A stretch of 64,000 nt of DNA from Nocardia sp. NBC_00565. Its GTDB lineage: Bacteria > Actinomycetota > Actinomycetes > Mycobacteriales > Mycobacteriaceae. The position numbers and the translations under genes were made by a program. A model generated the notes under the pieces. That model saw only the letters and a program-made list of their open reading frames with translations, had not been told where the DNA came from and ran no database searches. Shown here piece after piece: positions 1-64,000 of this stretch (its first letter is position 1; each line of letters begins with the position of its first letter). The stretch lies in assembly GCF_036345915.1 (NCBI RefSeq), contig NZ_CP107785.1, positions 2,790,001 to 2,854,000 on the forward strand. The letters are read 5' to 3'.

Positions 1-43
1 CGGTATACCGGACCCAGCTCCCGCCAGGTCCCGTGATCGCCAT
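1..43 (-). CDS. 5' end of an unidentified gene, cut by the window edge
   Basis: An ATG at position 43 reading leftwards gives about 14 codons before the edge (beginning MAITGPGGSWVRY). It is preceded at about 50-58 by a near-perfect Shine-Dalgarno sequence (AGGAGGTGA on the minus strand) at good spacing. That ribosome site is the main reason to believe a gene starts here. Too little protein is visible to name a family. It would be divergent from the small membrane-protein gene at 237. Confidence 0.45.
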   Translation of the reverse strand, partial: MAITGPGGSWVRYT

Positions 44-236
44 CGACGTCACCTCCTGGTCGGGATGGACCGCGAGCTGACTACCGACCTCGACATCGGC
101 GCGGTATGGAAGCCGACGAGCACATGGTTTTTGTTCGCGATTGACGGGTAGCATGTAGTTGCTGACAGATTGCCAGAAGTTCTCCGAAGTGTGCGGTCGG
201 CTGCACGGTCGGGTCGAGCGATGAAGGAGAGCCGAC

Positions 237-503
237 ATGTCCTTTGCTCCGATTCTTGCCCAGGTCGTGAATCTCCCACCGGAAACTCCACCGCTGTCGG
301 AGCGGTTTATCGCTTTGCTCGGGTTCTTCACCTGGATACACCTGCTGGCCACCCTCGCCGGTGTGGTCTGTGTCTGCGCTCAGGTCGCCTGGCAACGCGG
401 CCGCCGCACCCCTGTCGGCTACCTGACGGTGCTGCTACGCGCCGCACTCGCCGCCGCTGTGGTGGTGGCCGCCGGGGTGTTGCTGGAGTCCACCATCCAG
501 TAG
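237..503 (+). CDS. Small two-helix membrane protein, hypothetical
   Basis: This 88-residue protein has two hydrophobic stretches, about residues 27-48 and 63-82, separated by a short basic loop (QRGRRTPVG). That pattern predicts a small integral membrane protein with a cytoplasmic positive loop. The ATG at 237 has an AAGGAGA ribosome site about 6 bases upstream, which fixes the start. I do not recognise the family. It stands alone; the next gene is convergent and ends 8 bases downstream. Confidence 0.6.
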   Translation: MSFAPILAQVVNLPPETPPLSERFIALLGFFTWIHLLATLAGVVCVCAQVAWQRGRRTPVGYLTVLLRAALAAAVVVAAGVLLESTIQ

Positions 504-510
504 CCGATCG

Positions 511-996
511 TCAGCAGGCCATGCCGGTGCGGTGGGATCTGCGGCAGGTTTCGGTGGCGCGCACCGCGGCGGCGAGCGCGACTACCGGTGGCACCCAACG
601 GGATTCGCCAGGCGAAATCCCCCAGCAGGCCGAGCCGGTCGACAGCCTGGTCGGCGGCAGCGGGATGCTAGCGCCGTCGACGTGGACGATCGCTCCGGCA
701 CCGCGCAGCGCTTCGATCGCCATCGCGGCCCTGGCAGCGCCGACAACCAAGTGGATCTCGCGGCGCTCGGCACCCGGAATCTCGATGACCGGACCGGACA
801 GGTTGTTCGCCCGCAGGAACCTGCGCACCCCGGCGGCCAGCGCGCCAGTGAGCTCGACGGCCTGTATCCGCTGGTCAGTGATCAGACAAACGCCATTGGC
901 CGTTTCGGTGACCGTCCACCCGGGGTAGTCCTGCCCGGCATCCGGTGTCGGCACCGTGACGGAGCTCGGAAACGTCGCGCGCACAGTCTTCTCCAT
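511..996 (-). CDS. Hypothetical protein, 161 aa
   Basis: The frame is well behaved, with high G/C third positions, and is longer than competing frames. The N-terminal 100 residues look like a mixed alpha/beta fold. The C-terminal part (IPLPPTR at about 110, then a Gly/Ser/Trp segment) faintly recalls the end of actinobacterial primase-polymerase-like proteins, but this is only an impression. No signal peptide or membrane segment is evident. The start codon is ATG with a weak GGGA upstream. It converges on the small membrane-protein gene. Function unknown. Confidence 0.5.
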   Translation of the reverse strand: MEKTVRATFPSSVTVPTPDAGQDYPGWTVTETANGVCLITDQRIQAVELTGALAAGVRRFLRANNLSGPVIEIPGAERREIHLVVGAARAAMAIEALRGAGAIVHVDGASIPLPPTRLSTGSACWGISPGESRWVPPVVALAAAVRATETCRRSHRTGMAC

Positions 997-1229
997 TCCC
1001 GGGTAGCTCTAGATCTCGCAACTACCCTCACATCGGCACCTGTGCATCAAATCCGTTGCCGCTGAGAGTTTCCCTACAGAATCCTTGCAGTGACGACCGC
1101 ACCAGAGATTCTGCGCGGTTCCCCCATCCATGGCATCGCCCCGTGGTCGCTACTCGGGTCCTACTTTGGTCGGATCCGTTCCCCCGCAAACCCATCCGTG
1201 GCACCCGGTCCGCGCACCACGAAACGAGA

Positions 1230-1260
1230 AAGGCTCACGCTCTGGGTGAGCATGAGCCTT
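1230..1260 (-). terminator. Probable intrinsic terminator of cysQ
   Basis: Arms AAGGCTCA (1230-1237) and TGAGCCTT (1253-1260) pair perfectly. An inner GCTC/GAGC pair (1239-1242 with 1248-1251) closes on a 5-base loop. Read on the minus strand the stem is followed by a T-rich stretch. It lies about 30 bases beyond the cysQ stop codon, so it probably ends the cysNC-cysQ transcript. Confidence 0.6.
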
Positions 1261-1288
1261 CCATCGAGTAGATGCCTCGCTCAGGTGT

Positions 1289-2011
1289 TCACCGATCGCG
1301 CAATACCGCGAGCACGGTGTCGGCCAGCTCCGGGCGGCAGATGAGCAGGTCGGGTAGGTACGGGTCGGGCTGGTTGTAGCGTAGCGGCGACCCGTCCAGC
1401 CGGGACACATGCAGGCCCGCTGCCGCCGCGACCGCGACCGGCGCGCACGAATCCCACTCGTACTGGCCACCCGAGTGGGCATAGACCTCGACATCACCGC
1501 GGACCACCGCCATTGCCTTGGCCCCGGCCGAGCCCATCGGCACGGTCTTAGCGCCCAGCTTGTCCACCAGCAGATCGACACATGTCGGCGGCCGGGTGCG
1601 CGATACCGCCAACCGGATCGGCCCTGTGCTCACGGGCGCGGGCCGTGGCGGCTCGCCGGTGTGCAACACCAGGTCGGCGGCGGGCAAGGCGACTGCGCCG
1701 ACCGTGGCGACACCGCCGACCGCGAGGGCCACGTGCACCGCCCAGTCCTCGCGCGGGGGTTCACCGTATTCGCGGGTGCCGTCGAGCGGATCGATGATCC
1801 AGACCCGGTCGCGCTCGAGCCGGATCGGGTTGTCGGCGCTCTCCTCCGAGAGCACCGCATCCTCGGGCCGCAGCTCGGCCAGCCGGCGCAGCAACAGCGC
1901 GTTCGACTGCTGGTCACCGGCCGCACCGCCCTGATCCCGGATCCGCAGCAACAGTGCTCCCGCCTCGGCCGCCAAGCACGCGGCCACCTCGTGATCGTTC
2001 ATGACGGTCAT
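1289..2011 (-). CDS. cysQ: 3'(2'),5'-bisphosphate nucleotidase CysQ
   Basis: This 240-residue member of the inositol-monophosphatase-like superfamily hydrolyses 3'-phosphoadenosine 5'-phosphate to AMP and phosphate, clearing the by-product of sulfate activation and sulfotransfer. Visible motifs are the metal-binding [12 protein letters not shown] (about residues 70-81), an upstream LSEE acidic motif, and YEWDSCAP near residue 184, the second metal/substrate motif. Length is normal for actinobacterial CysQ. Its start overlaps the stop of the upstream cysNC remnant by four bases (ATGA), so the two were co-transcribed and possibly translationally coupled. This pairing is the usual sulfate-activation arrangement in mycobacteria and Nocardia. 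Confidence 0.93.
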
Positions 2012-2796
2012 TGTGGCGGTCCCGAATCGAGCACACGCGCTCGGCGCAGATACTCGACCACCTGCTCGGCCGACACCGCGCCACCGGTATCCAGGCGCAG
2101 CTCCGGCGACTCGGGCACCTCGTAGGGCGAGTCGATGCCGGTGAAGTTGACCAGCTCGCCTCGTCTGGCCTTGCGGTACAGGCCCTTTCGGTCGCGTGCC
2201 TCGGCCACCGCCAGCGGCACGTCCACGTGGACCTCGATGAACTCGCCCGGGGCGAGCAGTTCCCGAGCCTGGCGCCGTTCGGCGCGGAACGGGGAAATGA
2301 ACGAGGCCAGCACGATGAGACCGGCGTCAGCCATCAACTTCGCGACTTCGGCGATGCGACGGATGTTTTCCACCCGGTCGACAGCTGTGAAGCCGAGGTC
2401 CTTGTTCAGGCCGTGGCGAATGTTGTCGCCATCGAGCAGGTAGGTGTGGAAACCCCGTTCGTGCAGACGCTTTTCGACCAGGTTCGCGACGGTGGACTTG
2501 CCTGCACCGGATAGGCCGGTGAACCACACCACCGCCGGTTGTTGGGCTTTCTGCCGGGCGCGGGCCGGCTTGTCGACCTCGACCGCCTGCCAGTGCACGT
2601 TATCTGCCCGACGCAGCGCGAAGTCGAGCATCCCGGCGGCCACCGTGGCATTGCTCAATCGATCGATGAGGATGAACCTGCCCATATCCCGGTTGTCGGC
2701 ATAGGAGTCGAACGCGATCCGCCGGTCGAGATTCAGGTCGCACACGCCGATCTCGTTCAGGGCGAGGGTGCGAGCCGCGGAGTGTTCGAGCGGCTC
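2008..2796 (-). pseudogene. cysC: 5'-truncated cysN-cysC; APS-kinase (CysC) half intact
   Basis: In actinobacteria CysNC normally carries a sulfate-adenylyltransferase GTPase (CysN) followed by an APS kinase (CysC), over 600 residues. Here only the last part of CysN is present, from about [16 protein letters not shown], through [16 protein letters not shown], followed by a complete CysC domain. CysC shows the P-loop GLSGAGKST, the DGDNIRHGL substrate motif, ENIRRIAE and SPFRAER. Homology stops abruptly near 2796. The frame stays open to an ATG at 2979, but that extension is out-of-frame translation of an unrelated fragment. The GTPase P-loop and switch motifs are absent. CysC could still be made from an internal start. 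It overlaps cysQ by four bases. The call of truncation is firm; whether the product is active is not known. Confidence 0.8.
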
Positions 2797-2935
2797 AGAT
2801 GATTTGTGCGGTGGGGAGGATGGTGATTTCGGTGAGGTTGACGTGCTTGGGGACGGTAGCGACGAAAGCGACGGTTTCGGCGACGTCTTCCGACCGCAAG
2901 ACATCGATCTGGGCGATGAGCTCGCCCGCATCGGT
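2795..2935 (-). pseudogene. C-terminal fragment of a short-chain dehydrogenase
   Basis: Minus-strand translation gives a typical SDR tail of about 45 residues: [20 protein letters not shown], then [14 protein letters not shown] and a stop at 2795-2797. This is the standard end of the family that closes with xxNxxEIxIxPTxQ. The Rossmann fold and the YxxxK active site are not upstream: the frame becomes low-complexity Ala/Gly there, which is the shadow of a proline-rich gene on the other strand. It directly abuts the broken end of cysNC. Confidence 0.65.
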
Positions 2936-2939
2936 CGCG

Positions 2940-3284
2940 CCACCCGCGCCGATCGAAGCCGCACCGGCCGCTGTCCCATCCGAGCCGATCAACATCCAGC
3001 CGACACCGGACCAGATCTGGCCGATCGCACCCGCAGCGCCACCCCGCACCCCGCCCAGAACCGCCTCCGCACCCACAACCGAAACCACGGACCCGCCGGA
3101 ACCGACCGACTCCACCACCGCCGAGTCGCCCACCCCAACCCCGACCACCGTCGGTGCGCCGGATGGCAACTGGCTCTTTCCCGGTGAGACCCCGCCACCA
3201 CCGTTGGACGCTGATCCCGAGGTCGTCCGCGCCTGGTGGGATAACCACTGGATGTTGAAGGAACGCTGGCTCCGCGGCGACTAG
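2940..3284 (+). pseudogene. 3' fragment of a proline/threonine-rich protein gene
   Basis: The plus frame from about 2940 to the TAG at 3282-3284 shows good codon bias. It encodes a Pro/Thr/Ala-rich linker followed by a compact tail with DPEVVRAWWDNHWMLKERW. It has no credible start of its own: upstream in the same frame the sequence is the antisense of the SDR fragment. It therefore looks like the last 115 codons of a larger gene, possibly a secreted or membrane protein with a disordered stalk. Family not recognised. Confidence 0.4.
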
Positions 3285-3680
3285 CCCGCAGGGATGTCGA
3301 GACCAACGCCACGGCGAGCAGTCGGACTCGTCAACTCGACACGAGGGCGGCCCGACTCCGTGTCGCCCCGCCGACGACTTCGAACCGGCTGCAGGCAGTT
3401 CGAAGCTGCATCGGATGAAACATTCTGTTGTCGTGCGTGATTCATCGCCCAGCCGGAAATGGGTGGACCGGACGTACACGCCGATACCTTGCGGCCTGGG
3501 CTGGGCGGGAATTTCGGGCGTCGAGTGCCAGACCACCGACAGTTTCTGCACTTTTGCAGACGATACCTGCGCATTTCCCTATTGCCTGCACACAAGTGGA
3601 CACCAATACTGACCAACCGAGCCTGTGTGCGGTGCGTCACATGCGTGCGGGCAGCGTGCGGAAAGAAGAGGAACAACTGG
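3285..3680 (+). other. Intergenic stretch, upstream region of the AtoE-like transporter
   Basis: No convincing gene is seen. The frame of the transporter stays open back to 3459, but the protein before position 3681 is compositionally unlike coding sequence and lacks family similarity. A promoter is expected here. No clear -35/-10 pair or long inverted repeat stands out. Confidence 0.4.
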
Positions 3681-5120
3681 ATGACGTCCACGATTGAAGA
3701 AGCCAGCTCCGAAAAGGGCCTTGCGCGGGTTGCGCAATCGCTCGCCAGGTGGACGGAAAAGTGGTTCCCGGATGCCTACGTCGTCGCACTCGCAGGCGTA
3801 TTCATTGTGGCCGCCGCTGCGCTGGCCAACGGTTCGTCGCCGCGAACGGTCGCAAACGCGTTCGGCGATGGCTTCTGGGACCTGACCGCTTTCACTCTTC
3901 AGATGGCCATGGTGGTTCTCACCGGATATGTCGTCGCCACGTCCCCACCTGTTGCCCGGCTGATCGACCGGCTGGCCACCGTGCCGCAAACCGCCAGCAG
4001 CGCAGTGAGTTTCGTTGCGTTCCTGTCCATGTCGGTATCGTTCCTGAACTGGGGACTCAGTTTGGTTTTCGGTGGTCTGCTGGCCCGGGCGATCGCCCGT
4101 CGGACCGATCTACGCGTGGACTATCGCGCCCTCGGCGCGGCGGCGTTCATGGGGTTGGGCGCCGTGTGGGCGCTGGGAATATCCTCCTCGGCCGCGCAGC
4201 TACAGGCCACCGCCACCTCATTGCCGCCGGCACTGCTGAGGATCACCGGTGTCCTCGACTTCGGACACACGATCTTCACGTGGCAGTCCCTGCTCATGTG
4301 CGCGATCATCATGGCGCTCACCGTGGTGATCGCGCACTTCTCGGCGCCGAAGGACGCAGCAATAAAGACCGCCCAGGAGCTGGACGTCGATATGGATGAC
4401 CAGCCCGCGGAAGTGGCACCGCGCTCCCGGCCGGGGGAATGGCTCGAATACAGCCGTATCCTGCCGATCCTGGCCGGCCTGATGACGGCGGGCTGGTTGA
4501 TCTCGCAGCTCTTCGCCAAATCAGTACTCACCGTTGTCAGCAGCCTGAATGGTTATCTGCTCGTCTTCCTCATATTGGGCTTGGTGCTCCATGGCACCCC
4601 GCGCAAGTTCTTGCAAGCCGTCTCCCTCGCCGTACCCGCCACGGCCGGCATTCTCGTTCAGTTCCCCCTGTACGCCGCCATGGCCGCGATCCTCACCAAA
4701 GCAAAGGGCAGGGGCGGTCTCACCGTCTCTGAGCACCTCGCGGAGTTCTTCACGAGCATCGGCGGCGGTGGCAGCTTCGCCATAGTCATCGCCATCTACA
4801 CGGTGGTGCTAGGCGTCTTCGTCCCGTCCGGCGGCGGAAAATGGCTGGTCGAAGCCCCCTACGTCATGCAGGCGTCGACAGATGTCCACATGAACCTCGG
4901 CTGGACGGTCCAGATATACAACGTGGCCGAGGCACTGCCCAACCTCATCAATCCGTTCTTCATGCTGCCCCTGCTGGCAGTACTCAAACTGCGGGCGCGC
5001 GACCTCGTCGGTTTCACGTTCCTGCAGTTCATGTTCCACCTGCCGGTGGTACTGCTTCTCGTGTGGTTGCTCGGAATGACGTTCGAATACGTCCCCCCGA
5101 TCTTGCCCGCCACCCCATGA
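3681..5120 (+). CDS. atoE: Short-chain fatty acid transporter, AtoE family
   Basis: This 479-residue inner-membrane protein has about ten to twelve hydrophobic segments and matches the AtoE short-chain fatty-acid transporter family in length and pattern. Supporting features are an N-terminal amphipathic segment (LARWTEKWFPDAYVVAL), a conserved FLSMSVSFLNWGLSLVFGGL segment near residue 115, and the late VFVPSGGGKWLVEAP motif near residue 380. It probably takes up acetoacetate, butyrate or similar acids. The start at 3681 was chosen because AGAGGA lies 8 bases upstream and the protein then begins as family members do. No atoD/atoA CoA-transferase genes adjoin it, but the acyl-CoA operon at 8.7 kb could use such substrates (inference). 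Confidence 0.88.
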   Translation: MTSTIEEASSEKGLARVAQSLARWTEKWFPDAYVVALAGVFIVAAAALANGSSPRTVANAFGDGFWDLTAFTLQMAMVVLTGYVVATSPPVARLIDRLATVPQTASSAVSFVAFLSMSVSFLNWGLSLVFGGLLARAIARRTDLRVDYRALGAAAFMGLGAVWALGISSSAAQLQATATSLPPALLRITGVLDFGHTIFTWQSLLMCAIIMALTVVIAHFSAPKDAAIKTAQELDVDMDDQPAEVAPRSRPGEWLEYSRILPILAGLMTAGWLISQLFAKSVLTVVSSLNGYLLVFLILGLVLHGTPRKFLQAVSLAVPATAGILVQFPLYAAMAAILTKAKGRGGLTVSEHLAEFFTSIGGGGSFAIVIAIYTVVLGVFVPSGGGKWLVEAPYVMQASTDVHMNLGWTVQIYNVAEALPNLINPFFMLPLLAVLKLRARDLVGFTFLQFMFHLPVVLLLVWLLGMTFEYVPPILPATP

Positions 5121-5122
5121 CC

Positions 5123-5359
5123 TCAGCGCCGAAACAGACGTCGGATGCGCCCGCGGATACCAGAGGCGTCCCGCGGTGCCGGAGCGGCGGTTTCGATGGC
5201 CGCCTGGGCCGAGGTCGCCTGGGCCAATCGCATGTGCAGTTGTTCGCGGACTTGGTCCGGGGTGTAGGCCCGCCGGCGGCGCTCAGCGCGCACGATCACC
5301 ACACCGGTGGCGACCACACCGGCCGCACCCGCCAATCCCACTGCCTTCCACCACCTCAT
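5123..5359 (-). CDS. Small single-span membrane protein, hypothetical
   Basis: This 78-residue protein starts MRWWKAVGLAGAAGVVATGV, an N-terminal membrane anchor at about residues 5-24. A basic RRRR patch, a TPDQVREQLHMRLAQA helix and an Arg-rich tail follow. The anchor, the YTPDQVREQL helix and the basic C-terminus resemble a short conserved protein of mycobacteria and Nocardia of unknown function. The longer open frame upstream was not used because its extra residues are antisense to the next gene. It converges on the transporter gene two bases away and is divergent from the gene at 5378. Confidence 0.6.
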   Translation of the reverse strand: MRWWKAVGLAGAAGVVATGVVIVRAERRRRAYTPDQVREQLHMRLAQATSAQAAIETAAPAPRDASGIRGRIRRLFRR

Positions 5360-5377
5360 ACCGCATAGGCTACGGCC

Positions 5378-6034
5378 ATGACGGGTACGGGCATCAGTCT
5401 CGACCGAGCGCTCGCGCTCACCAGAACTGGCGACATCTGGCTGTTCCGTGGACATTCGGCCGTCGACCGGGCGATCCGGATGACGACGAACAGTCCGGTG
5501 AACCATGTCGGGATGTCCGTCGTGATCGACGATCTGCCCGCGCTGATCTGGCATGCGGAGCTTGGCCGATCGCTGCCCGATATGTGGTCGGGAGTCGCGC
5601 ACCGCGGCGTCCAGTTACACAATCTGCGCGATGCCGTGCTGGTGTGGACGCACCGCTACGGTCAGCAGGCTTGGTTGCGCCAGTTGAACCGTCCGGCCAC
5701 CCGAGAGATGGAGGACAGCCTGCTGCGCACCATCGCCCGCCTCGACGGAACCCCGTTCCCATCCACCGCCGGTCTCGCCGGACGCTGGCTACGCGGCCGG
5801 GCGCGCCTCCCACGCCACAAGTCGCGCCGGATAGCGACACAAGAATTCGAGAACGCGTACTGCGCGGAAGTCGTGGCCGCGACATACCAGGACATGGGAC
5901 TGCTGCCGCAGCACCGCAGCCCCAACTGGTATGACCCCGGACGGTTCTGGAGCGGAGACCGACTACAGCTGGGTGGCGGTTACGAGCTGGGTGGCGAAAT
6001 AGCCGTAGAGACGCCGGCCGGGACCAACTCCTGA
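5378..6034 (+). CDS. YiiX/NlpC-P60-like permuted papain-fold protein
   Basis: This 218-residue protein has the pattern of circularly permuted papain-like amidases or peptidases. An early GDIWLFRG strand is followed by a histidine in NHVGM (about residue 48). A late cysteine sits in AYCAEVVAATYQ (about residue 166), with a PNWYDPGRFW tail after it. In this fold the His and Cys form the catalytic pair in reversed order. Length fits the family. The substrate is unknown; relatives act on amide, lipid or cell-wall bonds. No signal peptide is seen. The start is ATG. It is divergent from the small membrane protein. Confidence 0.55.
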   Translation: MTGTGISLDRALALTRTGDIWLFRGHSAVDRAIRMTTNSPVNHVGMSVVIDDLPALIWHAELGRSLPDMWSGVAHRGVQLHNLRDAVLVWTHRYGQQAWLRQLNRPATREMEDSLLRTIARLDGTPFPSTAGLAGRWLRGRARLPRHKSRRIATQEFENAYCAEVVAATYQDMGLLPQHRSPNWYDPGRFWSGDRLQLGGGYELGGEIAVETPAGTNS

Positions 6035-6232
6035 CCACCCAGTTCCGCGACGTCACATGCCGAATCCGCTGCAGCGCTGGTCGGGATGTCGAGAACGGCG
6101 ATTCGCGGCCGGCGACGCCTTGCGTCGCGTCCCGTGTCGAAAACGCCTATGGCGCATAGTGATTACCAGTGGCCCATGGTCGCGGTTCAGCAACCGGCGT
6201 CGGGGGAGTGGAGGGTCGAGATCGATCGGCTG

Positions 6233-6844
6233 CTACCCGGACGGCTGCGAACGTTTTCGCCGAAACACGAAGCCGCCGATAACAACAGCCGCCTTCACCA
6301 GAACAACCACAAGAACGAGACCGATGGCGCTGCGCGTCCAATTCTCGTTCGTCAGCGCGGCTGCGCCGAGCCCGAGATGTATGGCAAGGGCCACCGCGGC
6401 AACGATCGCAGGCAACGCGACAGCCAAGAATCGACGGCGATGAGTTCGAGGGGTTCCAGCCGCAATGCCGGGCACCGGGGTGGTGTCGGTCGTTTGGATT
6501 CGCTGCCAGTCGACGCTGGTGCCCTCGCGCCGGGCGTACCGATCGAGGTTTCTGCCGATGATGCCTTGAATCCTGGCCAGTTTGTCCTCATCGGCGCCGT
6601 CCACGCGTGCGGTCAACGCCTCTGTTTCGGCGCGGACGACGCATCGACCCCATGCGCCGAAGGTGATGACCCCTTCGCTGTCGGAGGATTCGATGGTGAC
6701 CCGCACCTCGTCGGTGACGGGTCGGTGTCGGCCGATCCGGTGTCCTGCGCCGCCGCCCATCGCGGCGGCATGTTTGAGGAGTTGGGCGAGATACTTGCTC
6801 GCGCTTGCGGTTTCGATCCGCGCCTCGGCCGACAGTATGGTCAT
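6233..6844 (-). CDS. DUF2218 domain protein with C-terminal membrane segments
   Basis: This 203-residue protein has two parts. Residues 1-95 fit DUF2218: the early ASKYLAQLLKHAA, then DEVRVTIESSDSEGVITFG and a terminal EDKLARIQGIIGRNLDRYARRE helix region. Residues about 133-193 hold two hydrophobic helices and a basic tail. DUF2218 proteins are small, often encoded near metal or siderophore genes, and have no settled function. The start ATG at 6844 overlaps the stop of the methyltransferase by four bases, so the two form an operon. The longer frame upstream is antisense to, or a shifted reading of, the methyltransferase. Confidence 0.7.
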   Translation of the reverse strand: MTILSAEARIETASASKYLAQLLKHAAAMGGGAGHRIGRHRPVTDEVRVTIESSDSEGVITFGAWGRCVVRAETEALTARVDGADEDKLARIQGIIGRNLDRYARREGTSVDWQRIQTTDTTPVPGIAAGTPRTHRRRFLAVALPAIVAAVALAIHLGLGAAALTNENWTRSAIGLVLVVVLVKAAVVIGGFVFRRKRSQPSG

Positions 6845-7476
6845 CGGTTGCCTGGTTCCTGTGCTGCCTGCCTGGTGACCGACACCAGCCAGGCCCGGAT
6901 GCCTGCGGGATCGATCTCGATCTCGATGGTGGCCGGTTCGATGGAATCGACCCGCCACCCCTGCTCGAAGGCCGCGATGATCTCGGCATGGGTGAGCCGA
7001 TGCGGCCCGCCCTCGCCGGGCTGGCGGTCGCTGAAGCCGAGCATGAAATAGCGTCCGCCCGGGCGGATCACCGACCACAGGCCGCTCACGTAGGCGGCGC
7101 GGTCGTCGCCGTCGAAGAGATGGAACAGCCCGCAGTCGAGCACCGTGTCGAAGGACTCGTTCCACTCGGCGAGCGCAAGCGCGTCCTGATGCAGGAACCG
7201 CGCCGTCAGGCCGCGCTCGTCTGCTTTGCGTCTGGCGGTATCGAGCGCGTTGGTTGCCAGGTCCACGCCGGTGGCGTCGAGGCCGCGTCCGGCGGCGAGT
7301 AGTGCGTGCTCGCCCGTTCCGCAACCGATGTCGAGCACCCGGCCGCCGATCGCACCTGCGTCGGCGAGTGCCACGAAGGCGGATTGTGGTCGGTCGATGT
7401 CCCAGGGTGGGCGCTGCGCGTACAGCTCCTCCGGGGCGGTGATATCCGGGTGGAAGTCGCTGTGTGAATGGGTCAT
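6841..7476 (-). CDS. Class I SAM-dependent methyltransferase
   Basis: This 211-residue protein has the Rossmann-type SAM-binding motif I VLDIGCGTGEHAL at about residue 47, an acidic motif II GVDLA at about 70, and motif IV FDTVLDCGLFHLF at about 109. The LDCGLFHxF signature is typical of a thiol or small-molecule methyltransferase subgroup found in actinobacteria. The substrate cannot be inferred. The ATG has GGAGA 6 bases upstream. It heads an operon with the DUF2218 gene and is divergent from the TetR gene at 7562, its likely regulator. Confidence 0.85.
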   Translation of the reverse strand: MTHSHSDFHPDITAPEELYAQRPPWDIDRPQSAFVALADAGAIGGRVLDIGCGTGEHALLAAGRGLDATGVDLATNALDTARRKADERGLTARFLHQDALALAEWNESFDTVLDCGLFHLFDGDDRAAYVSGLWSVIRPGGRYFMLGFSDRQPGEGGPHRLTHAEIIAAFEQGWRVDSIEPATIEIEIDPAGIRAWLVSVTRQAAQEPGNR

Positions 7477-7522
7477 CTGGTTCTCCGGTCTCTTGCTTTC
7501 AGATCCACCGAACCGATTTTGC

Positions 7523-7535
7523 GATACATTGTGTC
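7523..7535. promoter_or_regulatory. Candidate TetR operator between divergent genes
   Basis: GATACATTGTGTC is an imperfect palindrome, symmetric at 10 of 13 positions. It sits in the 85-bp gap between the methyltransferase operon and the TetR gene, about where both promoters must lie. The sequence style matches TetR-family sites. The assignment is inference. Confidence 0.35.
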
Positions 7536-7561
7536 TCTAGTCAATAGAAGATGTTCACAGT

Positions 7562-8182
7562 ATGGCCGTCGCGTATGATCAGTGGGTGCCGAAGCTGTGG
7601 AACGAGACGATCGAGACCCATCGCAGGGAGGTGCGCGCCGCGATCATGGACACGACCGCCGCGTTGGTGTTCGAGCACGGACTTCGGGCGGTGACGATGT
7701 CGCAGATCGCCGATGAGACCGGTATCGGGCGAGCGACGCTCTACAAATACTTCCCGGACGTGGATACGATCCTGCGCGCCTGGCATGCCCGCCAGATCAC
7801 CGGCCACCTACGCCAACTCGCCGAAATACGCGACAGCGCAGACACTCCCGCCAAGCGCCTGCCCGCTGTGCTCGCCACCTACGCCCACATCGCCCAGCAG
7901 ACCCGAAGCCACGACACCGAACTCGTGAAGTTCCTGCATCCCGACGAGCAGATCGCCGAGGCACAGCAGCAGCTACACGGCATGATCCGACAGCTGATCG
8001 CCGACGGCGCCCGCGATGGCGAACTCCGCGACGACGTCGCCCCCGACGAACTGGCCAACTACTGCCTACACGCCCTCACCGCCGCAGCCACCCTGACCAC
8101 CGAGGAGGCGATCGACCGCCTCACTGCCGTCACCCTCGCCGGCCTGCAACCTCCAGGGGCTTCATCCCCCAGTCGGCGGTAG
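7562..8182 (+). CDS. TetR family transcriptional regulator
   Basis: This 206-residue protein has an N-terminal TetR helix-turn-helix at about residues 25-70: AAIMDTTAALVFEHGLRAVT, then MSQIADETGIGRATLYKYFP. The following all-helical region is the ligand-binding and dimerization domain. It is divergently transcribed from the methyltransferase-DUF2218 operon across 85 bp with a near-palindrome, so it probably represses that operon and itself. The ATG at 7562 was taken; a GTG at 7586 is an alternative start. Confidence 0.9.
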   Translation: MAVAYDQWVPKLWNETIETHRREVRAAIMDTTAALVFEHGLRAVTMSQIADETGIGRATLYKYFPDVDTILRAWHARQITGHLRQLAEIRDSADTPAKRLPAVLATYAHIAQQTRSHDTELVKFLHPDEQIAEAQQQLHGMIRQLIADGARDGELRDDVAPDELANYCLHALTAAATLTTEEAIDRLTAVTLAGLQPPGASSPSRR

Positions 8183-8416
8183 TCCGCCGGGCCGCAAATG
8201 GCGGTCGCACCGCACGGCGCCCGAGCCCGTATCTGATGACGGTCGTCGGGGCTTCGGGACGGTGAGGCCGAGCAGGTACGCCATCGTGTCGTCGTCGAGT
8301 CGCGCACGGGCGATGAACTCGAGGACCTGCGCGGAGAGGTTGCGGTCGCGGCCTTGCTCCAGGCGCAGGTAGTAGTCGGCCCCGATGCGGGCATGCCGGC
8401 CTGAATCTGAGTACAC
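8162..8416 (-). pseudogene. Fragment of an XRE/MmyB-type helix-turn-helix regulator
   Basis: The minus frame contains RIGADYYLRLEQGRDRNLSA, then QVLEFIARARLDDDTMAYLL. This is the recognition-helix region and following helix of the actinobacterial HTH regulators with a DYYxRLEQGR motif. The start of the HTH domain and the whole C-terminal ligand domain (about 200 residues) are missing. Sequence on both sides does not continue the family. The fragment lies in a 527-bp gap upstream of the thiolase operon with no other gene that I can see. Confidence 0.55.
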
Positions 8417-8709
8417 CTGAGTTGTTCATCGTTGGGGACGGTCCCGACCACCGGATTTGAGCGCGGGACCGACCGCCTGGCGGGCCCGTCCCAGCCGGCA
8501 CTGTGGGTTCTTCATGAATTCGGAACAGAGTTGCAAACGAGCAGGTAGGGACATGTATTCCGAGCTGTCCGCCGACGAGGTCGCGCCCCGGCGATGTGTC
8601 CTGTGTCATAGTCCGAATCAGCTGTGACGTATTGACCATCGACGATCCGTCCAGCATGGTGACGGGAGGTTAACAAGCGCTCAGTAACTTGCGTGAAAGG
8701 TTCATAGTC

Positions 8710-9927
8710 ATGCCCGAAGCCGTCATCGTCTCTGTCGCCCGGTCACCGATCGGTCGCGCTGGTAAGGGGGCGTTGCGAGACCTGCGGCCCGACGACTTGG
8801 CGGCGCAGATCGTGCAGGCCGCGCTGGCGAAGGTGCCGGCCCTCGGCGCGAACGACATCGACGATCTGATGCTCGGTTGTGGCCAGCCCGCCGGTGAGTC
8901 GGGCTTCAATCTCGGGCGAGTGGTTGCGATCCTGGCGGGCCTGGATCTGGTGCCCGGCACAACGGTCAACCGGTACTGCTCGTCGAGTTTGCAGACAACC
9001 CGGATGGCGCTGCATGCGATCCGCGCCGGAGAGGGCGACGTCTTCATCTCCGCCGGTGTGGAAACCGTGAGCCGCTACGTCAAGGGCAATGCCGACGGCC
9101 TGCCCGACACCGAGAACCCGGTGTTCGCCGACGCGGTGGGTCGGACCGCGAAATTCGCTGCAGGAGGCGATATCTGGACCGACCCGCGGACGGAGGGTCT
9201 GCTGCCCGATATCTATATCGCGATGGGACAGACCGCCGAGAACGTGGCGCAGCTGTGCGGTGTGACCCGTGCCGAACAGGACGCTTTCGGTGTGCGCAGC
9301 CAGAACCTCGCCGAGGTCGCCCTCGCCAACGGGTTCTGGGAGCGTGACATCACACCGATCACCCTGCCCGACGGCAGCGTTGTCTCGAAGGACGATGGCC
9401 CGCGGTCCGGAGTCACCCTGGACAGGGTCGCCGAACTGAAGCCGGTATTCCGGCCCGACGGGACGGTGACGGCCGCCAACTGCTGCCCGCTCAACGACGG
9501 TGCCGCCGCGGTCGTGATCATGTCCGACACCAAGGCCGCCGAGCTGGGCCTGACGCCGCTGGCTCGGATCGTTGCGACCGGAGTCAGCGCGCTGTCCCCC
9601 GAAATCATGGGTCTGGGGCCGGTGCAGGCGTCCAAGCAGGCGCTGGCTCGTGCCGGGATGACCATCGACGATATCGACCTGGTCGAAATCAACGAAGCAT
9701 TCGCCGCCCAGGTCATTCCCTCGGCGCGGGAGTTGGGTGTCGACTTCGACAAGCTCAACATCAACGGCGGCGCGATCGCGGTCGGTCACCCGTTCGGCAT
9801 GACCGGCGCCCGCATCACCAGCACGCTGATCAACTCCCTGCGGTTCCACGACAAGCAGATCGGTTTGGAAACCATGTGCGTCGGTGGGGGTCAGGGGATG
9901 GCAATGGTGCTCGAGCGCCTGTCGTAG
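8710..9927 (+). CDS. Thiolase (acetyl-CoA C-acetyltransferase / 3-ketoacyl-CoA thiolase)
   Basis: This 405-residue thiolase carries all catalytic motifs: the nucleophilic Cys in VNRYCSSSLQT (about residue 90), NGGAIAVGHPFGMTGAR with the active-site His (about 358), and the second Cys in ETMCVGGGQGMA (about 388). It cleaves a 3-ketoacyl-CoA with CoA, or condenses two acyl-CoAs. The start at 8710 has a GAAAGG site 9 bases upstream; an in-frame ATG at 8689 lacks one. It is the first gene of a same-strand run to 15663 with short gaps, so it is probably the last catalytic step of that pathway. Confidence 0.92.
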   Translation: MPEAVIVSVARSPIGRAGKGALRDLRPDDLAAQIVQAALAKVPALGANDIDDLMLGCGQPAGESGFNLGRVVAILAGLDLVPGTTVNRYCSSSLQTTRMALHAIRAGEGDVFISAGVETVSRYVKGNADGLPDTENPVFADAVGRTAKFAAGGDIWTDPRTEGLLPDIYIAMGQTAENVAQLCGVTRAEQDAFGVRSQNLAEVALANGFWERDITPITLPDGSVVSKDDGPRSGVTLDRVAELKPVFRPDGTVTAANCCPLNDGAAAVVIMSDTKAAELGLTPLARIVATGVSALSPEIMGLGPVQASKQALARAGMTIDDIDLVEINEAFAAQVIPSARELGVDFDKLNINGGAIAVGHPFGMTGARITSTLINSLRFHDKQIGLETMCVGGGQGMAMVLERLS

Positions 9928-9956
9928 CCGCACACCTTCTTCAAAAGGACCTATTT

Positions 9957-10709
9957 GTGAACAGATTCGAAGGCAAGACCGCGATAGTCACCGGCGCCAG
10001 TCGAGGCATCGGGCTCGGCATCGCGCAGCGCTTGGTCGACGAGGGGGCGAGGGTCGTGATCACCGCCCGCAAACAGGACGCCCTCGACGAAGCGGTGAAA
10101 GTACTGGGCGGCCCCGACCGGGCGCTGGCCGTCGCGGGTCGCGCCGATGACGTCGACCACCAGGCCGAGACCGTCGCGCGCGCGATCGACACGTTCGGTA
10201 GCGCCGATCTCCTCGTCAACAACACCGGCATCAACCCGGCTTTCGGGCCGATGGTCGATCTGCCGTTGGATGTGGCCCGCAAGATCGTCGAGGTCAACTG
10301 TCTGGCCGCACTGTCGTGGGTGCAGCAGACATATCGGGCCTGGATGAAGGACTACGGGGGCGCAATCGTGAACGTATCGTCGGTCGCCGGTCTCAAGCCC
10401 GCACCGGGCATCGGCTTCTACGGCTCCAGCAAAGCGATGCTCACCCACATCACCCAGGAACTCGCGGTCGAGCTCGGCCCGAACCTGCGGGTCAACGCCG
10501 TCGCCCCGGCGGTGGTGAAGACGAAGTTCGCCACCGCTCTCTACGAGGGCAGGGAGGACGACGTTGCCGCGGCCTACCCGCTGAAGCGGCTCGGTGTGCC
10601 CGAGGACATCGGCAGTGTGGTGGCGTTTCTGCTCTCCGACGACGCGAGCTGGCTGACGGGGCAGTTGCTGGTCGTGGACGGTGGCATCACTCTGACAGGT
10701 GGGGTCTGA
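9957..10709 (+). CDS. SDR family oxidoreductase
   Basis: This 250-residue classical SDR has the cofactor motif TGASRGIGLG (about residues 12-21), NNTGINP at about 90 (normally NNAG), the catalytic Ser in IVNVSSVAG, YGSSK as the YxxxK pair near 157, and a C-terminal DGGITLTGG. It likely oxidises or reduces a hydroxyacyl-CoA or keto intermediate with NAD(P). The GTG start at 9957 follows AAAAGGA at ideal spacing; the upstream in-frame ATG overlaps the thiolase and was rejected. It lies 29 bases after the thiolase and 1 base before the next gene. Confidence 0.9.
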   Translation: MNRFEGKTAIVTGASRGIGLGIAQRLVDEGARVVITARKQDALDEAVKVLGGPDRALAVAGRADDVDHQAETVARAIDTFGSADLLVNNTGINPAFGPMVDLPLDVARKIVEVNCLAALSWVQQTYRAWMKDYGGAIVNVSSVAGLKPAPGIGFYGSSKAMLTHITQELAVELGPNLRVNAVAPAVVKTKFATALYEGREDDVAAAYPLKRLGVPEDIGSVVAFLLSDDASWLTGQLLVVDGGITLTGGV

Positions 10710-10710
10710 C

Positions 10711-11703
10711 ATGGCGCGGATGACGGCATGGCGAGTCCACGAGCTGGGCGAGCCGGGCGCGGTGCTCCGGCTCGAGGACGTGGACCGTCCGGAGCCCGGC
10801 CCGAACCAGGTTGTCGTGCGGGTCGCCGGCGCCTCGGCGAACTTTCCCGATGTACTGATGTGCCGCGGCCTCTATCAGGTCCGGCCGCCGTTGCCGTTCA
10901 CCCCCGGCGTCGAATTGTGTGGCGAAGTGGTGGCGGTCGGTGCCGACGTGACCGGGATTACCGTCGGTGACCGGGTGCTCGGCGGCGCGGTGTTGCCGCA
11001 TGGTGGTTTCGCGGAATTCGCCGTGCTGGATGCCGCCCAGACCTTCCCGGCGCCGCCGTCGTTGGATGACGCCGAGGCGGCCTCGCTGTTCATCGGCTAC
11101 CAGACCGGCTGGTTCGGGTTGCATCGGCGCGCTGGATTGAAAGCGGGGGAGACCCTCCTGGTGCATGCCGCGGCAGGCGGTGTGGGCAGCGCCGCGATCC
11201 AGCTCGGCAAGGCCGCCGGTGCCCGGGTGATCGGCGTCGTCGGCGGTGCCGAAAAGGCAGCCTACGCCGAGGATTTGGGTGCCGACGTAGTCATCGATCG
11301 TCAACAGCGGGACTTCGTCGAAGTCGTCAAGGACGTAACCGGCGGTCGTGGTGCCGACGTGATCTACGACCCGGTCGGCGGCGAGGTCTACCAGCGGTCC
11401 ACGAAATGCATTGCCTTCGAAGGCCGCATCGTCGTCGTCGGGTTCGCCGGCGGCGAGATCCAATCGGCCGCACTGAATCACGCGCTGGTCAAGAACTATT
11501 CGATCGTCGGTCTGCACTGGGGTTTGTACAACACCCAGGATCCGGGCGCCGTCGCCGAATGCCACCGCGCGCTCACCGCACTTGCCGCCGACGGTGCGAT
11601 CCGTCCCCTGGTCAGTGAACGGCTGAGACTGCACGACGTTGCCGACGCCGTGCAGCGGCTCGCGGACGGCAAGACCGTCGGCCGCGTGGTCTACACGCCC
11701 TGA
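10711..11703 (+). CDS. NADPH:quinone oxidoreductase-like MDR protein
   Basis: This 330-residue zinc-independent medium-chain reductase has PGVELCGEVVAVG near residue 66, the Rossmann motif VHAAAGGVGSAAIQLGK near 150, and DVIYDPVGG near 215. It lacks the structural-zinc cysteine cluster of alcohol dehydrogenases. Such enzymes reduce quinones, enoyl-CoAs or enones with NADPH, so here it may act on an unsaturated acyl intermediate. The ATG at 10711 lies one base after the SDR stop; a GTG at 10699 is an alternative. Co-transcription with its neighbours is nearly certain. Confidence 0.9.
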   Translation: MARMTAWRVHELGEPGAVLRLEDVDRPEPGPNQVVVRVAGASANFPDVLMCRGLYQVRPPLPFTPGVELCGEVVAVGADVTGITVGDRVLGGAVLPHGGFAEFAVLDAAQTFPAPPSLDDAEAASLFIGYQTGWFGLHRRAGLKAGETLLVHAAAGGVGSAAIQLGKAAGARVIGVVGGAEKAAYAEDLGADVVIDRQQRDFVEVVKDVTGGRGADVIYDPVGGEVYQRSTKCIAFEGRIVVVGFAGGEIQSAALNHALVKNYSIVGLHWGLYNTQDPGAVAECHRALTALAADGAIRPLVSERLRLHDVADAVQRLADGKTVGRVVYTP

Positions 11704-11745
11704 GACCAGCAGTTTTCACCGCAATTACATCTTCGAGGAGTATTC

Positions 11746-12507
11746 ATGACCAATCCGACACAGCGGACCGCGGTTGTCACCGGCGCCGCTCGTGGAATCG
11801 GCGCCGCCGTCGCCCGGCGGCTGGCCGGTGACGGTATGGCAGTAGCCGTGCTCGACCTGGACGAGACCGCCTGCAAGACGGTCGTCGACGAGATCGAATC
11901 GGCCGGTGGCCGCGCGCTCGCGGTCGGTGCAGATGTTTCCGACGAGGCCGCGGTCATCCAGGCGGTCGATCGCGTGGCCGCCGAACTCGGCGCACCGACG
12001 GTGTTGGTCAACAACGCCGGGATCCTCCGCGACAATCTGCTGTTCAAGATGAGCGTCGACGACTGGGATGCCGTCCTGAACGTGCACCTGCGCGGGTCGT
12101 TCCTGCTGGCCCGGGCGGCGCAGGCGCACATGATCGAGCAGAAGTGGGGTCGCATCGTGAACCTGTCCAGCACGTCGGCACTCGGCAACCGTGGCCAGGC
12201 CAACTACGCGGCCGCCAAGGCCGGGCTGCAGGGATTCACCAAGACGCTCGCACTCGAGCTCGGCAAGTTCGGCGTCACCGCGAACGCGGTCGCCCCGGGT
12301 TTCATCGAGACGGAGATGACCGCAGCCACGGCCGCCCGGATGAAGATTCCCTTCGAGGAGCTGCAGAAGGCCATGGTCGCCCAGATTCCGGTCGCCCGTA
12401 CCGGCACTCCCGCCGATATCGCGCACACCGTGTCGTTCCTGGTGAGCGAGGGTGCCGGATTCGTGTCCGGCCAGGTGATCTACGTGGCCGGCGGCCCGCG
12501 GAACTGA
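11746..12507 (+). CDS. FabG-like 3-oxoacyl reductase (SDR)
   Basis: This 253-residue SDR carries VTGAARGIGAAVAR, NNAGI, the NLSS serine, YAAAK, and the loop FIETEMTAA that is common in FabG/hydroxyacyl-CoA dehydrogenases. It probably interconverts 3-hydroxyacyl and 3-ketoacyl thioesters, the step between the MaoC hydratase downstream and the thiolase upstream. The last residues read VAGGPRN rather than the usual DGG tail. A GAGGAG ribosome site lies 5 bases before the ATG. Confidence 0.9.
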   Translation: MTNPTQRTAVVTGAARGIGAAVARRLAGDGMAVAVLDLDETACKTVVDEIESAGGRALAVGADVSDEAAVIQAVDRVAAELGAPTVLVNNAGILRDNLLFKMSVDDWDAVLNVHLRGSFLLARAAQAHMIEQKWGRIVNLSSTSALGNRGQANYAAAKAGLQGFTKTLALELGKFGVTANAVAPGFIETEMTAATAARMKIPFEELQKAMVAQIPVARTGTPADIAHTVSFLVSEGAGFVSGQVIYVAGGPRN

Positions 12508-12524
12508 ACGGAGGGATGAGAGCT

Positions 12525-12977
12525 GTGAAGGTATTTCAGGGCCTGTCCGAGCTGGAGGCCGCGGTCGGGACCCATCTCGGATACAGCGACTGGCACACGG
12601 TGACCCAGGAGCAGATCGATCGCTTCGCCGAAGCTACCGGGGATCACCAGTGGATCCATGTGGATCCCGCGAAAGCCGCCGCCGGACCGTTCGGCACCAC
12701 CGTCGCACACGGGTTCCTCACCCTGTCATTGGTGCCGATGCTGGCCGGGCAGGTGTATGCGGTGCAGGGCTTGTCGATGGGCGTCAACTACGGCACCAAC
12801 AAGGTGCGATTCCCCACTCCGGTCCCGGCCGGGTCCCGGGTCCGAGCCGGTGTAGAGCTGGTCTCGCTCATGCCGGGCACGATCGGGTCGCAGGCGGTGA
12901 GCCGGGTGACCGTGGAGCTCGAGGGCTCGGACAAGCCCGGGTGTGTGGCCGAGACGGTCGCGGTGCTGGTGCCGTGA
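12525..12977 (+). CDS. MaoC-family enoyl-CoA hydratase
   Basis: This 150-residue single hot-dog domain belongs to the R-specific hydratase family. The signature is DWHTVTQEQIDRFAEATGDH, then QWIHVDPAKA and TVAHGFLTLSL, containing the catalytic Asp and His (D..xxNPxH type, here GDHQWIH). It hydrates trans-2-enoyl-CoA. I chose GTG at 12525 because GGAGGG lies at good spacing and the protein then begins VKVFQGL as related proteins do. An ATG at 12516 is only a few bases after that site. Confidence 0.88.
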   Translation: MKVFQGLSELEAAVGTHLGYSDWHTVTQEQIDRFAEATGDHQWIHVDPAKAAAGPFGTTVAHGFLTLSLVPMLAGQVYAVQGLSMGVNYGTNKVRFPTPVPAGSRVRAGVELVSLMPGTIGSQAVSRVTVELEGSDKPGCVAETVAVLVP

Positions 12978-12999
12978 TGGCCGATCAGGAGGATGACAG

Positions 13000-14193
13000 A
13001 TGACCAATCCCGACGCGGTTCGTGATGATCTGCGCCGCCGAGTGGAAGCCGTACTCGCGGAGCATGATCCGGCCACCACCGATGCCGTGACCTTTCACCG
13101 AGCCAGGTTCGACGCGGGTCTGGCCTGGGTCCACTTTCCGATCGGGCTCGGTGGCCGGGCCGTCGACCGGGAACTGCAACCGTTCGTCGACGCCCTGTTC
13201 GAGCAGGCCGGGTCTCCGGATAACAATGCGGCGATCAACGGTATCGGCCTGGGTATGGCCGCGCCGACGATCCTCGCCCACGGCACCACGGAACAGCGGC
13301 AGCGCTTCCTGCGTCCGCTGTGGAGCGGGGAGGAGATCTGGTGCCAGCTGTTCAGTGAACCGGGCGCAGGCTCGGACCTGGCCGCGATCGCCACTCGGGC
13401 AGTGCGCGACGGCGACGAGTGGGTCGTCAACGGGCAGAAGGTGTGGACCTCGGTCGCGCACAAGGCGCAGCTGGCAATCCTGGTGGCGCGCACCGATCCC
13501 AGCCGGCCCAAGCACGCGGGGCTGACCTACTTCATCTGCGATATGACCGCCCCCGGAGTCGAGGTCCGGCCGCTGCGGCAGATCACCGGCGAAGCGGAAT
13601 TCAACGAAGTCTTCCTCACCGACGTGCGGATCCCCGATGCGCACCGCCTGGGCAAGGAAGGGGAAGGCTGGCGAGTCGCCACCACCACTCTGAACAACGA
13701 GCGCGTCTCGATCGGGGGACGTGCACTACCCCGCGAGAGCGGAGTACTCGGTGTCGCCGCCGGCCTCTGGCGAGAATTCCCGGAAAAGCGCACCCCCGAA
13801 CTGCAGCACCGATTGTTGCGATTGTGGGTGGATGCCGAGGTCTCCCGGCTGGCGGCAACCCGGCTGCGTCAGCAGGTGGCCGGCGGCCAGCCCGGGCCCG
13901 AAACGTCCGCTGTCAAGCTGTCGTTCGCCCGCGTCAACCAGCAGGCTGCCGGATTGGAGGTCGAACTGCACGGTGAGTACGGCCTGCGATACGACGATTG
14001 GACAATGGTGCGCCCGGACCGCGTCGATTTCGCCGGTCGGGGCGCCGGCTACCGCTTCCTGCGAGCCAAAGGCAATTCGATCGAGGGCGGAACCTCGGAA
14101 ATCCTGCGCAACATCATCGCCGAACGAGTCCTCGGCCTGCCAGGCGAACCCCGCGCGGACAAGGACATCGCCTGGAAGGATCTGAGCCGATGA
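13000..14193 (+). CDS. Acyl-CoA dehydrogenase, catalytic-type subunit
   Basis: This 397-residue acyl-CoA dehydrogenase has CQLFSEPGAGSDLAAIA (about residue 120), the FAD-binding VWTSVAHKAQ and TYFICDM segments, and a C-terminal EGGTSEILRNIIAERVLG that includes the glutamate region of this subfamily. AGGAGG lies about 7 bases upstream of the ATG. The stop overlaps the start of a second dehydrogenase by four bases. Paired genes of this kind in mycobacteria and Rhodococcus can form alpha2beta2 heterotetramers; that is inferred here from the pairing and the differing C-termini. Confidence 0.9.
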   Translation: MTNPDAVRDDLRRRVEAVLAEHDPATTDAVTFHRARFDAGLAWVHFPIGLGGRAVDRELQPFVDALFEQAGSPDNNAAINGIGLGMAAPTILAHGTTEQRQRFLRPLWSGEEIWCQLFSEPGAGSDLAAIATRAVRDGDEWVVNGQKVWTSVAHKAQLAILVARTDPSRPKHAGLTYFICDMTAPGVEVRPLRQITGEAEFNEVFLTDVRIPDAHRLGKEGEGWRVATTTLNNERVSIGGRALPRESGVLGVAAGLWREFPEKRTPELQHRLLRLWVDAEVSRLAATRLRQQVAGGQPGPETSAVKLSFARVNQQAAGLEVELHGEYGLRYDDWTMVRPDRVDFAGRGAGYRFLRAKGNSIEGGTSEILRNIIAERVLGLPGEPRADKDIAWKDLSR

Positions 14194-15287
14194 GCGACAT
14201 CCTGCTGCTCGACACCGATGTCGAGACCTCCTTGCGGAGCGCGGTGCGTGACCTGCTCACCACCCGATGTGATCCGTCCGCGGTTGTGCGGGCCTACGAA
14301 GGCGATCGGACACTGACCCGGATGCTGTGGAAATCGATCGCTGACGACCTCGGGCTCGCTGGTCTGCTCATCCCCGAGGACCGCGGCGGGGCCGGCGGTA
14401 CGGCCCGTGACGCCGCTGTCGTACTCGAGGAGTTCGGGCGATTCGTCGCACCGGTACCGTTTCTGACCAGCAGCGTGATCGCCGCGACCGTCCTGCTCGC
14501 GGGCGACTCCGCGCTGGTCGGTCAACTCGGCGACGGTGAATGCAGCGCAGCGCTGCTGACGCCGTTCTCCACTGCGTCGGTGACACAGATCCCGACGCTG
14601 ACGGCTGATGCGCAGGGCCGGGTATCCGGCCGCGTCACCAGCGTCGCCGGTGCGCTCGACGCCGATGTACTGCTGGCCGCCGTTCAGACGGCGAACGGTA
14701 CGGAGGTGCACGCGTTGGCGGCCGCCGCGGTGACAATCGAGCCGGTGGTCTCCCTGGACATGACCCGTCCGCTGGCCGATATCATTGTCGACTCCGTGCC
14801 CGGCCGGGTCGTCGTTGCCGCCGAATCCGGTTGGGCGGCACTGCAATCCGGCTTGACGATCGGCGCCGCACTCCTGGCGTCCGAGCAAGCGGGGGTGGCG
14901 GCCTGGTGCCTGGAGACAACCGTCGAGTATCTGAAGCTGCGACGCCAGTTCGGCCGGGTGGTCGGCGGATTCCAGTCGCTCAAGCACCGCCTCTCCGACC
15001 TCTATGTCGAGGTCGAGTCGACCTCGGCCGCCGCGCGATATGCGGCGGGAACATTCGCGGCGGGCGACCCCGACAGCGTGATCGCCACCGCCGTCGCCGC
15101 GTCCTATTGCAGCGATATCGCGGTGCGGGCCGCCGAGGAGGCCATCCAACTGCACGGCGGGATCGGCATGACATGGGAGCACCCGGCGCACCTGTACCTC
15201 AAACGCGCCAAGGCCGACCAGATCGCGCTGGGAAGCCCCGGCCACCATCGGAGATTGCTGGCAGACCTCGTCGGGCTGCCATTGTAA
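14190..15287 (+). CDS. Acyl-CoA dehydrogenase, second subunit
   Basis: This 365-residue member of the same superfamily is more divergent. It retains RRQFGRVVGGFQSLKHRLSD (about residue 250) and HGGIGMTWEHPAHLYLKRA (about 320), which in heteromeric enzymes form the FAD- and interface-binding half. It lacks the EGTSEI-type segment seen in its upstream partner. It starts inside the stop of that partner (ATGA), giving tight translational coupling and equal dosage. It most likely provides the non-catalytic subunit of a heteromeric dehydrogenase. Confidence 0.88.
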   Translation: MSDILLLDTDVETSLRSAVRDLLTTRCDPSAVVRAYEGDRTLTRMLWKSIADDLGLAGLLIPEDRGGAGGTARDAAVVLEEFGRFVAPVPFLTSSVIAATVLLAGDSALVGQLGDGECSAALLTPFSTASVTQIPTLTADAQGRVSGRVTSVAGALDADVLLAAVQTANGTEVHALAAAAVTIEPVVSLDMTRPLADIIVDSVPGRVVVAAESGWAALQSGLTIGAALLASEQAGVAAWCLETTVEYLKLRRQFGRVVGGFQSLKHRLSDLYVEVESTSAAARYAAGTFAAGDPDSVIATAVAASYCSDIAVRAAEEAIQLHGGIGMTWEHPAHLYLKRAKADQIALGSPGHHRRLLADLVGLPL

Positions 15288-15339
15288 AAAGGCTGAATCT
15301 GCCTAATTCCGAGAACAACCGAATGCAGAGGAGTAACCA

Positions 15340-15663
15340 GTGCCCAATCCGTATGTGGTGGTAGCGACCATGATTGCCAAGCCGGGACAGGAGGAACTCG
15401 TCGAGCAGACCCTGACGGCCGCGGCTGCGGCAGTGCACGCCGAACCGGGCTGCCTTCTGTATGCGTTGCACCGGAAGGCGGGGACAACGGCCCATTTCGT
15501 CATGATCGAGAAATGGGCGTCGAAAGAGGCCCTGCATGCGCACGGTCAAAGCGCCGCACTGCGCCACATCGGGGAAGCGCTGGGCAACGCACTCACCGGC
15601 CCGGCCGAGATCCTGGTCTTCGACCCGCTTCCTGCCGGCGACCCGGAACTCGGCGCACTCTGA
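15340..15663 (+). CDS. Small ABM-domain (quinol) monooxygenase-like protein
   Basis: This 107-residue ferredoxin-like ABM-domain protein has an N-terminal VVVATMIAKPGQEELVEQ strand-helix, the EPGCLLYALH motif near residue 40, and HFVMIEKWASKEALHAH near 60. Family members form dimers and act as quinol or small-aromatic monooxygenases without a cofactor, or as binding proteins. The GTG at 15340 follows a GAGGAG site perfectly. It is the last gene of the acyl-CoA operon, 52 bases after the dehydrogenase. Its role in the pathway is unknown. Confidence 0.8.
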   Translation: MPNPYVVVATMIAKPGQEELVEQTLTAAAAAVHAEPGCLLYALHRKAGTTAHFVMIEKWASKEALHAHGQSAALRHIGEALGNALTGPAEILVFDPLPAGDPELGAL

Positions 15664-15699
15664 CCGGGTCTGTGCGGCGAATATGTTTCGGTGAAACCT

Positions 15700-15714
15700 T
15701 GAACATGCTGTTCA
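15700..15714. promoter_or_regulatory. Candidate TetR operator (perfect inverted repeat)
   Basis: TGAACA-TGC-TGTTCA is a perfect 6-bp inverted repeat. It is nested within a wider GGTGAA (15690-15695) / TTCACC (15711-15716) pair. It lies 53 bases before the GTG of the TetR gene, in the only gap after the operon, and suits an autoregulatory site. Function is inferred from position and symmetry. Confidence 0.5.
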
Positions 15715-15767
15715 CCGGTGCCAACACCGCCAAACTCGTGCTCGCCGTGTAGAGCCATACTGTCCAG

Positions 15768-16394
15768 GTGACCGATACAGAGGACCGCTCGCGCGCGGAC
15801 CAGACCCGAGCGCGGCTGCTCGACGCGGCGGTGGTCGCCTTCGCTGAACGGGGCTTCCACGGCTCGACGACCCGCGACATCACATCGATCGCCGGAGTGA
15901 GCACGGGGGCGATCTACGTGTACCACCGTTCCAAAGAAGAGTTGCTCTACCAGATCTCGCGCACCGGTCACCTGGACACCCTGGAGCGTGTCCGCACTGC
16001 CATCGCTTCGGCACAAGACCCCGCCGACCAACTGATCGCGTTGATGCGGGAGTTCACGATCCATCACGCACGCGCCCACACCGTGGCCCGGATCGTCAAC
16101 TATGAGCTCGCCGCTCTGAGCCCGGAACATCAACAGGAGATCAAGGAAACCCGGCGCGCGATCGAAGCAGAGGTCCGGAGCTTGATCGAGCGAGGTGTCG
16201 CCACCGGGGTGTTCGAGAACTCGAATTCCCAGATGGCCGCGACCGCCCTGCTTTCGCTGGGCATAGACATCGCGCGTTGGTATCACGACGGTGGTTCCTG
16301 GTCACCGGAGGATATCGGCGACTATTACGCGGAGCTTGCGCTCCGGATCGTGGGCGGTCGGAGATCGAGGCCGCCCGAGCCCGCTCGATCGTGA
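15768..16394 (+). CDS. TetR family regulator, probably of the acyl-CoA operon
   Basis: This 208-residue protein has a TetR DNA-binding domain at residues 8-60 (FAERGFHGSTTRDITSIAGV, then STGAIYVYHRSKEEL). The C-terminal domain is helical with a Tyr/Trp-rich end, as in acyl-CoA-responsive members such as KstR-type proteins. It starts with GTG 104 bases after the operon's last gene, and the gap holds a perfect inverted repeat. The likely role is ligand-relieved repression of the operon and of itself. Confidence 0.88.
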   Translation: MTDTEDRSRADQTRARLLDAAVVAFAERGFHGSTTRDITSIAGVSTGAIYVYHRSKEELLYQISRTGHLDTLERVRTAIASAQDPADQLIALMREFTIHHARAHTVARIVNYELAALSPEHQQEIKETRRAIEAEVRSLIERGVATGVFENSNSQMAATALLSLGIDIARWYHDGGSWSPEDIGDYYAELALRIVGGRRSRPPEPARS

Positions 16395-16425
16395 ATATCA
16401 CAAGGGTGAAACCACTGAAACCGGC

Positions 16426-16683
16426 GTGCGGAGGACCACAGTCCAGGTCGACGGCGAAACGGCCAGTTACCTGACCGCAGGGCAGGACGGCCCGGCCGTG
16501 TTGCTGCTGCACGGAACATATTGGTGCCGGGTGTGGCTTCCGGTGCTGGGCCGCCTCGCGGCGAGGGGGCTGCGGCCCCTTGCGGTCGACCTCCTCGGAC
16601 TGGGGTGCTCGGGCGGTGAGCTCACCCTGGAAACGGCCACGGTCCCGGCCCTTGCGGATTGGGTGGCGCGATTTAGTAAGTAG
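16426..16683 (+). pseudogene. N-terminal fragment of an alpha/beta hydrolase
   Basis: About 85 codons from a GTG at 16426 encode the opening of an alpha/beta hydrolase: TASYLTAGQDGPAVLLLHGT (the HG oxyanion strand), the following WLPVLGRLAARGLRPLAVDL and GLGCSGGE. The frame then stops at 16681-16683 just after the DWVARF helix. The nucleophile elbow, acid and His (about 180 residues) are missing and are not found downstream. It begins 31 bases after the TetR stop in a 445-bp gap before hrpB. Confidence 0.6.
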
Positions 16684-16839
16684 TCCCGGCGGAAAGTCTC
16701 GTCGCCGACTCCACCGGCTTTCTGCGTGCCGTTGATCCGATTGGCACAAAATACGGAGCGCACTATCGCAGTCCGTGACGGTATCCGTGCGGTGGGTAGG
16801 GCGTTGTTGATTGGAGCCGAGGCCGCAGACTGGTTGGTA

Positions 16840-19287
16840 ATGAAACTGCCTGAGCTTCCTGATCTACCGGTCCGTGGCGTGCTCGATCGTATTGTCGAGA
16901 CGTTGGCCGAGCGCGAGACTGCTGTGCTGGTCGCGCCGCCGGGGACTGGGAAGACGACCTTGGTGCCGTTGGCGTTGGCGGCGGGAACTGCGGAGCGGGT
17001 GCTGGTGGCTGAGCCTCGACGGTTGGCGGCTCGAGCCGCAGCTGGGCGGATGGCTGCTTTGCTGGGGGAGTCGGTGGGGGAGACCGTCGGGTACTCGGTC
17101 CGAGGGGATCGGCGAGTAGGGCGCGACACTCGGGTCGAGGTCGTCACGTCGGGGTTGCTGGTGCGACGGTTGCAGAGCGATCCCGAATTGGCGGGGGTTG
17201 ATGTGGTTTTGCTCGACGAGTGTCATGAGCGGCATCTCGACGCGGATCTGTTGTTGGCGTTGCTGCTCGATGCTCGGGCTGGGTTGAGGCCGGATCTGCG
17301 GGTGCTTGCTACGTCGGCGACTGTTGCGGCTGAACGGCTTTCGGCGCTGTTGGGTGGGGATCGTGCGGCGCCGGTGGTGCAGGTCCAGGTGCGGACCTAT
17401 CCGGTGGACGTGACGTATGTTCCGTCGTTGCCGCGGGAGCGGGTCGAAGCGCAGGTGGCGCGAGCCACCCGGGCCGCGCTCGCCGGAACCGAGGGGGACG
17501 TGCTGGTCTTCCTGCCCGGAGCAGCCGAAATCCGCCGGACGACAGCGCTGCTGGCCGACGTGGACGGCGTGGATCTCGTTCCGTTGCACGGCAGACTTTC
17601 CGCTGTGGGGCAGGACACGGCGTTGCGGCCCGGGCCGCGGCGGCGAGTGGTGTTGTCCACGGCGGTGGCGGAGTCCAGTTTGACGGTGCCCGGGGTGCGG
17701 ACGGTGGTGGATTCGGGACTGGCTCGGGTGCCACGCATCGATCGGGGGCGGGGGCTGTCCGGACTTGCGACAGTTCGAGTTTCGGCGGCGGTGGCCGAGC
17801 AGCGGGCCGGGCGGGCCGGGCGTGAGGCTCCGGGGCGGGTGTGGCGATGCTGGCCGGAATACGAGCACGGCACGCTGCCTGCCTATCCGGAGCCGGAGAT
17901 TCGGACGGCGGATCTGACGCGGTTGGCGTTGGAACTGGCGTGTTGGGGCACGGCTGATGGTCATGGCCTCGCCTGGTGGGATGCTCCGCCGCCCGGTGGG
18001 TTGGCTGCCGGCCGGGATGTATTGCGCGCGTTGGGGGCCGTGAACGGAGACGGTGATGTGACCGACCGTGGGCGGCGCATCGCCCGGATCGGGCTGCATC
18101 CTCGGTTGGCGCGGGCGTTGCTCGATGGGGCGGCCGAGGTCGGTGCGCGGGCGGCTGCGGAAGTGGTCACCGTCCTCGACGACGACACCCTTGCGTCCGG
18201 AGTCGATCTGACGGCCGGTCTGCGTGTGCTGCGGCGCGAGCGGCCGGCGCGTTGGCGGCGGGAGGTAGAGCGGCTGGCACGATTGGTCGAGGCGTCGGAC
18301 GGGGTCGACGATCCGGCTTTCGTTGTCGCACTGGCTCATCCGGAGCGGCTGGCGCGACGGCGCGGCCCGGGTTCGGCGAGCTATCTCATGGTCGGCGGCA
18401 CCGCGGTGACGCTGCCGCCCGGCTCCGGAATAGGTGATGCGGAGTGGCTGGCGGTCGGCGTTGCGACGCGCGATCCGGGTCGTTCCGACGGGTGGATACG
18501 ATTGGCTGCGGTCGCCGATGAACAGCTGGCCCGCCGTGCCGCATCGAACCTGCTGACGACCGTCGACGAGGTCGATTGGATCGACGGCGATGTGGTCGCC
18601 CGGCGGGTCGAACGACTGGGGGCGATCGTGTTGTCGGAGAAGCTGATTCGTGACCCCGATCGCCAATTGCTCGGCGCCGCGGTGCGTCGCGGACTGAGTT
18701 CGACCGGTCTCGGCCTGCTGCGCTGGAATTCCGATGCGATCGCCTTACGTCAGCGCCTCGACTTCCTACACCGCACCCTCGGCGCCCCCTGGCCGCCGGT
18801 CGATGACGAGTCGCTGCTCGCCGCCGCCGATACCTGGCTCGGCCCCGAACTCGCCGCCGCCCGCCGCCGCACCGACCTCGAACGCATCGACGCCGGACAG
18901 GCACTGCGTCGTCTGCTGCCCTGGCCGGACGCCGCCCGTATGGACGAACTGGCGCCGGAACGCTTAGAGGTCCCCTCCGGCAGCCGCCCCCGCCTCGACT
19001 ACTCGACCGACCCGCCGGTGCTCGCGGTCAAAGTGCAGGAAGTCTTCGGTTGGACAGACGCACCACGCCTGGCTCATGGCCGCGTCCCGATCGTGGTGCA
19101 CCTGCTCTCGCCCGCCCAACGCCCGGTCGCAGTCACCGCGGATCTGGCATCCTTCTGGCGCACCGGCTGGCCCCAAGTCCGCGCTGACCTCCGCGGCCGC
19201 TACCCCAAACACGCCTGGCCGGAAGACCCCACCACCGTGCCTGCCCACCGCGGCACTGCCCGCAACGCCGGAAGACCCCCACGCTGA
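16840..19287 (+). CDS. hrpB: ATP-dependent helicase HrpB
   Basis: This 815-residue DEAH-type helicase matches HrpB in length and motif order. Motif I is PPGTGKTTLVPLAL (about residue 34), motif II DECHERHLDADLLLALLLD (about 126), motif III TSAT (about 155), motif V LSTAVAESSLTVPGVRTVVD (about 278), and motif VI QRAGRAGREAPG (about 325). The C-terminal half (about 480-815) is the HrpB-specific domain. HrpB is a putative RNA helicase of uncertain role. The start at 16840 gives MKLPELPDLPV, the usual beginning; the open frame upstream to 16726 looks non-coding. It stands alone and converges with the AraC gene. Confidence 0.93.
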   Translation: MKLPELPDLPVRGVLDRIVETLAERETAVLVAPPGTGKTTLVPLALAAGTAERVLVAEPRRLAARAAAGRMAALLGESVGETVGYSVRGDRRVGRDTRVEVVTSGLLVRRLQSDPELAGVDVVLLDECHERHLDADLLLALLLDARAGLRPDLRVLATSATVAAERLSALLGGDRAAPVVQVQVRTYPVDVTYVPSLPRERVEAQVARATRAALAGTEGDVLVFLPGAAEIRRTTALLADVDGVDLVPLHGRLSAVGQDTALRPGPRRRVVLSTAVAESSLTVPGVRTVVDSGLARVPRIDRGRGLSGLATVRVSAAVAEQRAGRAGREAPGRVWRCWPEYEHGTLPAYPEPEIRTADLTRLALELACWGTADGHGLAWWDAPPPGGLAAGRDVLRALGAVNGDGDVTDRGRRIARIGLHPRLARALLDGAAEVGARAAAEVVTVLDDDTLASGVDLTAGLRVLRRERPARWRREVERLARLVEASDGVDDPAFVVALAHPERLARRRGPGSASYLMVGGTAVTLPPGSGIGDAEWLAVGVATRDPGRSDGWIRLAAVADEQLARRAASNLLTTVDEVDWIDGDVVARRVERLGAIVLSEKLIRDPDRQLLGAAVRRGLSSTGLGLLRWNSDAIALRQRLDFLHRTLGAPWPPVDDESLLAAADTWLGPELAAARRRTDLERIDAGQALRRLLPWPDAARMDELAPERLEVPSGSRPRLDYSTDPPVLAVKVQEVFGWTDAPRLAHGRVPIVVHLLSPAQRPVAVTADLASFWRTGWPQVRADLRGRYPKHAWPEDPTTVPAHRGTARNAGRPPR

Positions 19288-19352
19288 CCCCCGTTTCTCC
19301 AGCTGTCCACCAGTCACCAGCGACAGCCTTTCAGATTGGGACTTGTCAGTCG

Positions 19353-20354
19353 CTAGCTACTTGCTGCGGAAATAGTCCCTGGGGTGCGGCCGACTCGGAC
19401 GTGGCCCGCCAGTTCCTCGCGGAATTGGCTGGGCGTGGTGTCGAAGCGTCGGCGGAAGATCTTGCTGAAGCTGCTGGCCGAACCGAAGCCCAGGTCCGAT
19501 GCGATATCGCTGATACTTCGATGCTGGTAAGCGGGGCTGCGCAGGCGGTCGCGCGCCAATTGCAGGCGTTCTTCCCGAATGACTTCGCTGGGCGTGGTGC
19601 CGACAGTGCTGAACGCCAGTTGAATTTGACGCAGTGACCAGCCGAGCGCACCGGCGACGCGCGCACCGGTGAGATCCGGATCTCCGGCATGGTTGTGGAT
19701 ATATCGGCGGGCGGTCGCTTCCACATCCACGAGCTGGGTGGGGGAGTTCGCCGGTTCGCCGAGGATCTGCATGCAGAGCAGATCAACCAGCCGTTCGGAG
19801 ACGGTGTCGAATTGGCGGTCGGTGAGTGCGGCGCATTCGGTATACAGACCGCTGACCAGCCCGTCGGTCACCCGCCCGAGCCCGGTCGTGAGATCCAGCG
19901 GGTGGCTGGGCGGCGCGACGCGGTTGAGGCGATGCTGTATCTCCTGCCGCGGAATGGTGATGATCAGTCCTTGCGTGCCGTCGGACATGGACATGGTGTA
20001 GGGCCGGTCGACGGCCACCAGGCACATGGTTCCCGGGGTGAGGATCCCGTGCCCGGCGTCGGAGCGGAAGGTCAGGTGCCCGGCGAAAGGAAGAATCAGC
20101 CGGTAGTCGTCATCGGGGTCGTCTCGGATGTTCTTCGGGCTGCGAAGGTAGGTGACGGCGTTCGATTTCCACCCGACGAGCTGGTAGGCGTCGGTGCTGC
20201 GCACTCGAGTGTGCCCCTGGAAGTCGGTACGGCTCGGAAACTTGTAGCTCAGCCGACATTGGTACGTGCTGATCAAATCGGCCCAGTAGTCGGCCCGCTC
20301 ATGTGGATCCACCACACTTGTCGTGGCGGAGGCGGCGATAGCCGCTTGACTCAT
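19353..20354 (-). CDS. AraC family transcriptional regulator
   Basis: This 333-residue regulator has a C-terminal AraC/XylS DNA-binding domain (about 220-315). The two helix-turn-helix units are recognisable from LTGARVAGALGWSLRQIQLA and ISDIASDLGFGSASSFSKIF, ending RRRFDTTPSQFRE. The N-terminal 180 residues resemble the AraC-binding-like (cupin-type) sensor of actinobacterial members, with ILPFAGHLTFRSD and DRPYTMSMSDGTQG. It is divergent from the cupin gene at 20623 across 268 bp, so that gene is a plausible target. Confidence 0.9.
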   Translation of the reverse strand: MSQAAIAASATTSVVDPHERADYWADLISTYQCRLSYKFPSRTDFQGHTRVRSTDAYQLVGWKSNAVTYLRSPKNIRDDPDDDYRLILPFAGHLTFRSDAGHGILTPGTMCLVAVDRPYTMSMSDGTQGLIITIPRQEIQHRLNRVAPPSHPLDLTTGLGRVTDGLVSGLYTECAALTDRQFDTVSERLVDLLCMQILGEPANSPTQLVDVEATARRYIHNHAGDPDLTGARVAGALGWSLRQIQLAFSTVGTTPSEVIREERLQLARDRLRSPAYQHRSISDIASDLGFGSASSFSKIFRRRFDTTPSQFREELAGHVRVGRTPGTISAASS

Positions 20355-20622
20355 GAATACCGCCTCCCGACTCGACGATCATCGGTGGCCCAGGCGCCGA
20401 CCCAATTCGAGACGAAGCTTACGACAGAATTGCGCGGGTCACCGCCGGAGCAGCATTGCCGGTTGTCGAGTTCTGCGCACTCGGACAATGCTCATGCGTT
20501 CCGGGACAAGCGGGGAGGGGCGGGCGGCGGCTACGGTCCGGATAGTTGATGCCCGGATCGGCCGGCGCGGCTATCGGTGCCGACCCGATTCAGCTGGTTG
20601 CGGACGATAATCAGGAGTTCAT

Positions 20623-21180
20623 ATGCGCAGAATCGTGGTCGGCGACGACGGAACCGGACAGGGGCGGGTCCTGGCAGACGACAGTGTCGACCCGCTGACA
20701 TTGGCGCTGTTGCCCGGCGCCGAGATCTATCGGATATGGGAACTCGACGAGCTACCCGATCTGCCGGTCGACCGGATGCCTTCGCAGACCGATACGCGCT
20801 ACTTCCCCGGTCCGGGCGGGCTGCGTTTCGGATTCATCTCCGTACCTCCGGGGCTGACCTACGAGCCCGACGCCGACCTCTCCGAGGAAGCAATGGCGGC
20901 CGTCACCGCAGAAGCGGAGACGAAACTACCAGGGATGATGGCGGCCTTCGACCCCGCCGCGCCCGGCATGCACAGCACCGCGAGCATCGATTTCATCGTC
21001 GTGCTCGGCGGCCAGGGCCGCATGCGCCTCGGCGACGGTGTCGATGTATCGCTGCGATCGGGCGATTGCTTGATCCAGAACGGCACACCACACGCATGGT
21101 TCAACGACGGTGCGGTGCCGTTCGTTTTCTGTTACACCCTCTGCGGCGTCGCCGACCGGAATGCGACGACGAAACCATGA
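20623..21180 (+). CDS. Cupin-domain protein
   Basis: This 185-residue protein has a single C-terminal cupin barrel at about residues 110-175. DFIVVLGGQGRMRLGDGVDV corresponds to cupin motif 1 region and GDCLIQNGTPHAWFNDG to motif 2, with His in TPHAW as a possible metal ligand. The motif-1 histidines are not obvious (MHSTASIDF is nearest). Related actinobacterial proteins are annotated only as cupins. Its neighbour is a divergent AraC regulator with a cupin-like sensor, suggesting a shared small-molecule ligand. Confidence 0.75.
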   Translation: MRRIVVGDDGTGQGRVLADDSVDPLTLALLPGAEIYRIWELDELPDLPVDRMPSQTDTRYFPGPGGLRFGFISVPPGLTYEPDADLSEEAMAAVTAEAETKLPGMMAAFDPAAPGMHSTASIDFIVVLGGQGRMRLGDGVDVSLRSGDCLIQNGTPHAWFNDGAVPFVFCYTLCGVADRNATTKP

Positions 21181-21217
21181 CTCACCTCCAGCAGCGTCCA
21201 TGGTGGAGGTCCCCTGG

Positions 21218-21742
21218 ATGAGGGGCGTCGGAAGTCGTTGGCACAGCTTCGAATACACGCTGGTGGCGGCCGGTCCGTGCGCCGTCGCTGTCGACCCCTG
21301 GGCGGTAGGGGTGGCACAGACGTTCTTCGATTGCCTGGTAGTGCGAGTCATCGTCGAACCGGGCGATTATCCCTTGACCGACGAGGCCGTTCGCGCGATC
21401 CGGTACCTGTGCCTCGTCAGCGAGGCGGCCTACATCGTCATCGCCGGAACTCCGCACTGCGCGACGCCGGGTAGTCGGTTCACGCCGGCCTCGAATCCAT
21501 TCGATGTCCTCACCCACGTTGCCGACACACTCGACGTGCTTTCGGATCTCGCCGAACAACTGGAGAAATACGGGGAACGCGTCCACTTGATGCCGTTCGG
21601 ATGGAGTGTCGCCTGGCGCGCCGAAAAATCCGCGCGGCGATGGGATTTGCCGTCCATCACCGTATCCGCCTCCGGGAACGTTCACGTGGCGCCGGATTCA
21701 GTCGGAATCGGTCATCGGGCTCGAGCGTGCCCTGTTCGTTGA
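21218..21742 (+). CDS. Hypothetical protein, 174 aa
   Basis: The frame has coding-like composition: an N-terminal strand-rich part (WHSFEYTLVAAGPCAVAVDP), a long predicted helix in NPFDVLTHVADTLDVLSDLA, and a compact HLMPFGWSVAWRAEK segment. No membrane or signal sequence. Start ATG 21218 is preceded by GGAGG; an in-frame ATG at 21200 is an alternative. It lies 37 bases after the cupin gene and may be co-transcribed. The last 20 residues are less coding-like, so the 3' end could be altered. I do not recognise the family. Confidence 0.5.
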   Translation: MRGVGSRWHSFEYTLVAAGPCAVAVDPWAVGVAQTFFDCLVVRVIVEPGDYPLTDEAVRAIRYLCLVSEAAYIVIAGTPHCATPGSRFTPASNPFDVLTHVADTLDVLSDLAEQLEKYGERVHLMPFGWSVAWRAEKSARRWDLPSITVSASGNVHVAPDSVGIGHRARACPVR

Positions 21743-21980
21743 CGACCAGGTTGTAAACGCACTGCGCCCGCCGCCTATTCGGCGAGCGCGGGCAACATGG
21801 CTACCGGGACAACGCGGAGCCTCGGCCTCACGCGTCGCGAACGCGGGGCGTGTTCGTCGTCTTGCGACACGCCAGGTTTCGATTCCGTATGTTTCTATCG
21901 GTCGTAATCCCCGGGACAGCTTGGAGTCATGGATGCGAACATTCGCATATCGAGACGTCGGCGATCGGAGGTCGGTTCGC

Positions 21981-22130
21981 ATGACTGTGACCGATGACTA
22001 CTCGAGCAACAACACTCGCTACGCACAGCAGTTCACCGGGCCGCTTCCGCTGCGGCTCGTCGCTCGGCATTGCCGCATCGGCGTCACCACCTGGCGATCT
22101 CACGAGTGGGTATCCGGCCTCGGTGATATC
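21981..22130 (+). pseudogene. N-terminal relic of a beta-carbonic anhydrase
   Basis: An ATG at 21981 with GGAGGT upstream starts MTVTDDYSSNNTRYAQQFTG PLPL, which matches the N-terminus of actinobacterial beta-class carbonic anhydrases closely. After about residue 24 the similarity collapses: the expected zinc-ligand motif CMDAR is absent. The frame runs on to 22190 into the GAPDH start without the conserved HVIRNAGG. This is an eroded or truncated gene, lying in the 441-bp gap before the GAPDH gene; nothing else is recognisable in that gap. Confidence 0.55.
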
Positions 22131-22183
22131 GCGGCCCTCATTAGCATCGATGCCGCGAACAAATCGAGGAAATCCGAGGACCT

Positions 22184-23677
22184 GTGTTGACTACCGAACA
22201 ACTTGACCGCTGGAACGCTCAGGAAGCCGCCGCGGAGGCGATGATTCCCATCATTGGCACGTTGTATCGGGGGAAGGGCGTGACGATCCTGCTGCACAGC
22301 CGGTCGCTGGTGAACAAGTCGGTGATCAGCATCCTGCGGACACACCGCTTCGCGAGGCAGATCGAGGGCGAAGAGTTGTCGGTGGACGAGACCCTTCCCT
22401 TCCTGCAAGTGCTCAGCGAGCTGGATCTGGGGCCCTGCAAGATCGATATCGGTCAGTTGGTCATGACCTATCGCGCTGACGATCGCGGACTGTCGATCCG
22501 CGAGTTCACCGCAGCGGTCCTGGCCGAGGTGACCAACGGCAACAAGGCTCGGTCACCGGGTCCCAAGGATGTTGTCCTCTATGGCTTCGGCCGCATCGGT
22601 CGTCTGGCCACTCGCCTGCTCATCGAGAAGGCCGGATCCGGCAACGGGCTGAACCTGCGTGCCGTGGTGGTGCGCAAGGGCGGCGACGACGATCTGGCCA
22701 AGCGTGCGTCTTTGCTTCGCAGAGATTCGGTGCACGGCCACTTCAACGGCACGATCAAGGTCGATACCGGCAATGACACGATCACCGCGAATGGGAACGT
22801 GATCAAGTTCATCTACAGCGATGATCCGACGACGATCGACTACACCGAGTACGGGATCGAGGACGCGATCCTGATCGACAACACCGGTAGGTGGCGTGAT
22901 CGTGACGGGCTGTCGCAGCATCTGCGCCCTGGCATCGCGAAGGTCGTTCTCACCGCACCCGGTAAGGGCGACGTCCCGAATATCGTGCACGGCGTCAACC
23001 ACCGCGACCTGGACCTGTCGCAGCAGATCTTCTCGTGCGCCTCGTGCACGACCAACGCGATCGTTCCGCCACTCAAGGCCATGGATGACGAATACGGCAT
23101 CATCCGCGGTCATGTGGAGACGGTGCACTCGTTCACCAACGACCAGAACCTACTGGACAACTATCACAAGGCGGACCGTCGCGGTCGGTCCGCGCCGTTC
23201 AATCTCGTGCTCACCGAAACCGGTGCCGCGTCGGCCGTCGCGAAGGCGATGCCGGATTTCAAGGCCAAGATCACCGGCAACTCGATTCGTGTTCCCACCC
23301 CCGACGTATCGGTCGCGATTCTGAACCTGCAGCTCGAGCGGGAGACGACGAAGAGCGATGTGCTCGCGTATCTGCGTCAGGTATCGCTGTCCGGGCCGTT
23401 GAGCCGAAGCCTCGATTACACCGCCGCCACGGACGTGGTTTCCAGCGATTTCATCGGATCGCGCGCAGCGTCGATCATCGATGCCAATGCCACGATCGTC
23501 GACGGTGACACCGCGATTCTGTATGTCTGGTACGACAACGAATTCGGCTACTCGTGCCAGGTGGTGCGGACGGTGCAATACATCTCGGGCATCGAGTATC
23601 CGACCTACCCGCAGGCCGGCGCGGCGCTGGACCACGCTCCCGACCCCCGCGTGCTGACTGCGACCGACGCGCGGTAA
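22184..23677 (+). CDS. gap: Glyceraldehyde-3-phosphate dehydrogenase, long actinobacterial type
   Basis: This 497-residue protein has a complete GAPDH core from about residue 128 to 470. The NAD motif is VVLYGFGRIGRLATRLL, the active site SCASCTTNAI has its catalytic Cys at residue 288, and GNSIRVPTPDVSVAIL and WYDNEFGYSCQVVR follow. The roughly 125-residue N-terminal extension (starting LTTEQLDRWNAQEAAAEAMI) is helical and distinguishes it from the 335-residue glycolytic enzyme. This long form occurs in Corynebacteriales and may favour gluconeogenesis or another cofactor; that is inference. The GTG start has GAGGA just upstream. Monocistronic. Confidence 0.88.
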   Translation: MLTTEQLDRWNAQEAAAEAMIPIIGTLYRGKGVTILLHSRSLVNKSVISILRTHRFARQIEGEELSVDETLPFLQVLSELDLGPCKIDIGQLVMTYRADDRGLSIREFTAAVLAEVTNGNKARSPGPKDVVLYGFGRIGRLATRLLIEKAGSGNGLNLRAVVVRKGGDDDLAKRASLLRRDSVHGHFNGTIKVDTGNDTITANGNVIKFIYSDDPTTIDYTEYGIEDAILIDNTGRWRDRDGLSQHLRPGIAKVVLTAPGKGDVPNIVHGVNHRDLDLSQQIFSCASCTTNAIVPPLKAMDDEYGIIRGHVETVHSFTNDQNLLDNYHKADRRGRSAPFNLVLTETGAASAVAKAMPDFKAKITGNSIRVPTPDVSVAILNLQLERETTKSDVLAYLRQVSLSGPLSRSLDYTAATDVVSSDFIGSRAASIIDANATIVDGDTAILYVWYDNEFGYSCQVVRTVQYISGIEYPTYPQAGAALDHAPDPRVLTATDAR

Positions 23678-23716
23678 CTCGCGCGGCCGATGGATTCGGT
23701 GACCTGCCCTTTCGTG

Positions 23717-24901
23717 TCATGTGTGGGTGCCGCCGCGAAGCCAGTCGGACCAGGGGATGCTCCAATCGCCGTTCTGCCAGATGTCGAGGGGGTCGCCGCC
23801 GGTGTTGCGGACCTCGACGACGTCGCCGGGGATGACGAAGTCGTAGAACCATGCGGCATCGTTGGGGGAGATGTTCAAGCAGCCGTGTGAGACGTTGGTG
23901 TTGCCTTGGGCCCACATGGTTGCGGCCAGTTCGTGCACGAAGATTCCGTCGTGGCTGATGCGGACCGCGTGGTTGATGCTCGTGCGGTAGCCGCCGGAGT
24001 TGGTCGGCAGGCCGTAGCTGGCGGAGTCCATGATCACCGGGTCGTTTCGGTCCAGCACGGTGTAGATGCCGGGGCGGGTCCAGAACGACAGGTATCTGCT
24101 ACCGACGACCGCGGTGCCGCCCTTGCCCATCGATGTGGGCATGGTGCGCACCAGGTTCCCGTTGTCGAAGACCTCGATCTGTTTGGTGTCATCGTCGGCG
24201 ATCGCGACGTGCGCGGGGCCGATGATCACCGACACCCGTTGGTTGCGCAGGCCGTAGCGGCCCTCGCCGAACGCGAGCCCGAAGAGTTCGGCCTCGATCG
24301 TGATCCTGGTTCCCGGCGCGTGATAGTGCTCGGGTCGCCAGTGTGCGTTCTGATCGTCGAGCCAGTACCAGGCACCGGTGGTGGCGGGCTGGGTGGTGAC
24401 CTTCAGGTGGCGTTCCGCGGCCGCCCGGTCGACGGGTTCGTCGAAATGGGCGACGAGCACGAAACCCACTCCGTAGGTGTCGTTTTCGGCCAGCTCGACG
24501 AGATTGGCGGAGCGCAGGGAGACGTCTATGAGCTGATCGGGGTGCACCGTGGTGCAGGTCGTCGTCGCGGTGATGTCGCCGGTTTCGCCGTGTGCCACGG
24601 CTTTCGCGGTGTAGGTGTGTCCGTAGCCGAGCGGTTCGGCGCTGGTCCAGGTTCGATGATCAGGTGCCGGTGCGCCCGGCAGTGATCTGCCCGTTTCGTC
24701 GATCCATTCGACCGACCGCAGTGTCCCGTCGGTGACCGTGACCGTGCCGGGGCTGCGCGCATCGACGCCGTGGGTGCCGGGTGGGGGATCGAATCGGAGT
24801 GTGGCGGGTTTGGGGGGCGCGGGTTCTCGCTCACATCCGGCCAGGGCGAGGCCACCCGCACCGGCGAAGCCGATCAGTAGCCGACGACGTCCCAATGCCA
24901 C
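23717..24901 (-). CDS. Lipoprotein L,D-transpeptidase (Ldt/YkuD)
   Basis: This 394-residue enzyme makes 3-3 cross-links in peptidoglycan outside the membrane. The N-terminus has a basic region, a hydrophobic stretch and a lipobox (GLALAGC, Cys about residue 19). Residues about 40-225 fit the immunoglobulin-like domains of mycobacterial Ldts. The YkuD catalytic domain follows, with SVIIGPAHVAIADDDTKQIE, IFVHELAATMWAQGNTNVSH and the SHGCLNISPNDAAWFYDF active site (Cys about 338). The GTG at 24901 was chosen because AAGGGAG lies 7 bases upstream and the signal then starts correctly; the longer frame adds 40 unrelated residues. Confidence 0.92.
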   Translation of the reverse strand: MALGRRRLLIGFAGAGGLALAGCEREPAPPKPATLRFDPPPGTHGVDARSPGTVTVTDGTLRSVEWIDETGRSLPGAPAPDHRTWTSAEPLGYGHTYTAKAVAHGETGDITATTTCTTVHPDQLIDVSLRSANLVELAENDTYGVGFVLVAHFDEPVDRAAAERHLKVTTQPATTGAWYWLDDQNAHWRPEHYHAPGTRITIEAELFGLAFGEGRYGLRNQRVSVIIGPAHVAIADDDTKQIEVFDNGNLVRTMPTSMGKGGTAVVGSRYLSFWTRPGIYTVLDRNDPVIMDSASYGLPTNSGGYRTSINHAVRISHDGIFVHELAATMWAQGNTNVSHGCLNISPNDAAWFYDFVIPGDVVEVRNTGGDPLDIWQNGDWSIPWSDWLRGGTHT

Positions 24902-25155
24902 CGCGTATCTCCCTTCACTGGGTGCAGCAGGGCCGAACTCTGTCCGCCAGCATGTGGTAGCTACGCGCTTGCTGGGACACCAACGAGCGGAATCTCCACC
25001 GATCCGTCGCACAACCGACACCGTTCCGCGATCGATTCGGGTTCTCGGGCAAAACGGGCATGGGTGGTCTGCAAGACCCGGACGGTCACATGCTTCGCTG
25101 GCGCGAACTGTCAGCCGAGAACCGGCTCAGGGCCGTACGACGGTGACAAGGTTGA

Positions 25156-25320
25156 TCAATGCTCGGCGGCCGGCGTATGGCCGAGGTCGCGGATGTAGTC
25201 GTTGAGGTAGACACGCTCGCCGGTCCAGCCGCGGTCGGTGAACCACTCGGTGGCCTCACCGCGGGGGTCGTTGTAGATCAACCGCACCCAGTCCGAGCCC
25301 GCGTCACCGTGCTCGGCCAT
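25156..25320 (-). pseudogene. C-terminal fragment of a TIGR00027-type SAM-dependent methyltransferase
   Basis: About 54 codons on the minus strand encode GSDWVRLIYNDPRGEATEWF TDRGW, then YLNDYIRDLGHTP and a stop at 25156-25158. The LIYNDPRGxxxxWxxxxGW pattern is the tail of the leucine-carboxymethyltransferase-like SAM methyltransferases that are numerous in mycobacteria and Nocardia. The remaining 230 or so residues upstream are missing. The surrounding 24902-25406 gap contains nothing else that I recognise. Confidence 0.5.
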
Positions 25321-25406
25321 CGCGGTGGCACCGCAGCGGGCGCGCCTGTCCTTACTGGCCCATGGTGATCACGCTTGCGTGGCTGCGAGCAGCCAGGCAA
25401 GGACGG

Positions 25407-26591
25407 TCACTCGGGTTGTCGGAGAGGACCGGGGGTGGTGCCGGGCGTACCGTGATTCGCAGTTCTCCCGAACTCGCCGGTTCCGGACAACACAGTTGTC
25501 AGCATCCGAACCAGTTCGGCCTGTCGATGCGTTCCGGTCTTCTCGAAGGCGCGTTGTAGGTGTGTGCGCACGGTGTTCACTGAGACCGCGAGTTCCTCTG
25601 CGATCGACCGCAGCCCTTCGCCGCGTAGTGCCGCCATCGCGACGCGCGCTTCGGCTCCGGTCAGCCCGTACAGTTGCCGCAGCGCCGTTGGCCCTTCCAG
25701 TATTTCCTGATCCGGGTCGACGATGACGACGAGCGCCGCCGACGTGCGCTCGTCGCGGCACCCGGCCTTCGCATCCAGCCGCAACACCAGCAATGCGTAT
25801 GAGCTGCCGCCGCTATGCCGGGGAATGAGCGCGCGCCTTCCGACGTACGGCCCGTACTCGCGCAGTGCCGAATCGATGATTGCCCGTAGCCCGACCGCAG
25901 ATCGGTTATCCGATGATTCGAGGTGGCCGCAGCGTCCCATACCCAGGCCGTCTCGCGATTCCAGGATCGACAAGGCCGCTGGGTTCGCGTAGCTGATCAC
26001 CCCGCAACTCGACACGATCACCAGCCCGTGCCGATGCACGTCGAGCACGGCGATGACTCGGTCGCGCTCGGTCCGGACGTCTGTCAAACAGGACTGGACG
26101 TTCAGTGCATGCCGCAGATGTGGGAGCAGGAGGCGCATTGTCGATGTCGCCTGTGATCGGTCGAAGTCGTGGCCCGGATCGGGATACACCCCGATCCACG
26201 ATGTCTCGGCGCCACTGGTGAGAAGCGCGAGCATCCCATTGCCGAGCCGGTGTGGAGCCATCCAGTCGCGGAAGAATGGATGCCGGCGCAGGTAGTCCGG
26301 CCCCAGCAGCTCTTCGCATGTCGTGATGACACCGGCGGGTTCGTGTTCGAGCGCCCTCGCGATCGGATCGATACGCCAGAATCGGGCGTTGTAGCTGTGG
26401 CGCAGATCGTCCGCCCCGAGTGAACAGGCGGTCATCTGCCGGCTACTCGAGCCGGACACAACCAAACCGCCGTGGTCCGCGCCCAGCGCCGTGACGATAT
26501 CGTGCACCGCCTGCGACCAGTCACGGGGATGCAGCGCCGCGCGGTTGATTCGCGCAACGATCGCGGAAAACCTCTCGATTGTCATCGCCAT
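25407..26591 (-). CDS. LuxR family transcriptional regulator
   Basis: This 394-residue protein ends in a LuxR/GerE DNA-binding domain (about 325-385), visible as YGLTGAEARVAMAALRGEGL, RSIAEELAVSVNTVRTHLQR and AFEKTGTHRQAELVRML. The N-terminal 300 residues contain PAS-like sensing segments (FWRIDPIARALEHEPAGVIT; GVISYANPAALSIL). The helices are of a type seen in stand-alone actinobacterial LuxR regulators without a receiver domain. The ATG at 26591 was preferred to upstream in-frame starts; 26585 is also possible. It is divergent from the wall-hydrolase gene. Confidence 0.87.
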   Translation of the reverse strand: MAMTIERFSAIVARINRAALHPRDWSQAVHDIVTALGADHGGLVVSGSSSRQMTACSLGADDLRHSYNARFWRIDPIARALEHEPAGVITTCEELLGPDYLRRHPFFRDWMAPHRLGNGMLALLTSGAETSWIGVYPDPGHDFDRSQATSTMRLLLPHLRHALNVQSCLTDVRTERDRVIAVLDVHRHGLVIVSSCGVISYANPAALSILESRDGLGMGRCGHLESSDNRSAVGLRAIIDSALREYGPYVGRRALIPRHSGGSSYALLVLRLDAKAGCRDERTSAALVVIVDPDQEILEGPTALRQLYGLTGAEARVAMAALRGEGLRSIAEELAVSVNTVRTHLQRAFEKTGTHRQAELVRMLTTVLSGTGEFGRTANHGTPGTTPGPLRQPE

Positions 26592-26779
26592 ATGAAATGA
26601 CCTGCGGCACAAGAGAAACGGCAATCATCCAGAGTCGAACAGAGGGTGTTCGGGAGGCGCGTCACACGAGTAGTTCAATACCTGATTCTACTCACCTGAA
26701 TTCATCGACAGGGCATGCGTTCTCATCCGTTCAGATGAGGAACCGCGTCACGAGCCCTGCTCTACTCGGTAGGGCAACC

Positions 26780-26968
26780 GCATCGTTACAGCCGGGCAGC
26801 GCATCCCGGATCAACCCCGACTCCATATCGAACGGCGGCGTCGCCCCGCATCTGCACTTCGAGTGGCATCGGCACTCCTGGGCACCGCCCGGATCGGACC
26901 GCCTCGACCCGTTGCCGCGGCTGGCCGAAGCCGTGGACCCGCCGTCCTCGACCAATGGAGGTTCCCTC
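26780..26968 (+). pseudogene. C-terminal relic of an M23 (LytM) peptidase, in frame with the next gene
   Basis: Upstream of the DUF1906 gene, in the same open frame, lies SNGGVAPHLHFEWHRHSW followed by DRLDPLPRLAEA. The HLHFE motif with a DPLP tail is the hallmark of the end of LytM/M23 metallopeptidases. The HxxxD zinc motif and the rest of the domain are missing. No stop separates the relic from the downstream ATG at 26969, so a longer fused product cannot be excluded. The 26592-26968 interval otherwise looks non-coding. Confidence 0.5.
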
Positions 26969-28717
26969 ATGTCGACGGCAGTTGATTTCGCCGCACGTTT
27001 GATCGATCCCGCGGCCATCAAGGCAGCCGGTCATAGTGCTGTCCTGGTCTACGTATCACCGAGCAGACCCGGAGCCGGTCTCGGCGCCAAGCCGGTGACC
27101 AAGGAATACGCCGATCGCCTCAAAGCCGTTGGCCTCGAGATTGTTTCGATATGGCAGTACGGCAAGCCCGGTAATGCCCAGGCACCCTCGGACTGGACCA
27201 CAGGCTACGACGGCGGGCATCGGATGGGCCGTCAGGCCAGGGAAATCCATTCCGCTGCCGGCGGGTCCGACCGGTGCCCGATCTTCTTCGCGGTGGACGA
27301 GGACATCGGGCTGAACGAATGGAACGACCGGGCGGTCGACTTCTTCCGGGGTGTCAACGACTCGATCGGGCGGGAGTGGACCGGCATCTACGGCTCGTCG
27401 AAGGTGTGCGCCTGGGCCATCGAAGACGGCGTGATCGGCCGGACTTTCGAGGGCCGGTCCTGGGCCTGGCAGACCCGCGCATGGTCCGGCAACCGGCTCG
27501 ATACCCCGGAAGCCGTCCTCTATCAGCGCGTCATCGATACCCCCTCCAATCCGGGCCCGCTCATCGACGGCAGCTCGGTCGACGTCAACGACATCTTGGC
27601 TGCCGACTTCGGGCAGTGGTCCATCGATCGCGCTGCGACGCAAGGAGAACCCATCGTGAACGCTCCCGAATACACCGAACTCGACAGGTTCGGAAACTCC
27701 CACTCGGACCGCTGGGGCGCTCGAATCACCAACTTCGTGCTGCACACCCAGGAAGGCAACGGCACAGCCGAATCGCTGGCGGCATATCTCAACAACACGG
27801 CCAACGGCGTCTCGTATCACTACACGCTCGCGGATGGGATCGTCTGCGATGTCGTCGATACCGATTACGCGTCGTGGTCGGTCCTGGATGCGAACAGCCA
27901 TACGATCAATCTCTGCTTCGCGGGCAGCCGGGCGTCCTGGTCGAGGGACGAATGGTTGGCCATCGAAGAAGATCTTCGGATTGCAGCTTGGTTGGCCGTT
28001 CAGGACGCGAAGAAGTATGGCTTCGCCACCGATGTCATCGCCCCGCCGTATACGCGCAGGGACGGTATCACCGACCATAAGTACGTGACCGAGTGCCTCG
28101 GGATCGGTACTCATATCGACGTTGGCTGGAACTTCCCCTGGGGTGTCTTCGAGAGCCACGTCCGAGAGTTCACCGGTGGCGCGCTGGTAGCCGGAGAAAT
28201 CGGTGCGAAGGCGGCCGAATCGCCCTGGCTGGGCCCGCGGCTGGGCCCCGAAGGCGAAATGAAGACAGCCGACGGTGTGGGCCGCTTTGTTCAGTTCGAG
28301 AACGGATACATCTATTGGCATCCGACCACCGGTGCGCATCCGATCCCGGAATCGTTGTTCGAGAAATACGCGGAAATAGGTTGGGAAGCCGGGCCTTTGG
28401 GCTATCCGATCACCGATCACACCGTGTTGCGCGACCCGAAGGACGAAGAATGGGGCGAGGTGCAGGGCTTCCAGAACGGGGCTCTCTACCGGCGTAACGG
28501 TCGGCCGGCGTACTGGGTGCATGGCGAAATCCGTGAGCGATGGAACCGGAGCGGATTCGAGAACGGGCCACTCGGCTGGCCGACATCCGACGAAATCCCC
28601 TTCGACACCGGGACCTACCAGGAGTTCGAAAACGGCCGGATCTACTGGACACCGAAACCGACGCTCGCCCTCCGGACGACCGGCGGACGCGACGAGCCGC
28701 TGCTCGATACTCCCTGA
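26969..28717 (+). CDS. DUF1906 - amidase - LGFP repeat protein, predicted cell-wall enzyme
   Basis: This 582-residue protein has three parts. Residues 5-215 fit DUF1906, the glycoside-hydrolase-like TIM-barrel fold of mycobacterial Rv2525c (CPIFFAVDEDIGLNEWNDRA; WTGIYGSSKVCAWA; WAWQTRAWSG). Residues 228-400 resemble an N-acetylmuramoyl-L-alanine amidase, with zinc-type histidines in FVLHTQEG and HKYVTECLGIGTHIDVG and a YHYTLADG strand. Residues 420-565 carry three LGFP-like repeats (GFENGPLGWPTSDE, FENGRIYW), which bind the mycolate or arabinogalactan wall. No signal peptide is visible at the chosen start. ATG 26969 has GGAGG 7 bases upstream. It may be released by another route or be a phage-derived lysin (inference). 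Confidence 0.82.
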   Translation: MSTAVDFAARLIDPAAIKAAGHSAVLVYVSPSRPGAGLGAKPVTKEYADRLKAVGLEIVSIWQYGKPGNAQAPSDWTTGYDGGHRMGRQAREIHSAAGGSDRCPIFFAVDEDIGLNEWNDRAVDFFRGVNDSIGREWTGIYGSSKVCAWAIEDGVIGRTFEGRSWAWQTRAWSGNRLDTPEAVLYQRVIDTPSNPGPLIDGSSVDVNDILAADFGQWSIDRAATQGEPIVNAPEYTELDRFGNSHSDRWGARITNFVLHTQEGNGTAESLAAYLNNTANGVSYHYTLADGIVCDVVDTDYASWSVLDANSHTINLCFAGSRASWSRDEWLAIEEDLRIAAWLAVQDAKKYGFATDVIAPPYTRRDGITDHKYVTECLGIGTHIDVGWNFPWGVFESHVREFTGGALVAGEIGAKAAESPWLGPRLGPEGEMKTADGVGRFVQFENGYIYWHPTTGAHPIPESLFEKYAEIGWEAGPLGYPITDHTVLRDPKDEEWGEVQGFQNGALYRRNGRPAYWVHGEIRERWNRSGFENGPLGWPTSDEIPFDTGTYQEFENGRIYWTPKPTLALRTTGGRDEPLLDTP

Positions 28718-28854
28718 GCGCGGCTCGGGTGGCCCTCGCGTCCGTCGGGGCCTGTCCTCGTCGTGTCGGACCGGAGTCCGGCAGATCCTGTTGCAGGCAT
28801 TATTGCGGCCGGGAGTTGTTGGGTGCCAACGGCACTCGCCCGTTGACTCGGCGC

Positions 28855-29658
28855 CTACAGGTCGGACGGGGGTTGCAGACTGATGCGGTCGGCGAGGGCG
28901 TCGACGGAGTCTGCGTCGGCGTATGCCTCGGTGGTCAGTTCGAGGAGGGCGGCCCACCGGTTGATTCGGGGTGTCCAGCGTTGGATGAAGGCGTGGGCGT
29001 GTTCGATCTCGCCCAAGGTGCCGTGTTGCTGTGCGCGAACTGCGGCTTCGGTGGCGGCTTGCGCGGTGTTCTGGGCGAGCGCTAGTTGTTCTCGGCAATG
29101 GTCGGGGTCTGGGACCTCTTCGCGGACGGTGTCGGCCTCGACTCGCAGGTTGAGGATGAGCCCGGCCAGACGAGGGTCGGCCGGCCCCGACCGAGGGGCG
29201 GAGGTTCCTGCGGCGATGGCTTTGTCACGACGTTCGCGTCTGCGCCTCTCGTGCTTCTCGGCCAACACCAACTGCTTGCGGTAGGCGTCGGTGTCCTCGA
29301 CGGTGACTACGGGATACGTCAACGTTGCTGTGGTCGAAAGTCTTTCGACGCCGTTGCCGTCCCGGACGACCAGGGTTAGCTGTTCCAGGGGTGGGGCAGG
29401 GTCTGGCTGGCCGTCGAGGCGGGCGTCGAGTACGTCGTTTCTGTATTCGATCAGGGTGTCTTTCCCGACACGGTCGAGTACTGCGGTACCGACCTCGATG
29501 TGGTCACCACACGTGCGGCCGGTGCACGGGTCGGGAGCACCGAACTCTCCGATGCCGGTATCGACAAGGGATTCCCCGTGCGGACCGCGGCCCACGATCG
29601 CCCAGCTGTAGGTGCTGGACTGCCCTGCTGCGGCCCGCGCCGCATGGCTGTCAGACAT
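28855..29658 (-). CDS. Hypothetical protein with a coiled-coil C-terminal half
   Basis: This 267-residue protein has an N-terminal domain of about 120 residues containing YSWAIVGRGPHGESLVDTGI and PCTGRTCGDHIEVGTAVLDR. It then has a charged helical half: RKQLVLAEKHERRRRERRDK and REQLALAQNTAQAATEAAVR, likely coiled coil. No membrane segment or signal. The frame shows clear codon bias. The start at 29658 is uncertain; an ATG at 29676 is equally possible, and the open frame beyond that looks non-coding. It converges with the wall-hydrolase gene across 137 bp. Family not recognised. Confidence 0.6.
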   Translation of the reverse strand: MSDSHAARAAAGQSSTYSWAIVGRGPHGESLVDTGIGEFGAPDPCTGRTCGDHIEVGTAVLDRVGKDTLIEYRNDVLDARLDGQPDPAPPLEQLTLVVRDGNGVERLSTTATLTYPVVTVEDTDAYRKQLVLAEKHERRRRERRDKAIAAGTSAPRSGPADPRLAGLILNLRVEADTVREEVPDPDHCREQLALAQNTAQAATEAAVRAQQHGTLGEIEHAHAFIQRWTPRINRWAALLELTTEAYADADSVDALADRISLQPPSDL

Positions 29659-29902
29659 GGCCCGACCGTACTTCATAACTCTGATGAGAATCCGGCTGTT
29701 CGTCGACGGGTCGGGTCGACGATGACGGCCGTAGTCCTCGACGTCACGATGACCACAACGGTGGACGAGGTTGAACTCCGGGGTGGGTCGCACGCCCATC
29801 CCAGAGTTTTGTCGTGCGTTTGTCGTCGATGCGCCTGCTCGATCAGGCGGCCTCGATTCCTCGCCGGCGTTTGGGCCGATCACGTCGATCAACCGGTATC
29901 GG

Positions 29903-30202
29903 TCATACCTCGGCCGCGTGTCGGCCTGTCACGAAGATCGGTGCGCTGCGCCCGTCGCCACCCCAGCCGGCGGTGAGGGTGTTGGCTGATTCGGGTGGGA
30001 GGGCGCCGCTGCCGTGTGGTTCAGCAACTTGTACGTCGCGGCGATGCCGTGCTGTCCGAGGTAGGTCAGGGGCGGGGAGGATGAGGGTGTCGGCGCGCGG
30101 GTCGGCGCGCACCGTGATGAGGAACTCCTCGAGGGAGCCGTAACGATTCAGAACACTGTCCAGCAGCCGCGCTGCGGCGTTGCTCGGTCCCATGCCGTAC
30201 AT
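29903..30202 (-). pseudogene. Possible frame-shifted small gene
   Basis: The start (MYGMGPSNAAARLLDSVLNR, YGSLEEFLITVRADPR) looks like real protein for about 45 residues. After LILPAPDL the frame turns low in coding quality, while a neighbouring frame continues with YLGQHGIAATYKLLNHT. A frameshift near 30065 would explain this. Not recognised. The rest of the 29659-30382 interval holds nothing I can identify. Confidence 0.3.
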
Positions 30203-30382
30203 ATGCCCACCCGACGTCTGGTTCAACCCTGCCAACTTCCGGCGTCATGCATGGTCAGCATTATCACTGGAAGCAGCCACATTTGTCATCCGTTTACGGC
30301 GGATTGGTCAAGCAGGGACCATCGTCTGCGGTCAGATCCGCTAGTTGCCGGAGAATGTCTGAAAATTAGCGAGTAGAACTGT

Positions 30383-30793
30383 TCACAGCGGCCGCCCTGT
30401 GGTGGCCCGGGCCACCAAGGTGGGCTGCACCATCACCGACGACACCGGCAGCCGGTGCACCATGGCGAGCATCGTCTCGGCCGCGCGCATACCCATCTCC
30501 CGGATCGGGCAGCCGACGGTCGACAGCGGCACCGTCAACTCGCGGCTGATCGGAATGTCGTTGTAGCCCAAGACCGATACCTCACGGCCCGGGGTGAGCC
30601 CGCGCTCGCGCAGCACGCCGAGCACGCCCATCGCGCAGTCGTCGTTCATCGCGAAGATCGCGGTGGGGGCGTCGGGACGGTCCAGTAGCCACTGCGCGCC
30701 GCGGCGGCCCGCCGCGACATCGAAGCCTTCTTCGTAAATTCGTTCCGATGGCAGCACCACCCCGCCGGCGGCCAGCGCGGCCCGGAGTTGCAT
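30383..30793 (-). pseudogene. C-terminal fragment of a LacI-family repressor
   Basis: About 135 codons encode the last part of a LacI-type sugar-binding domain: DAPTAIFAMNDDCAMGVLGV, SVLGYNDIPISRELTVPLST and a terminal RLPVSSVMVQPTLVARATTG. The frame runs on to 31087, but beyond about 30793 it is antisense to another gene fragment. The N-terminal helix-turn-helix and the first half of the effector domain are absent. The gene is therefore cut cleanly at a junction near 30790. Confidence 0.72.
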
Positions 30794-31099
30794 TACGCCG
30801 CTCGCGGGATCAACGGCCCCATCGGCGATCTGCTGTTCCCGATCCACCACGGCATCCTCTACTACCCGGGCATCGAGGTGCTGCCGCCGTTCGTGCTGTA
30901 CGGCACCGACCGGATGACCGGCGAAGACTACCCCGACGTCGCCAAAGCCTGGGAGCAGCGCTTGCTCACCCTGGAGTCGACCGAGCCGATCGAGTTTCGG
31001 CGGCAGAACTTCGGCGACTACGAGATCCCCTCGCTGCACCTGAAGCAGGGACTGGAGCCCGCGGGCCGCACGGGTTTCGGGCTGCACGTGCGCGGATAA
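30788..31099 (+). pseudogene. C-terminal fragment of a flavodoxin-fold NAD(P)H oxidoreductase
   Basis: The plus frame encodes ARGINGPIGDLLFPIHHGIL and YYPGIEVLPPFVLYGTDRMT, then a helix FWEQR-type end (DYPDVAKAWEQRLLTL). This is the C-terminal part of the NAD(P)H dehydrogenase (quinone)/MdaB-like family. The FMN-binding N-terminal half is absent and the fragment starts exactly where the LacI fragment on the other strand is broken. The TTG at 30788 is not a credible start. Confidence 0.6.
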
Positions 31100-31104
31100 T
31101 CTGA

Positions 31105-31275
31105 TGCGTGGCTGACAGCCGGGTGATCGCGGTGTCGAACAACACCGAATGCCCGGCCTGAGCTGCTTTGACTCCGAGCCACTGCCAGGTGGGTCTTGCC
31201 GATGCCGACGGTCCCAGCAGGATCACGTTCCCGGCTTTGGGGACGAACGCGGTAGTTGCCATGTGCGCCAACACG
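31105..31275 (-). mobile_element. istB: Decayed IstB fragment of an IS21-family element
   Basis: Minus-strand translation gives FVPKAGNVILLGP, then LGVKAAQAGHSVLFDTAI and TRLSATH, matching the ATPase helper IstB of IS21 elements. The Walker A motif VGIGKTHLAVA is present but in another frame, so at least two compensating indels separate it from the flanking parts. Only about 60 residues of 250 remain. No transposase (istA) or terminal repeats were found. It shows that a transposon once lay at this junction. Confidence 0.65.
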
Positions 31276-31282
31276 TCGCGGC

Positions 31283-31591
31283 GTGACCACCGAGACCGTA
31301 GTTCTGCTCCTCGCGTGTATGGCCCTGCGTCTTCGATCCCGTGCGGCCGGCGAGGATCACGCGGCGACGGACTGGGCGATCCTCGAATCGGCGATCTTCG
31401 CCACGCCGGTTGTCTGTCTCGCCTTGTTCGGCATCTACGCATTGTTCTGGCCAGCGGCGATGGCGTTCTACTGTGCGGTGCTCGCCGCGCCGGTGGTCGC
31501 CCTGTCCATGGGCTACTTCCCGATCGCTTTGTTGCGGCGCAGCCACGCGGACAAGGCCGTTGGCGCCGTCCAACCGGTCGGCGCAATGTAG
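31283..31591 (+). CDS. Small membrane protein or gene remnant
   Basis: About 102 codons from a GTG encode two or three hydrophobic segments: TETVVLLLACMALRL at the start, then FATPVVCLALFGIYALFWPA and FYCAVLAAPVVALSMGYFPI, ending in a basic tail. Codon usage is moderately coding-like. No strong ribosome site was found, and the N-terminus abuts the IstB relic, so it could be the 3' remnant of a larger membrane gene. It converges with the large NRPS gene 73 bases away. Function unknown. Confidence 0.4.
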   Translation: MTTETVVLLLACMALRLRSRAAGEDHAATDWAILESAIFATPVVCLALFGIYALFWPAAMAFYCAVLAAPVVALSMGYFPIALLRRSHADKAVGAVQPVGAM

Positions 31592-31664
31592 TTGCACTGC
31601 TGTGGATTTCGCGCCAACGAATGGCTTCGACCTATTGCCGAGGCACGGTAGTCGGCACGACGGA

Positions 31665-34600
31665 TCACTCGAGTCGTTCGTTGAGAATCCGGGCGATCTG
31701 GGCGACCGCCGCAGGCTCGGTCATTGCCAGGTGCGTCGAATTGATGCAAAAGTTCGAAATCTGGCCGCGGACAAAGGGCACCCATCCCCGGTGACCGGCG
31801 GCCTCGGATCGCCTTTCGATTGTCGCGGTGAAGTACAGCAGGTCGCTGTCCAAGACCGGGGGCTGCCAGTCACCGACGGCCCGGATCGATAGGTTGTAGG
31901 TGTCGGTCAGGCGTTCGATCATTGCGGCGTCGATATCGACACTGTCTCCCAGGCGCCCTCCGATCAGCTCGGCGGCTTGTTCCGCTGTCGCGTCAGGACT
32001 CACGAAATCGATTCCCATGACCGGGCCGAGGTTGCTTATCAGCTCCCCTGGTGTGACCGAGCGGGTACTCGAAGCGTCGATACCGTCGGCTTCGGAGTCC
32101 AGCATCGCCAAGAGAGCGACCTGCTCACCGGCGGCGCGCATCTCGACGGCGACGGCATGCGCGATCAGCCCACCCAGCGACCAGCCGAGAAGGTGATAGG
32201 GGCCGTGTGGCTGGACCGTTCGGATCTCGTCGTAGTAGCGCTTGGCGATTTCTTCGATCGATATCGGACCGGGGTCTTCGCCGCCGATCTGCGGCGCCTG
32301 AATGCCGTATATCGGTTGACCGGCGGATATGTACTGGTCGAGTGTGTAATAGCACCATGCCAGTCCCGAAGCGGGATGGATACAGAACAGCGGTGGTCGC
32401 CGGCTGCCGGTCCGGATCGGTAGAAGTATGTCGAATCCGAGGGCGGTCCGGTCGGTGACGTCGTGACCGAAGCGCATGCCGAATTCGATCCGCTTCGCGA
32501 GGTCGGCGGGACTCGGGTCCGACAACATCCAGCGAACCGGAACCTCGTAGTCGAGTACTCTCTTCAACTCGCTCACCACCTGCACCGAACGCAGTGAGTT
32601 ACCGCCCAAGGCATAGAAGTCGTCGTCGGCTCCCACTCGCTCCACGCCGAGCACCTGTTCAAAGGCTCGGGCGACCTCCCCTTCGAGCCATGACGAGGGC
32701 TCCCTGAACTCTCCTACCGCGATCACGGGATCCGGCAGCCCCGTGCGGTCCAGCTTGCCCGACGCGGTGAGTGGCACAGTATCGAGTACCACCATCGTGG
32801 TGGGCATCATATATCCGGGCAGTTCGGTAGCCGCGTGTGCCAGAACCTCGCCGGTGTCGATCGTGGAACCGGCGGCGGGGACGAGGTAGCCGACGAGGCG
32901 CTCCACCGCACCGGCGGAGCGCACCACAGCGATCGCCCGGGCGATGCCGGGGTGCTCGGCGAGTACTGCCTCGATTTCACCGAGTTCGATGCGCAGGCCG
33001 CGCAGCTTCACCTGGAAATCGGTGCGGCCCAGGTATTCCAATTCGCCGGTCCGGCGCCAGCGCACCAAGTCGCCGGTGCGGTACAGGCGCCGTCCGTCAC
33101 CGTACGGGTCGGGCACGAACCGTTCCGCGGTGAGGCCCGGACGTGACTGATAGCCGCGCGCGAGCTGGGTGCCCGCCAAGTACAGCTCCCCGGCGACACC
33201 GGGCGGTACCGGATGTAACCGGTTGTCGAGTACGTATGCCCGCGCGTTCCATACCGGTGTGCCCATCGGCATGGTCCCGCTGTCGGCTTCGGTCACCCGA
33301 TGCGCGGTCGCACACACGGTGAACTCGGTTGGCCCGTACAGATTGTGCAACTCGACCCCGGGCACTATTCGCCGCACCGCGGCCACCACCTCGGGGCCGA
33401 ATGCCTCACCGCCCACCAGGAGCGTCCGCACCGATTCCAGCGACTCCGCAGGCGCCGCGTCCGCAAATACCGCCAGCATCGACGGCACGAGCGCGGTGAT
33501 CGTGACCCGCTGGGTGGCAATGGTTTCGGCGAGATAGGCCGGGTCGGTATGCCCGTCGGCTCGCGCGATCACCAGCCGCGCCCCCACCGCCAGTGTCGCA
33601 AACAGCTCCCACACCGACATGTCGAACGTGGCCGGGGACTTCTGCAGCACGACGTCATTCGGCGTCAGTGCGTAGGTCCCGCTGACCCACCGCACCTGGT
33701 TGACCACCGAACAATGCGATACCGCAACACCTTTCGGTCGCCCGGTCGACCCCGAAGTGAAGAGCACGTATGCGACGTTGTACGGTCGCAGCGGTGCGAG
33801 CCGATCGGCGTCGCTGACCGGCGCGTCATCGAATCCGGACAGCTCCAGCCCATCGAGGGATGACAGCTCCAGCACCGGTGCGGCGGTCGTCAGCATGTAC
33901 TCGATGCGTTCGGCCGGATAATCGGGATCGACCGGTATGTACCCACCGCCGGCGGCGTGCACCGCGTACATGGCGGTGACCTGGTCCAGTGAACGCCGCA
34001 TCCGCAGCGCCACCAACGACTCCGGACCCACTCCGCGGGAGATCAACCACCGCGCCAACCGGAATACGCGCGACGCGAACTCCGCATAGGTCAGCGACTG
34101 TTCACCGAATATCATCGCGGGCCGGTTCGCGTGCACTTGTGCCGAGGAGACGAACATCGACGCGAGTGTCTCGTTCGGAACGAGTGCGTGATCGGTCGAA
34201 TTCCACTGCACCAGAACGGCTTCCCGTTCGCCGGTGTCGAGCAGGTCCACGTCGCCGACCGGTTGCGCGGGGTCTGCCACCACCGCGTCGAGCAACCGCA
34301 GCAGGCGATCGACGATGGTGGTCACAGTCGCCGGGTCGAACAGGTCGGTCGCGTAGATCACCCCACCGGTGATGCCGGCCGGGGCGCCGGCGGTGTCGTA
34401 GGTATCCGATACCGTGACCTGCAGGTCGAACAGCGAAGTACCGGTATCGGCTTCCATGGCAGACACCGACAGCCCCGGCAACTCGAAGTCGGTCCTGGCG
34501 AGATTCTGGAACGCCAGCATCACTTGGAACAAGGGGTGGTGCGCTTGGGAGCGTACCGGGTTCAGCTCCTGCACCAGCCGTTCGAAGGGCACGTCCGCGT

Positions 34601-37600
34601 GCCCGAACGCGGCCAGATCGGTGCCCCGAACCTGCTCGAGCAACTGTGTGAACGACATTCCGGAAGTCAGACGGGTCCGCAATACGAGGGTGTTGACGAA
34701 CATGCCGACCAGATCGTCGAGTTCGGGCTCGCCACGGCCCGCGTAGGGAGTGCCGATCGCGATGTCGTCGGTACCGGTCAGGCGAGCCAGCGTGGCAGCC
34801 AATGCCGCGTGGAAGACCATGAACAGCGTCGTATTGTGCGATCGCGCGATCCGCAGCAGTCCCGCGTGGAGATCGGCGTCGACAGTCATCGGTATGCTCG
34901 CACCCGCATAGGACTGTGTCGGCGGACGCGGTCGGTCGGTCGGAAGTTCCAGCAACGCAGGCAGATCCGCCAGCTGCGTCGTCCAGTAGTCGATCTGCGC
35001 ACGCAGCAACGATTCGGGGTCGTGTTCGGTCCCCAGCACCGTTCGCTGCCAGATCGAGTAGTCCGCGTACTGCACCGGGAGCGGTGGCCAGGCCGGCGTC
35101 TCGTCCTGCAGCCGTGCCGCGTAGGCGATCATCATGTCCCGCGCGAGTGGGCCGAGCGACGACCCGTCGCCGCAGATGTGGTGCATCACAACGGCCAGAA
35201 CCCACTCGTCCGGCTCGAGCTCGAACAGGCGTGCCCGGAACGGCACCTCGACCGTCACATCGAACGCTGTCGATACGAGAGCCGACACCGACTCGGCCAG
35301 TTCGGGTTCCGCGAGCGGGGTCACGGCCATCGGCGGAATTGCCTGCGCGACGGGCAGAACGACCTGCGCCGGATCACCTGCCACTTGCGGGTACACGGTC
35401 CGCAGCACCTCGTGCCGGGTCACCACATCGCCGATCGCCGCGTGCAGCGCGTCGATATGCAGCTGTCCGGACAGACGTATCGCGATCGGGATGTTGTAGG
35501 CGGGCGAGTCGGGCTCGAACCGGTTCAGGAACCACATCCGCTGCTGCGCGTACGACAACGGGATATGGCGCGGGCGCGGCTGTGCGGTCAACGCCACGCG
35601 GCCGGTGTCGGCGTGGGATTCGGCGCGCGCGGCCAATCTTTCGACCGTCGGCGCCTCGAAGATCATCGCTACCGGGACGTTCGTGTCGAGCGCGGCGCCG
35701 ATCCGGGCGGCCGCCCGGATGGCTACCAGGCTGTTGCCACCCAGTTCGAAGAAGTCGTCGTCGGCGCCCACGGTGCCGTTGACGCCGAGCACCTCGGCGA
35801 ACACACCCGCCACGATCTCCTCTACCGGTGCAGCCGGGGCCCGGAATCGCTTGGTCTGGGCGACGGGTGCGGGCAGCGCCTTACGGTCGAGTTTTCCGCT
35901 CGGCGACAGAGGGATTTCGTCGAGGACCATCACGGCGGCGGGCACCATATACGACGGCAGCACCTCGGTCAGTGCCGCACGCAACTCCTCGGCCGACACG
36001 GTCGCCTCCGCAACCGGCGCCACGTAAGACACCAGCATCACAGGACCTGCACCCGCACGACGCGGCACTGTCACCGCGAACGCCACCTCCGCGCGCGCCC
36101 CCAACACCGCATCGATCTCCCCGAGTTCGACCCGGAAACCGCGGACCTTCACCTGAAAATCGTTACGTCCCATGAACTCCAAGGCGCCGACGGTATTCCA
36201 CCGCACCACATCGCCGGTGCGGTACACGCGGGATCCCGGTTCCCCGAACGGGTGTGCCACAAACCGCGCCGCGGACATGCCCGCCCTGTTCACGTACCCG
36301 CGCGCCAGCGCCGGGCCGGCCAGATACAACTCTCCGCTCACCCCTACCGGTACCGGCTGCAACCGGGTATCCAACACCAGAGCCTGAATTCCGGGCAGCG
36401 GAGCGCCGATCGTCGGCGGGTCGCCCGGTCGCAGCCGCTCGGTCGCAGTGGCGATTATCGTTGTCTCCGTCGGTCCGTACAACACTCGGAACTGCCTGGT
36501 CCCGCTGATATCGGTGCCCGCCCAACGGTTCACCAGGTCCGCCGGGACCTCGTCACCGCCGGACATCACGACCCGTAAGTCGTCCAGCCCTGCCGGATCC
36601 ACCGAAGCCAATGCGGCAGGGGTGACGAATGCGTGCGTGATCCGCTGCACGCGGAGGAGCTCAGCCAGCTCGTTTCCGCCGCGCATCCCCGCCTGCGCCA
36701 CCACCAGTGCGGACGCACGACTGACTGCCAGCAGGATCTCCAGCAGTGAGGCGTCGAATGAGGTCGACGCGAAATGTAGTACCCGGGACGTGGGCCCGAG
36801 GTCGTGGTCGGCGCGCTGCGCCGAGACGTATCCGATGACGCCGGAATGTGTGACGGCGACGCCCTTCGGCACTCCGGTGGATCCCGAGGTGAAGACTACC
36901 CAGGCCACATTCGAGGTCCGCAGCGGCCGCAGCCGCTCCCCATCACCGATCGTTCCTCCGGCCAGCGCATCGATCCGCGCTACCACGGTGGTGTCGTCGA
37001 GCACGATCCAGTCCACAGAATCGGGCAACGCGGCGCGCGCGGACGATACCGTCACCCCCAGTACCGCACCCGAATCCGACACCATCTGTTCGATCCGGCC
37101 TGCGGGATAGCTGGGATCCACCGGCACGTACGCCGCTCCCGATTTCGCCACCGCCCACCATGCGACTACGGACTCCACCGACCGCGGTGCCGCCATGACA
37201 ACCGCACACCCCGGTCCGGCCCCGAGGCGGATCAGGTGTCGCGCCAGCCGATTCGACCGTTCGTCGAGCTCCGTATACGACAACTCGGTATTCTCCGACA
37301 CCACGGCCACACCGTCGCCGTTGTCCCGGACGGCCGCGGTGAGCACCTCCGGCAACAGCACCGGTGACGCCGCGGCTTGCGAGCCCACCCGCGAAAGCAG
37401 CTCCACCCGCTCGTCCGCGTACAGCCAATCGATATCCCCGGTCGCCACCGCCGGATCCTCGGTGATCGCTTCCAGAACCCGCACCAATCGGCGGACGAAC
37501 CCCGTTACCGTCACCTCGTCGAAAAGATCACGCGCATACATCATCATTCCCGAGATACCGTGTGTCACACCGGCTTTCCCATACGAATCGGATATCACCA

Positions 37601-40600
37601 GTTGCAGGTCGAACTGGCTTGTCCCGGTATCCAGATCCGCCCGTGACACCGCGACATCGGGCAGCACGACCTCAACCGTCGGCATGTTCTGGAACGCGAG
37701 CGCGACCTGGAACAAGGGATGCTGCGCCGCTGATCGCTCCGGATGCAGTTCCTCCACGACACGCTCGAACGGTACATCCGCATGCTCGAACGCCTGCAGG
37801 TCCACCTCTCGAGTCCGCTTCAGTAGGTCCGCGAACGACTCGCTCCCATCAACTGGAGTTCGCAGTGCCAGTGTGTTCACGAACATCCCCACCAGATCAT
37901 CCAGACCTGGTTCGCCGCGACCCGCGACCGGGGTTCCTATCACCACGTCATCGCTGCCGCTCAACCGCGCGAGTACCACTGCCAATGCGGCATGCACCAC
38001 CATGAACAGCGACGCCCCCCGCGATCGGGCCAAGTCCAATAGCCGCCCGTGCAATTTCGGACCGATCTCGACCGGCACCCGTCCACCCGCCTGCGATGCC
38101 ACCGCCGGACGGGCGTGGTCCGTCGGCAGATCCAGCCGATCCGGCGCGTCGGCCAACGTCGACCGCCAGAACGCCAACTGCGCGGACATCAAGGAGGCCG
38201 CATCATCTGCCGCCCCGAGAACCTGCCGCTGCCACAATGCGAAATCCGCGTACTGCACTGCCAAGGGTTGCCATACCGGCGCATGTCCGGCCACCCGCGC
38301 CGCGTACGCCACCATCACATCACGGGCCAGCGGCCCCATGGACTGTCCATCACCGGCGATGTGATGGACAACCAACACCAACGTGAACTGCTCGATGCCA
38401 CCGTCGGCCTCCGGTTCGACCTTGAACAATCCCACGCGCATCGGCACCTGCGCGGTCACATCGAACCCGGCCCGCACGAATTCGCCGACCACATCGCGGA
38501 CCGAACTCGCCTGCACCCGCACCGGATCCACCGTGACCCCCGGCTCATCCAGAATCACCTGCCGTGGCTCGCCGTCGGTCTCCGGGTATATCGTCCGTAA
38601 CACCTCGTGGCGTCCGATGACGTCCCTGATCGCTGCCCCGAGAGCCGCGAAGTCCAATCGCCCGGACAACCGCAGCATCACCGGGATGTTGTATACGGCC
38701 GACTCCGGCTCGAACCGGTTCAGGAACCACATCCGTTGCTGGGCCAGTGAGAGGGGCACCGGATCGGGCCGCACCGCCGCTGTCAACGGCACTCGGCCCC
38801 CACCGCTGAGCGATCCCGCGAGCTCCGCGAAGCCCCCTACGGTGGGCGTCTCGAACAACGACCGCACCGGTATCCGTACATCCAAGGCGGCCCCCACCCG
38901 CGCCACCACCAGCGACGCACTCAGCGAATCACCACCCAGTGCGAAGAAGTCGTCATCGACCCCGACCCGGTCCACGTGGAGCACCTGCTCGAACGCCGTC
39001 GCGACGACTGCTTCCACCCACGACGACGGGGCCCTGAAAACCCGAGCAGCGAAAACGGGCTCCGGCAAGCGCTCGCGATCCAGTTTCCCGTTCGAGGTCA
39101 GCGGAACGTCGCCGAGCACCATCACCACGGCCGGCACCATGTACGCGGGCAGTACCTCGGTCAACGCCGCACGCAACTCCTCACCCGATACAGTCTTCCC
39201 CGCCGACGGCATCACATAGGACGCCAACGTCACCGGCCGCCGATCGTCGCCACGCGGCACGGTGACCGCGAATGCCACATCCGAACGCGCACCGAGCGCT
39301 GCGTCGATCTCACTCAACTCGACCCGAGCGCCGCGCACTTTCACCTGAAAATCGTTGCGCCCCAAGAACTCCAAATGCTCGTCCGGGTTCCGCCGCACCA
39401 TATCACCGGTGCGGTACATCCGGCGGCCCGGTTCCCCGAATGGACATGCGACGAACCGTGCCGCACTCAACCCCGCGTTGCCGATATACCCGTCGGCCAG
39501 ACCTGGGCCGAACAGATGGAGTTCGCCCGCGACGCCCAGCGGCACCGGCCGCAACCAGGTATCGAGGACCGCGGCTGCGACGGCGCCAACCGGCCTACCG
39601 ATCGTGATCGGAGCGCCGGGCCTGAGCGCGTCGGTTCCGGTAGCCCAGATAGTGCTTTCGGTCGGCCCGTAGAGGTTGACCATGGTGCGATCCGGCGCCC
39701 ACTGGTCGACCAGTTCCGGGCCGACCGGTTCTCCGGCCGTTGCCAGCACGCGCAGCTCGGCGAGGCCGTCCCGGGGGACTGTCGCCAGTGCCGATGGCGT
39801 CAGCACCGCGTGCGAGATATGTTCGCGCCGCATCAGATCCGCGAGCTCGCGGCCGCCGTACACATCTGGTGGTGATACGACCAGCCGTCCGCCCGAGCCG
39901 TGCGCCATCAACAGCTCGAATACCGAGGCGTCGAAGCTCGGCGAGGCGACCTGCAGTACGGTCGATGTGCGGTCGACGTCGAGTACCCGGCGCTGCGCCG
40001 AGACGACATCGGCCAGGCCACGATGACTGACCAGCACCCCCTTGGGTGTTCCCGTCGATCCGGACGTGTAGATCACATATGCTGTCCGATCTATCCGAAT
40101 CGGACCCCCACGTTCGGAATCGGTGATCGGCGCGGCAGAAACCGAGTCCATACCGCGGAGAGTCTGTTCGTCATCGATGATCAGCCAGTCGATGTCATCG
40201 GGCAGATTCGTGGAGCCGGTGACAGTCAGCCCTAGCGAGGCGTTCGAGTCCGACACCAGGAACTCGACACGCTCGGGCGGGAGGATCGGATCGATCGGCA
40301 CGAAGGCGGCGCCTGCTTTCGCGACAGCCCATATCGCGACAATCCCTTCCAGGGAGCGCGGGAGCGCGCAGGCGAGAACGGCCTGCGGCCGACCAGTGCG
40401 CCGAAGCACGATTCGAGCGAGCCGATTGGACCTCTCATCGAGCTGGCGGTAAGTCAGGGTGGCACCGCCATATGCCGCCGCGATCGCGTCGGGTCGGCGG
40501 GCAGCGGATGCCGTGAGTATCTCGTGCAACGCTCCCGGGCTGAACTGGTCATCTCTGGTAGGAGGCCACAAAGGACCAGGTTCGTCGTTCAGTGCGATCG

Positions 40601-43600
40601 CGCTCGGCCGACCGGCCGGATTCTCGGCGATCCAATAGACCAACTCGACAAACCGGTCGAGGATTTCACGCGCCCGAGCTGGGGCGAATTCGGGCTCGAG
40701 GAATCGGAGGGTGATCTGCAGTCCCTGCGCGCCGCCGGGCTCAGCCTCCTGAGGCGCGACGACGAGGCTCAGCGGATATGGGGTGGCGTCGATACCGGTG
40801 ATGTCTTCGACGTGCAGGCCCGCCGAATCGACCAGTTGCTGCAACGCTGGCCGGTCGAGGGGGAACGACTGGAAACCGAGTGCGGTGTCGAAGAGTTCGG
40901 ATACTCCGGCACTGCGGTGAATGTCGGGTAGACCGACGTAGTGGTGGTCCAGCATGCTGGCGTGCTGCGCCTGAATTCGGATCAGCAACTCCCGCACCGA
41001 TACCGCGGGTTCGAGCCGGACGCGGACGGGAATCGTATTCAGGAACATGCCGAGCGTTTGGTCCACCATCGGCAACTGCGGTGGCCGGCCGGACACCGCG
41101 GAGCCGAAGATCACCTCGGTCTCACCCGTCAGTATGCGCAGATTCAGTGCCCAAGCCGCAGCCAGGACGGTGTTGATGGTGACAGCTGCGTCCGCTGCCG
41201 CCGCACGCAGCTGTCCGAACCGATTCGCTGACAGCTCGACGCTGACCTCGGCGGCCGACGCGGAGTCTGCTGGGCCGGCTCCGCGGGCCACCCGGGTGGG
41301 TGAATCCACATCCGAATAGGCCTGCGCCCACGCGGCTTTGGATGCGGCGAGATCCTGTTGGCGCAGCCAGATCAGGTAGTCGCGGTAGGAGGGCGCAGGT
41401 CCGACGGCTTCGATACGTGACGGTGATCCGTAGTATTCGAGCAGGTCTCGCATCAGCAACGGCATCGACCAACCGTCGAGGATTACATGGTGATTCGTGA
41501 CGAGCAGCCGGAAAATGTTCGAATCGACATGGATCAGCGTGAATCGAATCAGCGGAGGAGCCGACAGGTCGAATCCTGCCGCCGCGTCCGCTGCCGCGAA
41601 AGCGCCTATGTCGGCGGGGAGTTCCGAATCGCCGATGTCGGCTAGATCAACCTCCCGGAACTGAACCTCGGCGTGGTTCAGCACGATCTGGCACGGTCCC
41701 GCGGCCGTTTCCGCAAATGCGGCACGCAGGATATCGTGCCGGTCCACTACCGCCTGAGCGGCACGCCGCAGGCGTTCGGCGTCGATCTCTCCGGAGAATC
41801 CGATCATCGTCTGAACGGTGTAATTGTCCGAGGTGTCCGGGTCGAACATCGAGTGGAAGTGGATCCCGGATTGCATCGGCGACAGTGGCCACACGTCGGA
41901 CAAGGCGTGATACTGCTTCTCGAGTCGCTCGATGTCCGATTGTGTGAGCGCGACCAGCGGGAAGTCCGACGGCCGATATGCGCGGCCCTCGGCCCGGACC
42001 CCCGCCTGGAGGCCGGATTGTTCCTCGATCGGCACGGGTGCCCGATCGCCGCGCGCTATTGCCGCGAGGGCGGCGACCGTCTTGCCTTCGAACACATTTC
42101 GGGGAGTGATGTCGAGCCCGGCGGATCTCGCCAATGCCACCAGCCGCATCGAGAGGATGCTGTCGCCGCCGAGGGTGAAGAAGTTGCTCTCCGCCGAGAC
42201 ATTGTCCAGATGCAGCACATCGGCGAAGAGTTGCGCCATGACCTGCTCCGCAGGCGTGGACGGCGGCCTGCCACCCACACTCTCCGATTCGAAGGCGCGC
42301 TCCCGCAGTGCATTCCGGTCGATCTTGCCCGTGCGGGTGAGCGGCATCGAGTCGAGTTCGATGATCGCGGTGGGATTCATGTAGTAGATCAGCGTGCTCG
42401 CGAGATCATCGTGCAGTGCCGGCACATCCAGAGCCACACCCGGGGCGGAAACCACATATGACACCAGAACCGGTTCGCCGGCGGGCCCTTCTTGCGCGAC
42501 GGTGGCGACGCTCGCCACAGCGGCATGCCGTGCCAGGTGGGCATCGATGTCCCCCAGCTCGATCCGCAGGCCGTGAATCTTGACCTGTTGATCGTTGCGT
42601 CCCAGGTAGTCCAACTCCAACCCTGTGCGACCCCGCACCCACCGTATGGAATCGCCGGTGCGGTAGATCCGCTGCCCGTGTCCGGACACTGGATCCGCGA
42701 CGAAGCGGGACGCGGTCGCGCCCGGTCGATCGAAGTAACCTCGGGCAAGTCCGGGCCCTCCGATATAGAGTTCGCCGGCCACCCCGACCGGCACCGGCCG
42801 CAGCCACATATCGAGAACCGCCACCGACACACCACGGATCGGGCTCCCCATCGATACCGGTTCGCCGGGCCGCAAGACATCTGAGCCTGTTGCCCAGATC
42901 GTGCATTCAGTCGGTCCGTAATGATTCATCAGCCGACGCCCGTGCCCCCACCGGTTCATGGTGTCCGATCCGGTCGCTTCGCCCACGACTGCGACCGATT
43001 CGAGGGAGCGAAGCCCGGACGGATCCATCGTGTTGAGTACGGAGGGGGTGATGATCGCATGCGAAACCTTCTCCGTCCGCAGCAAATCCGCGAGATCGCT
43101 TCCGGCGTACACCTGTGGCGGTGCTACCACGAGGCAGGCGCCGCTACTGTGTGCCAGCAGCAACTCCGACAAGCACGCGTCGAACCCCGGCGAGGCGACC
43201 TGCAACACCACCGAATCGGCATCCGCACCGAAGGCTTCGGCTTGCGCGGCGACGAGGTCGGCCAAACCTCGATGACTGAGCTGAACCGCTTTCGGTTTGC
43301 CGGTCGATCCGGACGTATAGATCACATACGCCGTATGGTCTGGCAGCAGCCTGCCTGCCACAGCGGGGGTGCTGGCCGAGCGAGACAGATCTTCCTCGGC
43401 GTCGGGGACCAACCAGTCGACTGTGTCCGGAAGGCGCGGTGCGCCGGCGCTGGTCGTCACGCCCAGCCCGCAGCGGCAGTCGGACAGCAACTCCGCGAGC
43501 CGCTCGGAGGGATTATCCGGATCCAGCGGGACGAAGGCGGCGCCTGTCCTTGCTACCGCCCAGATCGCCACGACCAGTTCGACAGAACGAGGAATGGCCA

Positions 43601-46600
43601 ATGCGACGAACGACTCGGGGCGAGCGCCGCGGCCGATCAGCAGCTCGGCGAGCTCGTCCGCGCGACGGGCGAGCTCACGATAGGTCAATGCGGTGTCACC
43701 GCAGCGGACAGCCGCCGCGTCCGGATACCGGCACGCGGTTTTCCACAGGATCTCGCGGAGCGTGAGCTCCTCGACCGGTGACTCGCTTCGGGCCGAAAGT
43801 AGTTCGGTGCGTTCGGAATCCCAGCACGACGAGATCGCGGCGGTCTTCTTTGCGGGATCGGTCACGATCTGCGTGAGGATCGATTCGAATCGTTCGAGCA
43901 GCGTGCGGGCATCCTCCGAACCGAGCCGGTCGGTGGAGAATCTCAACGTCACCGTGAATGCGTCCGGCTCGCTGGTATCGGATCGCCCGTCGCGAATCGG
44001 CCGCGGTGGGGTCACTTGCAGACTCAGCGGGTATGGCGTGGCGTCGTGTGCTCGGAGATCGACGAGCCGCAAACCGGCGTCACCGAGAGTGCGTGCCAGC
44101 CCATCCCGATCCAGCGGGTAGGACTCGAGCACTGTCACTGTATCGAACATATCGGCGAGCCCGGTCGCCCGTTGCAACTCCGCCAGGCCGATGTGCCGGT
44201 GATCCAGCATTGCGACTTGCTCGGCTTGCACCCGAACGAGTAGATCGGCGACAGTCTCGTTGGGGTCGAGCCGGATTCGTACGGGCACAGTGTTGATGAA
44301 CAGGCCGACCATCTGCTCCACACCCGGGATCTGCGGTGGTCGGTCCGACACCGTGTTGCCGAACACCACGTCCGACCGGCCGGTCGGGACCGTGAGCAGC
44401 AATGCCCACGCCACCTGCATGGACGTATTGGCGGTGACGCCATGGGAGCGGGAGAGACCGATAACCGCAGCGGTGGTCGCGACGTCGAGGTTCAGGCCGA
44501 CTTCGCCGTTGTGCGCGGTGACAGTTCGATCCGGCTCGCCCATGACCCGCGTCGGACTCTCGATTCCGGCGAGCGTCTGACGCCACGCGGTTATTGCGGC
44601 GTCACGATCTCGAGTGTGCAGCCACTGTAGGTAGTCCCGGTAGGACCGAGGGGGCGCGAGCGCGGCCGTATCGCCCTCGGATATGTACAGCGAGAGCAAC
44701 TCGCCGATCAGCAAGGGCATCGACCAGCCGTCCAGCACGATGTGGTGGTTGGTGACCAGCAGCTGGAACTCATCGGCGCCGATACGGACGAGGTGGAAAC
44801 GCACCAGCGGCGGACGAGCCGGATCGAACGGCTCCGAGGCTGCCGCGGCGAGTCGCTGGAGTTCGCGCTCGCGAGCACCGGCATCGCGGATATCGGTGAT
44901 ATCCGATTGACGCCAATCGACCTGGGTGTCGCTCAGCACGATCTGGTGTGGCCCGTCGGTGCTCTCGACAAAAGCGGTCCGGAGGCTGTCGTGCCGGCCG
45001 ATCAGCGCCTGCGCAGCCTGCCGCATCCGTTCGGCATGAACCTTGCCGGCAAGCGTCAGCGCGGCCTGGACGATATAGCCGTCGACGCCGTCATCGTCGT
45101 AGATGGCGTGGAACAGCAGTCCGGACTGCAACGCAGTGAGTGGCCACACATCGGTCATCGACGGGTATTCCCGCAACCAGCGGTCGATTTCGTGCTGCGA
45201 TGCCACCACGAGCGGGAAGTCCGAGGCAGTGAATCCGCCAGCGGTTTCGGATCGGACGTGTCGGGCAAGCGCCCGCAACGCCTGCGCCCACAGCCCGGCG
45301 AGCTCGTCGACATCTGCGGTGCCCAGCACCTGAGCGGCGAAATCCCATGTCGCGTCCAGTTCGATCCCGTCGGAGCGCTGTTCGGCGATCACATTGAGAT
45401 CGAGCACGGCCGGCAGTGCCATCCGCGGGTCGCTCGTCGCGGTCAGTGCGGTGAATTCCGTCGTCGGGGTCCATGCCCCCGAGTGTTCGCGGGCACTCAC
45501 CCTCCCCAAATAGTTGACGCTGATCTGAGGTTCTCGCGAACTCCCGAGCTCGGCGCGACCCACGGGATCGAGCCGGCGCAGCATTCCGTAGCCGATACCG
45601 TTGTCCGGCACCGCTCGTCGCTGCTCCTTCACCTGCTTGATCGCGAGTCCCGCGGCTGCGCCACCGGCGAACGCCTCATCGAGATCAACGCCTCGCAGTT
45701 GGATGAAGACCGGGAACCGTGTAGTGAACCAGCCCACGGTGGCGTCGAGTTCGGCTCCCGGCACAGCGTGTTCCTCGCGGCCATGCCCCTCCAGCGAGAT
45801 CACCTGTCCGTCGGCCACCATGCCGCGCCTTCGCCGCCACAGTCCCAGTGCCAGTACCAGCGCCGCCAGCAACGGGTCATTGGCACTTCCGTGAAAGCGA
45901 GCCGGAATGGTCGTGAGAATCGCCTCTGCAACATCTGCCGGGATACGCGTCCGGATCCGGTCCCCGGTCGCCGTGACGTCACGATCGGGATCCAAATGCC
46001 GCGACCCGAGTAGCTGATCTTCCTGCTCGAGAACGTTTTTCCACAGGTCGAGTTCCGTCGAACGCCTGCCCGCCGCCTGCTCGACCAGACCGTGAACCCA
46101 GCGCCGGACCGAGGTCGTGCCCGAGCCGAAGTGCGGGTCATGGCCATCGCAGACGTACTGCCAGGCCTGCGCGAGGTCGCTGAGGATGATCCGCCACGAC
46201 ACAGCGTCGACAGCGAGGTGATGAACGACAAGCCACATCAGATCAGGGCCCGCGCCCGCGTCATCTTCCATCCAGACGAATTGAACGAGAACACCGTTGC
46301 TCGGGTCCAATCGATCGGCGGCTGCTTGCAGATGCCAGTCGACTTCTGCGGCATCGCGCCGTTCGAGCCGAACCCGGACGAGGGCCGCGTCGGCATCGAC
46401 CGCTGCCGGATCGGGTACATCGAGGTACTGATCAACCGACTCGGCGCCGCACAACACCGCGCGCAACATATCGTGGCGGTCCAGCAGCGATTGCAGTGCG
46501 CGCACGAGCCGCACTCGATCGACCCGCTGCGGAAGTTCAACGAGAGCGGCTTGCGCAAACCGATCGAAGTGTCCTCGCTCGAGCATCGCGTGCGTGATCG

Positions 46601-49600
46601 GCGACAGCGGCATCGACCCCACGCCGCGGCCGGGCAACTCGACAAGCTGGGGCTTGTCGCCGGCCTGCGTCGCTGTGGCGGCCAAACCCGCGACGGTCTT
46701 GCGCTCGAACACATCCTGCGTGGAAAAAGCCAAGCCAGCGGCCTTGGCCCGCGCCACCAGCTGAATCGACAGAATGCTGTCGCCGCCGAGAGCGAAGAAG
46801 CTGTCGTCCGCTCCGACCTGCCGCACTCCGAGCACCTCGACGAACAGCCCTGCTACCAGGCTTTCCCGGGGTGTGGCCGGCGGACGACCGACCGGTGCGG
46901 TCCCGAAAGCAGGGGCAGGCAGAGCGCTGCGATCGAGCTTGCCGAACGAATTCACCGGCAGGCTGTCCAGCAGCACGACCACCGCCGGGACCATATGGGG
47001 CGGCAGGGACTCGCCGGCGAAGCGCTCGAGTTCGAGCGGATCGATCCGACGACCGCGAACGGGGACGACGTAGGACGCGAGAACGGTCGCGCCGGCGTTG
47101 TTGCGCACCGGCATCGTGACGGAAAGATCTACATCATCGTGTCCGGTGAGCGCGGCGTCTATCTCGCCGGGCTCGATCCGGTACCCGCGAATCTTGATCT
47201 GAAAGTCGCTGCGCCCCAACAACTCCAGCCGCATACTGGAATCTCCGCTCGCCCAGCGCGCGATATCGCCGGTCCGATAGATCCGCGCACCCGGACCGCC
47301 GTAGGGATCGGCGACGAACCGGGCTGCGGTCTCCCCGAATAGATGACTGTAGCCTCGCGCCAAACCCGGTCCGGCCAGATACAACTCACCCGGGGTCCCC
47401 TTGGGCACCGGTTGCAGTGCGGAATCGAGAACCATGGCCGATACACCACGTATGGGGCCGCCGACGGTGCGACCACCCTCGGGACTCATCGCGACGCCCG
47501 CGGCGGTCACAGTGGTTTCGGTGGGCCCGTATTCGTTGTACACGGACCCTGTACGCATCCACCGCTCGATCACGTGCGGTGGACACACGTCACCACCGAC
47601 CACGACCACGCGCAACTCGGTCAGCTGGTCCGGGTCGACGGTCGCCAGCATCGCGGGCGTCAGCGTCAGGTGGGTCACACCCTCGTCAGCGAGTAGTCGG
47701 GTGAGCGGCTCACCGCCGATCACATCGGGAGGGGTGATCACCAGCGTGGATCCATTTGCGAAGCAGGTCAGGAACTGTTCCATGGAGGCGTCGAAACTCG
47801 GCGACAGTGCGTAGGACACGCGGGCGGTCGTGTCGACACCGTAGGCTTCGCTGCGGTCGGCGATGAGGTTCGCAAGTCCGGTATGTGTGACCTGGACGCC
47901 TTTCGGCCGTCCGGTGGATCCCGACGTGTAAGTCACATACGCGAGGTTGGACGCTCGCAGCGGCCGGATCCGCTCATCGTCGGCAATCGGCCCGTCGGCT
48001 GCGGCATCGCATTCCCGCAGGGCCGCGGCATCATCGAGAACCACTCGGCGCACTTGCCTCGGAAACCGCCCACCATAGGCGCTGATGGTGATTCCCACTC
48101 GCGCGCCACTGTCAGCGATCACGTGCTCGATACGCTTGGGCGGGTACTCCGGGTCCACTTGCACAATCGCGGCCCCGCATTTCGCTACCGCCCACGCCGC
48201 GATGATCGACTCGACCGAGCGTCTGAGCACGATCGCTACCGCCGTGTCCGGACCGCACGCCAGAGCTATCAGCTGGCGGGCCAATTGGGAGGATCTGGTG
48301 TCCAGCTCGCCATATGTCAAGGTCCGGCCGGCCGAGGCGATCGCGCTCGCACTACGGTAGCGATGTGCGCTGTCTGCCAGGATGTCGGGTAGCAGCTGTG
48401 TTCCGGCGCTGCTCGGTCCCCGCACGGGCACCAGCGCGGATCGTTCCTGTGCCTCGAGTAGCGGCAGACTGCTGACCGGGCGTGCCGTTCCCCCGGCGAG
48501 GAACTCGTGCACGAACATGAGGAACCGCTTGTGGTGACCAGCGAGTTCTTCGGGGCTGTAGACATTCGGATTCCCCTGGAAGTCGATATGAGTACTGCTC
48601 TTACCCGCTCCCGGGTAGATATTGACAAACAGGTCGGCGGTAGGCCCTGACGTCAAGACGTTCAGGCGTCCTGTCGTATCACCGAGCACGACTTCGTTCT
48701 CGATCATCATGAGGTTCACGGCAGGTCCGAAGGACGCGGCCTCATCGCGCGCGATCCCCATATCGCGGAATATGTCCTCCTGGCGGTAGCGCTGTCGCCG
48801 AAGGGCACTCGTCAACTCACTTTGAGTGGCAGCGATCAGCTCACCAACGCTGCGGAAGGCGACCCGCACTCGCAGCGGAACCACATTCGCTACCATCCCC
48901 CCCGAACGTCGCAGCACGGCGGAGTGCCGACCCGAAACCGGCAGGCTCAGAAGCACTTCATCGCTTCGGGTCATCCGGGCGAGATAGGCCGCGAACGCCG
49001 CGACGATGATCGGAGCTACGCTGGTGCCGCGCTCGCGCACGACGTTGTCCAGCAGACGCGCGGTCTCGTCCGGCAAGGGCGCGCTGACAAGCGCCGGATG
49101 AATGGTGGGCTTGCTCACTCGACCGGCCAGACTGACGACGGGCGGCGCGCCGGCCAGGTGCTCGGTCCAGTATTTGCGGTCGTTGTCGAAACGCGCCGAA
49201 CCTCGGTACGCCAGATCCTGATCGATGATGTCTGCGAGGCTGTTCGCCGTCGATGGCGGGGCCTGTTCGAAATTGACCCAAGCGTTGTACAACTCGGTTA
49301 TCCGGTGCAGCATTGTCACCGCGGCGTATCCATCCAGCGCGATATGGTGGGCCCGCAGATACCACAGGAAGTGATCCGATCCGACCTGGAACACAACACT
49401 TTTCATTAGGAAGTCGTTCAGCAAGTCCAGCGGGGCGGAATAGTCCTCAGCCATCAGCCGGTGGGCAGTCGCAACAGGGTCGGCATACCGGCGCAAGTCC
49501 ATGACCGATACCGGAGAGCCGTCCGCTTCATCGATGAACTGGCATGGTTCGCCGTCGATTTCGATCAGGCGCACATGTCCGGATCCGAACTCGCGACTGG

Positions 49601-49892
49601 CGGTATTGCACGCCTTGACGAGCAATTCGGGTTTCAATTCACCAACGATCTCGACATACTGGGCCACAGATATCGGTGACGTGCCGGCGAGATGCTGGGC
49701 GAACCATATACCCCGCTGCGCCGCAGACAGCCGAAGAACGTCGAAGGGTGGCGAACCTGCGAACTCCTTACCGTTGTGGGGAGTGCCGGAACCACTACCG
49801 GAAACCTGATGCCCGGGAAACGTGGATGAACCGATCTGCGATGAAATCGACCACTTCGAATCGCTGCCAGAGTCACGCTGGGGTTGGGGCAC
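31665..49892 (-). CDS. Five-module nonribosomal peptide synthetase with thioesterase
   Basis: This 6075-residue NRPS is predicted to make and release a five-residue peptide. Approximate domains are: module 1, C 48-470 (HHIALDG at 182), A 500-1000, T (GGDSILS at 1035), E 1085-1530 (HHLAVDAVSW at 1222); module 2, C 1560-1980 (NHHIVLDGWS at 1713), A 2040-2520, T (GGDSILS at 2573); module 3, C 2645-3080 (NHHVILDGWS at 2798), A 3120-3605, T (GGDSLSAS at 3652); module 4, C 3705-4130 (HHIAGDGQS at 3842), A 4180-4670, T (GGNSLVA at 4717); module 5, C 4775-5190 (HHICGDGSS at 4902), A 5240-5715, T (GGNSLRS at 5761); TE from 5820 (GWSLGG at 5902). All C, E, T and TE motifs look intact and every A domain has the TSGSTG loop and GKLDR/GKIDR lysine. 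The leading C domain has no upstream partner, so it probably N-acylates residue 1. Eight-position A-pocket readings (by eye): A1 DAETVGEVTK, A2 DASIAVHIWK, A3 DAFVAALIWK, A4 DALFMGLIIK, A5 DMWALGLVCK; none is an obvious textbook code. The start is GTG with GGAGG close upstream. C2 and C3 are both of the type that follows E domains, but module 2 has no E (see findings). Confidence 0.95.
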   Translation of the reverse strand: MPQPQRDSGSDSKWSISSQIGSSTFPGHQVSGSGSGTPHNGKEFAGSPPFDVLRLSAAQRGIWFAQHLAGTSPISVAQYVEIVGELKPELLVKACNTASREFGSGHVRLIEIDGEPCQFIDEADGSPVSVMDLRRYADPVATAHRLMAEDYSAPLDLLNDFLMKSVVFQVGSDHFLWYLRAHHIALDGYAAVTMLHRITELYNAWVNFEQAPPSTANSLADIIDQDLAYRGSARFDNDRKYWTEHLAGAPPVVSLAGRVSKPTIHPALVSAPLPDETARLLDNVVRERGTSVAPIIVAAFAAYLARMTRSDEVLLSLPVSGRHSAVLRRSGGMVANVVPLRVRVAFRSVGELIAATQSELTSALRRQRYRQEDIFRDMGIARDEAASFGPAVNLMMIENEVVLGDTTGRLNVLTSGPTADLFVNIYPGAGKSSTHIDFQGNPNVYSPEELAGHHKRFLMFVHEFLAGGTARPVSSLPLLEAQERSALVPVRGPSSAGTQLLPDILADSAHRYRSASAIASAGRTLTYGELDTRSSQLARQLIALACGPDTAVAIVLRRSVESIIAAWAVAKCGAAIVQVDPEYPPKRIEHVIADSGARVGITISAYGGRFPRQVRRVVLDDAAALRECDAAADGPIADDERIRPLRASNLAYVTYTSGSTGRPKGVQVTHTGLANLIADRSEAYGVDTTARVSYALSPSFDASMEQFLTCFANGSTLVITPPDVIGGEPLTRLLADEGVTHLTLTPAMLATVDPDQLTELRVVVVGGDVCPPHVIERWMRTGSVYNEYGPTETTVTAAGVAMSPEGGRTVGGPIRGVSAMVLDSALQPVPKGTPGELYLAGPGLARGYSHLFGETAARFVADPYGGPGARIYRTGDIARWASGDSSMRLELLGRSDFQIKIRGYRIEPGEIDAALTGHDDVDLSVTMPVRNNAGATVLASYVVPVRGRRIDPLELERFAGESLPPHMVPAVVVLLDSLPVNSFGKLDRSALPAPAFGTAPVGRPPATPRESLVAGLFVEVLGVRQVGADDSFFALGGDSILSIQLVARAKAAGLAFSTQDVFERKTVAGLAATATQAGDKPQLVELPGRGVGSMPLSPITHAMLERGHFDRFAQAALVELPQRVDRVRLVRALQSLLDRHDMLRAVLCGAESVDQYLDVPDPAAVDADAALVRVRLERRDAAEVDWHLQAAADRLDPSNGVLVQFVWMEDDAGAGPDLMWLVVHHLAVDAVSWRIILSDLAQAWQYVCDGHDPHFGSGTTSVRRWVHGLVEQAAGRRSTELDLWKNVLEQEDQLLGSRHLDPDRDVTATGDRIRTRIPADVAEAILTTIPARFHGSANDPLLAALVLALGLWRRRRGMVADGQVISLEGHGREEHAVPGAELDATVGWFTTRFPVFIQLRGVDLDEAFAGGAAAGLAIKQVKEQRRAVPDNGIGYGMLRRLDPVGRAELGSSREPQISVNYLGRVSAREHSGAWTPTTEFTALTATSDPRMALPAVLDLNVIAEQRSDGIELDATWDFAAQVLGTADVDELAGLWAQALRALARHVRSETAGGFTASDFPLVVASQHEIDRWLREYPSMTDVWPLTALQSGLLFHAIYDDDGVDGYIVQAALTLAGKVHAERMRQAAQALIGRHDSLRTAFVESTDGPHQIVLSDTQVDWRQSDITDIRDAGARERELQRLAAAASEPFDPARPPLVRFHLVRIGADEFQLLVTNHHIVLDGWSMPLLIGELLSLYISEGDTAALAPPRSYRDYLQWLHTRDRDAAITAWRQTLAGIESPTRVMGEPDRTVTAHNGEVGLNLDVATTAAVIGLSRSHGVTANTSMQVAWALLLTVPTGRSDVVFGNTVSDRPPQIPGVEQMVGLFINTVPVRIRLDPNETVADLLVRVQAEQVAMLDHRHIGLAELQRATGLADMFDTVTVLESYPLDRDGLARTLGDAGLRLVDLRAHDATPYPLSLQVTPPRPIRDGRSDTSEPDAFTVTLRFSTDRLGSEDARTLLERFESILTQIVTDPAKKTAAISSCWDSERTELLSARSESPVEELTLREILWKTACRYPDAAAVRCGDTALTYRELARRADELAELLIGRGARPESFVALAIPRSVELVVAIWAVARTGAAFVPLDPDNPSERLAELLSDCRCGLGVTTSAGAPRLPDTVDWLVPDAEEDLSRSASTPAVAGRLLPDHTAYVIYTSGSTGKPKAVQLSHRGLADLVAAQAEAFGADADSVVLQVASPGFDACLSELLLAHSSGACLVVAPPQVYAGSDLADLLRTEKVSHAIITPSVLNTMDPSGLRSLESVAVVGEATGSDTMNRWGHGRRLMNHYGPTECTIWATGSDVLRPGEPVSMGSPIRGVSVAVLDMWLRPVPVGVAGELYIGGPGLARGYFDRPGATASRFVADPVSGHGQRIYRTGDSIRWVRGRTGLELDYLGRNDQQVKIHGLRIELGDIDAHLARHAAVASVATVAQEGPAGEPVLVSYVVSAPGVALDVPALHDDLASTLIYYMNPTAIIELDSMPLTRTGKIDRNALRERAFESESVGGRPPSTPAEQVMAQLFADVLHLDNVSAESNFFTLGGDSILSMRLVALARSAGLDITPRNVFEGKTVAALAAIARGDRAPVPIEEQSGLQAGVRAEGRAYRPSDFPLVALTQSDIERLEKQYHALSDVWPLSPMQSGIHFHSMFDPDTSDNYTVQTMIGFSGEIDAERLRRAAQAVVDRHDILRAAFAETAAGPCQIVLNHAEVQFREVDLADIGDSELPADIGAFAAADAAAGFDLSAPPLIRFTLIHVDSNIFRLLVTNHHVILDGWSMPLLMRDLLEYYGSPSRIEAVGPAPSYRDYLIWLRQQDLAASKAAWAQAYSDVDSPTRVARGAGPADSASAAEVSVELSANRFGQLRAAAADAAVTINTVLAAAWALNLRILTGETEVIFGSAVSGRPPQLPMVDQTLGMFLNTIPVRVRLEPAVSVRELLIRIQAQHASMLDHHYVGLPDIHRSAGVSELFDTALGFQSFPLDRPALQQLVDSAGLHVEDITGIDATPYPLSLVVAPQEAEPGGAQGLQITLRFLEPEFAPARAREILDRFVELVYWIAENPAGRPSAIALNDEPGPLWPPTRDDQFSPGALHEILTASAARRPDAIAAAYGGATLTYRQLDERSNRLARIVLRRTGRPQAVLACALPRSLEGIVAIWAVAKAGAAFVPIDPILPPERVEFLVSDSNASLGLTVTGSTNLPDDIDWLIIDDEQTLRGMDSVSAAPITDSERGGPIRIDRTAYVIYTSGSTGTPKGVLVSHRGLADVVSAQRRVLDVDRTSTVLQVASPSFDASVFELLMAHGSGGRLVVSPPDVYGGRELADLMRREHISHAVLTPSALATVPRDGLAELRVLATAGEPVGPELVDQWAPDRTMVNLYGPTESTIWATGTDALRPGAPITIGRPVGAVAAAVLDTWLRPVPLGVAGELHLFGPGLADGYIGNAGLSAARFVACPFGEPGRRMYRTGDMVRRNPDEHLEFLGRNDFQVKVRGARVELSEIDAALGARSDVAFAVTVPRGDDRRPVTLASYVMPSAGKTVSGEELRAALTEVLPAYMVPAVVMVLGDVPLTSNGKLDRERLPEPVFAARVFRAPSSWVEAVVATAFEQVLHVDRVGVDDDFFALGGDSLSASLVVARVGAALDVRIPVRSLFETPTVGGFAELAGSLSGGGRVPLTAAVRPDPVPLSLAQQRMWFLNRFEPESAVYNIPVMLRLSGRLDFAALGAAIRDVIGRHEVLRTIYPETDGEPRQVILDEPGVTVDPVRVQASSVRDVVGEFVRAGFDVTAQVPMRVGLFKVEPEADGGIEQFTLVLVVHHIAGDGQSMGPLARDVMVAYAARVAGHAPVWQPLAVQYADFALWQRQVLGAADDAASLMSAQLAFWRSTLADAPDRLDLPTDHARPAVASQAGGRVPVEIGPKLHGRLLDLARSRGASLFMVVHAALAVVLARLSGSDDVVIGTPVAGRGEPGLDDLVGMFVNTLALRTPVDGSESFADLLKRTREVDLQAFEHADVPFERVVEELHPERSAAQHPLFQVALAFQNMPTVEVVLPDVAVSRADLDTGTSQFDLQLVISDSYGKAGVTHGISGMMMYARDLFDEVTVTGFVRRLVRVLEAITEDPAVATGDIDWLYADERVELLSRVGSQAAASPVLLPEVLTAAVRDNGDGVAVVSENTELSYTELDERSNRLARHLIRLGAGPGCAVVMAAPRSVESVVAWWAVAKSGAAYVPVDPSYPAGRIEQMVSDSGAVLGVTVSSARAALPDSVDWIVLDDTTVVARIDALAGGTIGDGERLRPLRTSNVAWVVFTSGSTGVPKGVAVTHSGVIGYVSAQRADHDLGPTSRVLHFASTSFDASLLEILLAVSRASALVVAQAGMRGGNELAELLRVQRITHAFVTPAALASVDPAGLDDLRVVMSGGDEVPADLVNRWAGTDISGTRQFRVLYGPTETTIIATATERLRPGDPPTIGAPLPGIQALVLDTRLQPVPVGVSGELYLAGPALARGYVNRAGMSAARFVAHPFGEPGSRVYRTGDVVRWNTVGALEFMGRNDFQVKVRGFRVELGEIDAVLGARAEVAFAVTVPRRAGAGPVMLVSYVAPVAEATVSAEELRAALTEVLPSYMVPAAVMVLDEIPLSPSGKLDRKALPAPVAQTKRFRAPAAPVEEIVAGVFAEVLGVNGTVGADDDFFELGGNSLVAIRAAARIGAALDTNVPVAMIFEAPTVERLAARAESHADTGRVALTAQPRPRHIPLSYAQQRMWFLNRFEPDSPAYNIPIAIRLSGQLHIDALHAAIGDVVTRHEVLRTVYPQVAGDPAQVVLPVAQAIPPMAVTPLAEPELAESVSALVSTAFDVTVEVPFRARLFELEPDEWVLAVVMHHICGDGSSLGPLARDMMIAYAARLQDETPAWPPLPVQYADYSIWQRTVLGTEHDPESLLRAQIDYWTTQLADLPALLELPTDRPRPPTQSYAGASIPMTVDADLHAGLLRIARSHNTTLFMVFHAALAATLARLTGTDDIAIGTPYAGRGEPELDDLVGMFVNTLVLRTRLTSGMSFTQLLEQVRGTDLAAFGHADVPFERLVQELNPVRSQAHHPLFQVMLAFQNLARTDFELPGLSVSAMEADTGTSLFDLQVTVSDTYDTAGAPAGITGGVIYATDLFDPATVTTIVDRLLRLLDAVVADPAQPVGDVDLLDTGEREAVLVQWNSTDHALVPNETLASMFVSSAQVHANRPAMIFGEQSLTYAEFASRVFRLARWLISRGVGPESLVALRMRRSLDQVTAMYAVHAAGGGYIPVDPDYPAERIEYMLTTAAPVLELSSLDGLELSGFDDAPVSDADRLAPLRPYNVAYVLFTSGSTGRPKGVAVSHCSVVNQVRWVSGTYALTPNDVVLQKSPATFDMSVWELFATLAVGARLVIARADGHTDPAYLAETIATQRVTITALVPSMLAVFADAAPAESLESVRTLLVGGEAFGPEVVAAVRRIVPGVELHNLYGPTEFTVCATAHRVTEADSGTMPMGTPVWNARAYVLDNRLHPVPPGVAGELYLAGTQLARGYQSRPGLTAERFVPDPYGDGRRLYRTGDLVRWRRTGELEYLGRTDFQVKLRGLRIELGEIEAVLAEHPGIARAIAVVRSAGAVERLVGYLVPAAGSTIDTGEVLAHAATELPGYMMPTTMVVLDTVPLTASGKLDRTGLPDPVIAVGEFREPSSWLEGEVARAFEQVLGVERVGADDDFYALGGNSLRSVQVVSELKRVLDYEVPVRWMLSDPSPADLAKRIEFGMRFGHDVTDRTALGFDILLPIRTGSRRPPLFCIHPASGLAWCYYTLDQYISAGQPIYGIQAPQIGGEDPGPISIEEIAKRYYDEIRTVQPHGPYHLLGWSLGGLIAHAVAVEMRAAGEQVALLAMLDSEADGIDASSTRSVTPGELISNLGPVMGIDFVSPDATAEQAAELIGGRLGDSVDIDAAMIERLTDTYNLSIRAVGDWQPPVLDSDLLYFTATIERRSEAAGHRGWVPFVRGQISNFCINSTHLAMTEPAAVAQIARILNERLE

Positions 49893-50961
49893 CTGACCTC
49901 CAGGGAATGCGTCGATTTCAGAAGCCGACCAATGTCACTAGGCCGCTCCTGCGCGGGGTCGGCACATCGCTCAGCGATGTGTACCAGATTCCAGCCGAAT
50001 GGCGCCGAATGCCGTTCAGGCGAGCAATGTGTATCGCCATGAAGACAGCACGACTCACGGCGCGCATGACACTCACAGCGGAGCAACCAGGCCTGATGGG
50101 GATGGAGGCCCTGTGAGCGACTGCCCGCAATCTCCGGTCACGAGGGGACCGTCGCAAAGTATCGATTCGAGTGTCTAAGACGAATTCGGCGTTTTCGGAC
50201 TCGGTGTTCGGCCGACGTTGCGCGGACGAGGAGTCCGAAACAACCAAATCGGTTCGGCCCGGAGTCGGGTTCGGCGAGCAGGAAGCGATTATCGTTTGGG
50301 TTCATCGGTTGCACCACACAGCCGTGTGAGACGTTTACGTCCTCGTCGTACGAGTTCGTTTATTAGCCGCAATGTCGACAATTAAGAGAGTTACTTCTTG
50401 CCGACTTGCCGCCGCGGCAACCCCGATCAGCAGTCGTCGAAACGCATTCGCGATGTCGACGACCAGTTTGAGAGAGTAAGCATAACGAGGAGGAACGCGG
50501 TCCGCAACGGTCTTCGAGCGTCTACATACTGCAGAGGTGGCGACATCGCGACACCTGATCCGATACTTTACCCTCGACACAGAGCGTAGGTATGATTCGG
50601 CCCGGTCATAATCGAAACCGCCGACGGGCGAACCGTTCCTTGGTAAAATAAGCACCCGCGCCAACGAGGATTGTAACGCGCCGCGACAAGGTCGGCACAC
50701 GACCAGAAATAGGCCGCCCAGGATAGGCCAAAAGGACCGTACCTCGCGTCGCGGAGCGGACCAGAATTCTCGGTCGGCATGTCCTATACGGCTACCCCGA
50801 GACATCGACAGTCAACCCTGCAACCCGCCAGCCCCGCGCGATACCGAATCGACAACGCAGATTTGCCGAATTCGCGTTCGCCCACAAGCGTCGCTGCCCA
50901 TCCACGCGTCGGTCAGCTCCGAATCAGATCGGTAGGCCTCTACCCAGGAATGAGGTAGCCC
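49893..50961. other. 1.07-kb intergenic region upstream of the large NRPS, low GC, no gene seen
   Basis: No frame here has convincing coding character. The stretch from about 50290 to 50720 is markedly poorer in G+C than the rest of the window (for example 50341-50400) and is crowded with AATT/TTA words. A promoter for the NRPS gene must lie here. A short minus-strand match to an L,D-transpeptidase active-site motif is present at about 50290-50335. Confidence 0.5.
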
Positions 50962-51807
50962 ATGGGCGCACACGGCAAGCCCGCCGCTTCGCACCGCTCC
51001 TCCGCCCTGCGCCCCGCCATCGTCCTGCTGGGTGGTGCCGTGTGCGCGGCGGTGGCCGGGACCACACCCGCCCTCGCCGACGGCCAGCCGATTAACGCGC
51101 CGGTCGGACAGCTCCCCGTCACCCTCGCCCTCTCGGAGGCGGCGGGTCCCGGCGCGGGCCCACTCGGCGTTATCCCTTTCGGCGTTCCACCAATCGATGC
51201 CGGACAGCCGAACTCGCCAGGCGACGAGCCCGCGCGGATCGTCAGCACGGCGCTGGGCCTGACGCCCGCGGTCCCCGCCCACGCACCGTCGGCCGGCGGC
51301 GAGTCGAGCGATCCGGTGCCCGCCACAACGCCGGTCGCCGATCCCGAGCCGGGCGCGCCGACGCAGGCGAACCGGATCCGCATCGGCAGCGTCGAATTCG
51401 TCCGCCCGAGCATCGTGGCGCCGGAGCAGGCGGCACAGATCAACGCGGGCGCGGCGGAAGTCGAGGACGCGCTGTCCGACGTGCTCAACAGCTCCGGCGT
51501 GGAGCAGGCGCGCTCCGACAAGGTCGCCGCACGCATGATCGGTGACGCGGCGATCGGCGCGGTCGTCGGCGGCGTGGTGATCGCTCCCGTCGCCGCGACA
51601 GTGGGCGCAATCGTCGGCGGTGTGGTCGGGTTCGTCCTCGGCATCCCGTTCCTGCCCACGGGCCTGGTCGTGGGGCCGGTCGTCGGCGCGATCATGGTCG
51701 GCGCGTTCGTCGTTGCCCCGGCCATCGTCGCGGGCGCGGTGATCGGCGCGGGCGTGGGTGCGGTGGAAGGCTGGAATGCACCGCTCGATCCGCCATCGGT
51801 GGGCTGA
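50962..51807 (+). CDS. Predicted secreted protein with a glycine-rich hydrophobic C-terminus
   Basis: This 281-residue protein has an N-terminal signal peptide: a basic start, a hydrophobic core IVLLGGAVCAAVAGTTP and an ALAD cleavage site near residue 40. The middle is Pro/Ala-rich with QANRIRIGSVEFVRPSIVAP. The C-terminal 100 residues alternate small hydrophobic and Gly residues (IGAVVGGVVIAPVAATVGAI and repeats) like glycine-zipper membrane segments. Such proteins are common and uncharacterised in Nocardia. ATG 50962 has GAGGT 6 bases upstream. It lies between the two divergent NRPS genes on the plus strand; any link to the peptides is only positional. Confidence 0.75.
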   Translation: MGAHGKPAASHRSSALRPAIVLLGGAVCAAVAGTTPALADGQPINAPVGQLPVTLALSEAAGPGAGPLGVIPFGVPPIDAGQPNSPGDEPARIVSTALGLTPAVPAHAPSAGGESSDPVPATTPVADPEPGAPTQANRIRIGSVEFVRPSIVAPEQAAQINAGAAEVEDALSDVLNSSGVEQARSDKVAARMIGDAAIGAVVGGVVIAPVAATVGAIVGGVVGFVLGIPFLPTGLVVGPVVGAIMVGAFVVAPAIVAGAVIGAGVGAVEGWNAPLDPPSVG

Positions 51808-51891
51808 GCGTGAGCGGCAGGGTGCGCGTCGACGGTACCCACGCGGCCGTGTAGCGAGTTTCCCCGGTCGTGCGCCTGCACAAAAGAGGGC

Positions 51892-51907
51892 GCTGGGTTT
51901 CCCCAGC
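51892..51907 (+). terminator. Possible terminator after the secreted-protein gene
   Basis: GCTGGG (51892-51897) pairs with CCCAGC (51902-51907) around a 4-base loop, extended weakly by flanking GAG/CTC. It lies 85 bases after the stop codon. There is no clear T-run, so the call is tentative. Confidence 0.3.
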
Positions 51908-51911
51908 TCTC

Positions 51912-51934
51912 GTTAGCGCAAATAGTGAGCTAAC
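51912..51934. promoter_or_regulatory. Inverted repeat GTTAGC-N11-GCTAAC, candidate operator
   Basis: Perfect 6-bp arms at 51912-51917 and 51929-51934 flank an AT-rich 11-base spacer. It sits in the 1.1-kb gap before the second NRPS gene, about 1 kb from its start. A regulator binding site is plausible, but nothing ties it to a specific protein. Confidence 0.3.
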
Positions 51935-52289
51935 CGACGTCAATCACTACATCCAGGAAGACACATCCGACACGATCAGTCGACGCTTCGAGTGATCACC
52001 GGCGTGTTGACGATCGGGAGTGCGTCCGGCGCGTCGCGGAAACGCACGGACAACCGTGCCGCACGAGGAACTGCCCGCCCCGAGTTTGTCGAGGGCACCG
52101 AATCACATCGCCCAGGACCGCGCGTGTCGTACCGCGTTCGCCGCGGGCCCGCCACGCCCGGTGAGTGCGCCTTTGCGTACCCGTGGAGTGCGCCGACCAG
52201 CGCCTTGGAGTTATCGTTGAAGTTCCCACTGGAGGCCGAGATCGAGAGGCACATAAGGCGCCCCTCGACCAAGGCCTCGGGTACACGAC

Positions 52290-52700
52290 ATGCACACACT
52301 GACCGAATCGCTCGCCGACAGCCTCCGCACGCTGCCGCTTACGCAGCCTGTCGCGGCGGTTGATCCCAACGCGGTACTGGTGTCCATCGCGGCGGATCGC
52401 GAACTCACCTACGGCAAACTGGATCGCTGGTCGGGTTGCCTGGTGCGACCGCCGCTTCGGATCGGTGCCGACCGGCCGGACCGGGTCACGCTCGCAATCA
52501 CTGCGCAAACCGAGTCGGCCGTCGCCCAGCAGACTATCGTCAAGATCAGCGGTATGCCGGTCCCTGCCGATCCCGACCGGTCGCTCACCCGGAGTACCCC
52601 GCCCGGGCTGACGATGAGGACGCGGCGGCCGGAGTTTCCCGTGATGGTCGAGTGGCTGGTGCTGGACGGCCGTTCGCCGTTGCGGCCTTACTGCGCGGGC
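52290..52700 (+). pseudogene. Decayed NRPS adenylation-domain relic
   Basis: From an ATG at 52290 the frame reads TLTESLADSLRTLPL, then AVLVSIAADRELTYGKLDRW SGCLVR, an A-domain opening (the ELTYGxLDxxS core). ESAVAQQTIVKISGMPVPAD PD follows where intact domains have the AxxAVAKAGAxxVPxDPxYP segment, and GLTMRTRRPEFPVMVEWLVL D matches the loop before motif A3. Two internal stretches are missing or scrambled, and everything after the WLVLD strand, including TSGSTG, is gone. The open frame continues to 52898 as junk. The rest of the 51808-52942 gap has no recognisable gene; the relic ends about 240 bases before the second NRPS. Confidence 0.7.
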
Positions 52701-52942
52701 TCGGACGCACCGGTGACCCGACCGATCTTCCGTCGGCGCGAGCGTCGGCCTGATCCTTGCTCCGCTCGGTCCGGTTGCGCGACCCGGGTCCCGAAATGCT
52801 CGGTTCGCACCATGTCGGCGATTCGACTTCAGCGCGCGTCATGCCAGCTCAAAACGAAACTCGGCACTACCACAACCGCAGTAGCTAACTGGCGTTAACT
52901 GACCCGGGTGGCTACGGGCACGGTCAGGATGAAGGTCTCGTT

Positions 52943-55900
52943 ATGCACCAGTCTTCGGCTTCACCAACCGATACCGGTATCGGCCTGCTCGAGGGGGCGT
53001 TCCCCCTGTCGGCAGCGCAGCGCGGAATCTGGTTTGCCCAGCACATCGCAGGCGACATCCCGATCTCCATCGCCCAGTACGTCGACCTGGCCGGACCGAT
53101 CGACCTCGACCAGTTGGCACCGGCAGCGCGCCAGGCCGGGCGCGAGTTCGGTACCGGCTACCTGCGCCTGATGGAAATCGACGGCTATCCATTCCAGTGT
53201 GTCGACACCACTCTGGACGACAGTGCACGCATCGTCGACTTCCGGCGTGAGCGCGAACCGGTAGGCGCCGCGCACGCCTGGATGCGCGAGGAATACTCGG
53301 CACCCCTTGATCTGATGAGCGATCGGCTCGCCTGTGTCGTCATGCTGCGGATCGCCGACGACCGCTGGTTCCTTTATTGGCGGATTCATCACATCGCGCT
53401 GGACGGCATGGGCGTGTCGGCCATGGCGCGACGCACCGGCGATCTCTACAGCGCGGCGATCGAGGGGAGGCCGCCTCCCGCCGCGCAAGCCGAGGATCTC
53501 AGGAAGATCGTTGACGTCGACCTGGCATACCGTAGTTCCGACCGCTTCGCGGCCGACCGGGAGTACTGGCTCCGACACCTCGACGGGATGCCCGACCCGG
53601 TGAGCCTCGCCGGCCGCACCGCCGACGTCGACGCGCACCCGAGCCGCGTCGAGGGTGCGCTGGCGCAGGACGCGGCGGAGTTGCTGGAGACAGTCGCGAA
53701 GGCGGCCTCGTCCGGTGTGGCGCCCACGGTGGTCGCCGCGTTCAGCGCCTACCTCGCCACGACGACCGGTGCACCAGAGGTGGTATTGAGCCTGCCGGTT
53801 TCTGCGCGGACGACGGCGACCATGCGGCGCTCCGGTGGCATGGTCGCCAACGTCGTCCCGCTGCGCCTTACCCTGGATCCGACCACGACAGTCGGCGAGT
53901 TGATCAGGGCCGCACAGGGCGAGCTCACCGGTGCGCTGCGGCGGCAGCGCTACCGTCAGGAGGACATCTTCCGCGACCTCGGCTGGCCGATGGACGAGGT
54001 CGCGACGTTCGGTCCGTCGGTGAACCTGATGATGATGGACACCAGGGTCGAACTCGGCGCTGTCACGGGACGAGCGCATGTGCTGACCTCTGGGCTGATC
54101 GAGGACCTGTTCGTCAATCTGTATCCCGGTGTGGGCAATCAGAGCACCCACATCGATTTCCAGGGCAACGCAAACCTGTACAGCGACACCGAATTGGTCG
54201 CGCACCACAGCAGGTTCCTGCGGTTCCTGCACCGGTTCCTCGCTGCCGGACCGGACGCGGCGCTGTCCACAGTGCCTGTCGTATCCGACGCCGAGCTGGC
54301 CGAGCTGGCGCCGGCACGGGGACCGGCGAGCGTCCCGCCGCGTACCCTGCCCGAAATCCTCACCGCCGGTGCGGAACTCGATCCTGATGCGATCGCTGTT
54401 CGCAACGGGGCGACCTGTCTGACCTACCGCCGGGCCGACGAATACACCAATCGGCTCGCGCGCGTTCTGATCGCCTCCGGTGCCGGGCCGGAACGCAGTG
54501 TGGCGATAACGATTGCGCGCTCGATCGATTCCGTGCTCGCGATGGTCGCGGTAGCGAAGACGGGCGCCGCCTTCGTGCCGATCGACCCGACCTATCCCGC
54601 CGACCGGATCGAGCACATGGTCGACGACAGCGGGGTCGTCGTCGGCCTGACCGTGGCCGCCACGCGAAAGCTGTTGCCGGACCGGGTGAACTGGCTGGTC
54701 CTCGACGAGGAGGTGACCGGGCGGAGCGTCGCCGAGCAGAAAGCGGCACAGGTCGACGACACTGCGCGGCCTTGCGCGGTGCACCTGGATCAGGTCGCGT
54801 ACATCATCTACACCTCCGGGTCGACCGGATTGCCCAAAGGCGTGCTGGTCACGCATCGGGGTTTGGCAAATCTGGTCGCGAGTTCCGGCCGCGGCTTCGG
54901 TATCGATGCCGATTCCGTAATGGCACACGCCGTTTCGCCGAGTTTCGACATCTCGGTCGAGGAGATCCTGGTCACCCTCGCCGCCGGTGCGACGCTTGCG
55001 GTTATCCCGCCGTGTGCGTACGCGGGCGAGGAAATGGCGGAAGTCCTACGCGCGCAACACGTCTCCCATCTGGATGCCACGCCGGCAGTAGTGGGATCTC
55101 TCGACCCGGCGATGCTGCCCGACCTGCGCACCATCATTGTCGGTGGCGACGCATGCCCAGCCGAGCTGGTGGCCAAGTGGTCCGGCCGTGTTCTTCTCAA
55201 CGGATACGGGCCCACCGAAACCACTGTCACGGCGACGTTGAGCGACGCGTTGACACCAGGTGCGCCGGTCACGATCGGTGGCCTGGTTCGCGGTGTGTCC
55301 GCGGTTGTGCTCGATACATGGTTGCGCCCCGTGGCTCCGGGCACTATCGGTGAGCTCTACCTCGCCGGTGCCGGCCTGGCGCGCGGCTACCATCAGCGCA
55401 ACGGCTTCACCGCAGGCCGATTCGTCGCGAACCCGTACGCGTACGGCGAGCGGATGTACCGCACCGGGGACCTGGCATGCTGGACCGAGAGCTCCGGCAC
55501 GTTGGAGCTGGACTACCACGGCCGCAGCGACTTCCAGGTGAAGGTGCGCGGCTTTCGCATCGAGCTCGGCGAGATCGACGCCGCCCTGCAACGGCACCCG
55601 GACATCGACTTCGCGATCACCCTCGGCACCGAGACAGGTTCCGGCACCACCGCACTGGCGTCCTACGTGGTGCCCAAGCCGGCTGCGGAGGTGCATCCCG
55701 AAGCACTGAAAGCGGCTGCCGGTGAATCGCTTCCGGCATACATGGTGCCCGCCGCGATCGTGGTGCTGGACAGCATCCCGCTGACACCGCTGGGCAAGGT
55801 GGATCGAAAGGCGCTGCCCGAACCCGATTTCGGTACCCACGTGCTCATGAGCCGACCGCCCTCGACTCCGCGCGAGGAGGCGCTGGCCGCGTTGTTCACC

Positions 55901-58900
55901 GAGGTTCTCGGGCTGGACTCGGTGGGCGTCGACGAGAGCTTCTTCGCACTCGGTGGCGACAGCATCTTGTCCATCCAACTGGTCTCCAGGGCGAAGACCG
56001 CTGGGATCGGCTTCAGCGCACGGGATGTGTTCGAGCGCAAGACGGTTGCCGCGCTGGCGGCAGTGGCAACCGAGGTGCGTGCCCAGGTGGTACACGAACT
56101 GCCCGGCGGGGGCATCGGTACCGTCGAGCTCACGCCGATCGTGTACGCGATGCTGGACCAGGGAGACACCTGGCGCCGGTTCGGCCAGGCCGTCTTGATC
56201 GGTCTTCCGGCCGACGTCGACCGCGCCCGGCTGGTCGCGGCCGTGCAAGCACTCCTCGACCACCACGACCTGCTGCGCTGCTCGTTGCGTAACCCCGACC
56301 ACGGCTGGGAATGGACTGTCGCCCAACCTGGTTCGGTCGAGGCAGACACCCTGGTGGACGTCGTGACAACCTGTCGTGACGTGGACCAGACCTACGAACA
56401 CGAATTGGAGCGTGCCGCAGACCTGCTCGACCCCGAGGCAGGAATCGTCGCGCGCTTCGTGCTGATCGAACGAGCGGACGCCGCTCCGCTGTGCTGGCTC
56501 GTGCTGCACCACCTCGTGACCGACACCGTCTCGTGGCGCAACCTGCTGCTGGATCTGGCGACCGCGGCAATGGGCGGCACCCTCGCTCCCGTCGGCACCT
56601 CGTTCCGGCGTTGGGCGCACGGACAACTCGAGCACGCGGCCGGACGCGATACTGAACTGCCGGTCTGGCAACACATCCTGGCCACGCCCGATCCGCCGAT
56701 CGGCACGGGCACCCTGGATCCGGCCGTCGACGTCGCCGCCACCGTGGCGACCCGGCAGACCACCATCGCGTCGGACGTCGCAGCCACGGTACTCACCATG
56801 GTGCCGGACCGATTCCATTGCAGCGCCGACGATGTGCTGGTGACAGGGCTCGCGATGGCGGTGAGCCGCTGGCGCGACCGAAATACATCGCTGTTCACGC
56901 TGGAGGGCCACGGGCGTGCGGAGGCCGTCTTGCCCGGCGCCGATCTCGCCCGGACGGTGGGCTGGTTCACCAGTGTGTGTCCGGTGGCCGTCGATCTGAC
57001 GGGCATCGACCTCGGCGACGCATTTGCAGGGGGCCCAGCGGCGGGCGCCGCGATCAAGACCACAAAGGAACAGCTGCGGGTGGTGCCGGACAAGGGCATC
57101 GGGTTCGGCATGCTGCGCTACCTGAACGCCGGCACCGCGGCGGCGCTCGCCGGCGCGCCGGCACCGCAGCTCAGCTTCAACTATCTGGGCCGGGCGCCGA
57201 CCGGCGGCGAAACCGGTGCCTGGCTGCCGCGACGCTTCGCGGCAACGCAGGACGACCGAGCACCGTTGGCCGCGGTCCTCGACATCAACGCCATGCTGAC
57301 CGATACCGGTTTGGAAGTGACCTGGGCCTACGCTACTCGGCTGCTCGATGCGGCCGACGTCGCAGAACTCGCCGATCTCTGGGCGGACGCGCTGCGGGCT
57401 CTGGCCGACCACGCCGGGACCGCGGGCGCGGGCGGACACACGCCGTGCGACTTCGACCTCGTCCCGGTGACCCAGCGGCAGATCGATACGTGGGAGCGCA
57501 CTTATCCGAATCTCGCTGACATATGGCCGCTCTCACCATTGCAGTGCGGCCTGTTCTTCCACGCGATGTACGACCCCGACACCGCCGACGGATACACGGT
57601 GCAGTCTTTGCTCACCCTTGCGGGCACCGTCGACGCCGCGCGGCTACGCACCGCCGCGGAGGCAGTGGTGGCGCGGCACGACAACCTGCGGGTCGCCTTC
57701 GTGGAAACCGACGACGGGCCCCGCCAACTCGTCCTGACCGATACCGACATCCCCTGGCAGGAGGTCGACCTCACCGGAATCGCCGATGCCGAGGAACGGC
57801 AGCGGCAACTCGACCAGGTGATCGCCCTGGACGCGAGTACCCGATTCGAGCCGGCCCGTCCGCCGCTGATGCGCTTCACGCTCGTGCGTACCGCCCCCGA
57901 CCGGTACCGGTTCGTGCTGACCAACCATCACCTCGTGCTCGACGGCTGGTCGACCCCCCTGCTGGTGCGCGAATTGCTGACCCTGTATGTCACCTCTGGC
58001 GACGCCTCCGCCCTCCCGCCCGCGCACTCCTACCGCGAGTTTCTTTCCTGGCTGCGCGAGCAGGACCATGCGGCGTCGACCGCCGCATGGGCACGATCCC
58101 TGGCCGGCATCGACACCCCAACGCGGGCGATCCCGACATTGGCCGGGATCGGATCGGTCGAGACCGGGATGGTGTCCGCCGACCTGACCTGGGACACGGC
58201 CAACCGGTTGGAAACGGTCGCGCGCGATACGGGCATCACGGCCAACACGATGGTGCAGGCGGGCTGGGCGATGCTGCTGGCCATGCTCACCGGCCGAACC
58301 GATGTGGTGTTCGGCGCAACCGTGTCCGGCAGGCCCCCGGAACTGGCCGGCGTCGAAGAAATGGTCGGGCTGTTCATCAATACGGTGCCGGTGCGCGTGC
58401 GCTTGGATCCCACGGAGAAGGTGGTCGACATGCTGGCCCGCCTGCAGAGCGAGCAGGCGCGGCTGATGGATCACCAGTATGTCGGGCTCGCCGCCATCCA
58501 CAAGGCCGTGGGTCTCGCCGAATTGTTCGACACTCTCACCGTCTTCGAGTCGTACCCGATCGACCGGGAAGCTTTGTCGCAGGCGCTGGACATCGCGGGT
58601 ATGCGGGTGCTCGACATCGCCGGTACCGACGCGACGCCGTACCCGTTGAACCTCATGGTTATTCCACTCCGCGGCAGCGATGGGCACCACATGCTGCGGA
58701 TCACCCTGAAGTTCCTGACCGACCAGCTCGCGCCGGAGTCGGCGCGCCCGCTGCTGGATCGCTTCGTCCGGCTGCTGACGCAGCTCGCCGACAACCCACA
58801 CGCCCTGGTGTCCCAGCTACAGTACTGCGGCGACGCGGAACACGCGGCCCTGCTGCCGGTTCGCGGACCGAAGTCCGCGCCGCCGCAAACTCTGCCCGAA

Positions 58901-61471
58901 ATCCTGTGTGCCGGAGCGCGAATCGACCCCGACGCGATCGCGGTGAGCGCGGGCGAACGGATGATGTCCTACGGCGAACTCGACGCCTGGTCCAACCGCC
59001 TCGCCCGGATGCTGCTGCGCCGGGGCGTCGGGCGCGAGGTGGTCGTCGTGCTGGCACTCAACCGCTCACTGGAATCGGTGGTCGCGGTGTGGGCGGTGGC
59101 CAAGGCCGGGGCGGCGTTCGCCCCGCTGGACCCGAACTACCCGGCGGAGCGCATCGAGCACATGCTCAGCGACTCCAAGGCTCCGATCGGCGTGACGGTC
59201 ACCGCGACCCGCGAGATGCTGCCGGACACCCTCGACTGGCTGCTGCTCGATGACTTCGATACGACCCGTCAGGTCATGACGGTGTCCGATGCGCCGATCA
59301 CCGACGGGGAGCGCGGCGGCCCCATCCATATCGACCAGATGGCCTACCTGATCTACACCTCGGGCTCCACCGGCAAGCCGAAGGCTGTACTGCTCAGCCA
59401 TCGCGGCGTGGCGAATCTGGTGGCGGCCCAGAAGGAGTCACTAGAGCTGGATCCGACGGCCAGCGTGTTGCATGTGGCCTCACCGAGCTTCGACGCGTCG
59501 GTGTTCGAGCTGCTGACCGCGCACGGCGCGGGCGGCAGACTGGTGGTGTCGCCGCCGGATGTCTACGGCGGCGGCGACCTGGATCGGCTGCTGCGCACCG
59601 AAAGGGTCACCCACGCGGCGGTCACGCCGTCGGCGCTGGCCACGATGGAGCCCACCGGCCTCGACCACCTGCGGGTGCTCGCCGTCGGGGGCGAGGCCGC
59701 GAGACCGGAACTGATCGAGCAGTGGTCGACTGGGCGGCGAATGGTGAACCTGTACGGTCCGACGGAGTTCAGCACTTGGGCGACCGTTCTCGGCGAACTC
59801 GTCGCGGGCGAGCCGATCACCATCGGTGGGCCGATCCGCGGTGCCGCGAGTATGGTGCTCGACACCTGGCTGCGCCCGGTGCCGGTCGGCGTCGCCGGTG
59901 AGCTGTACCTGGCCGGTCCCGCACTCGCATGCGGCTACTTCAACCAATTCGAGTTGACCGCGGGACGATTCGTCGCCGACCCTTACGGCGAGCCGGGCGA
60001 GCGGATGTACCGCACCGGCGACATGGTGCGCTGGGTCAGCGGGCACGAGGGCGCATACGAGCTGGAGTATCTGGGCCGCAGCGACTTCCAGGTCAAGATC
60101 CGCGGCCTGCGGATCGAACTCGGCGAGATAGATGCACTGCTGTCGCGCGACGAACAGGTCGACTATGCGGTTACGGTCGGCCGCACCGGACCGGCGGGGG
60201 AGACCGCGCTGGTGTCGTACGTGCTGCCCACCGAGAACGTCGAGTTCGACGTCGCACACTTGCGCGCCGTCGCGGCCGACACCCTGCCTGCGTATATGGT
60301 CCCATCCGCCTTCGTCGTGCTGGACGCGATCCCGCTCAACGCGGTCGGCAAGCTCGACCGGGCAGCGTTGCCGACACCGGAATTCGCGGCCGAGCAGACC
60401 GAGCACCGAGCACCCTCGACACCGACCGAGGAAACCCTCGCCGCCATCTACGCGGAGCTGCTCGGTCTCGACAAGGTCGGTGCCGACGATTCCTTCTTCA
60501 ACCTCGGCGGCGACAGCATCATCGCCATCCAACTCGTGTCCAGGGCAAAGCAGCAGGGCCTCAACTGCACCCTGCTGCAGGTGTTCGAGCACCGCACCGT
60601 GGCCGCACTGGCCGCGGCCGCCGACACCGCGCGCGCGATGGTGGTGGTGCTCGACGAGCCGTCGGCTGTCGACGCCGTACCCCGCGGACTCGGGCTCGAC
60701 GTGGTGTTGCCGATCCGGCTCGGCGGCACCGAACCTGCGCTGTTCTGCATCCACCCGTCGTCCGGAGTGTCGTGGACATACCTGGGATTCGCCGACGCGC
60801 TGGCGCCCGGCCGCCCGATCTACGGCCTGCAAGCGCCGGACCTCACCGGCCCCGAAGCACCGGCACGCTCGATCGAGGAGTTCGCCGATCGGTACATACG
60901 CGAGATTTGCGCCGTGCAGCCCACCGGGCCATACCACCTGCTCGGGTGGTCGTTCGGCGGACTCATCGCGCACGCGATCGCGGCGAAGCTGAAAGACGCG
61001 GGCGAAACCGTAGGCGTCCTCGCACTGCTCGACACCGATACCACAGACACCGGCGGTGACAGCATCGAGCAGCTCACCGCTGGCGCTTTCGTCAATACCT
61101 TTGGCCCGATCTTCGGTATCAACGATGTGCCTGCCATGGCGTCCGCACAGGAGACCGCCGATCTGATCCGTGCACGGCTGGGCGGTGTTTCGCTGATCGA
61201 CGCAGGCACCATCGAGCGGATGGCCCGGTCGTACAACGCAGGGACGCAGTCCAGAACGGGATACCAGCGTCCCGTATTCGACGGCGACATGGTGTATTTC
61301 AGCGCGACCGTCGACACTTCCGATATCTTCGGTCCGGTCGGCTGGCAGCCCTATGTAACCGGCGACATCATCAACCACGACGTTGAAGTCACCCATGACG
61401 AACTGACCGCACCACGTGTGCTGCCGATCATCGCGCGCGTACTCGACGAACATTTGGATGGTCGAGGATGA
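52943..61471 (+). CDS. Two-module nonribosomal peptide synthetase with thioesterase
   Basis: This 2842-residue NRPS has its own start and release domains and should make a dipeptide, probably N-acylated. Approximate domains are: C 18-440 (HHIALDG at 149), A 465-960 (YTSGSTG at 623), T (GGDSILS at 1004), E 1050-1490 ([10 protein letters not shown] at 1189), C 1520-1945 ([10 protein letters not shown] at 1660), A 1985-2480 (TSGSTG at 2137), T (GGDSII at 2522), TE 2590-2842 (GWSFGG at 2668). All core motifs look intact. Pocket readings by eye are A1 DIEDIGGVTK and A2 DAFAAGLTWK. Glu239 and Asp278 in A1 suggest a basic side chain; residue 1 would be epimerised to D. Domain by domain it resembles the first part of the divergent five-module enzyme. 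The ATG follows GAAGG at good spacing. Confidence 0.95.
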
Positions 61472-61643
61472 GTTCCGAAAACCATCTTTCCCGTCCATCG
61501 CGGCAGTGCGATCCGCGGCTGCCGTAGCGGAGGAGGTGAAGCGGTGGATCCGGGAGTTCGAGCAGGACGTCGCGCTCCTCGCACACGCGCGTTAGCTGCT
61601 GTGGGAGGAGCCGACCCAGTGAGCCTCTGTATTCCGCGCTCGA

Positions 61644-62474
61644 TTGTTTGACGCGAGACGTCGACTCGCCGAACGCCTGCAGGCGCTGTCTGGATCCGAT
61701 GTGGTGGTCCTCGGCCTACCGCGTGGCGGTGTTCCGGTCGCCTACCAGGTCGCGGCTGCGCTGCGCGCCTCCCTCGATGTCGCGGTGGTACGCAAACTGA
61801 CCGTCCGGGATCGGCCGTGGCTGGTGTTCGGTGCCGCGGGTGAGGACGAGGAGTGCGTCATCGACGACGACATGGTCGCTCGCACATCAGTTTCCGAGCC
61901 TGGAAGGCTCGTGGTGACTCGCGAGCAGCGAGAACAGTTGCGCCGCAGCGTCGCTCGCTCCCGCCGCTGCGGTTTTGCGGCATTGGACGACGCCATCTGG
62001 CGCACCGAGCTCGACCTCAATCTGCTCGCCGCTGTACGCCTCGACCGGATGATCGTGCCGTCGATGCTCGCCGCCGGCCGTGGAGCGATCGTGCATGTCG
62101 CCTCCATTCAGGCACGTATGCCGCTGTGGAATGGCACCCTCGCCTACGCCGCCGCGAAGGCCGCCCTGCGCACCTACAGCGCCGGTCTTGCCAATCAGCT
62201 GGCGCCGCACGGCATCCGTGTCAACACCGTGTCACCCGGTGGCATCCGCACGGCCGGTGCCGACGATCTCATCGAACGGCTTGCGGCTCAGTTCGACGGT
62301 GACCGTCAGGCGGCACGTCAGTCGCTCATGGACGCGCTCGGCGGAGTCCCTCTCGGCCGGTTCGCTGAACCGCACGAAGTCGCCGAAGTGGTCGGTTTTC
62401 TTGTCTCCGACGCTGCCGCCAGCGTTGCTGGAGCCGACTATCTCGTCGACGGCGGCACCATTCCCACCATTTGA
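61644..62474 (+). CDS. Chimeric ORF: phosphoribosyltransferase N-part fused to SDR C-part
   Basis: One open frame of 276 residues joins two unrelated enzymes. Residues 1 to about 108 are the opening of a phosphoribosyltransferase-like protein ([20 protein letters not shown], then LDVAVVRKL and [15 protein letters not shown]), lacking its PRPP-loop end. From about residue 112 it is an SDR from the middle of the fold onwards: [20 protein letters not shown] with the Ser, [15 protein letters not shown] and DGG near the end. The SDR lacks its TGxxxGIG cofactor loop. Neither half is complete, so the product is probably inactive, although the frame is uninterrupted. The start is TTG at 61644 or may be lost. 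Confidence 0.7.
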
Positions 62475-62526
62475 CCACCTCATCCGGCGAGCTGATCCCT
62501 TGCCGATTCTCGGAAGGACATTCGTG

Positions 62527-62898
62527 ATGACGAATCGCATGCTGGCCGATTCCCCGGACGCTGTGCGCGCCTACATGAACCTCACCACCGATGGCGATCG
62601 CACCGCCGCGATCGTCGGGTTTGCCGATACCGCGCACGTTACCGACGACGGGCGCGAATACCACGGCGCATCTGCAATCAGGACATGGCTCGACAAAGCA
62701 TCGGGCAACTACACATACACGACCACACCCTTGGCCGCACGAACGGACGCCACAACCGACCACACCGTTGTGACCTGCCGACTGGAAGGAACATTTCCTG
62801 GCGGCCTCGTCGACCTCGACTACCACTTCGATCTCGATGGCGCGCAACGGATCTCGCGTCTGGAGATCGTCGTTCACGAACCCCGATCCGGCACCTGA
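62527..62898 (+). CDS. SnoaL/NTF2-like protein
   Basis: This 123-residue protein has the shape of an NTF2-like cone fold. A helical start (DAVRAYMNLTTDGDRTAAIV) is followed by FADTAHVTDDGREYHGASAI RTWL, the usual D-D-G-xxxxG turn into a helix, and then beta strands ending RISRLEIVVHE. Family members bind small hydrophobic ligands and include cyclases and isomerases. GGAAGG lies 8 bases upstream of the ATG (a GTG just before it is also possible). It follows the chimeric ORF by 52 bases and may share its transcript. Confidence 0.8.
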   Translation: MTNRMLADSPDAVRAYMNLTTDGDRTAAIVGFADTAHVTDDGREYHGASAIRTWLDKASGNYTYTTTPLAARTDATTDHTVVTCRLEGTFPGGLVDLDYHFDLDGAQRISRLEIVVHEPRSGT

Positions 62899-63326
62899 AG
62901 TTTGCGACGACGAGCACATCACTGTTTCTGCTTCTGCGCGCACTTCCTCGCAACCATCGCTCACCCCATTCACCGGTGTTGCGACGACCATTGGAATCCG
63001 AGCCGACGAGGGCGAGCTGTATCTGTGCGCGGTCAAGGACGCCCCCCAGCGACAACACTCCCAACAGTCGGTATGCAGTCTCGATGGGGTAGCCGATGTA
63101 TCAGGCTGTCGAGTTCTGAGTCGTCTCGGCACGGCGTATCTGCCGTGTTGCCCTGAAAAGCTCGACAATAGTGCCACCGGCTTGGGGCCACCTCGGATGC
63201 GCAGTGTCTTTTTTCGACATGCTCGGCTCTCTCTTCGGCGTGTCGCTGGAGGTTTGCCATAGATGGCGCTTGGATTCAGCCTGGCTGGTCGACGAATGCC
63301 GCGAACAACCCGTGGAGGTCAAAGTC
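62899..63326. other. Intergenic stretch without a recognisable gene
   Basis: Frames are open on both strands, but none has consistent codon bias, a ribosome site and a recognisable product at once. A minus-strand frame around 63101-63240 with MSKKDTAHPRWPQAGGTIV reads somewhat protein-like and could be a relic. The plus-strand lipase promoter should lie in the last 100 bases. Confidence 0.35.
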
Positions 63327-64000
63327 GTGACTCGTCCGTTTCTTCCTTTCCTCGGCAGCAGGCGCAGCGGTTGGGCCCCCGTCCTCGGCGCATTCGGCGG
63401 TGCGGCACTCGCGCTGCTGCTGGCGACGACGGCAACCGCGCAACCGCTGTATCCGCAACCCGATCCGGACCCGTTCTACGCCGCCCCGGCGGATCTGGGA
63501 GCGCACCGATCCGGTGACGTGCTCGACGTGCGGGGAATGCCGCCGCTGCCGCTCTTCCCCGGCGCCGCCGTCACACTGGTCAAATTCCGGTCCACCGACT
63601 CGCACGGTGCGCCGATCGCGGCGACCACCACGATCCTTACCCCCGCCGGCCATCAGCCCGACGGGCCGTTACTGTCATATCAGCATTTCATCAATGCGCT
63701 CGGCACCGGCTGCGCGGTATCGCACACGCTGTACAACAGCGATCTGAATCTGACGGCGACGGCGCCGCTTTTGAACGCGGTGCTGGCGCAGGGTTGGAGT
63801 GTCGCGCTGCCGGATCATCTCGGACCGCAGATGGCCCTCGGCGCCGCGCGTTTGGGTGGCCACATCGTATTGGACGGCATCCGGGCGGTGAAGCGGCTGC
63901 CCGAGCTCGCCGTGCAGCACAGCCCAGCGGTGATGGCCGGCTACTCCGGTGGCGGCCTGGCCACCGCGTGGGCGGCAACTCTGCAGCCGTCGTACGCACC
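63327..64000 (+). CDS. Secretory lipase, 3' end beyond the window
   Basis: The first 224 codons of a secreted alpha/beta-hydrolase are present and run off the right edge. A signal peptide covers about residues 1-38 (basic start, hydrophobic GAALALLLATTATA, AQP cleavage). The protein then shows a secretory-lipase pattern: YQHFINALGTGCAVSHTLYN, WSVALPDHLGPQ and the nucleophile elbow AGYSGGGLATAWAA with Ser about residue 207. Family members hydrolyse triacylglycerols or esters outside the cell. The GTG at 63327 has GGAGG upstream and gives a proper signal sequence. The Asp and His of the triad lie beyond the window. Confidence 0.85.
   Translation, partial: MTRPFLPFLGSRRSGWAPVLGAFGGAALALLLATTATAQPLYPQPDPDPFYAAPADLGAHRSGDVLDVRGMPPLPLFPGAAVTLVKFRSTDSHGAPIAATTTILTPAGHQPDGPLLSYQHFINALGTGCAVSHTLYNSDLNLTATAPLLNAVLAQGWSVALPDHLGPQMALGAARLGGHIVLDGIRAVKRLPELAVQHSPAVMAGYSGGGLATAWAATLQPSYA

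Follow-up and report, generated by a model that had tools for sequence, protein, structure and literature searches.

The window, meaning the whole 64,000-nucleotide stretch of Nocardia sp. NBC_00565 DNA that was analysed, carries two divergent synthetase genes, NRPS1 and NRPS2, whose features are collected in Table 1. Placement of domains with profiles made from the organism's own genome gives NRPS1 the order C-A-T-E-C-A-T-C-A-T-C-A-T-C-A-T, and its C-terminal part reads as thioesterase-like, PF00975 being precomputed on its record (P0003). The E1 motif of module 1 is EGHGR in 94 of the 95 proteins compared among the matches listed and EAHGR in the other, and NRPS2 also retains an E domain ahead of its D-donor-type C domain. 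Of the families sought by Pfam scan in 30 flanking ORFs, neither a racemase nor an E or MbtH family was found, and the three MbtH matches in the genome all lie outside the window. None of the ORFs tried in the stretch of about 3 kb between the two genes (window 49893-52942) has a Pfam match. For the first module of NRPS2 (window 53000-56062) the EntF and MxcG models give matches that fall short of their cut-offs, and in the tree its C1 groups with C1 of NRPS1, which is a hint of an acyl starter, aryl-type or other. The 9.71-Mb single-contig genome contains 112 condensation-type matches. At five loci within it (G000:C1 3338896-3340926, 3333385-3335559, 4600199-4602280, 5556082-5558157 and 8625199-8627220) a C match is followed by only the C-terminal half of another C domain (profile positions about 187-456) before the A domain, and these are possibly recombination remnants.

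Table 1. Features of NRPS1 and NRPS2, with positions in the window.
Feature	Positions	Strand	Remarks
NRPS1	31665..49892	-	6,075 aa; from translation and domain order
E1, epimerization domain kept by module 1	45252..46562	-	motifs HHxxxD and EGHGR
C2, post-E (D-donor type) condensation domain	43806..45149	-	same sub-clade as C3
A2 adenylation domain	42732..43739	-	pocket code DASIAVHIW
T2 carrier domain	42060..42239	-	pre-E motif LGGDSI
T2-C3 linker, without E domain	41895..42059	-	55 residues; E-C type motif PSDFPLVALTQSDIERL at 41972-41922
C3 condensation domain, post-E lineage	40584..41894	-	HHVILDG active site at 41492-41472
Gly2676 of C3	41865..41867	-	D-donor-type; Arg in LCL domains
Leu2951 of C3, first residue of the pair	41040..41042	-	Ile in most post-E domains
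Gln3008 of C3	40869..40871	-	Glu in 65/70 post-E, Gln in 52/82 LCL
Phe3010 of C3, second residue of the pair	40863..40865	-	Tyr in most post-E domains
NRPS2	52943..61471	+	2842 aa, C-A-T-E-C-A-T; divergent to NRPS1; from domain order and tree

The joint between T2 and C3

In module 2 of NRPS1 the profiles place no E domain between T2 and C3, the one passing straight to the other, which confirms the T-C junction without E of the preliminary description. The GGDSILS motif of T2 is found at residue 2575 and the SPMQSG of the next C domain, followed by IHFH, at residue 2671. Module 2 thus has 96 residues from T motif to C motif. Module 1 has 550, and modules 3 and 4, which precede LCL domains, have 62 each. 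The distances given earlier for modules 2 and 1 (225 and 678) were each about 129 too large, but the difference between them stands (453, with 454 found here).

Both flanks of the joint are of the kind that goes with an E domain. The sequence LGGDSI is present in 137 of 140 T domains that precede E, while all 231 T domains before LCL domains have the SL ending; T2 reads LGGDSI in 102 of 103 rows among the matches listed, the exception (P0106) being a misassigned non-orthologue, and so has the pre-E form that had been ascribed to it. Within the linker, PSDFPLVALTQSDIERL bears out the likeness to an E-to-C linker that had also been noted. A DFxL/V motif marks 285 of 342 E-C linkers from non-orthologues and none of 101 T-LCL linkers. 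In the window's protein and its orthologues among the matches listed, DFxL is present in 100/102 E1-C2 linkers and 0/201 LCL linkers, and DFPL is retained in 33/102 T2-C3 linkers. Since C3 is of post-E lineage (see below), T2 is of pre-E type and DFPL persists in a third of the orthologues, an E domain most likely once stood between T2 and C3.

The lineage of C3 was assessed in the C-domain phylogeny that the preliminary description had proposed as a check. The first tree comprised 112 rows, with the C domains of the organism's own genome labelled by the preceding domain and with one match below the family cut-off and 15 non-E pieces of fewer than 400 residues omitted. Here C3 and six orthologues lie inside the post-E clade (SH-aLRT 99 and 100) and do not group with LCL domains, the placement that had been named as an objection. 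The same clade includes the E-less row 8639563 with its relatives, and 8737217, while row 627394, labelled post-E, falls outside it; this row is preceded by a C fragment, not by E, and was excluded from later counts. Another tree, built on 142 rows of other species, again has C3 as post-E and puts 11 further post-T rows in the D clade. The support of the post-E clade for C3 is 98-100 (SH-aLRT) over the trees, so that C3 belongs, as first thought, to the class of C domains that stand behind E.

The residues of C3 tell the same story of descent. A comparison of 82 LCL with 70 post-E domains gave 45 diagnostic columns; eight post-T rows of the genome (C3 itself, four atypical rows and three of the D clade) were left out of the LCL set. 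At these columns the window's C3 carries 32 D-donor residues and 2 LCL residues. A reversal of C3 to the LCL class was accordingly rejected, on this score of 2/45 and on the grouping with post-E domains. Gly2676, a small residue at the position of the Arg gate, is found in all 95 C3 domains among the matches listed. A gating Arg of LCL domains is described in a section of PMC8097023, and the Gly2676 column, matched by motif, is probably the published gate column. C3 thus shares with canonical DCL domains (C2 of NRPS1, C2 of NRPS2, PvdL and bacitracin synthase 3) its lineage, the small gate residue, most diagnostic residues and HHxxxDG, but differs from them in having no E domain immediately upstream and in departing at 2951, 3008 and 3010. 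PvdL and bacitracin synthase 3 are also the closest solved relatives by sequence; both chains have a second stretch, E-like, before the matched C domain, and the PvdL structure titles read E2-C3. A model of C3 (pLDDT 81.6, from 21 sequences) matches the C fold and has Leu2951 (model position 292) where the C5 strand begins and Phe3010 (model position 351) just past FEN/FES. Counting from the active-site His, residue 3010 would lie near the equivalent of VibH Asn335, which is listed as catalytic in a portion of PMC1894796.

The preliminary description supposed a clean deletion of E, but a recent cut is not supported. The search for orthologues covered 60 genomes, 36 of them (its own included) from the same genus. 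An orthologue is present in 16 of the 35 other genomes of the genus, with 62-74% identity over the joint, and all 16 of the loci fetched lack E at the joint; at 1e-100, none of the 24 genomes of other families gave a match. A protein search passed 779 records, and the best 120 of the 779 comprise the window's own record, 101 others at 56% identity or more and 18 at 43% or less. The 101 orthologues among the matches listed come from Nocardia and Gordonia, 94 of them with the full 16-domain order and the others shorter. These were first chosen by domain order, which could hide proteins that keep E, but choice by identity returned the same 101, and in none of these does E follow module 2. A recent deletion is rejected on this ground, the loss being common to Nocardia and Gordonia. 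In 95 proteins among the matches listed the mean identity is 0.703 for C3 and 0.705 for C2, so that the two are equally conserved. Because no orthologue among the matches listed has E and C3 is as conserved as C2, the loss appears, from these alignments, to be old and maintained rather than damage. It had also been allowed that all relatives might lack E and have a different linker: the relatives among the matches listed do all lack E, but their linker is of the same origin.

The Leu2951/Phe3010 pair

Parts of Rausch et al. 2007 (PMC1894796) describe the C domains of modules 4 and 7 (M4 and M7) of glycopeptide synthetases (vancomycin/teicoplanin family) as being of DCL descent yet taking L donors, the product being D-D-L-D-D-L-L, and state that the positions behind this D-to-L donor shift could not be found. 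The glycopeptide set used here was drawn from the best 120 of 1442 and the best 120 of 4190 homologues, and the matches listed gave 66 proteins with M4-6 and 42 M7 rows, one protein probably being present twice; the M7 rows include the glycopeptide synthetase of Nonomuraea gerenzanensis (L060). From architecture and names (CepB, StaC, KerC), all M4 and M7 rows are presumably glycopeptide synthetases of that stereochemistry.

At 15 columns C3 has another residue than the one that post-E domains conserve, and these columns include those of Leu2951 and Phe3010, which occur together in 94 of 95 C3 domains among the matches listed, with one gap. The same pair is present, again among the matches listed, in 65/66 M4 and 39/42 M7 domains and in none of the 66 M5 or 66 M6 domains, which have D donors. 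It is found in 3/390 post-E domains, 0/143 LCL rows and 0/13 Dual rows; the first C domains of proteins, which have no donor label, contain it in 15/63, 0/40 and 1/8 cases, and Phe3010 alone occurs in 5/70 and 11/87 post-E rows. A further instance is a Nocardia A-T-C family, for which four of seven further matches were fetched and in which the pair is present in 5/5 rows (8639563 of the window's own genome with L047-L050). At the locus concerned (G000:C1 8637733-8640882, L010) and in its relatives a pre-E-type T domain is followed by a post-E-clade C domain with the pair.

When 417 columns were ranked as markers of M4 and M7, 3010 came second and 2951 third. At thresholds of 0.8 and 0.85 these are the only derived residues common to C3, the A-T-C family, M4 and M7, and at 0.9 only 3010 is; C2, as a control, has no derived column in common with M4 and one with M7. 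With columns taken as independent, the overlap of C3 at 0.85 has p values of 0.026 with M4 and 0.30 with M7, and that with the A-T-C family 0.14. The overlap of columns alone is weak because 34 of the 417 columns set C3 apart from post-E domains; the striking part is that the shared residues have separate origins. A tree built on 167 chosen rows has well-supported branches that force four separate origins of the pair. The fourth of these is a small clade (P0111, P0116 and P0122) with one E-less domain and three post-E domains that have the pair, and in these three the E domain upstream reads ERHGR, not EGHGR. E domains with ERHGR (in P0111, P0116, P0122, P0141 and P0171) also precede four domains without the pair.

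The likeness of C3 to the M4 and M7 domains thus extends to a D-donor lineage, the loss of E upstream and the pair itself, and the E-less T domains of M6 keep LGGDS (65/66 among the matches listed) as T2 keeps its pre-E type. Unlike these, however, C3 lies outside the glycopeptide clade, and it has Gln2694 (92/95) where M4 has His (65/66, both among the matches listed). It also has an LCL-like Gln3008 (94/95 with one gap, among the matches listed), which is not needed for the switch because Glu is kept at this position in 42/42 M7 and 54/66 M4 domains among the matches listed. A passage in a review (PMC11546977) mentions a Glu-to-Leu change in work of Peng et al. 2024, at a Glu that may be the one of position 3008. 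The A-T-C family resembles C3 in its E-less T domain before a post-E-clade C domain and in the pair, but forms a separate branch, belongs to module 1 of its protein and has Glu (3/5) or Ala (2/5) at 3008. C3 is therefore a case of a known kind, that of the glycopeptides, in another lineage and in cis within one protein.

The pair is not a universal mark of E loss. Among E-less D-clade joints it is present in 1/9 of the set labelled TD, 0/28 of TD5 and 0/1 of TD2; E-less joints of a T domain with a D-clade C domain without it were seen in P0118/P0121, P0111, P0115, P0072/P0106 and L052. Because so many E-less joints are without the pair it is not tied to the absence of E, so that its likeliest meaning, to judge from these distributions, is donor chirality. 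As far as searches show, the pair is a new lead, absent from the open-licence literature searched. A more general proposal, tentative and less likely than not, is that the change of Ile to Leu before the C5 Asn-Thr, together with that of Tyr to Phe after FEN/FES, forms a recurrent two-residue route from D to L donors once E is lost or spoiled, a route that may have arisen at least four times, C3 included, and that could convert model D-donor domains.

Origin of the joint and handedness of residue 2

The explanation that best accounts for the joint, and which is probably correct, is that E was lost in ancient times and that C3, of D-donor lineage, was retuned to an L donor. Module 2 would ancestrally have been C-A-T-E. 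Its E domain would have been lost by deletion, not by a recombination that bypassed it, before NRPS1 split into its Nocardia and Gordonia forms; T2, a D-donor-type C3 and some of the E-C linker would have stayed behind. The retuning would have gone through Ile2951Leu and Tyr3010Phe, with Glu3008Gln and others, as in the glycopeptide M4 and M7 domains after their loss of E, and the pair would itself be the cause of the switch. A2 would then load an L-amino acid, T2 would present the residue unflipped, making residue 2 L, and C3 would condense the L-ended chain with residue 3. The earlier suggestion that an L residue meets a C domain that has kept its D-donor shape fits poorly with the Leu/Phe pair of L-donor glycopeptide domains in C3, even if the 32 of 45 D-donor-diagnostic residues that C3 keeps, with 2 of the LCL kind, form a counterpoint to its retuning.

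Recombination is common in NRPS genes, and there may have been no deletion of E at all, a C2-like C domain and its linker having instead been set beside a T-C module, with C3 working on whatever T2 carries. Such an event is in keeping with the placing of C3 in one sub-clade with the C2 of NRPS1 itself and the C domain of NRPS2 type, and with the absence of DFPL from 69 of the 102 T2-C3 linkers among the matches listed. It is nonetheless rather unlikely, as T2 is of pre-E type in all 102 proteins (P0106 dropped; among the matches listed), and an exchange of the C domain by itself would not account for this unless T type goes with C. Alternatively, and as the preliminary description allowed, the second module could have lost its need for E through its substrate. 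If A2 loaded an achiral residue, E would be useless and the donor chirality of C3 irrelevant, the loss of E would be harmless and easy, and the A2 code is an unusual one. DASIAVHIW, nearly fixed among the matches listed (82/95), however, differs from the usual glycine code, and C3 would need no retuning, yet the convergent pair is there; this account is improbable.

The remaining alternatives keep the second residue D. In one, a racemase supplies the D-amino acid that A2 loads, or an E domain works in trans, and C3 has remained a D-donor domain. The retention of Gly2676 and of most D-donor residues in C3 speaks for this; direct loading of D-Ala is known for cyclosporin, according to a passage in PMC8949500. 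With no racemase or E family in the 30 flanking ORFs by Pfam, and with C3 having the pair typical of glycopeptide L-donor domains, this seems unlikely. In the other, C3 has gone unrecognised as a Dual E/C domain and would epimerize the residue on T2 before condensing it. C3 does resemble Dual domains in being of the D clade, with a T domain directly upstream and a long linker, and its T-C spacing of 96 is long, like that which part of PMC10212144 gives for Dual joints. C3 was rejected as a Dual domain, and the idea is highly improbable, since HHxxxxxGD, the second His motif near the N-terminus by which the 13 Dual references were selected, is present in 0/102 C3 domains among the matches listed, and the five references in the 167-row tree form another clade. 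Moreover, all 13 references read IRN where C3 reads LQF, and the T domains of Dual joints have LGGHSI (PMC10212144, in the same part) where T2 has LGGDSI.

The E-less joint, together with the pair in C3, suggests how such enzymes switch handedness. It is also unsafe to infer a D residue from a DCL-like C domain downstream of it. Since the same two changes turn up in an independent lineage, the question left by Rausch et al. 2007 is narrowed to two residues, which can be tested in a model enzyme.
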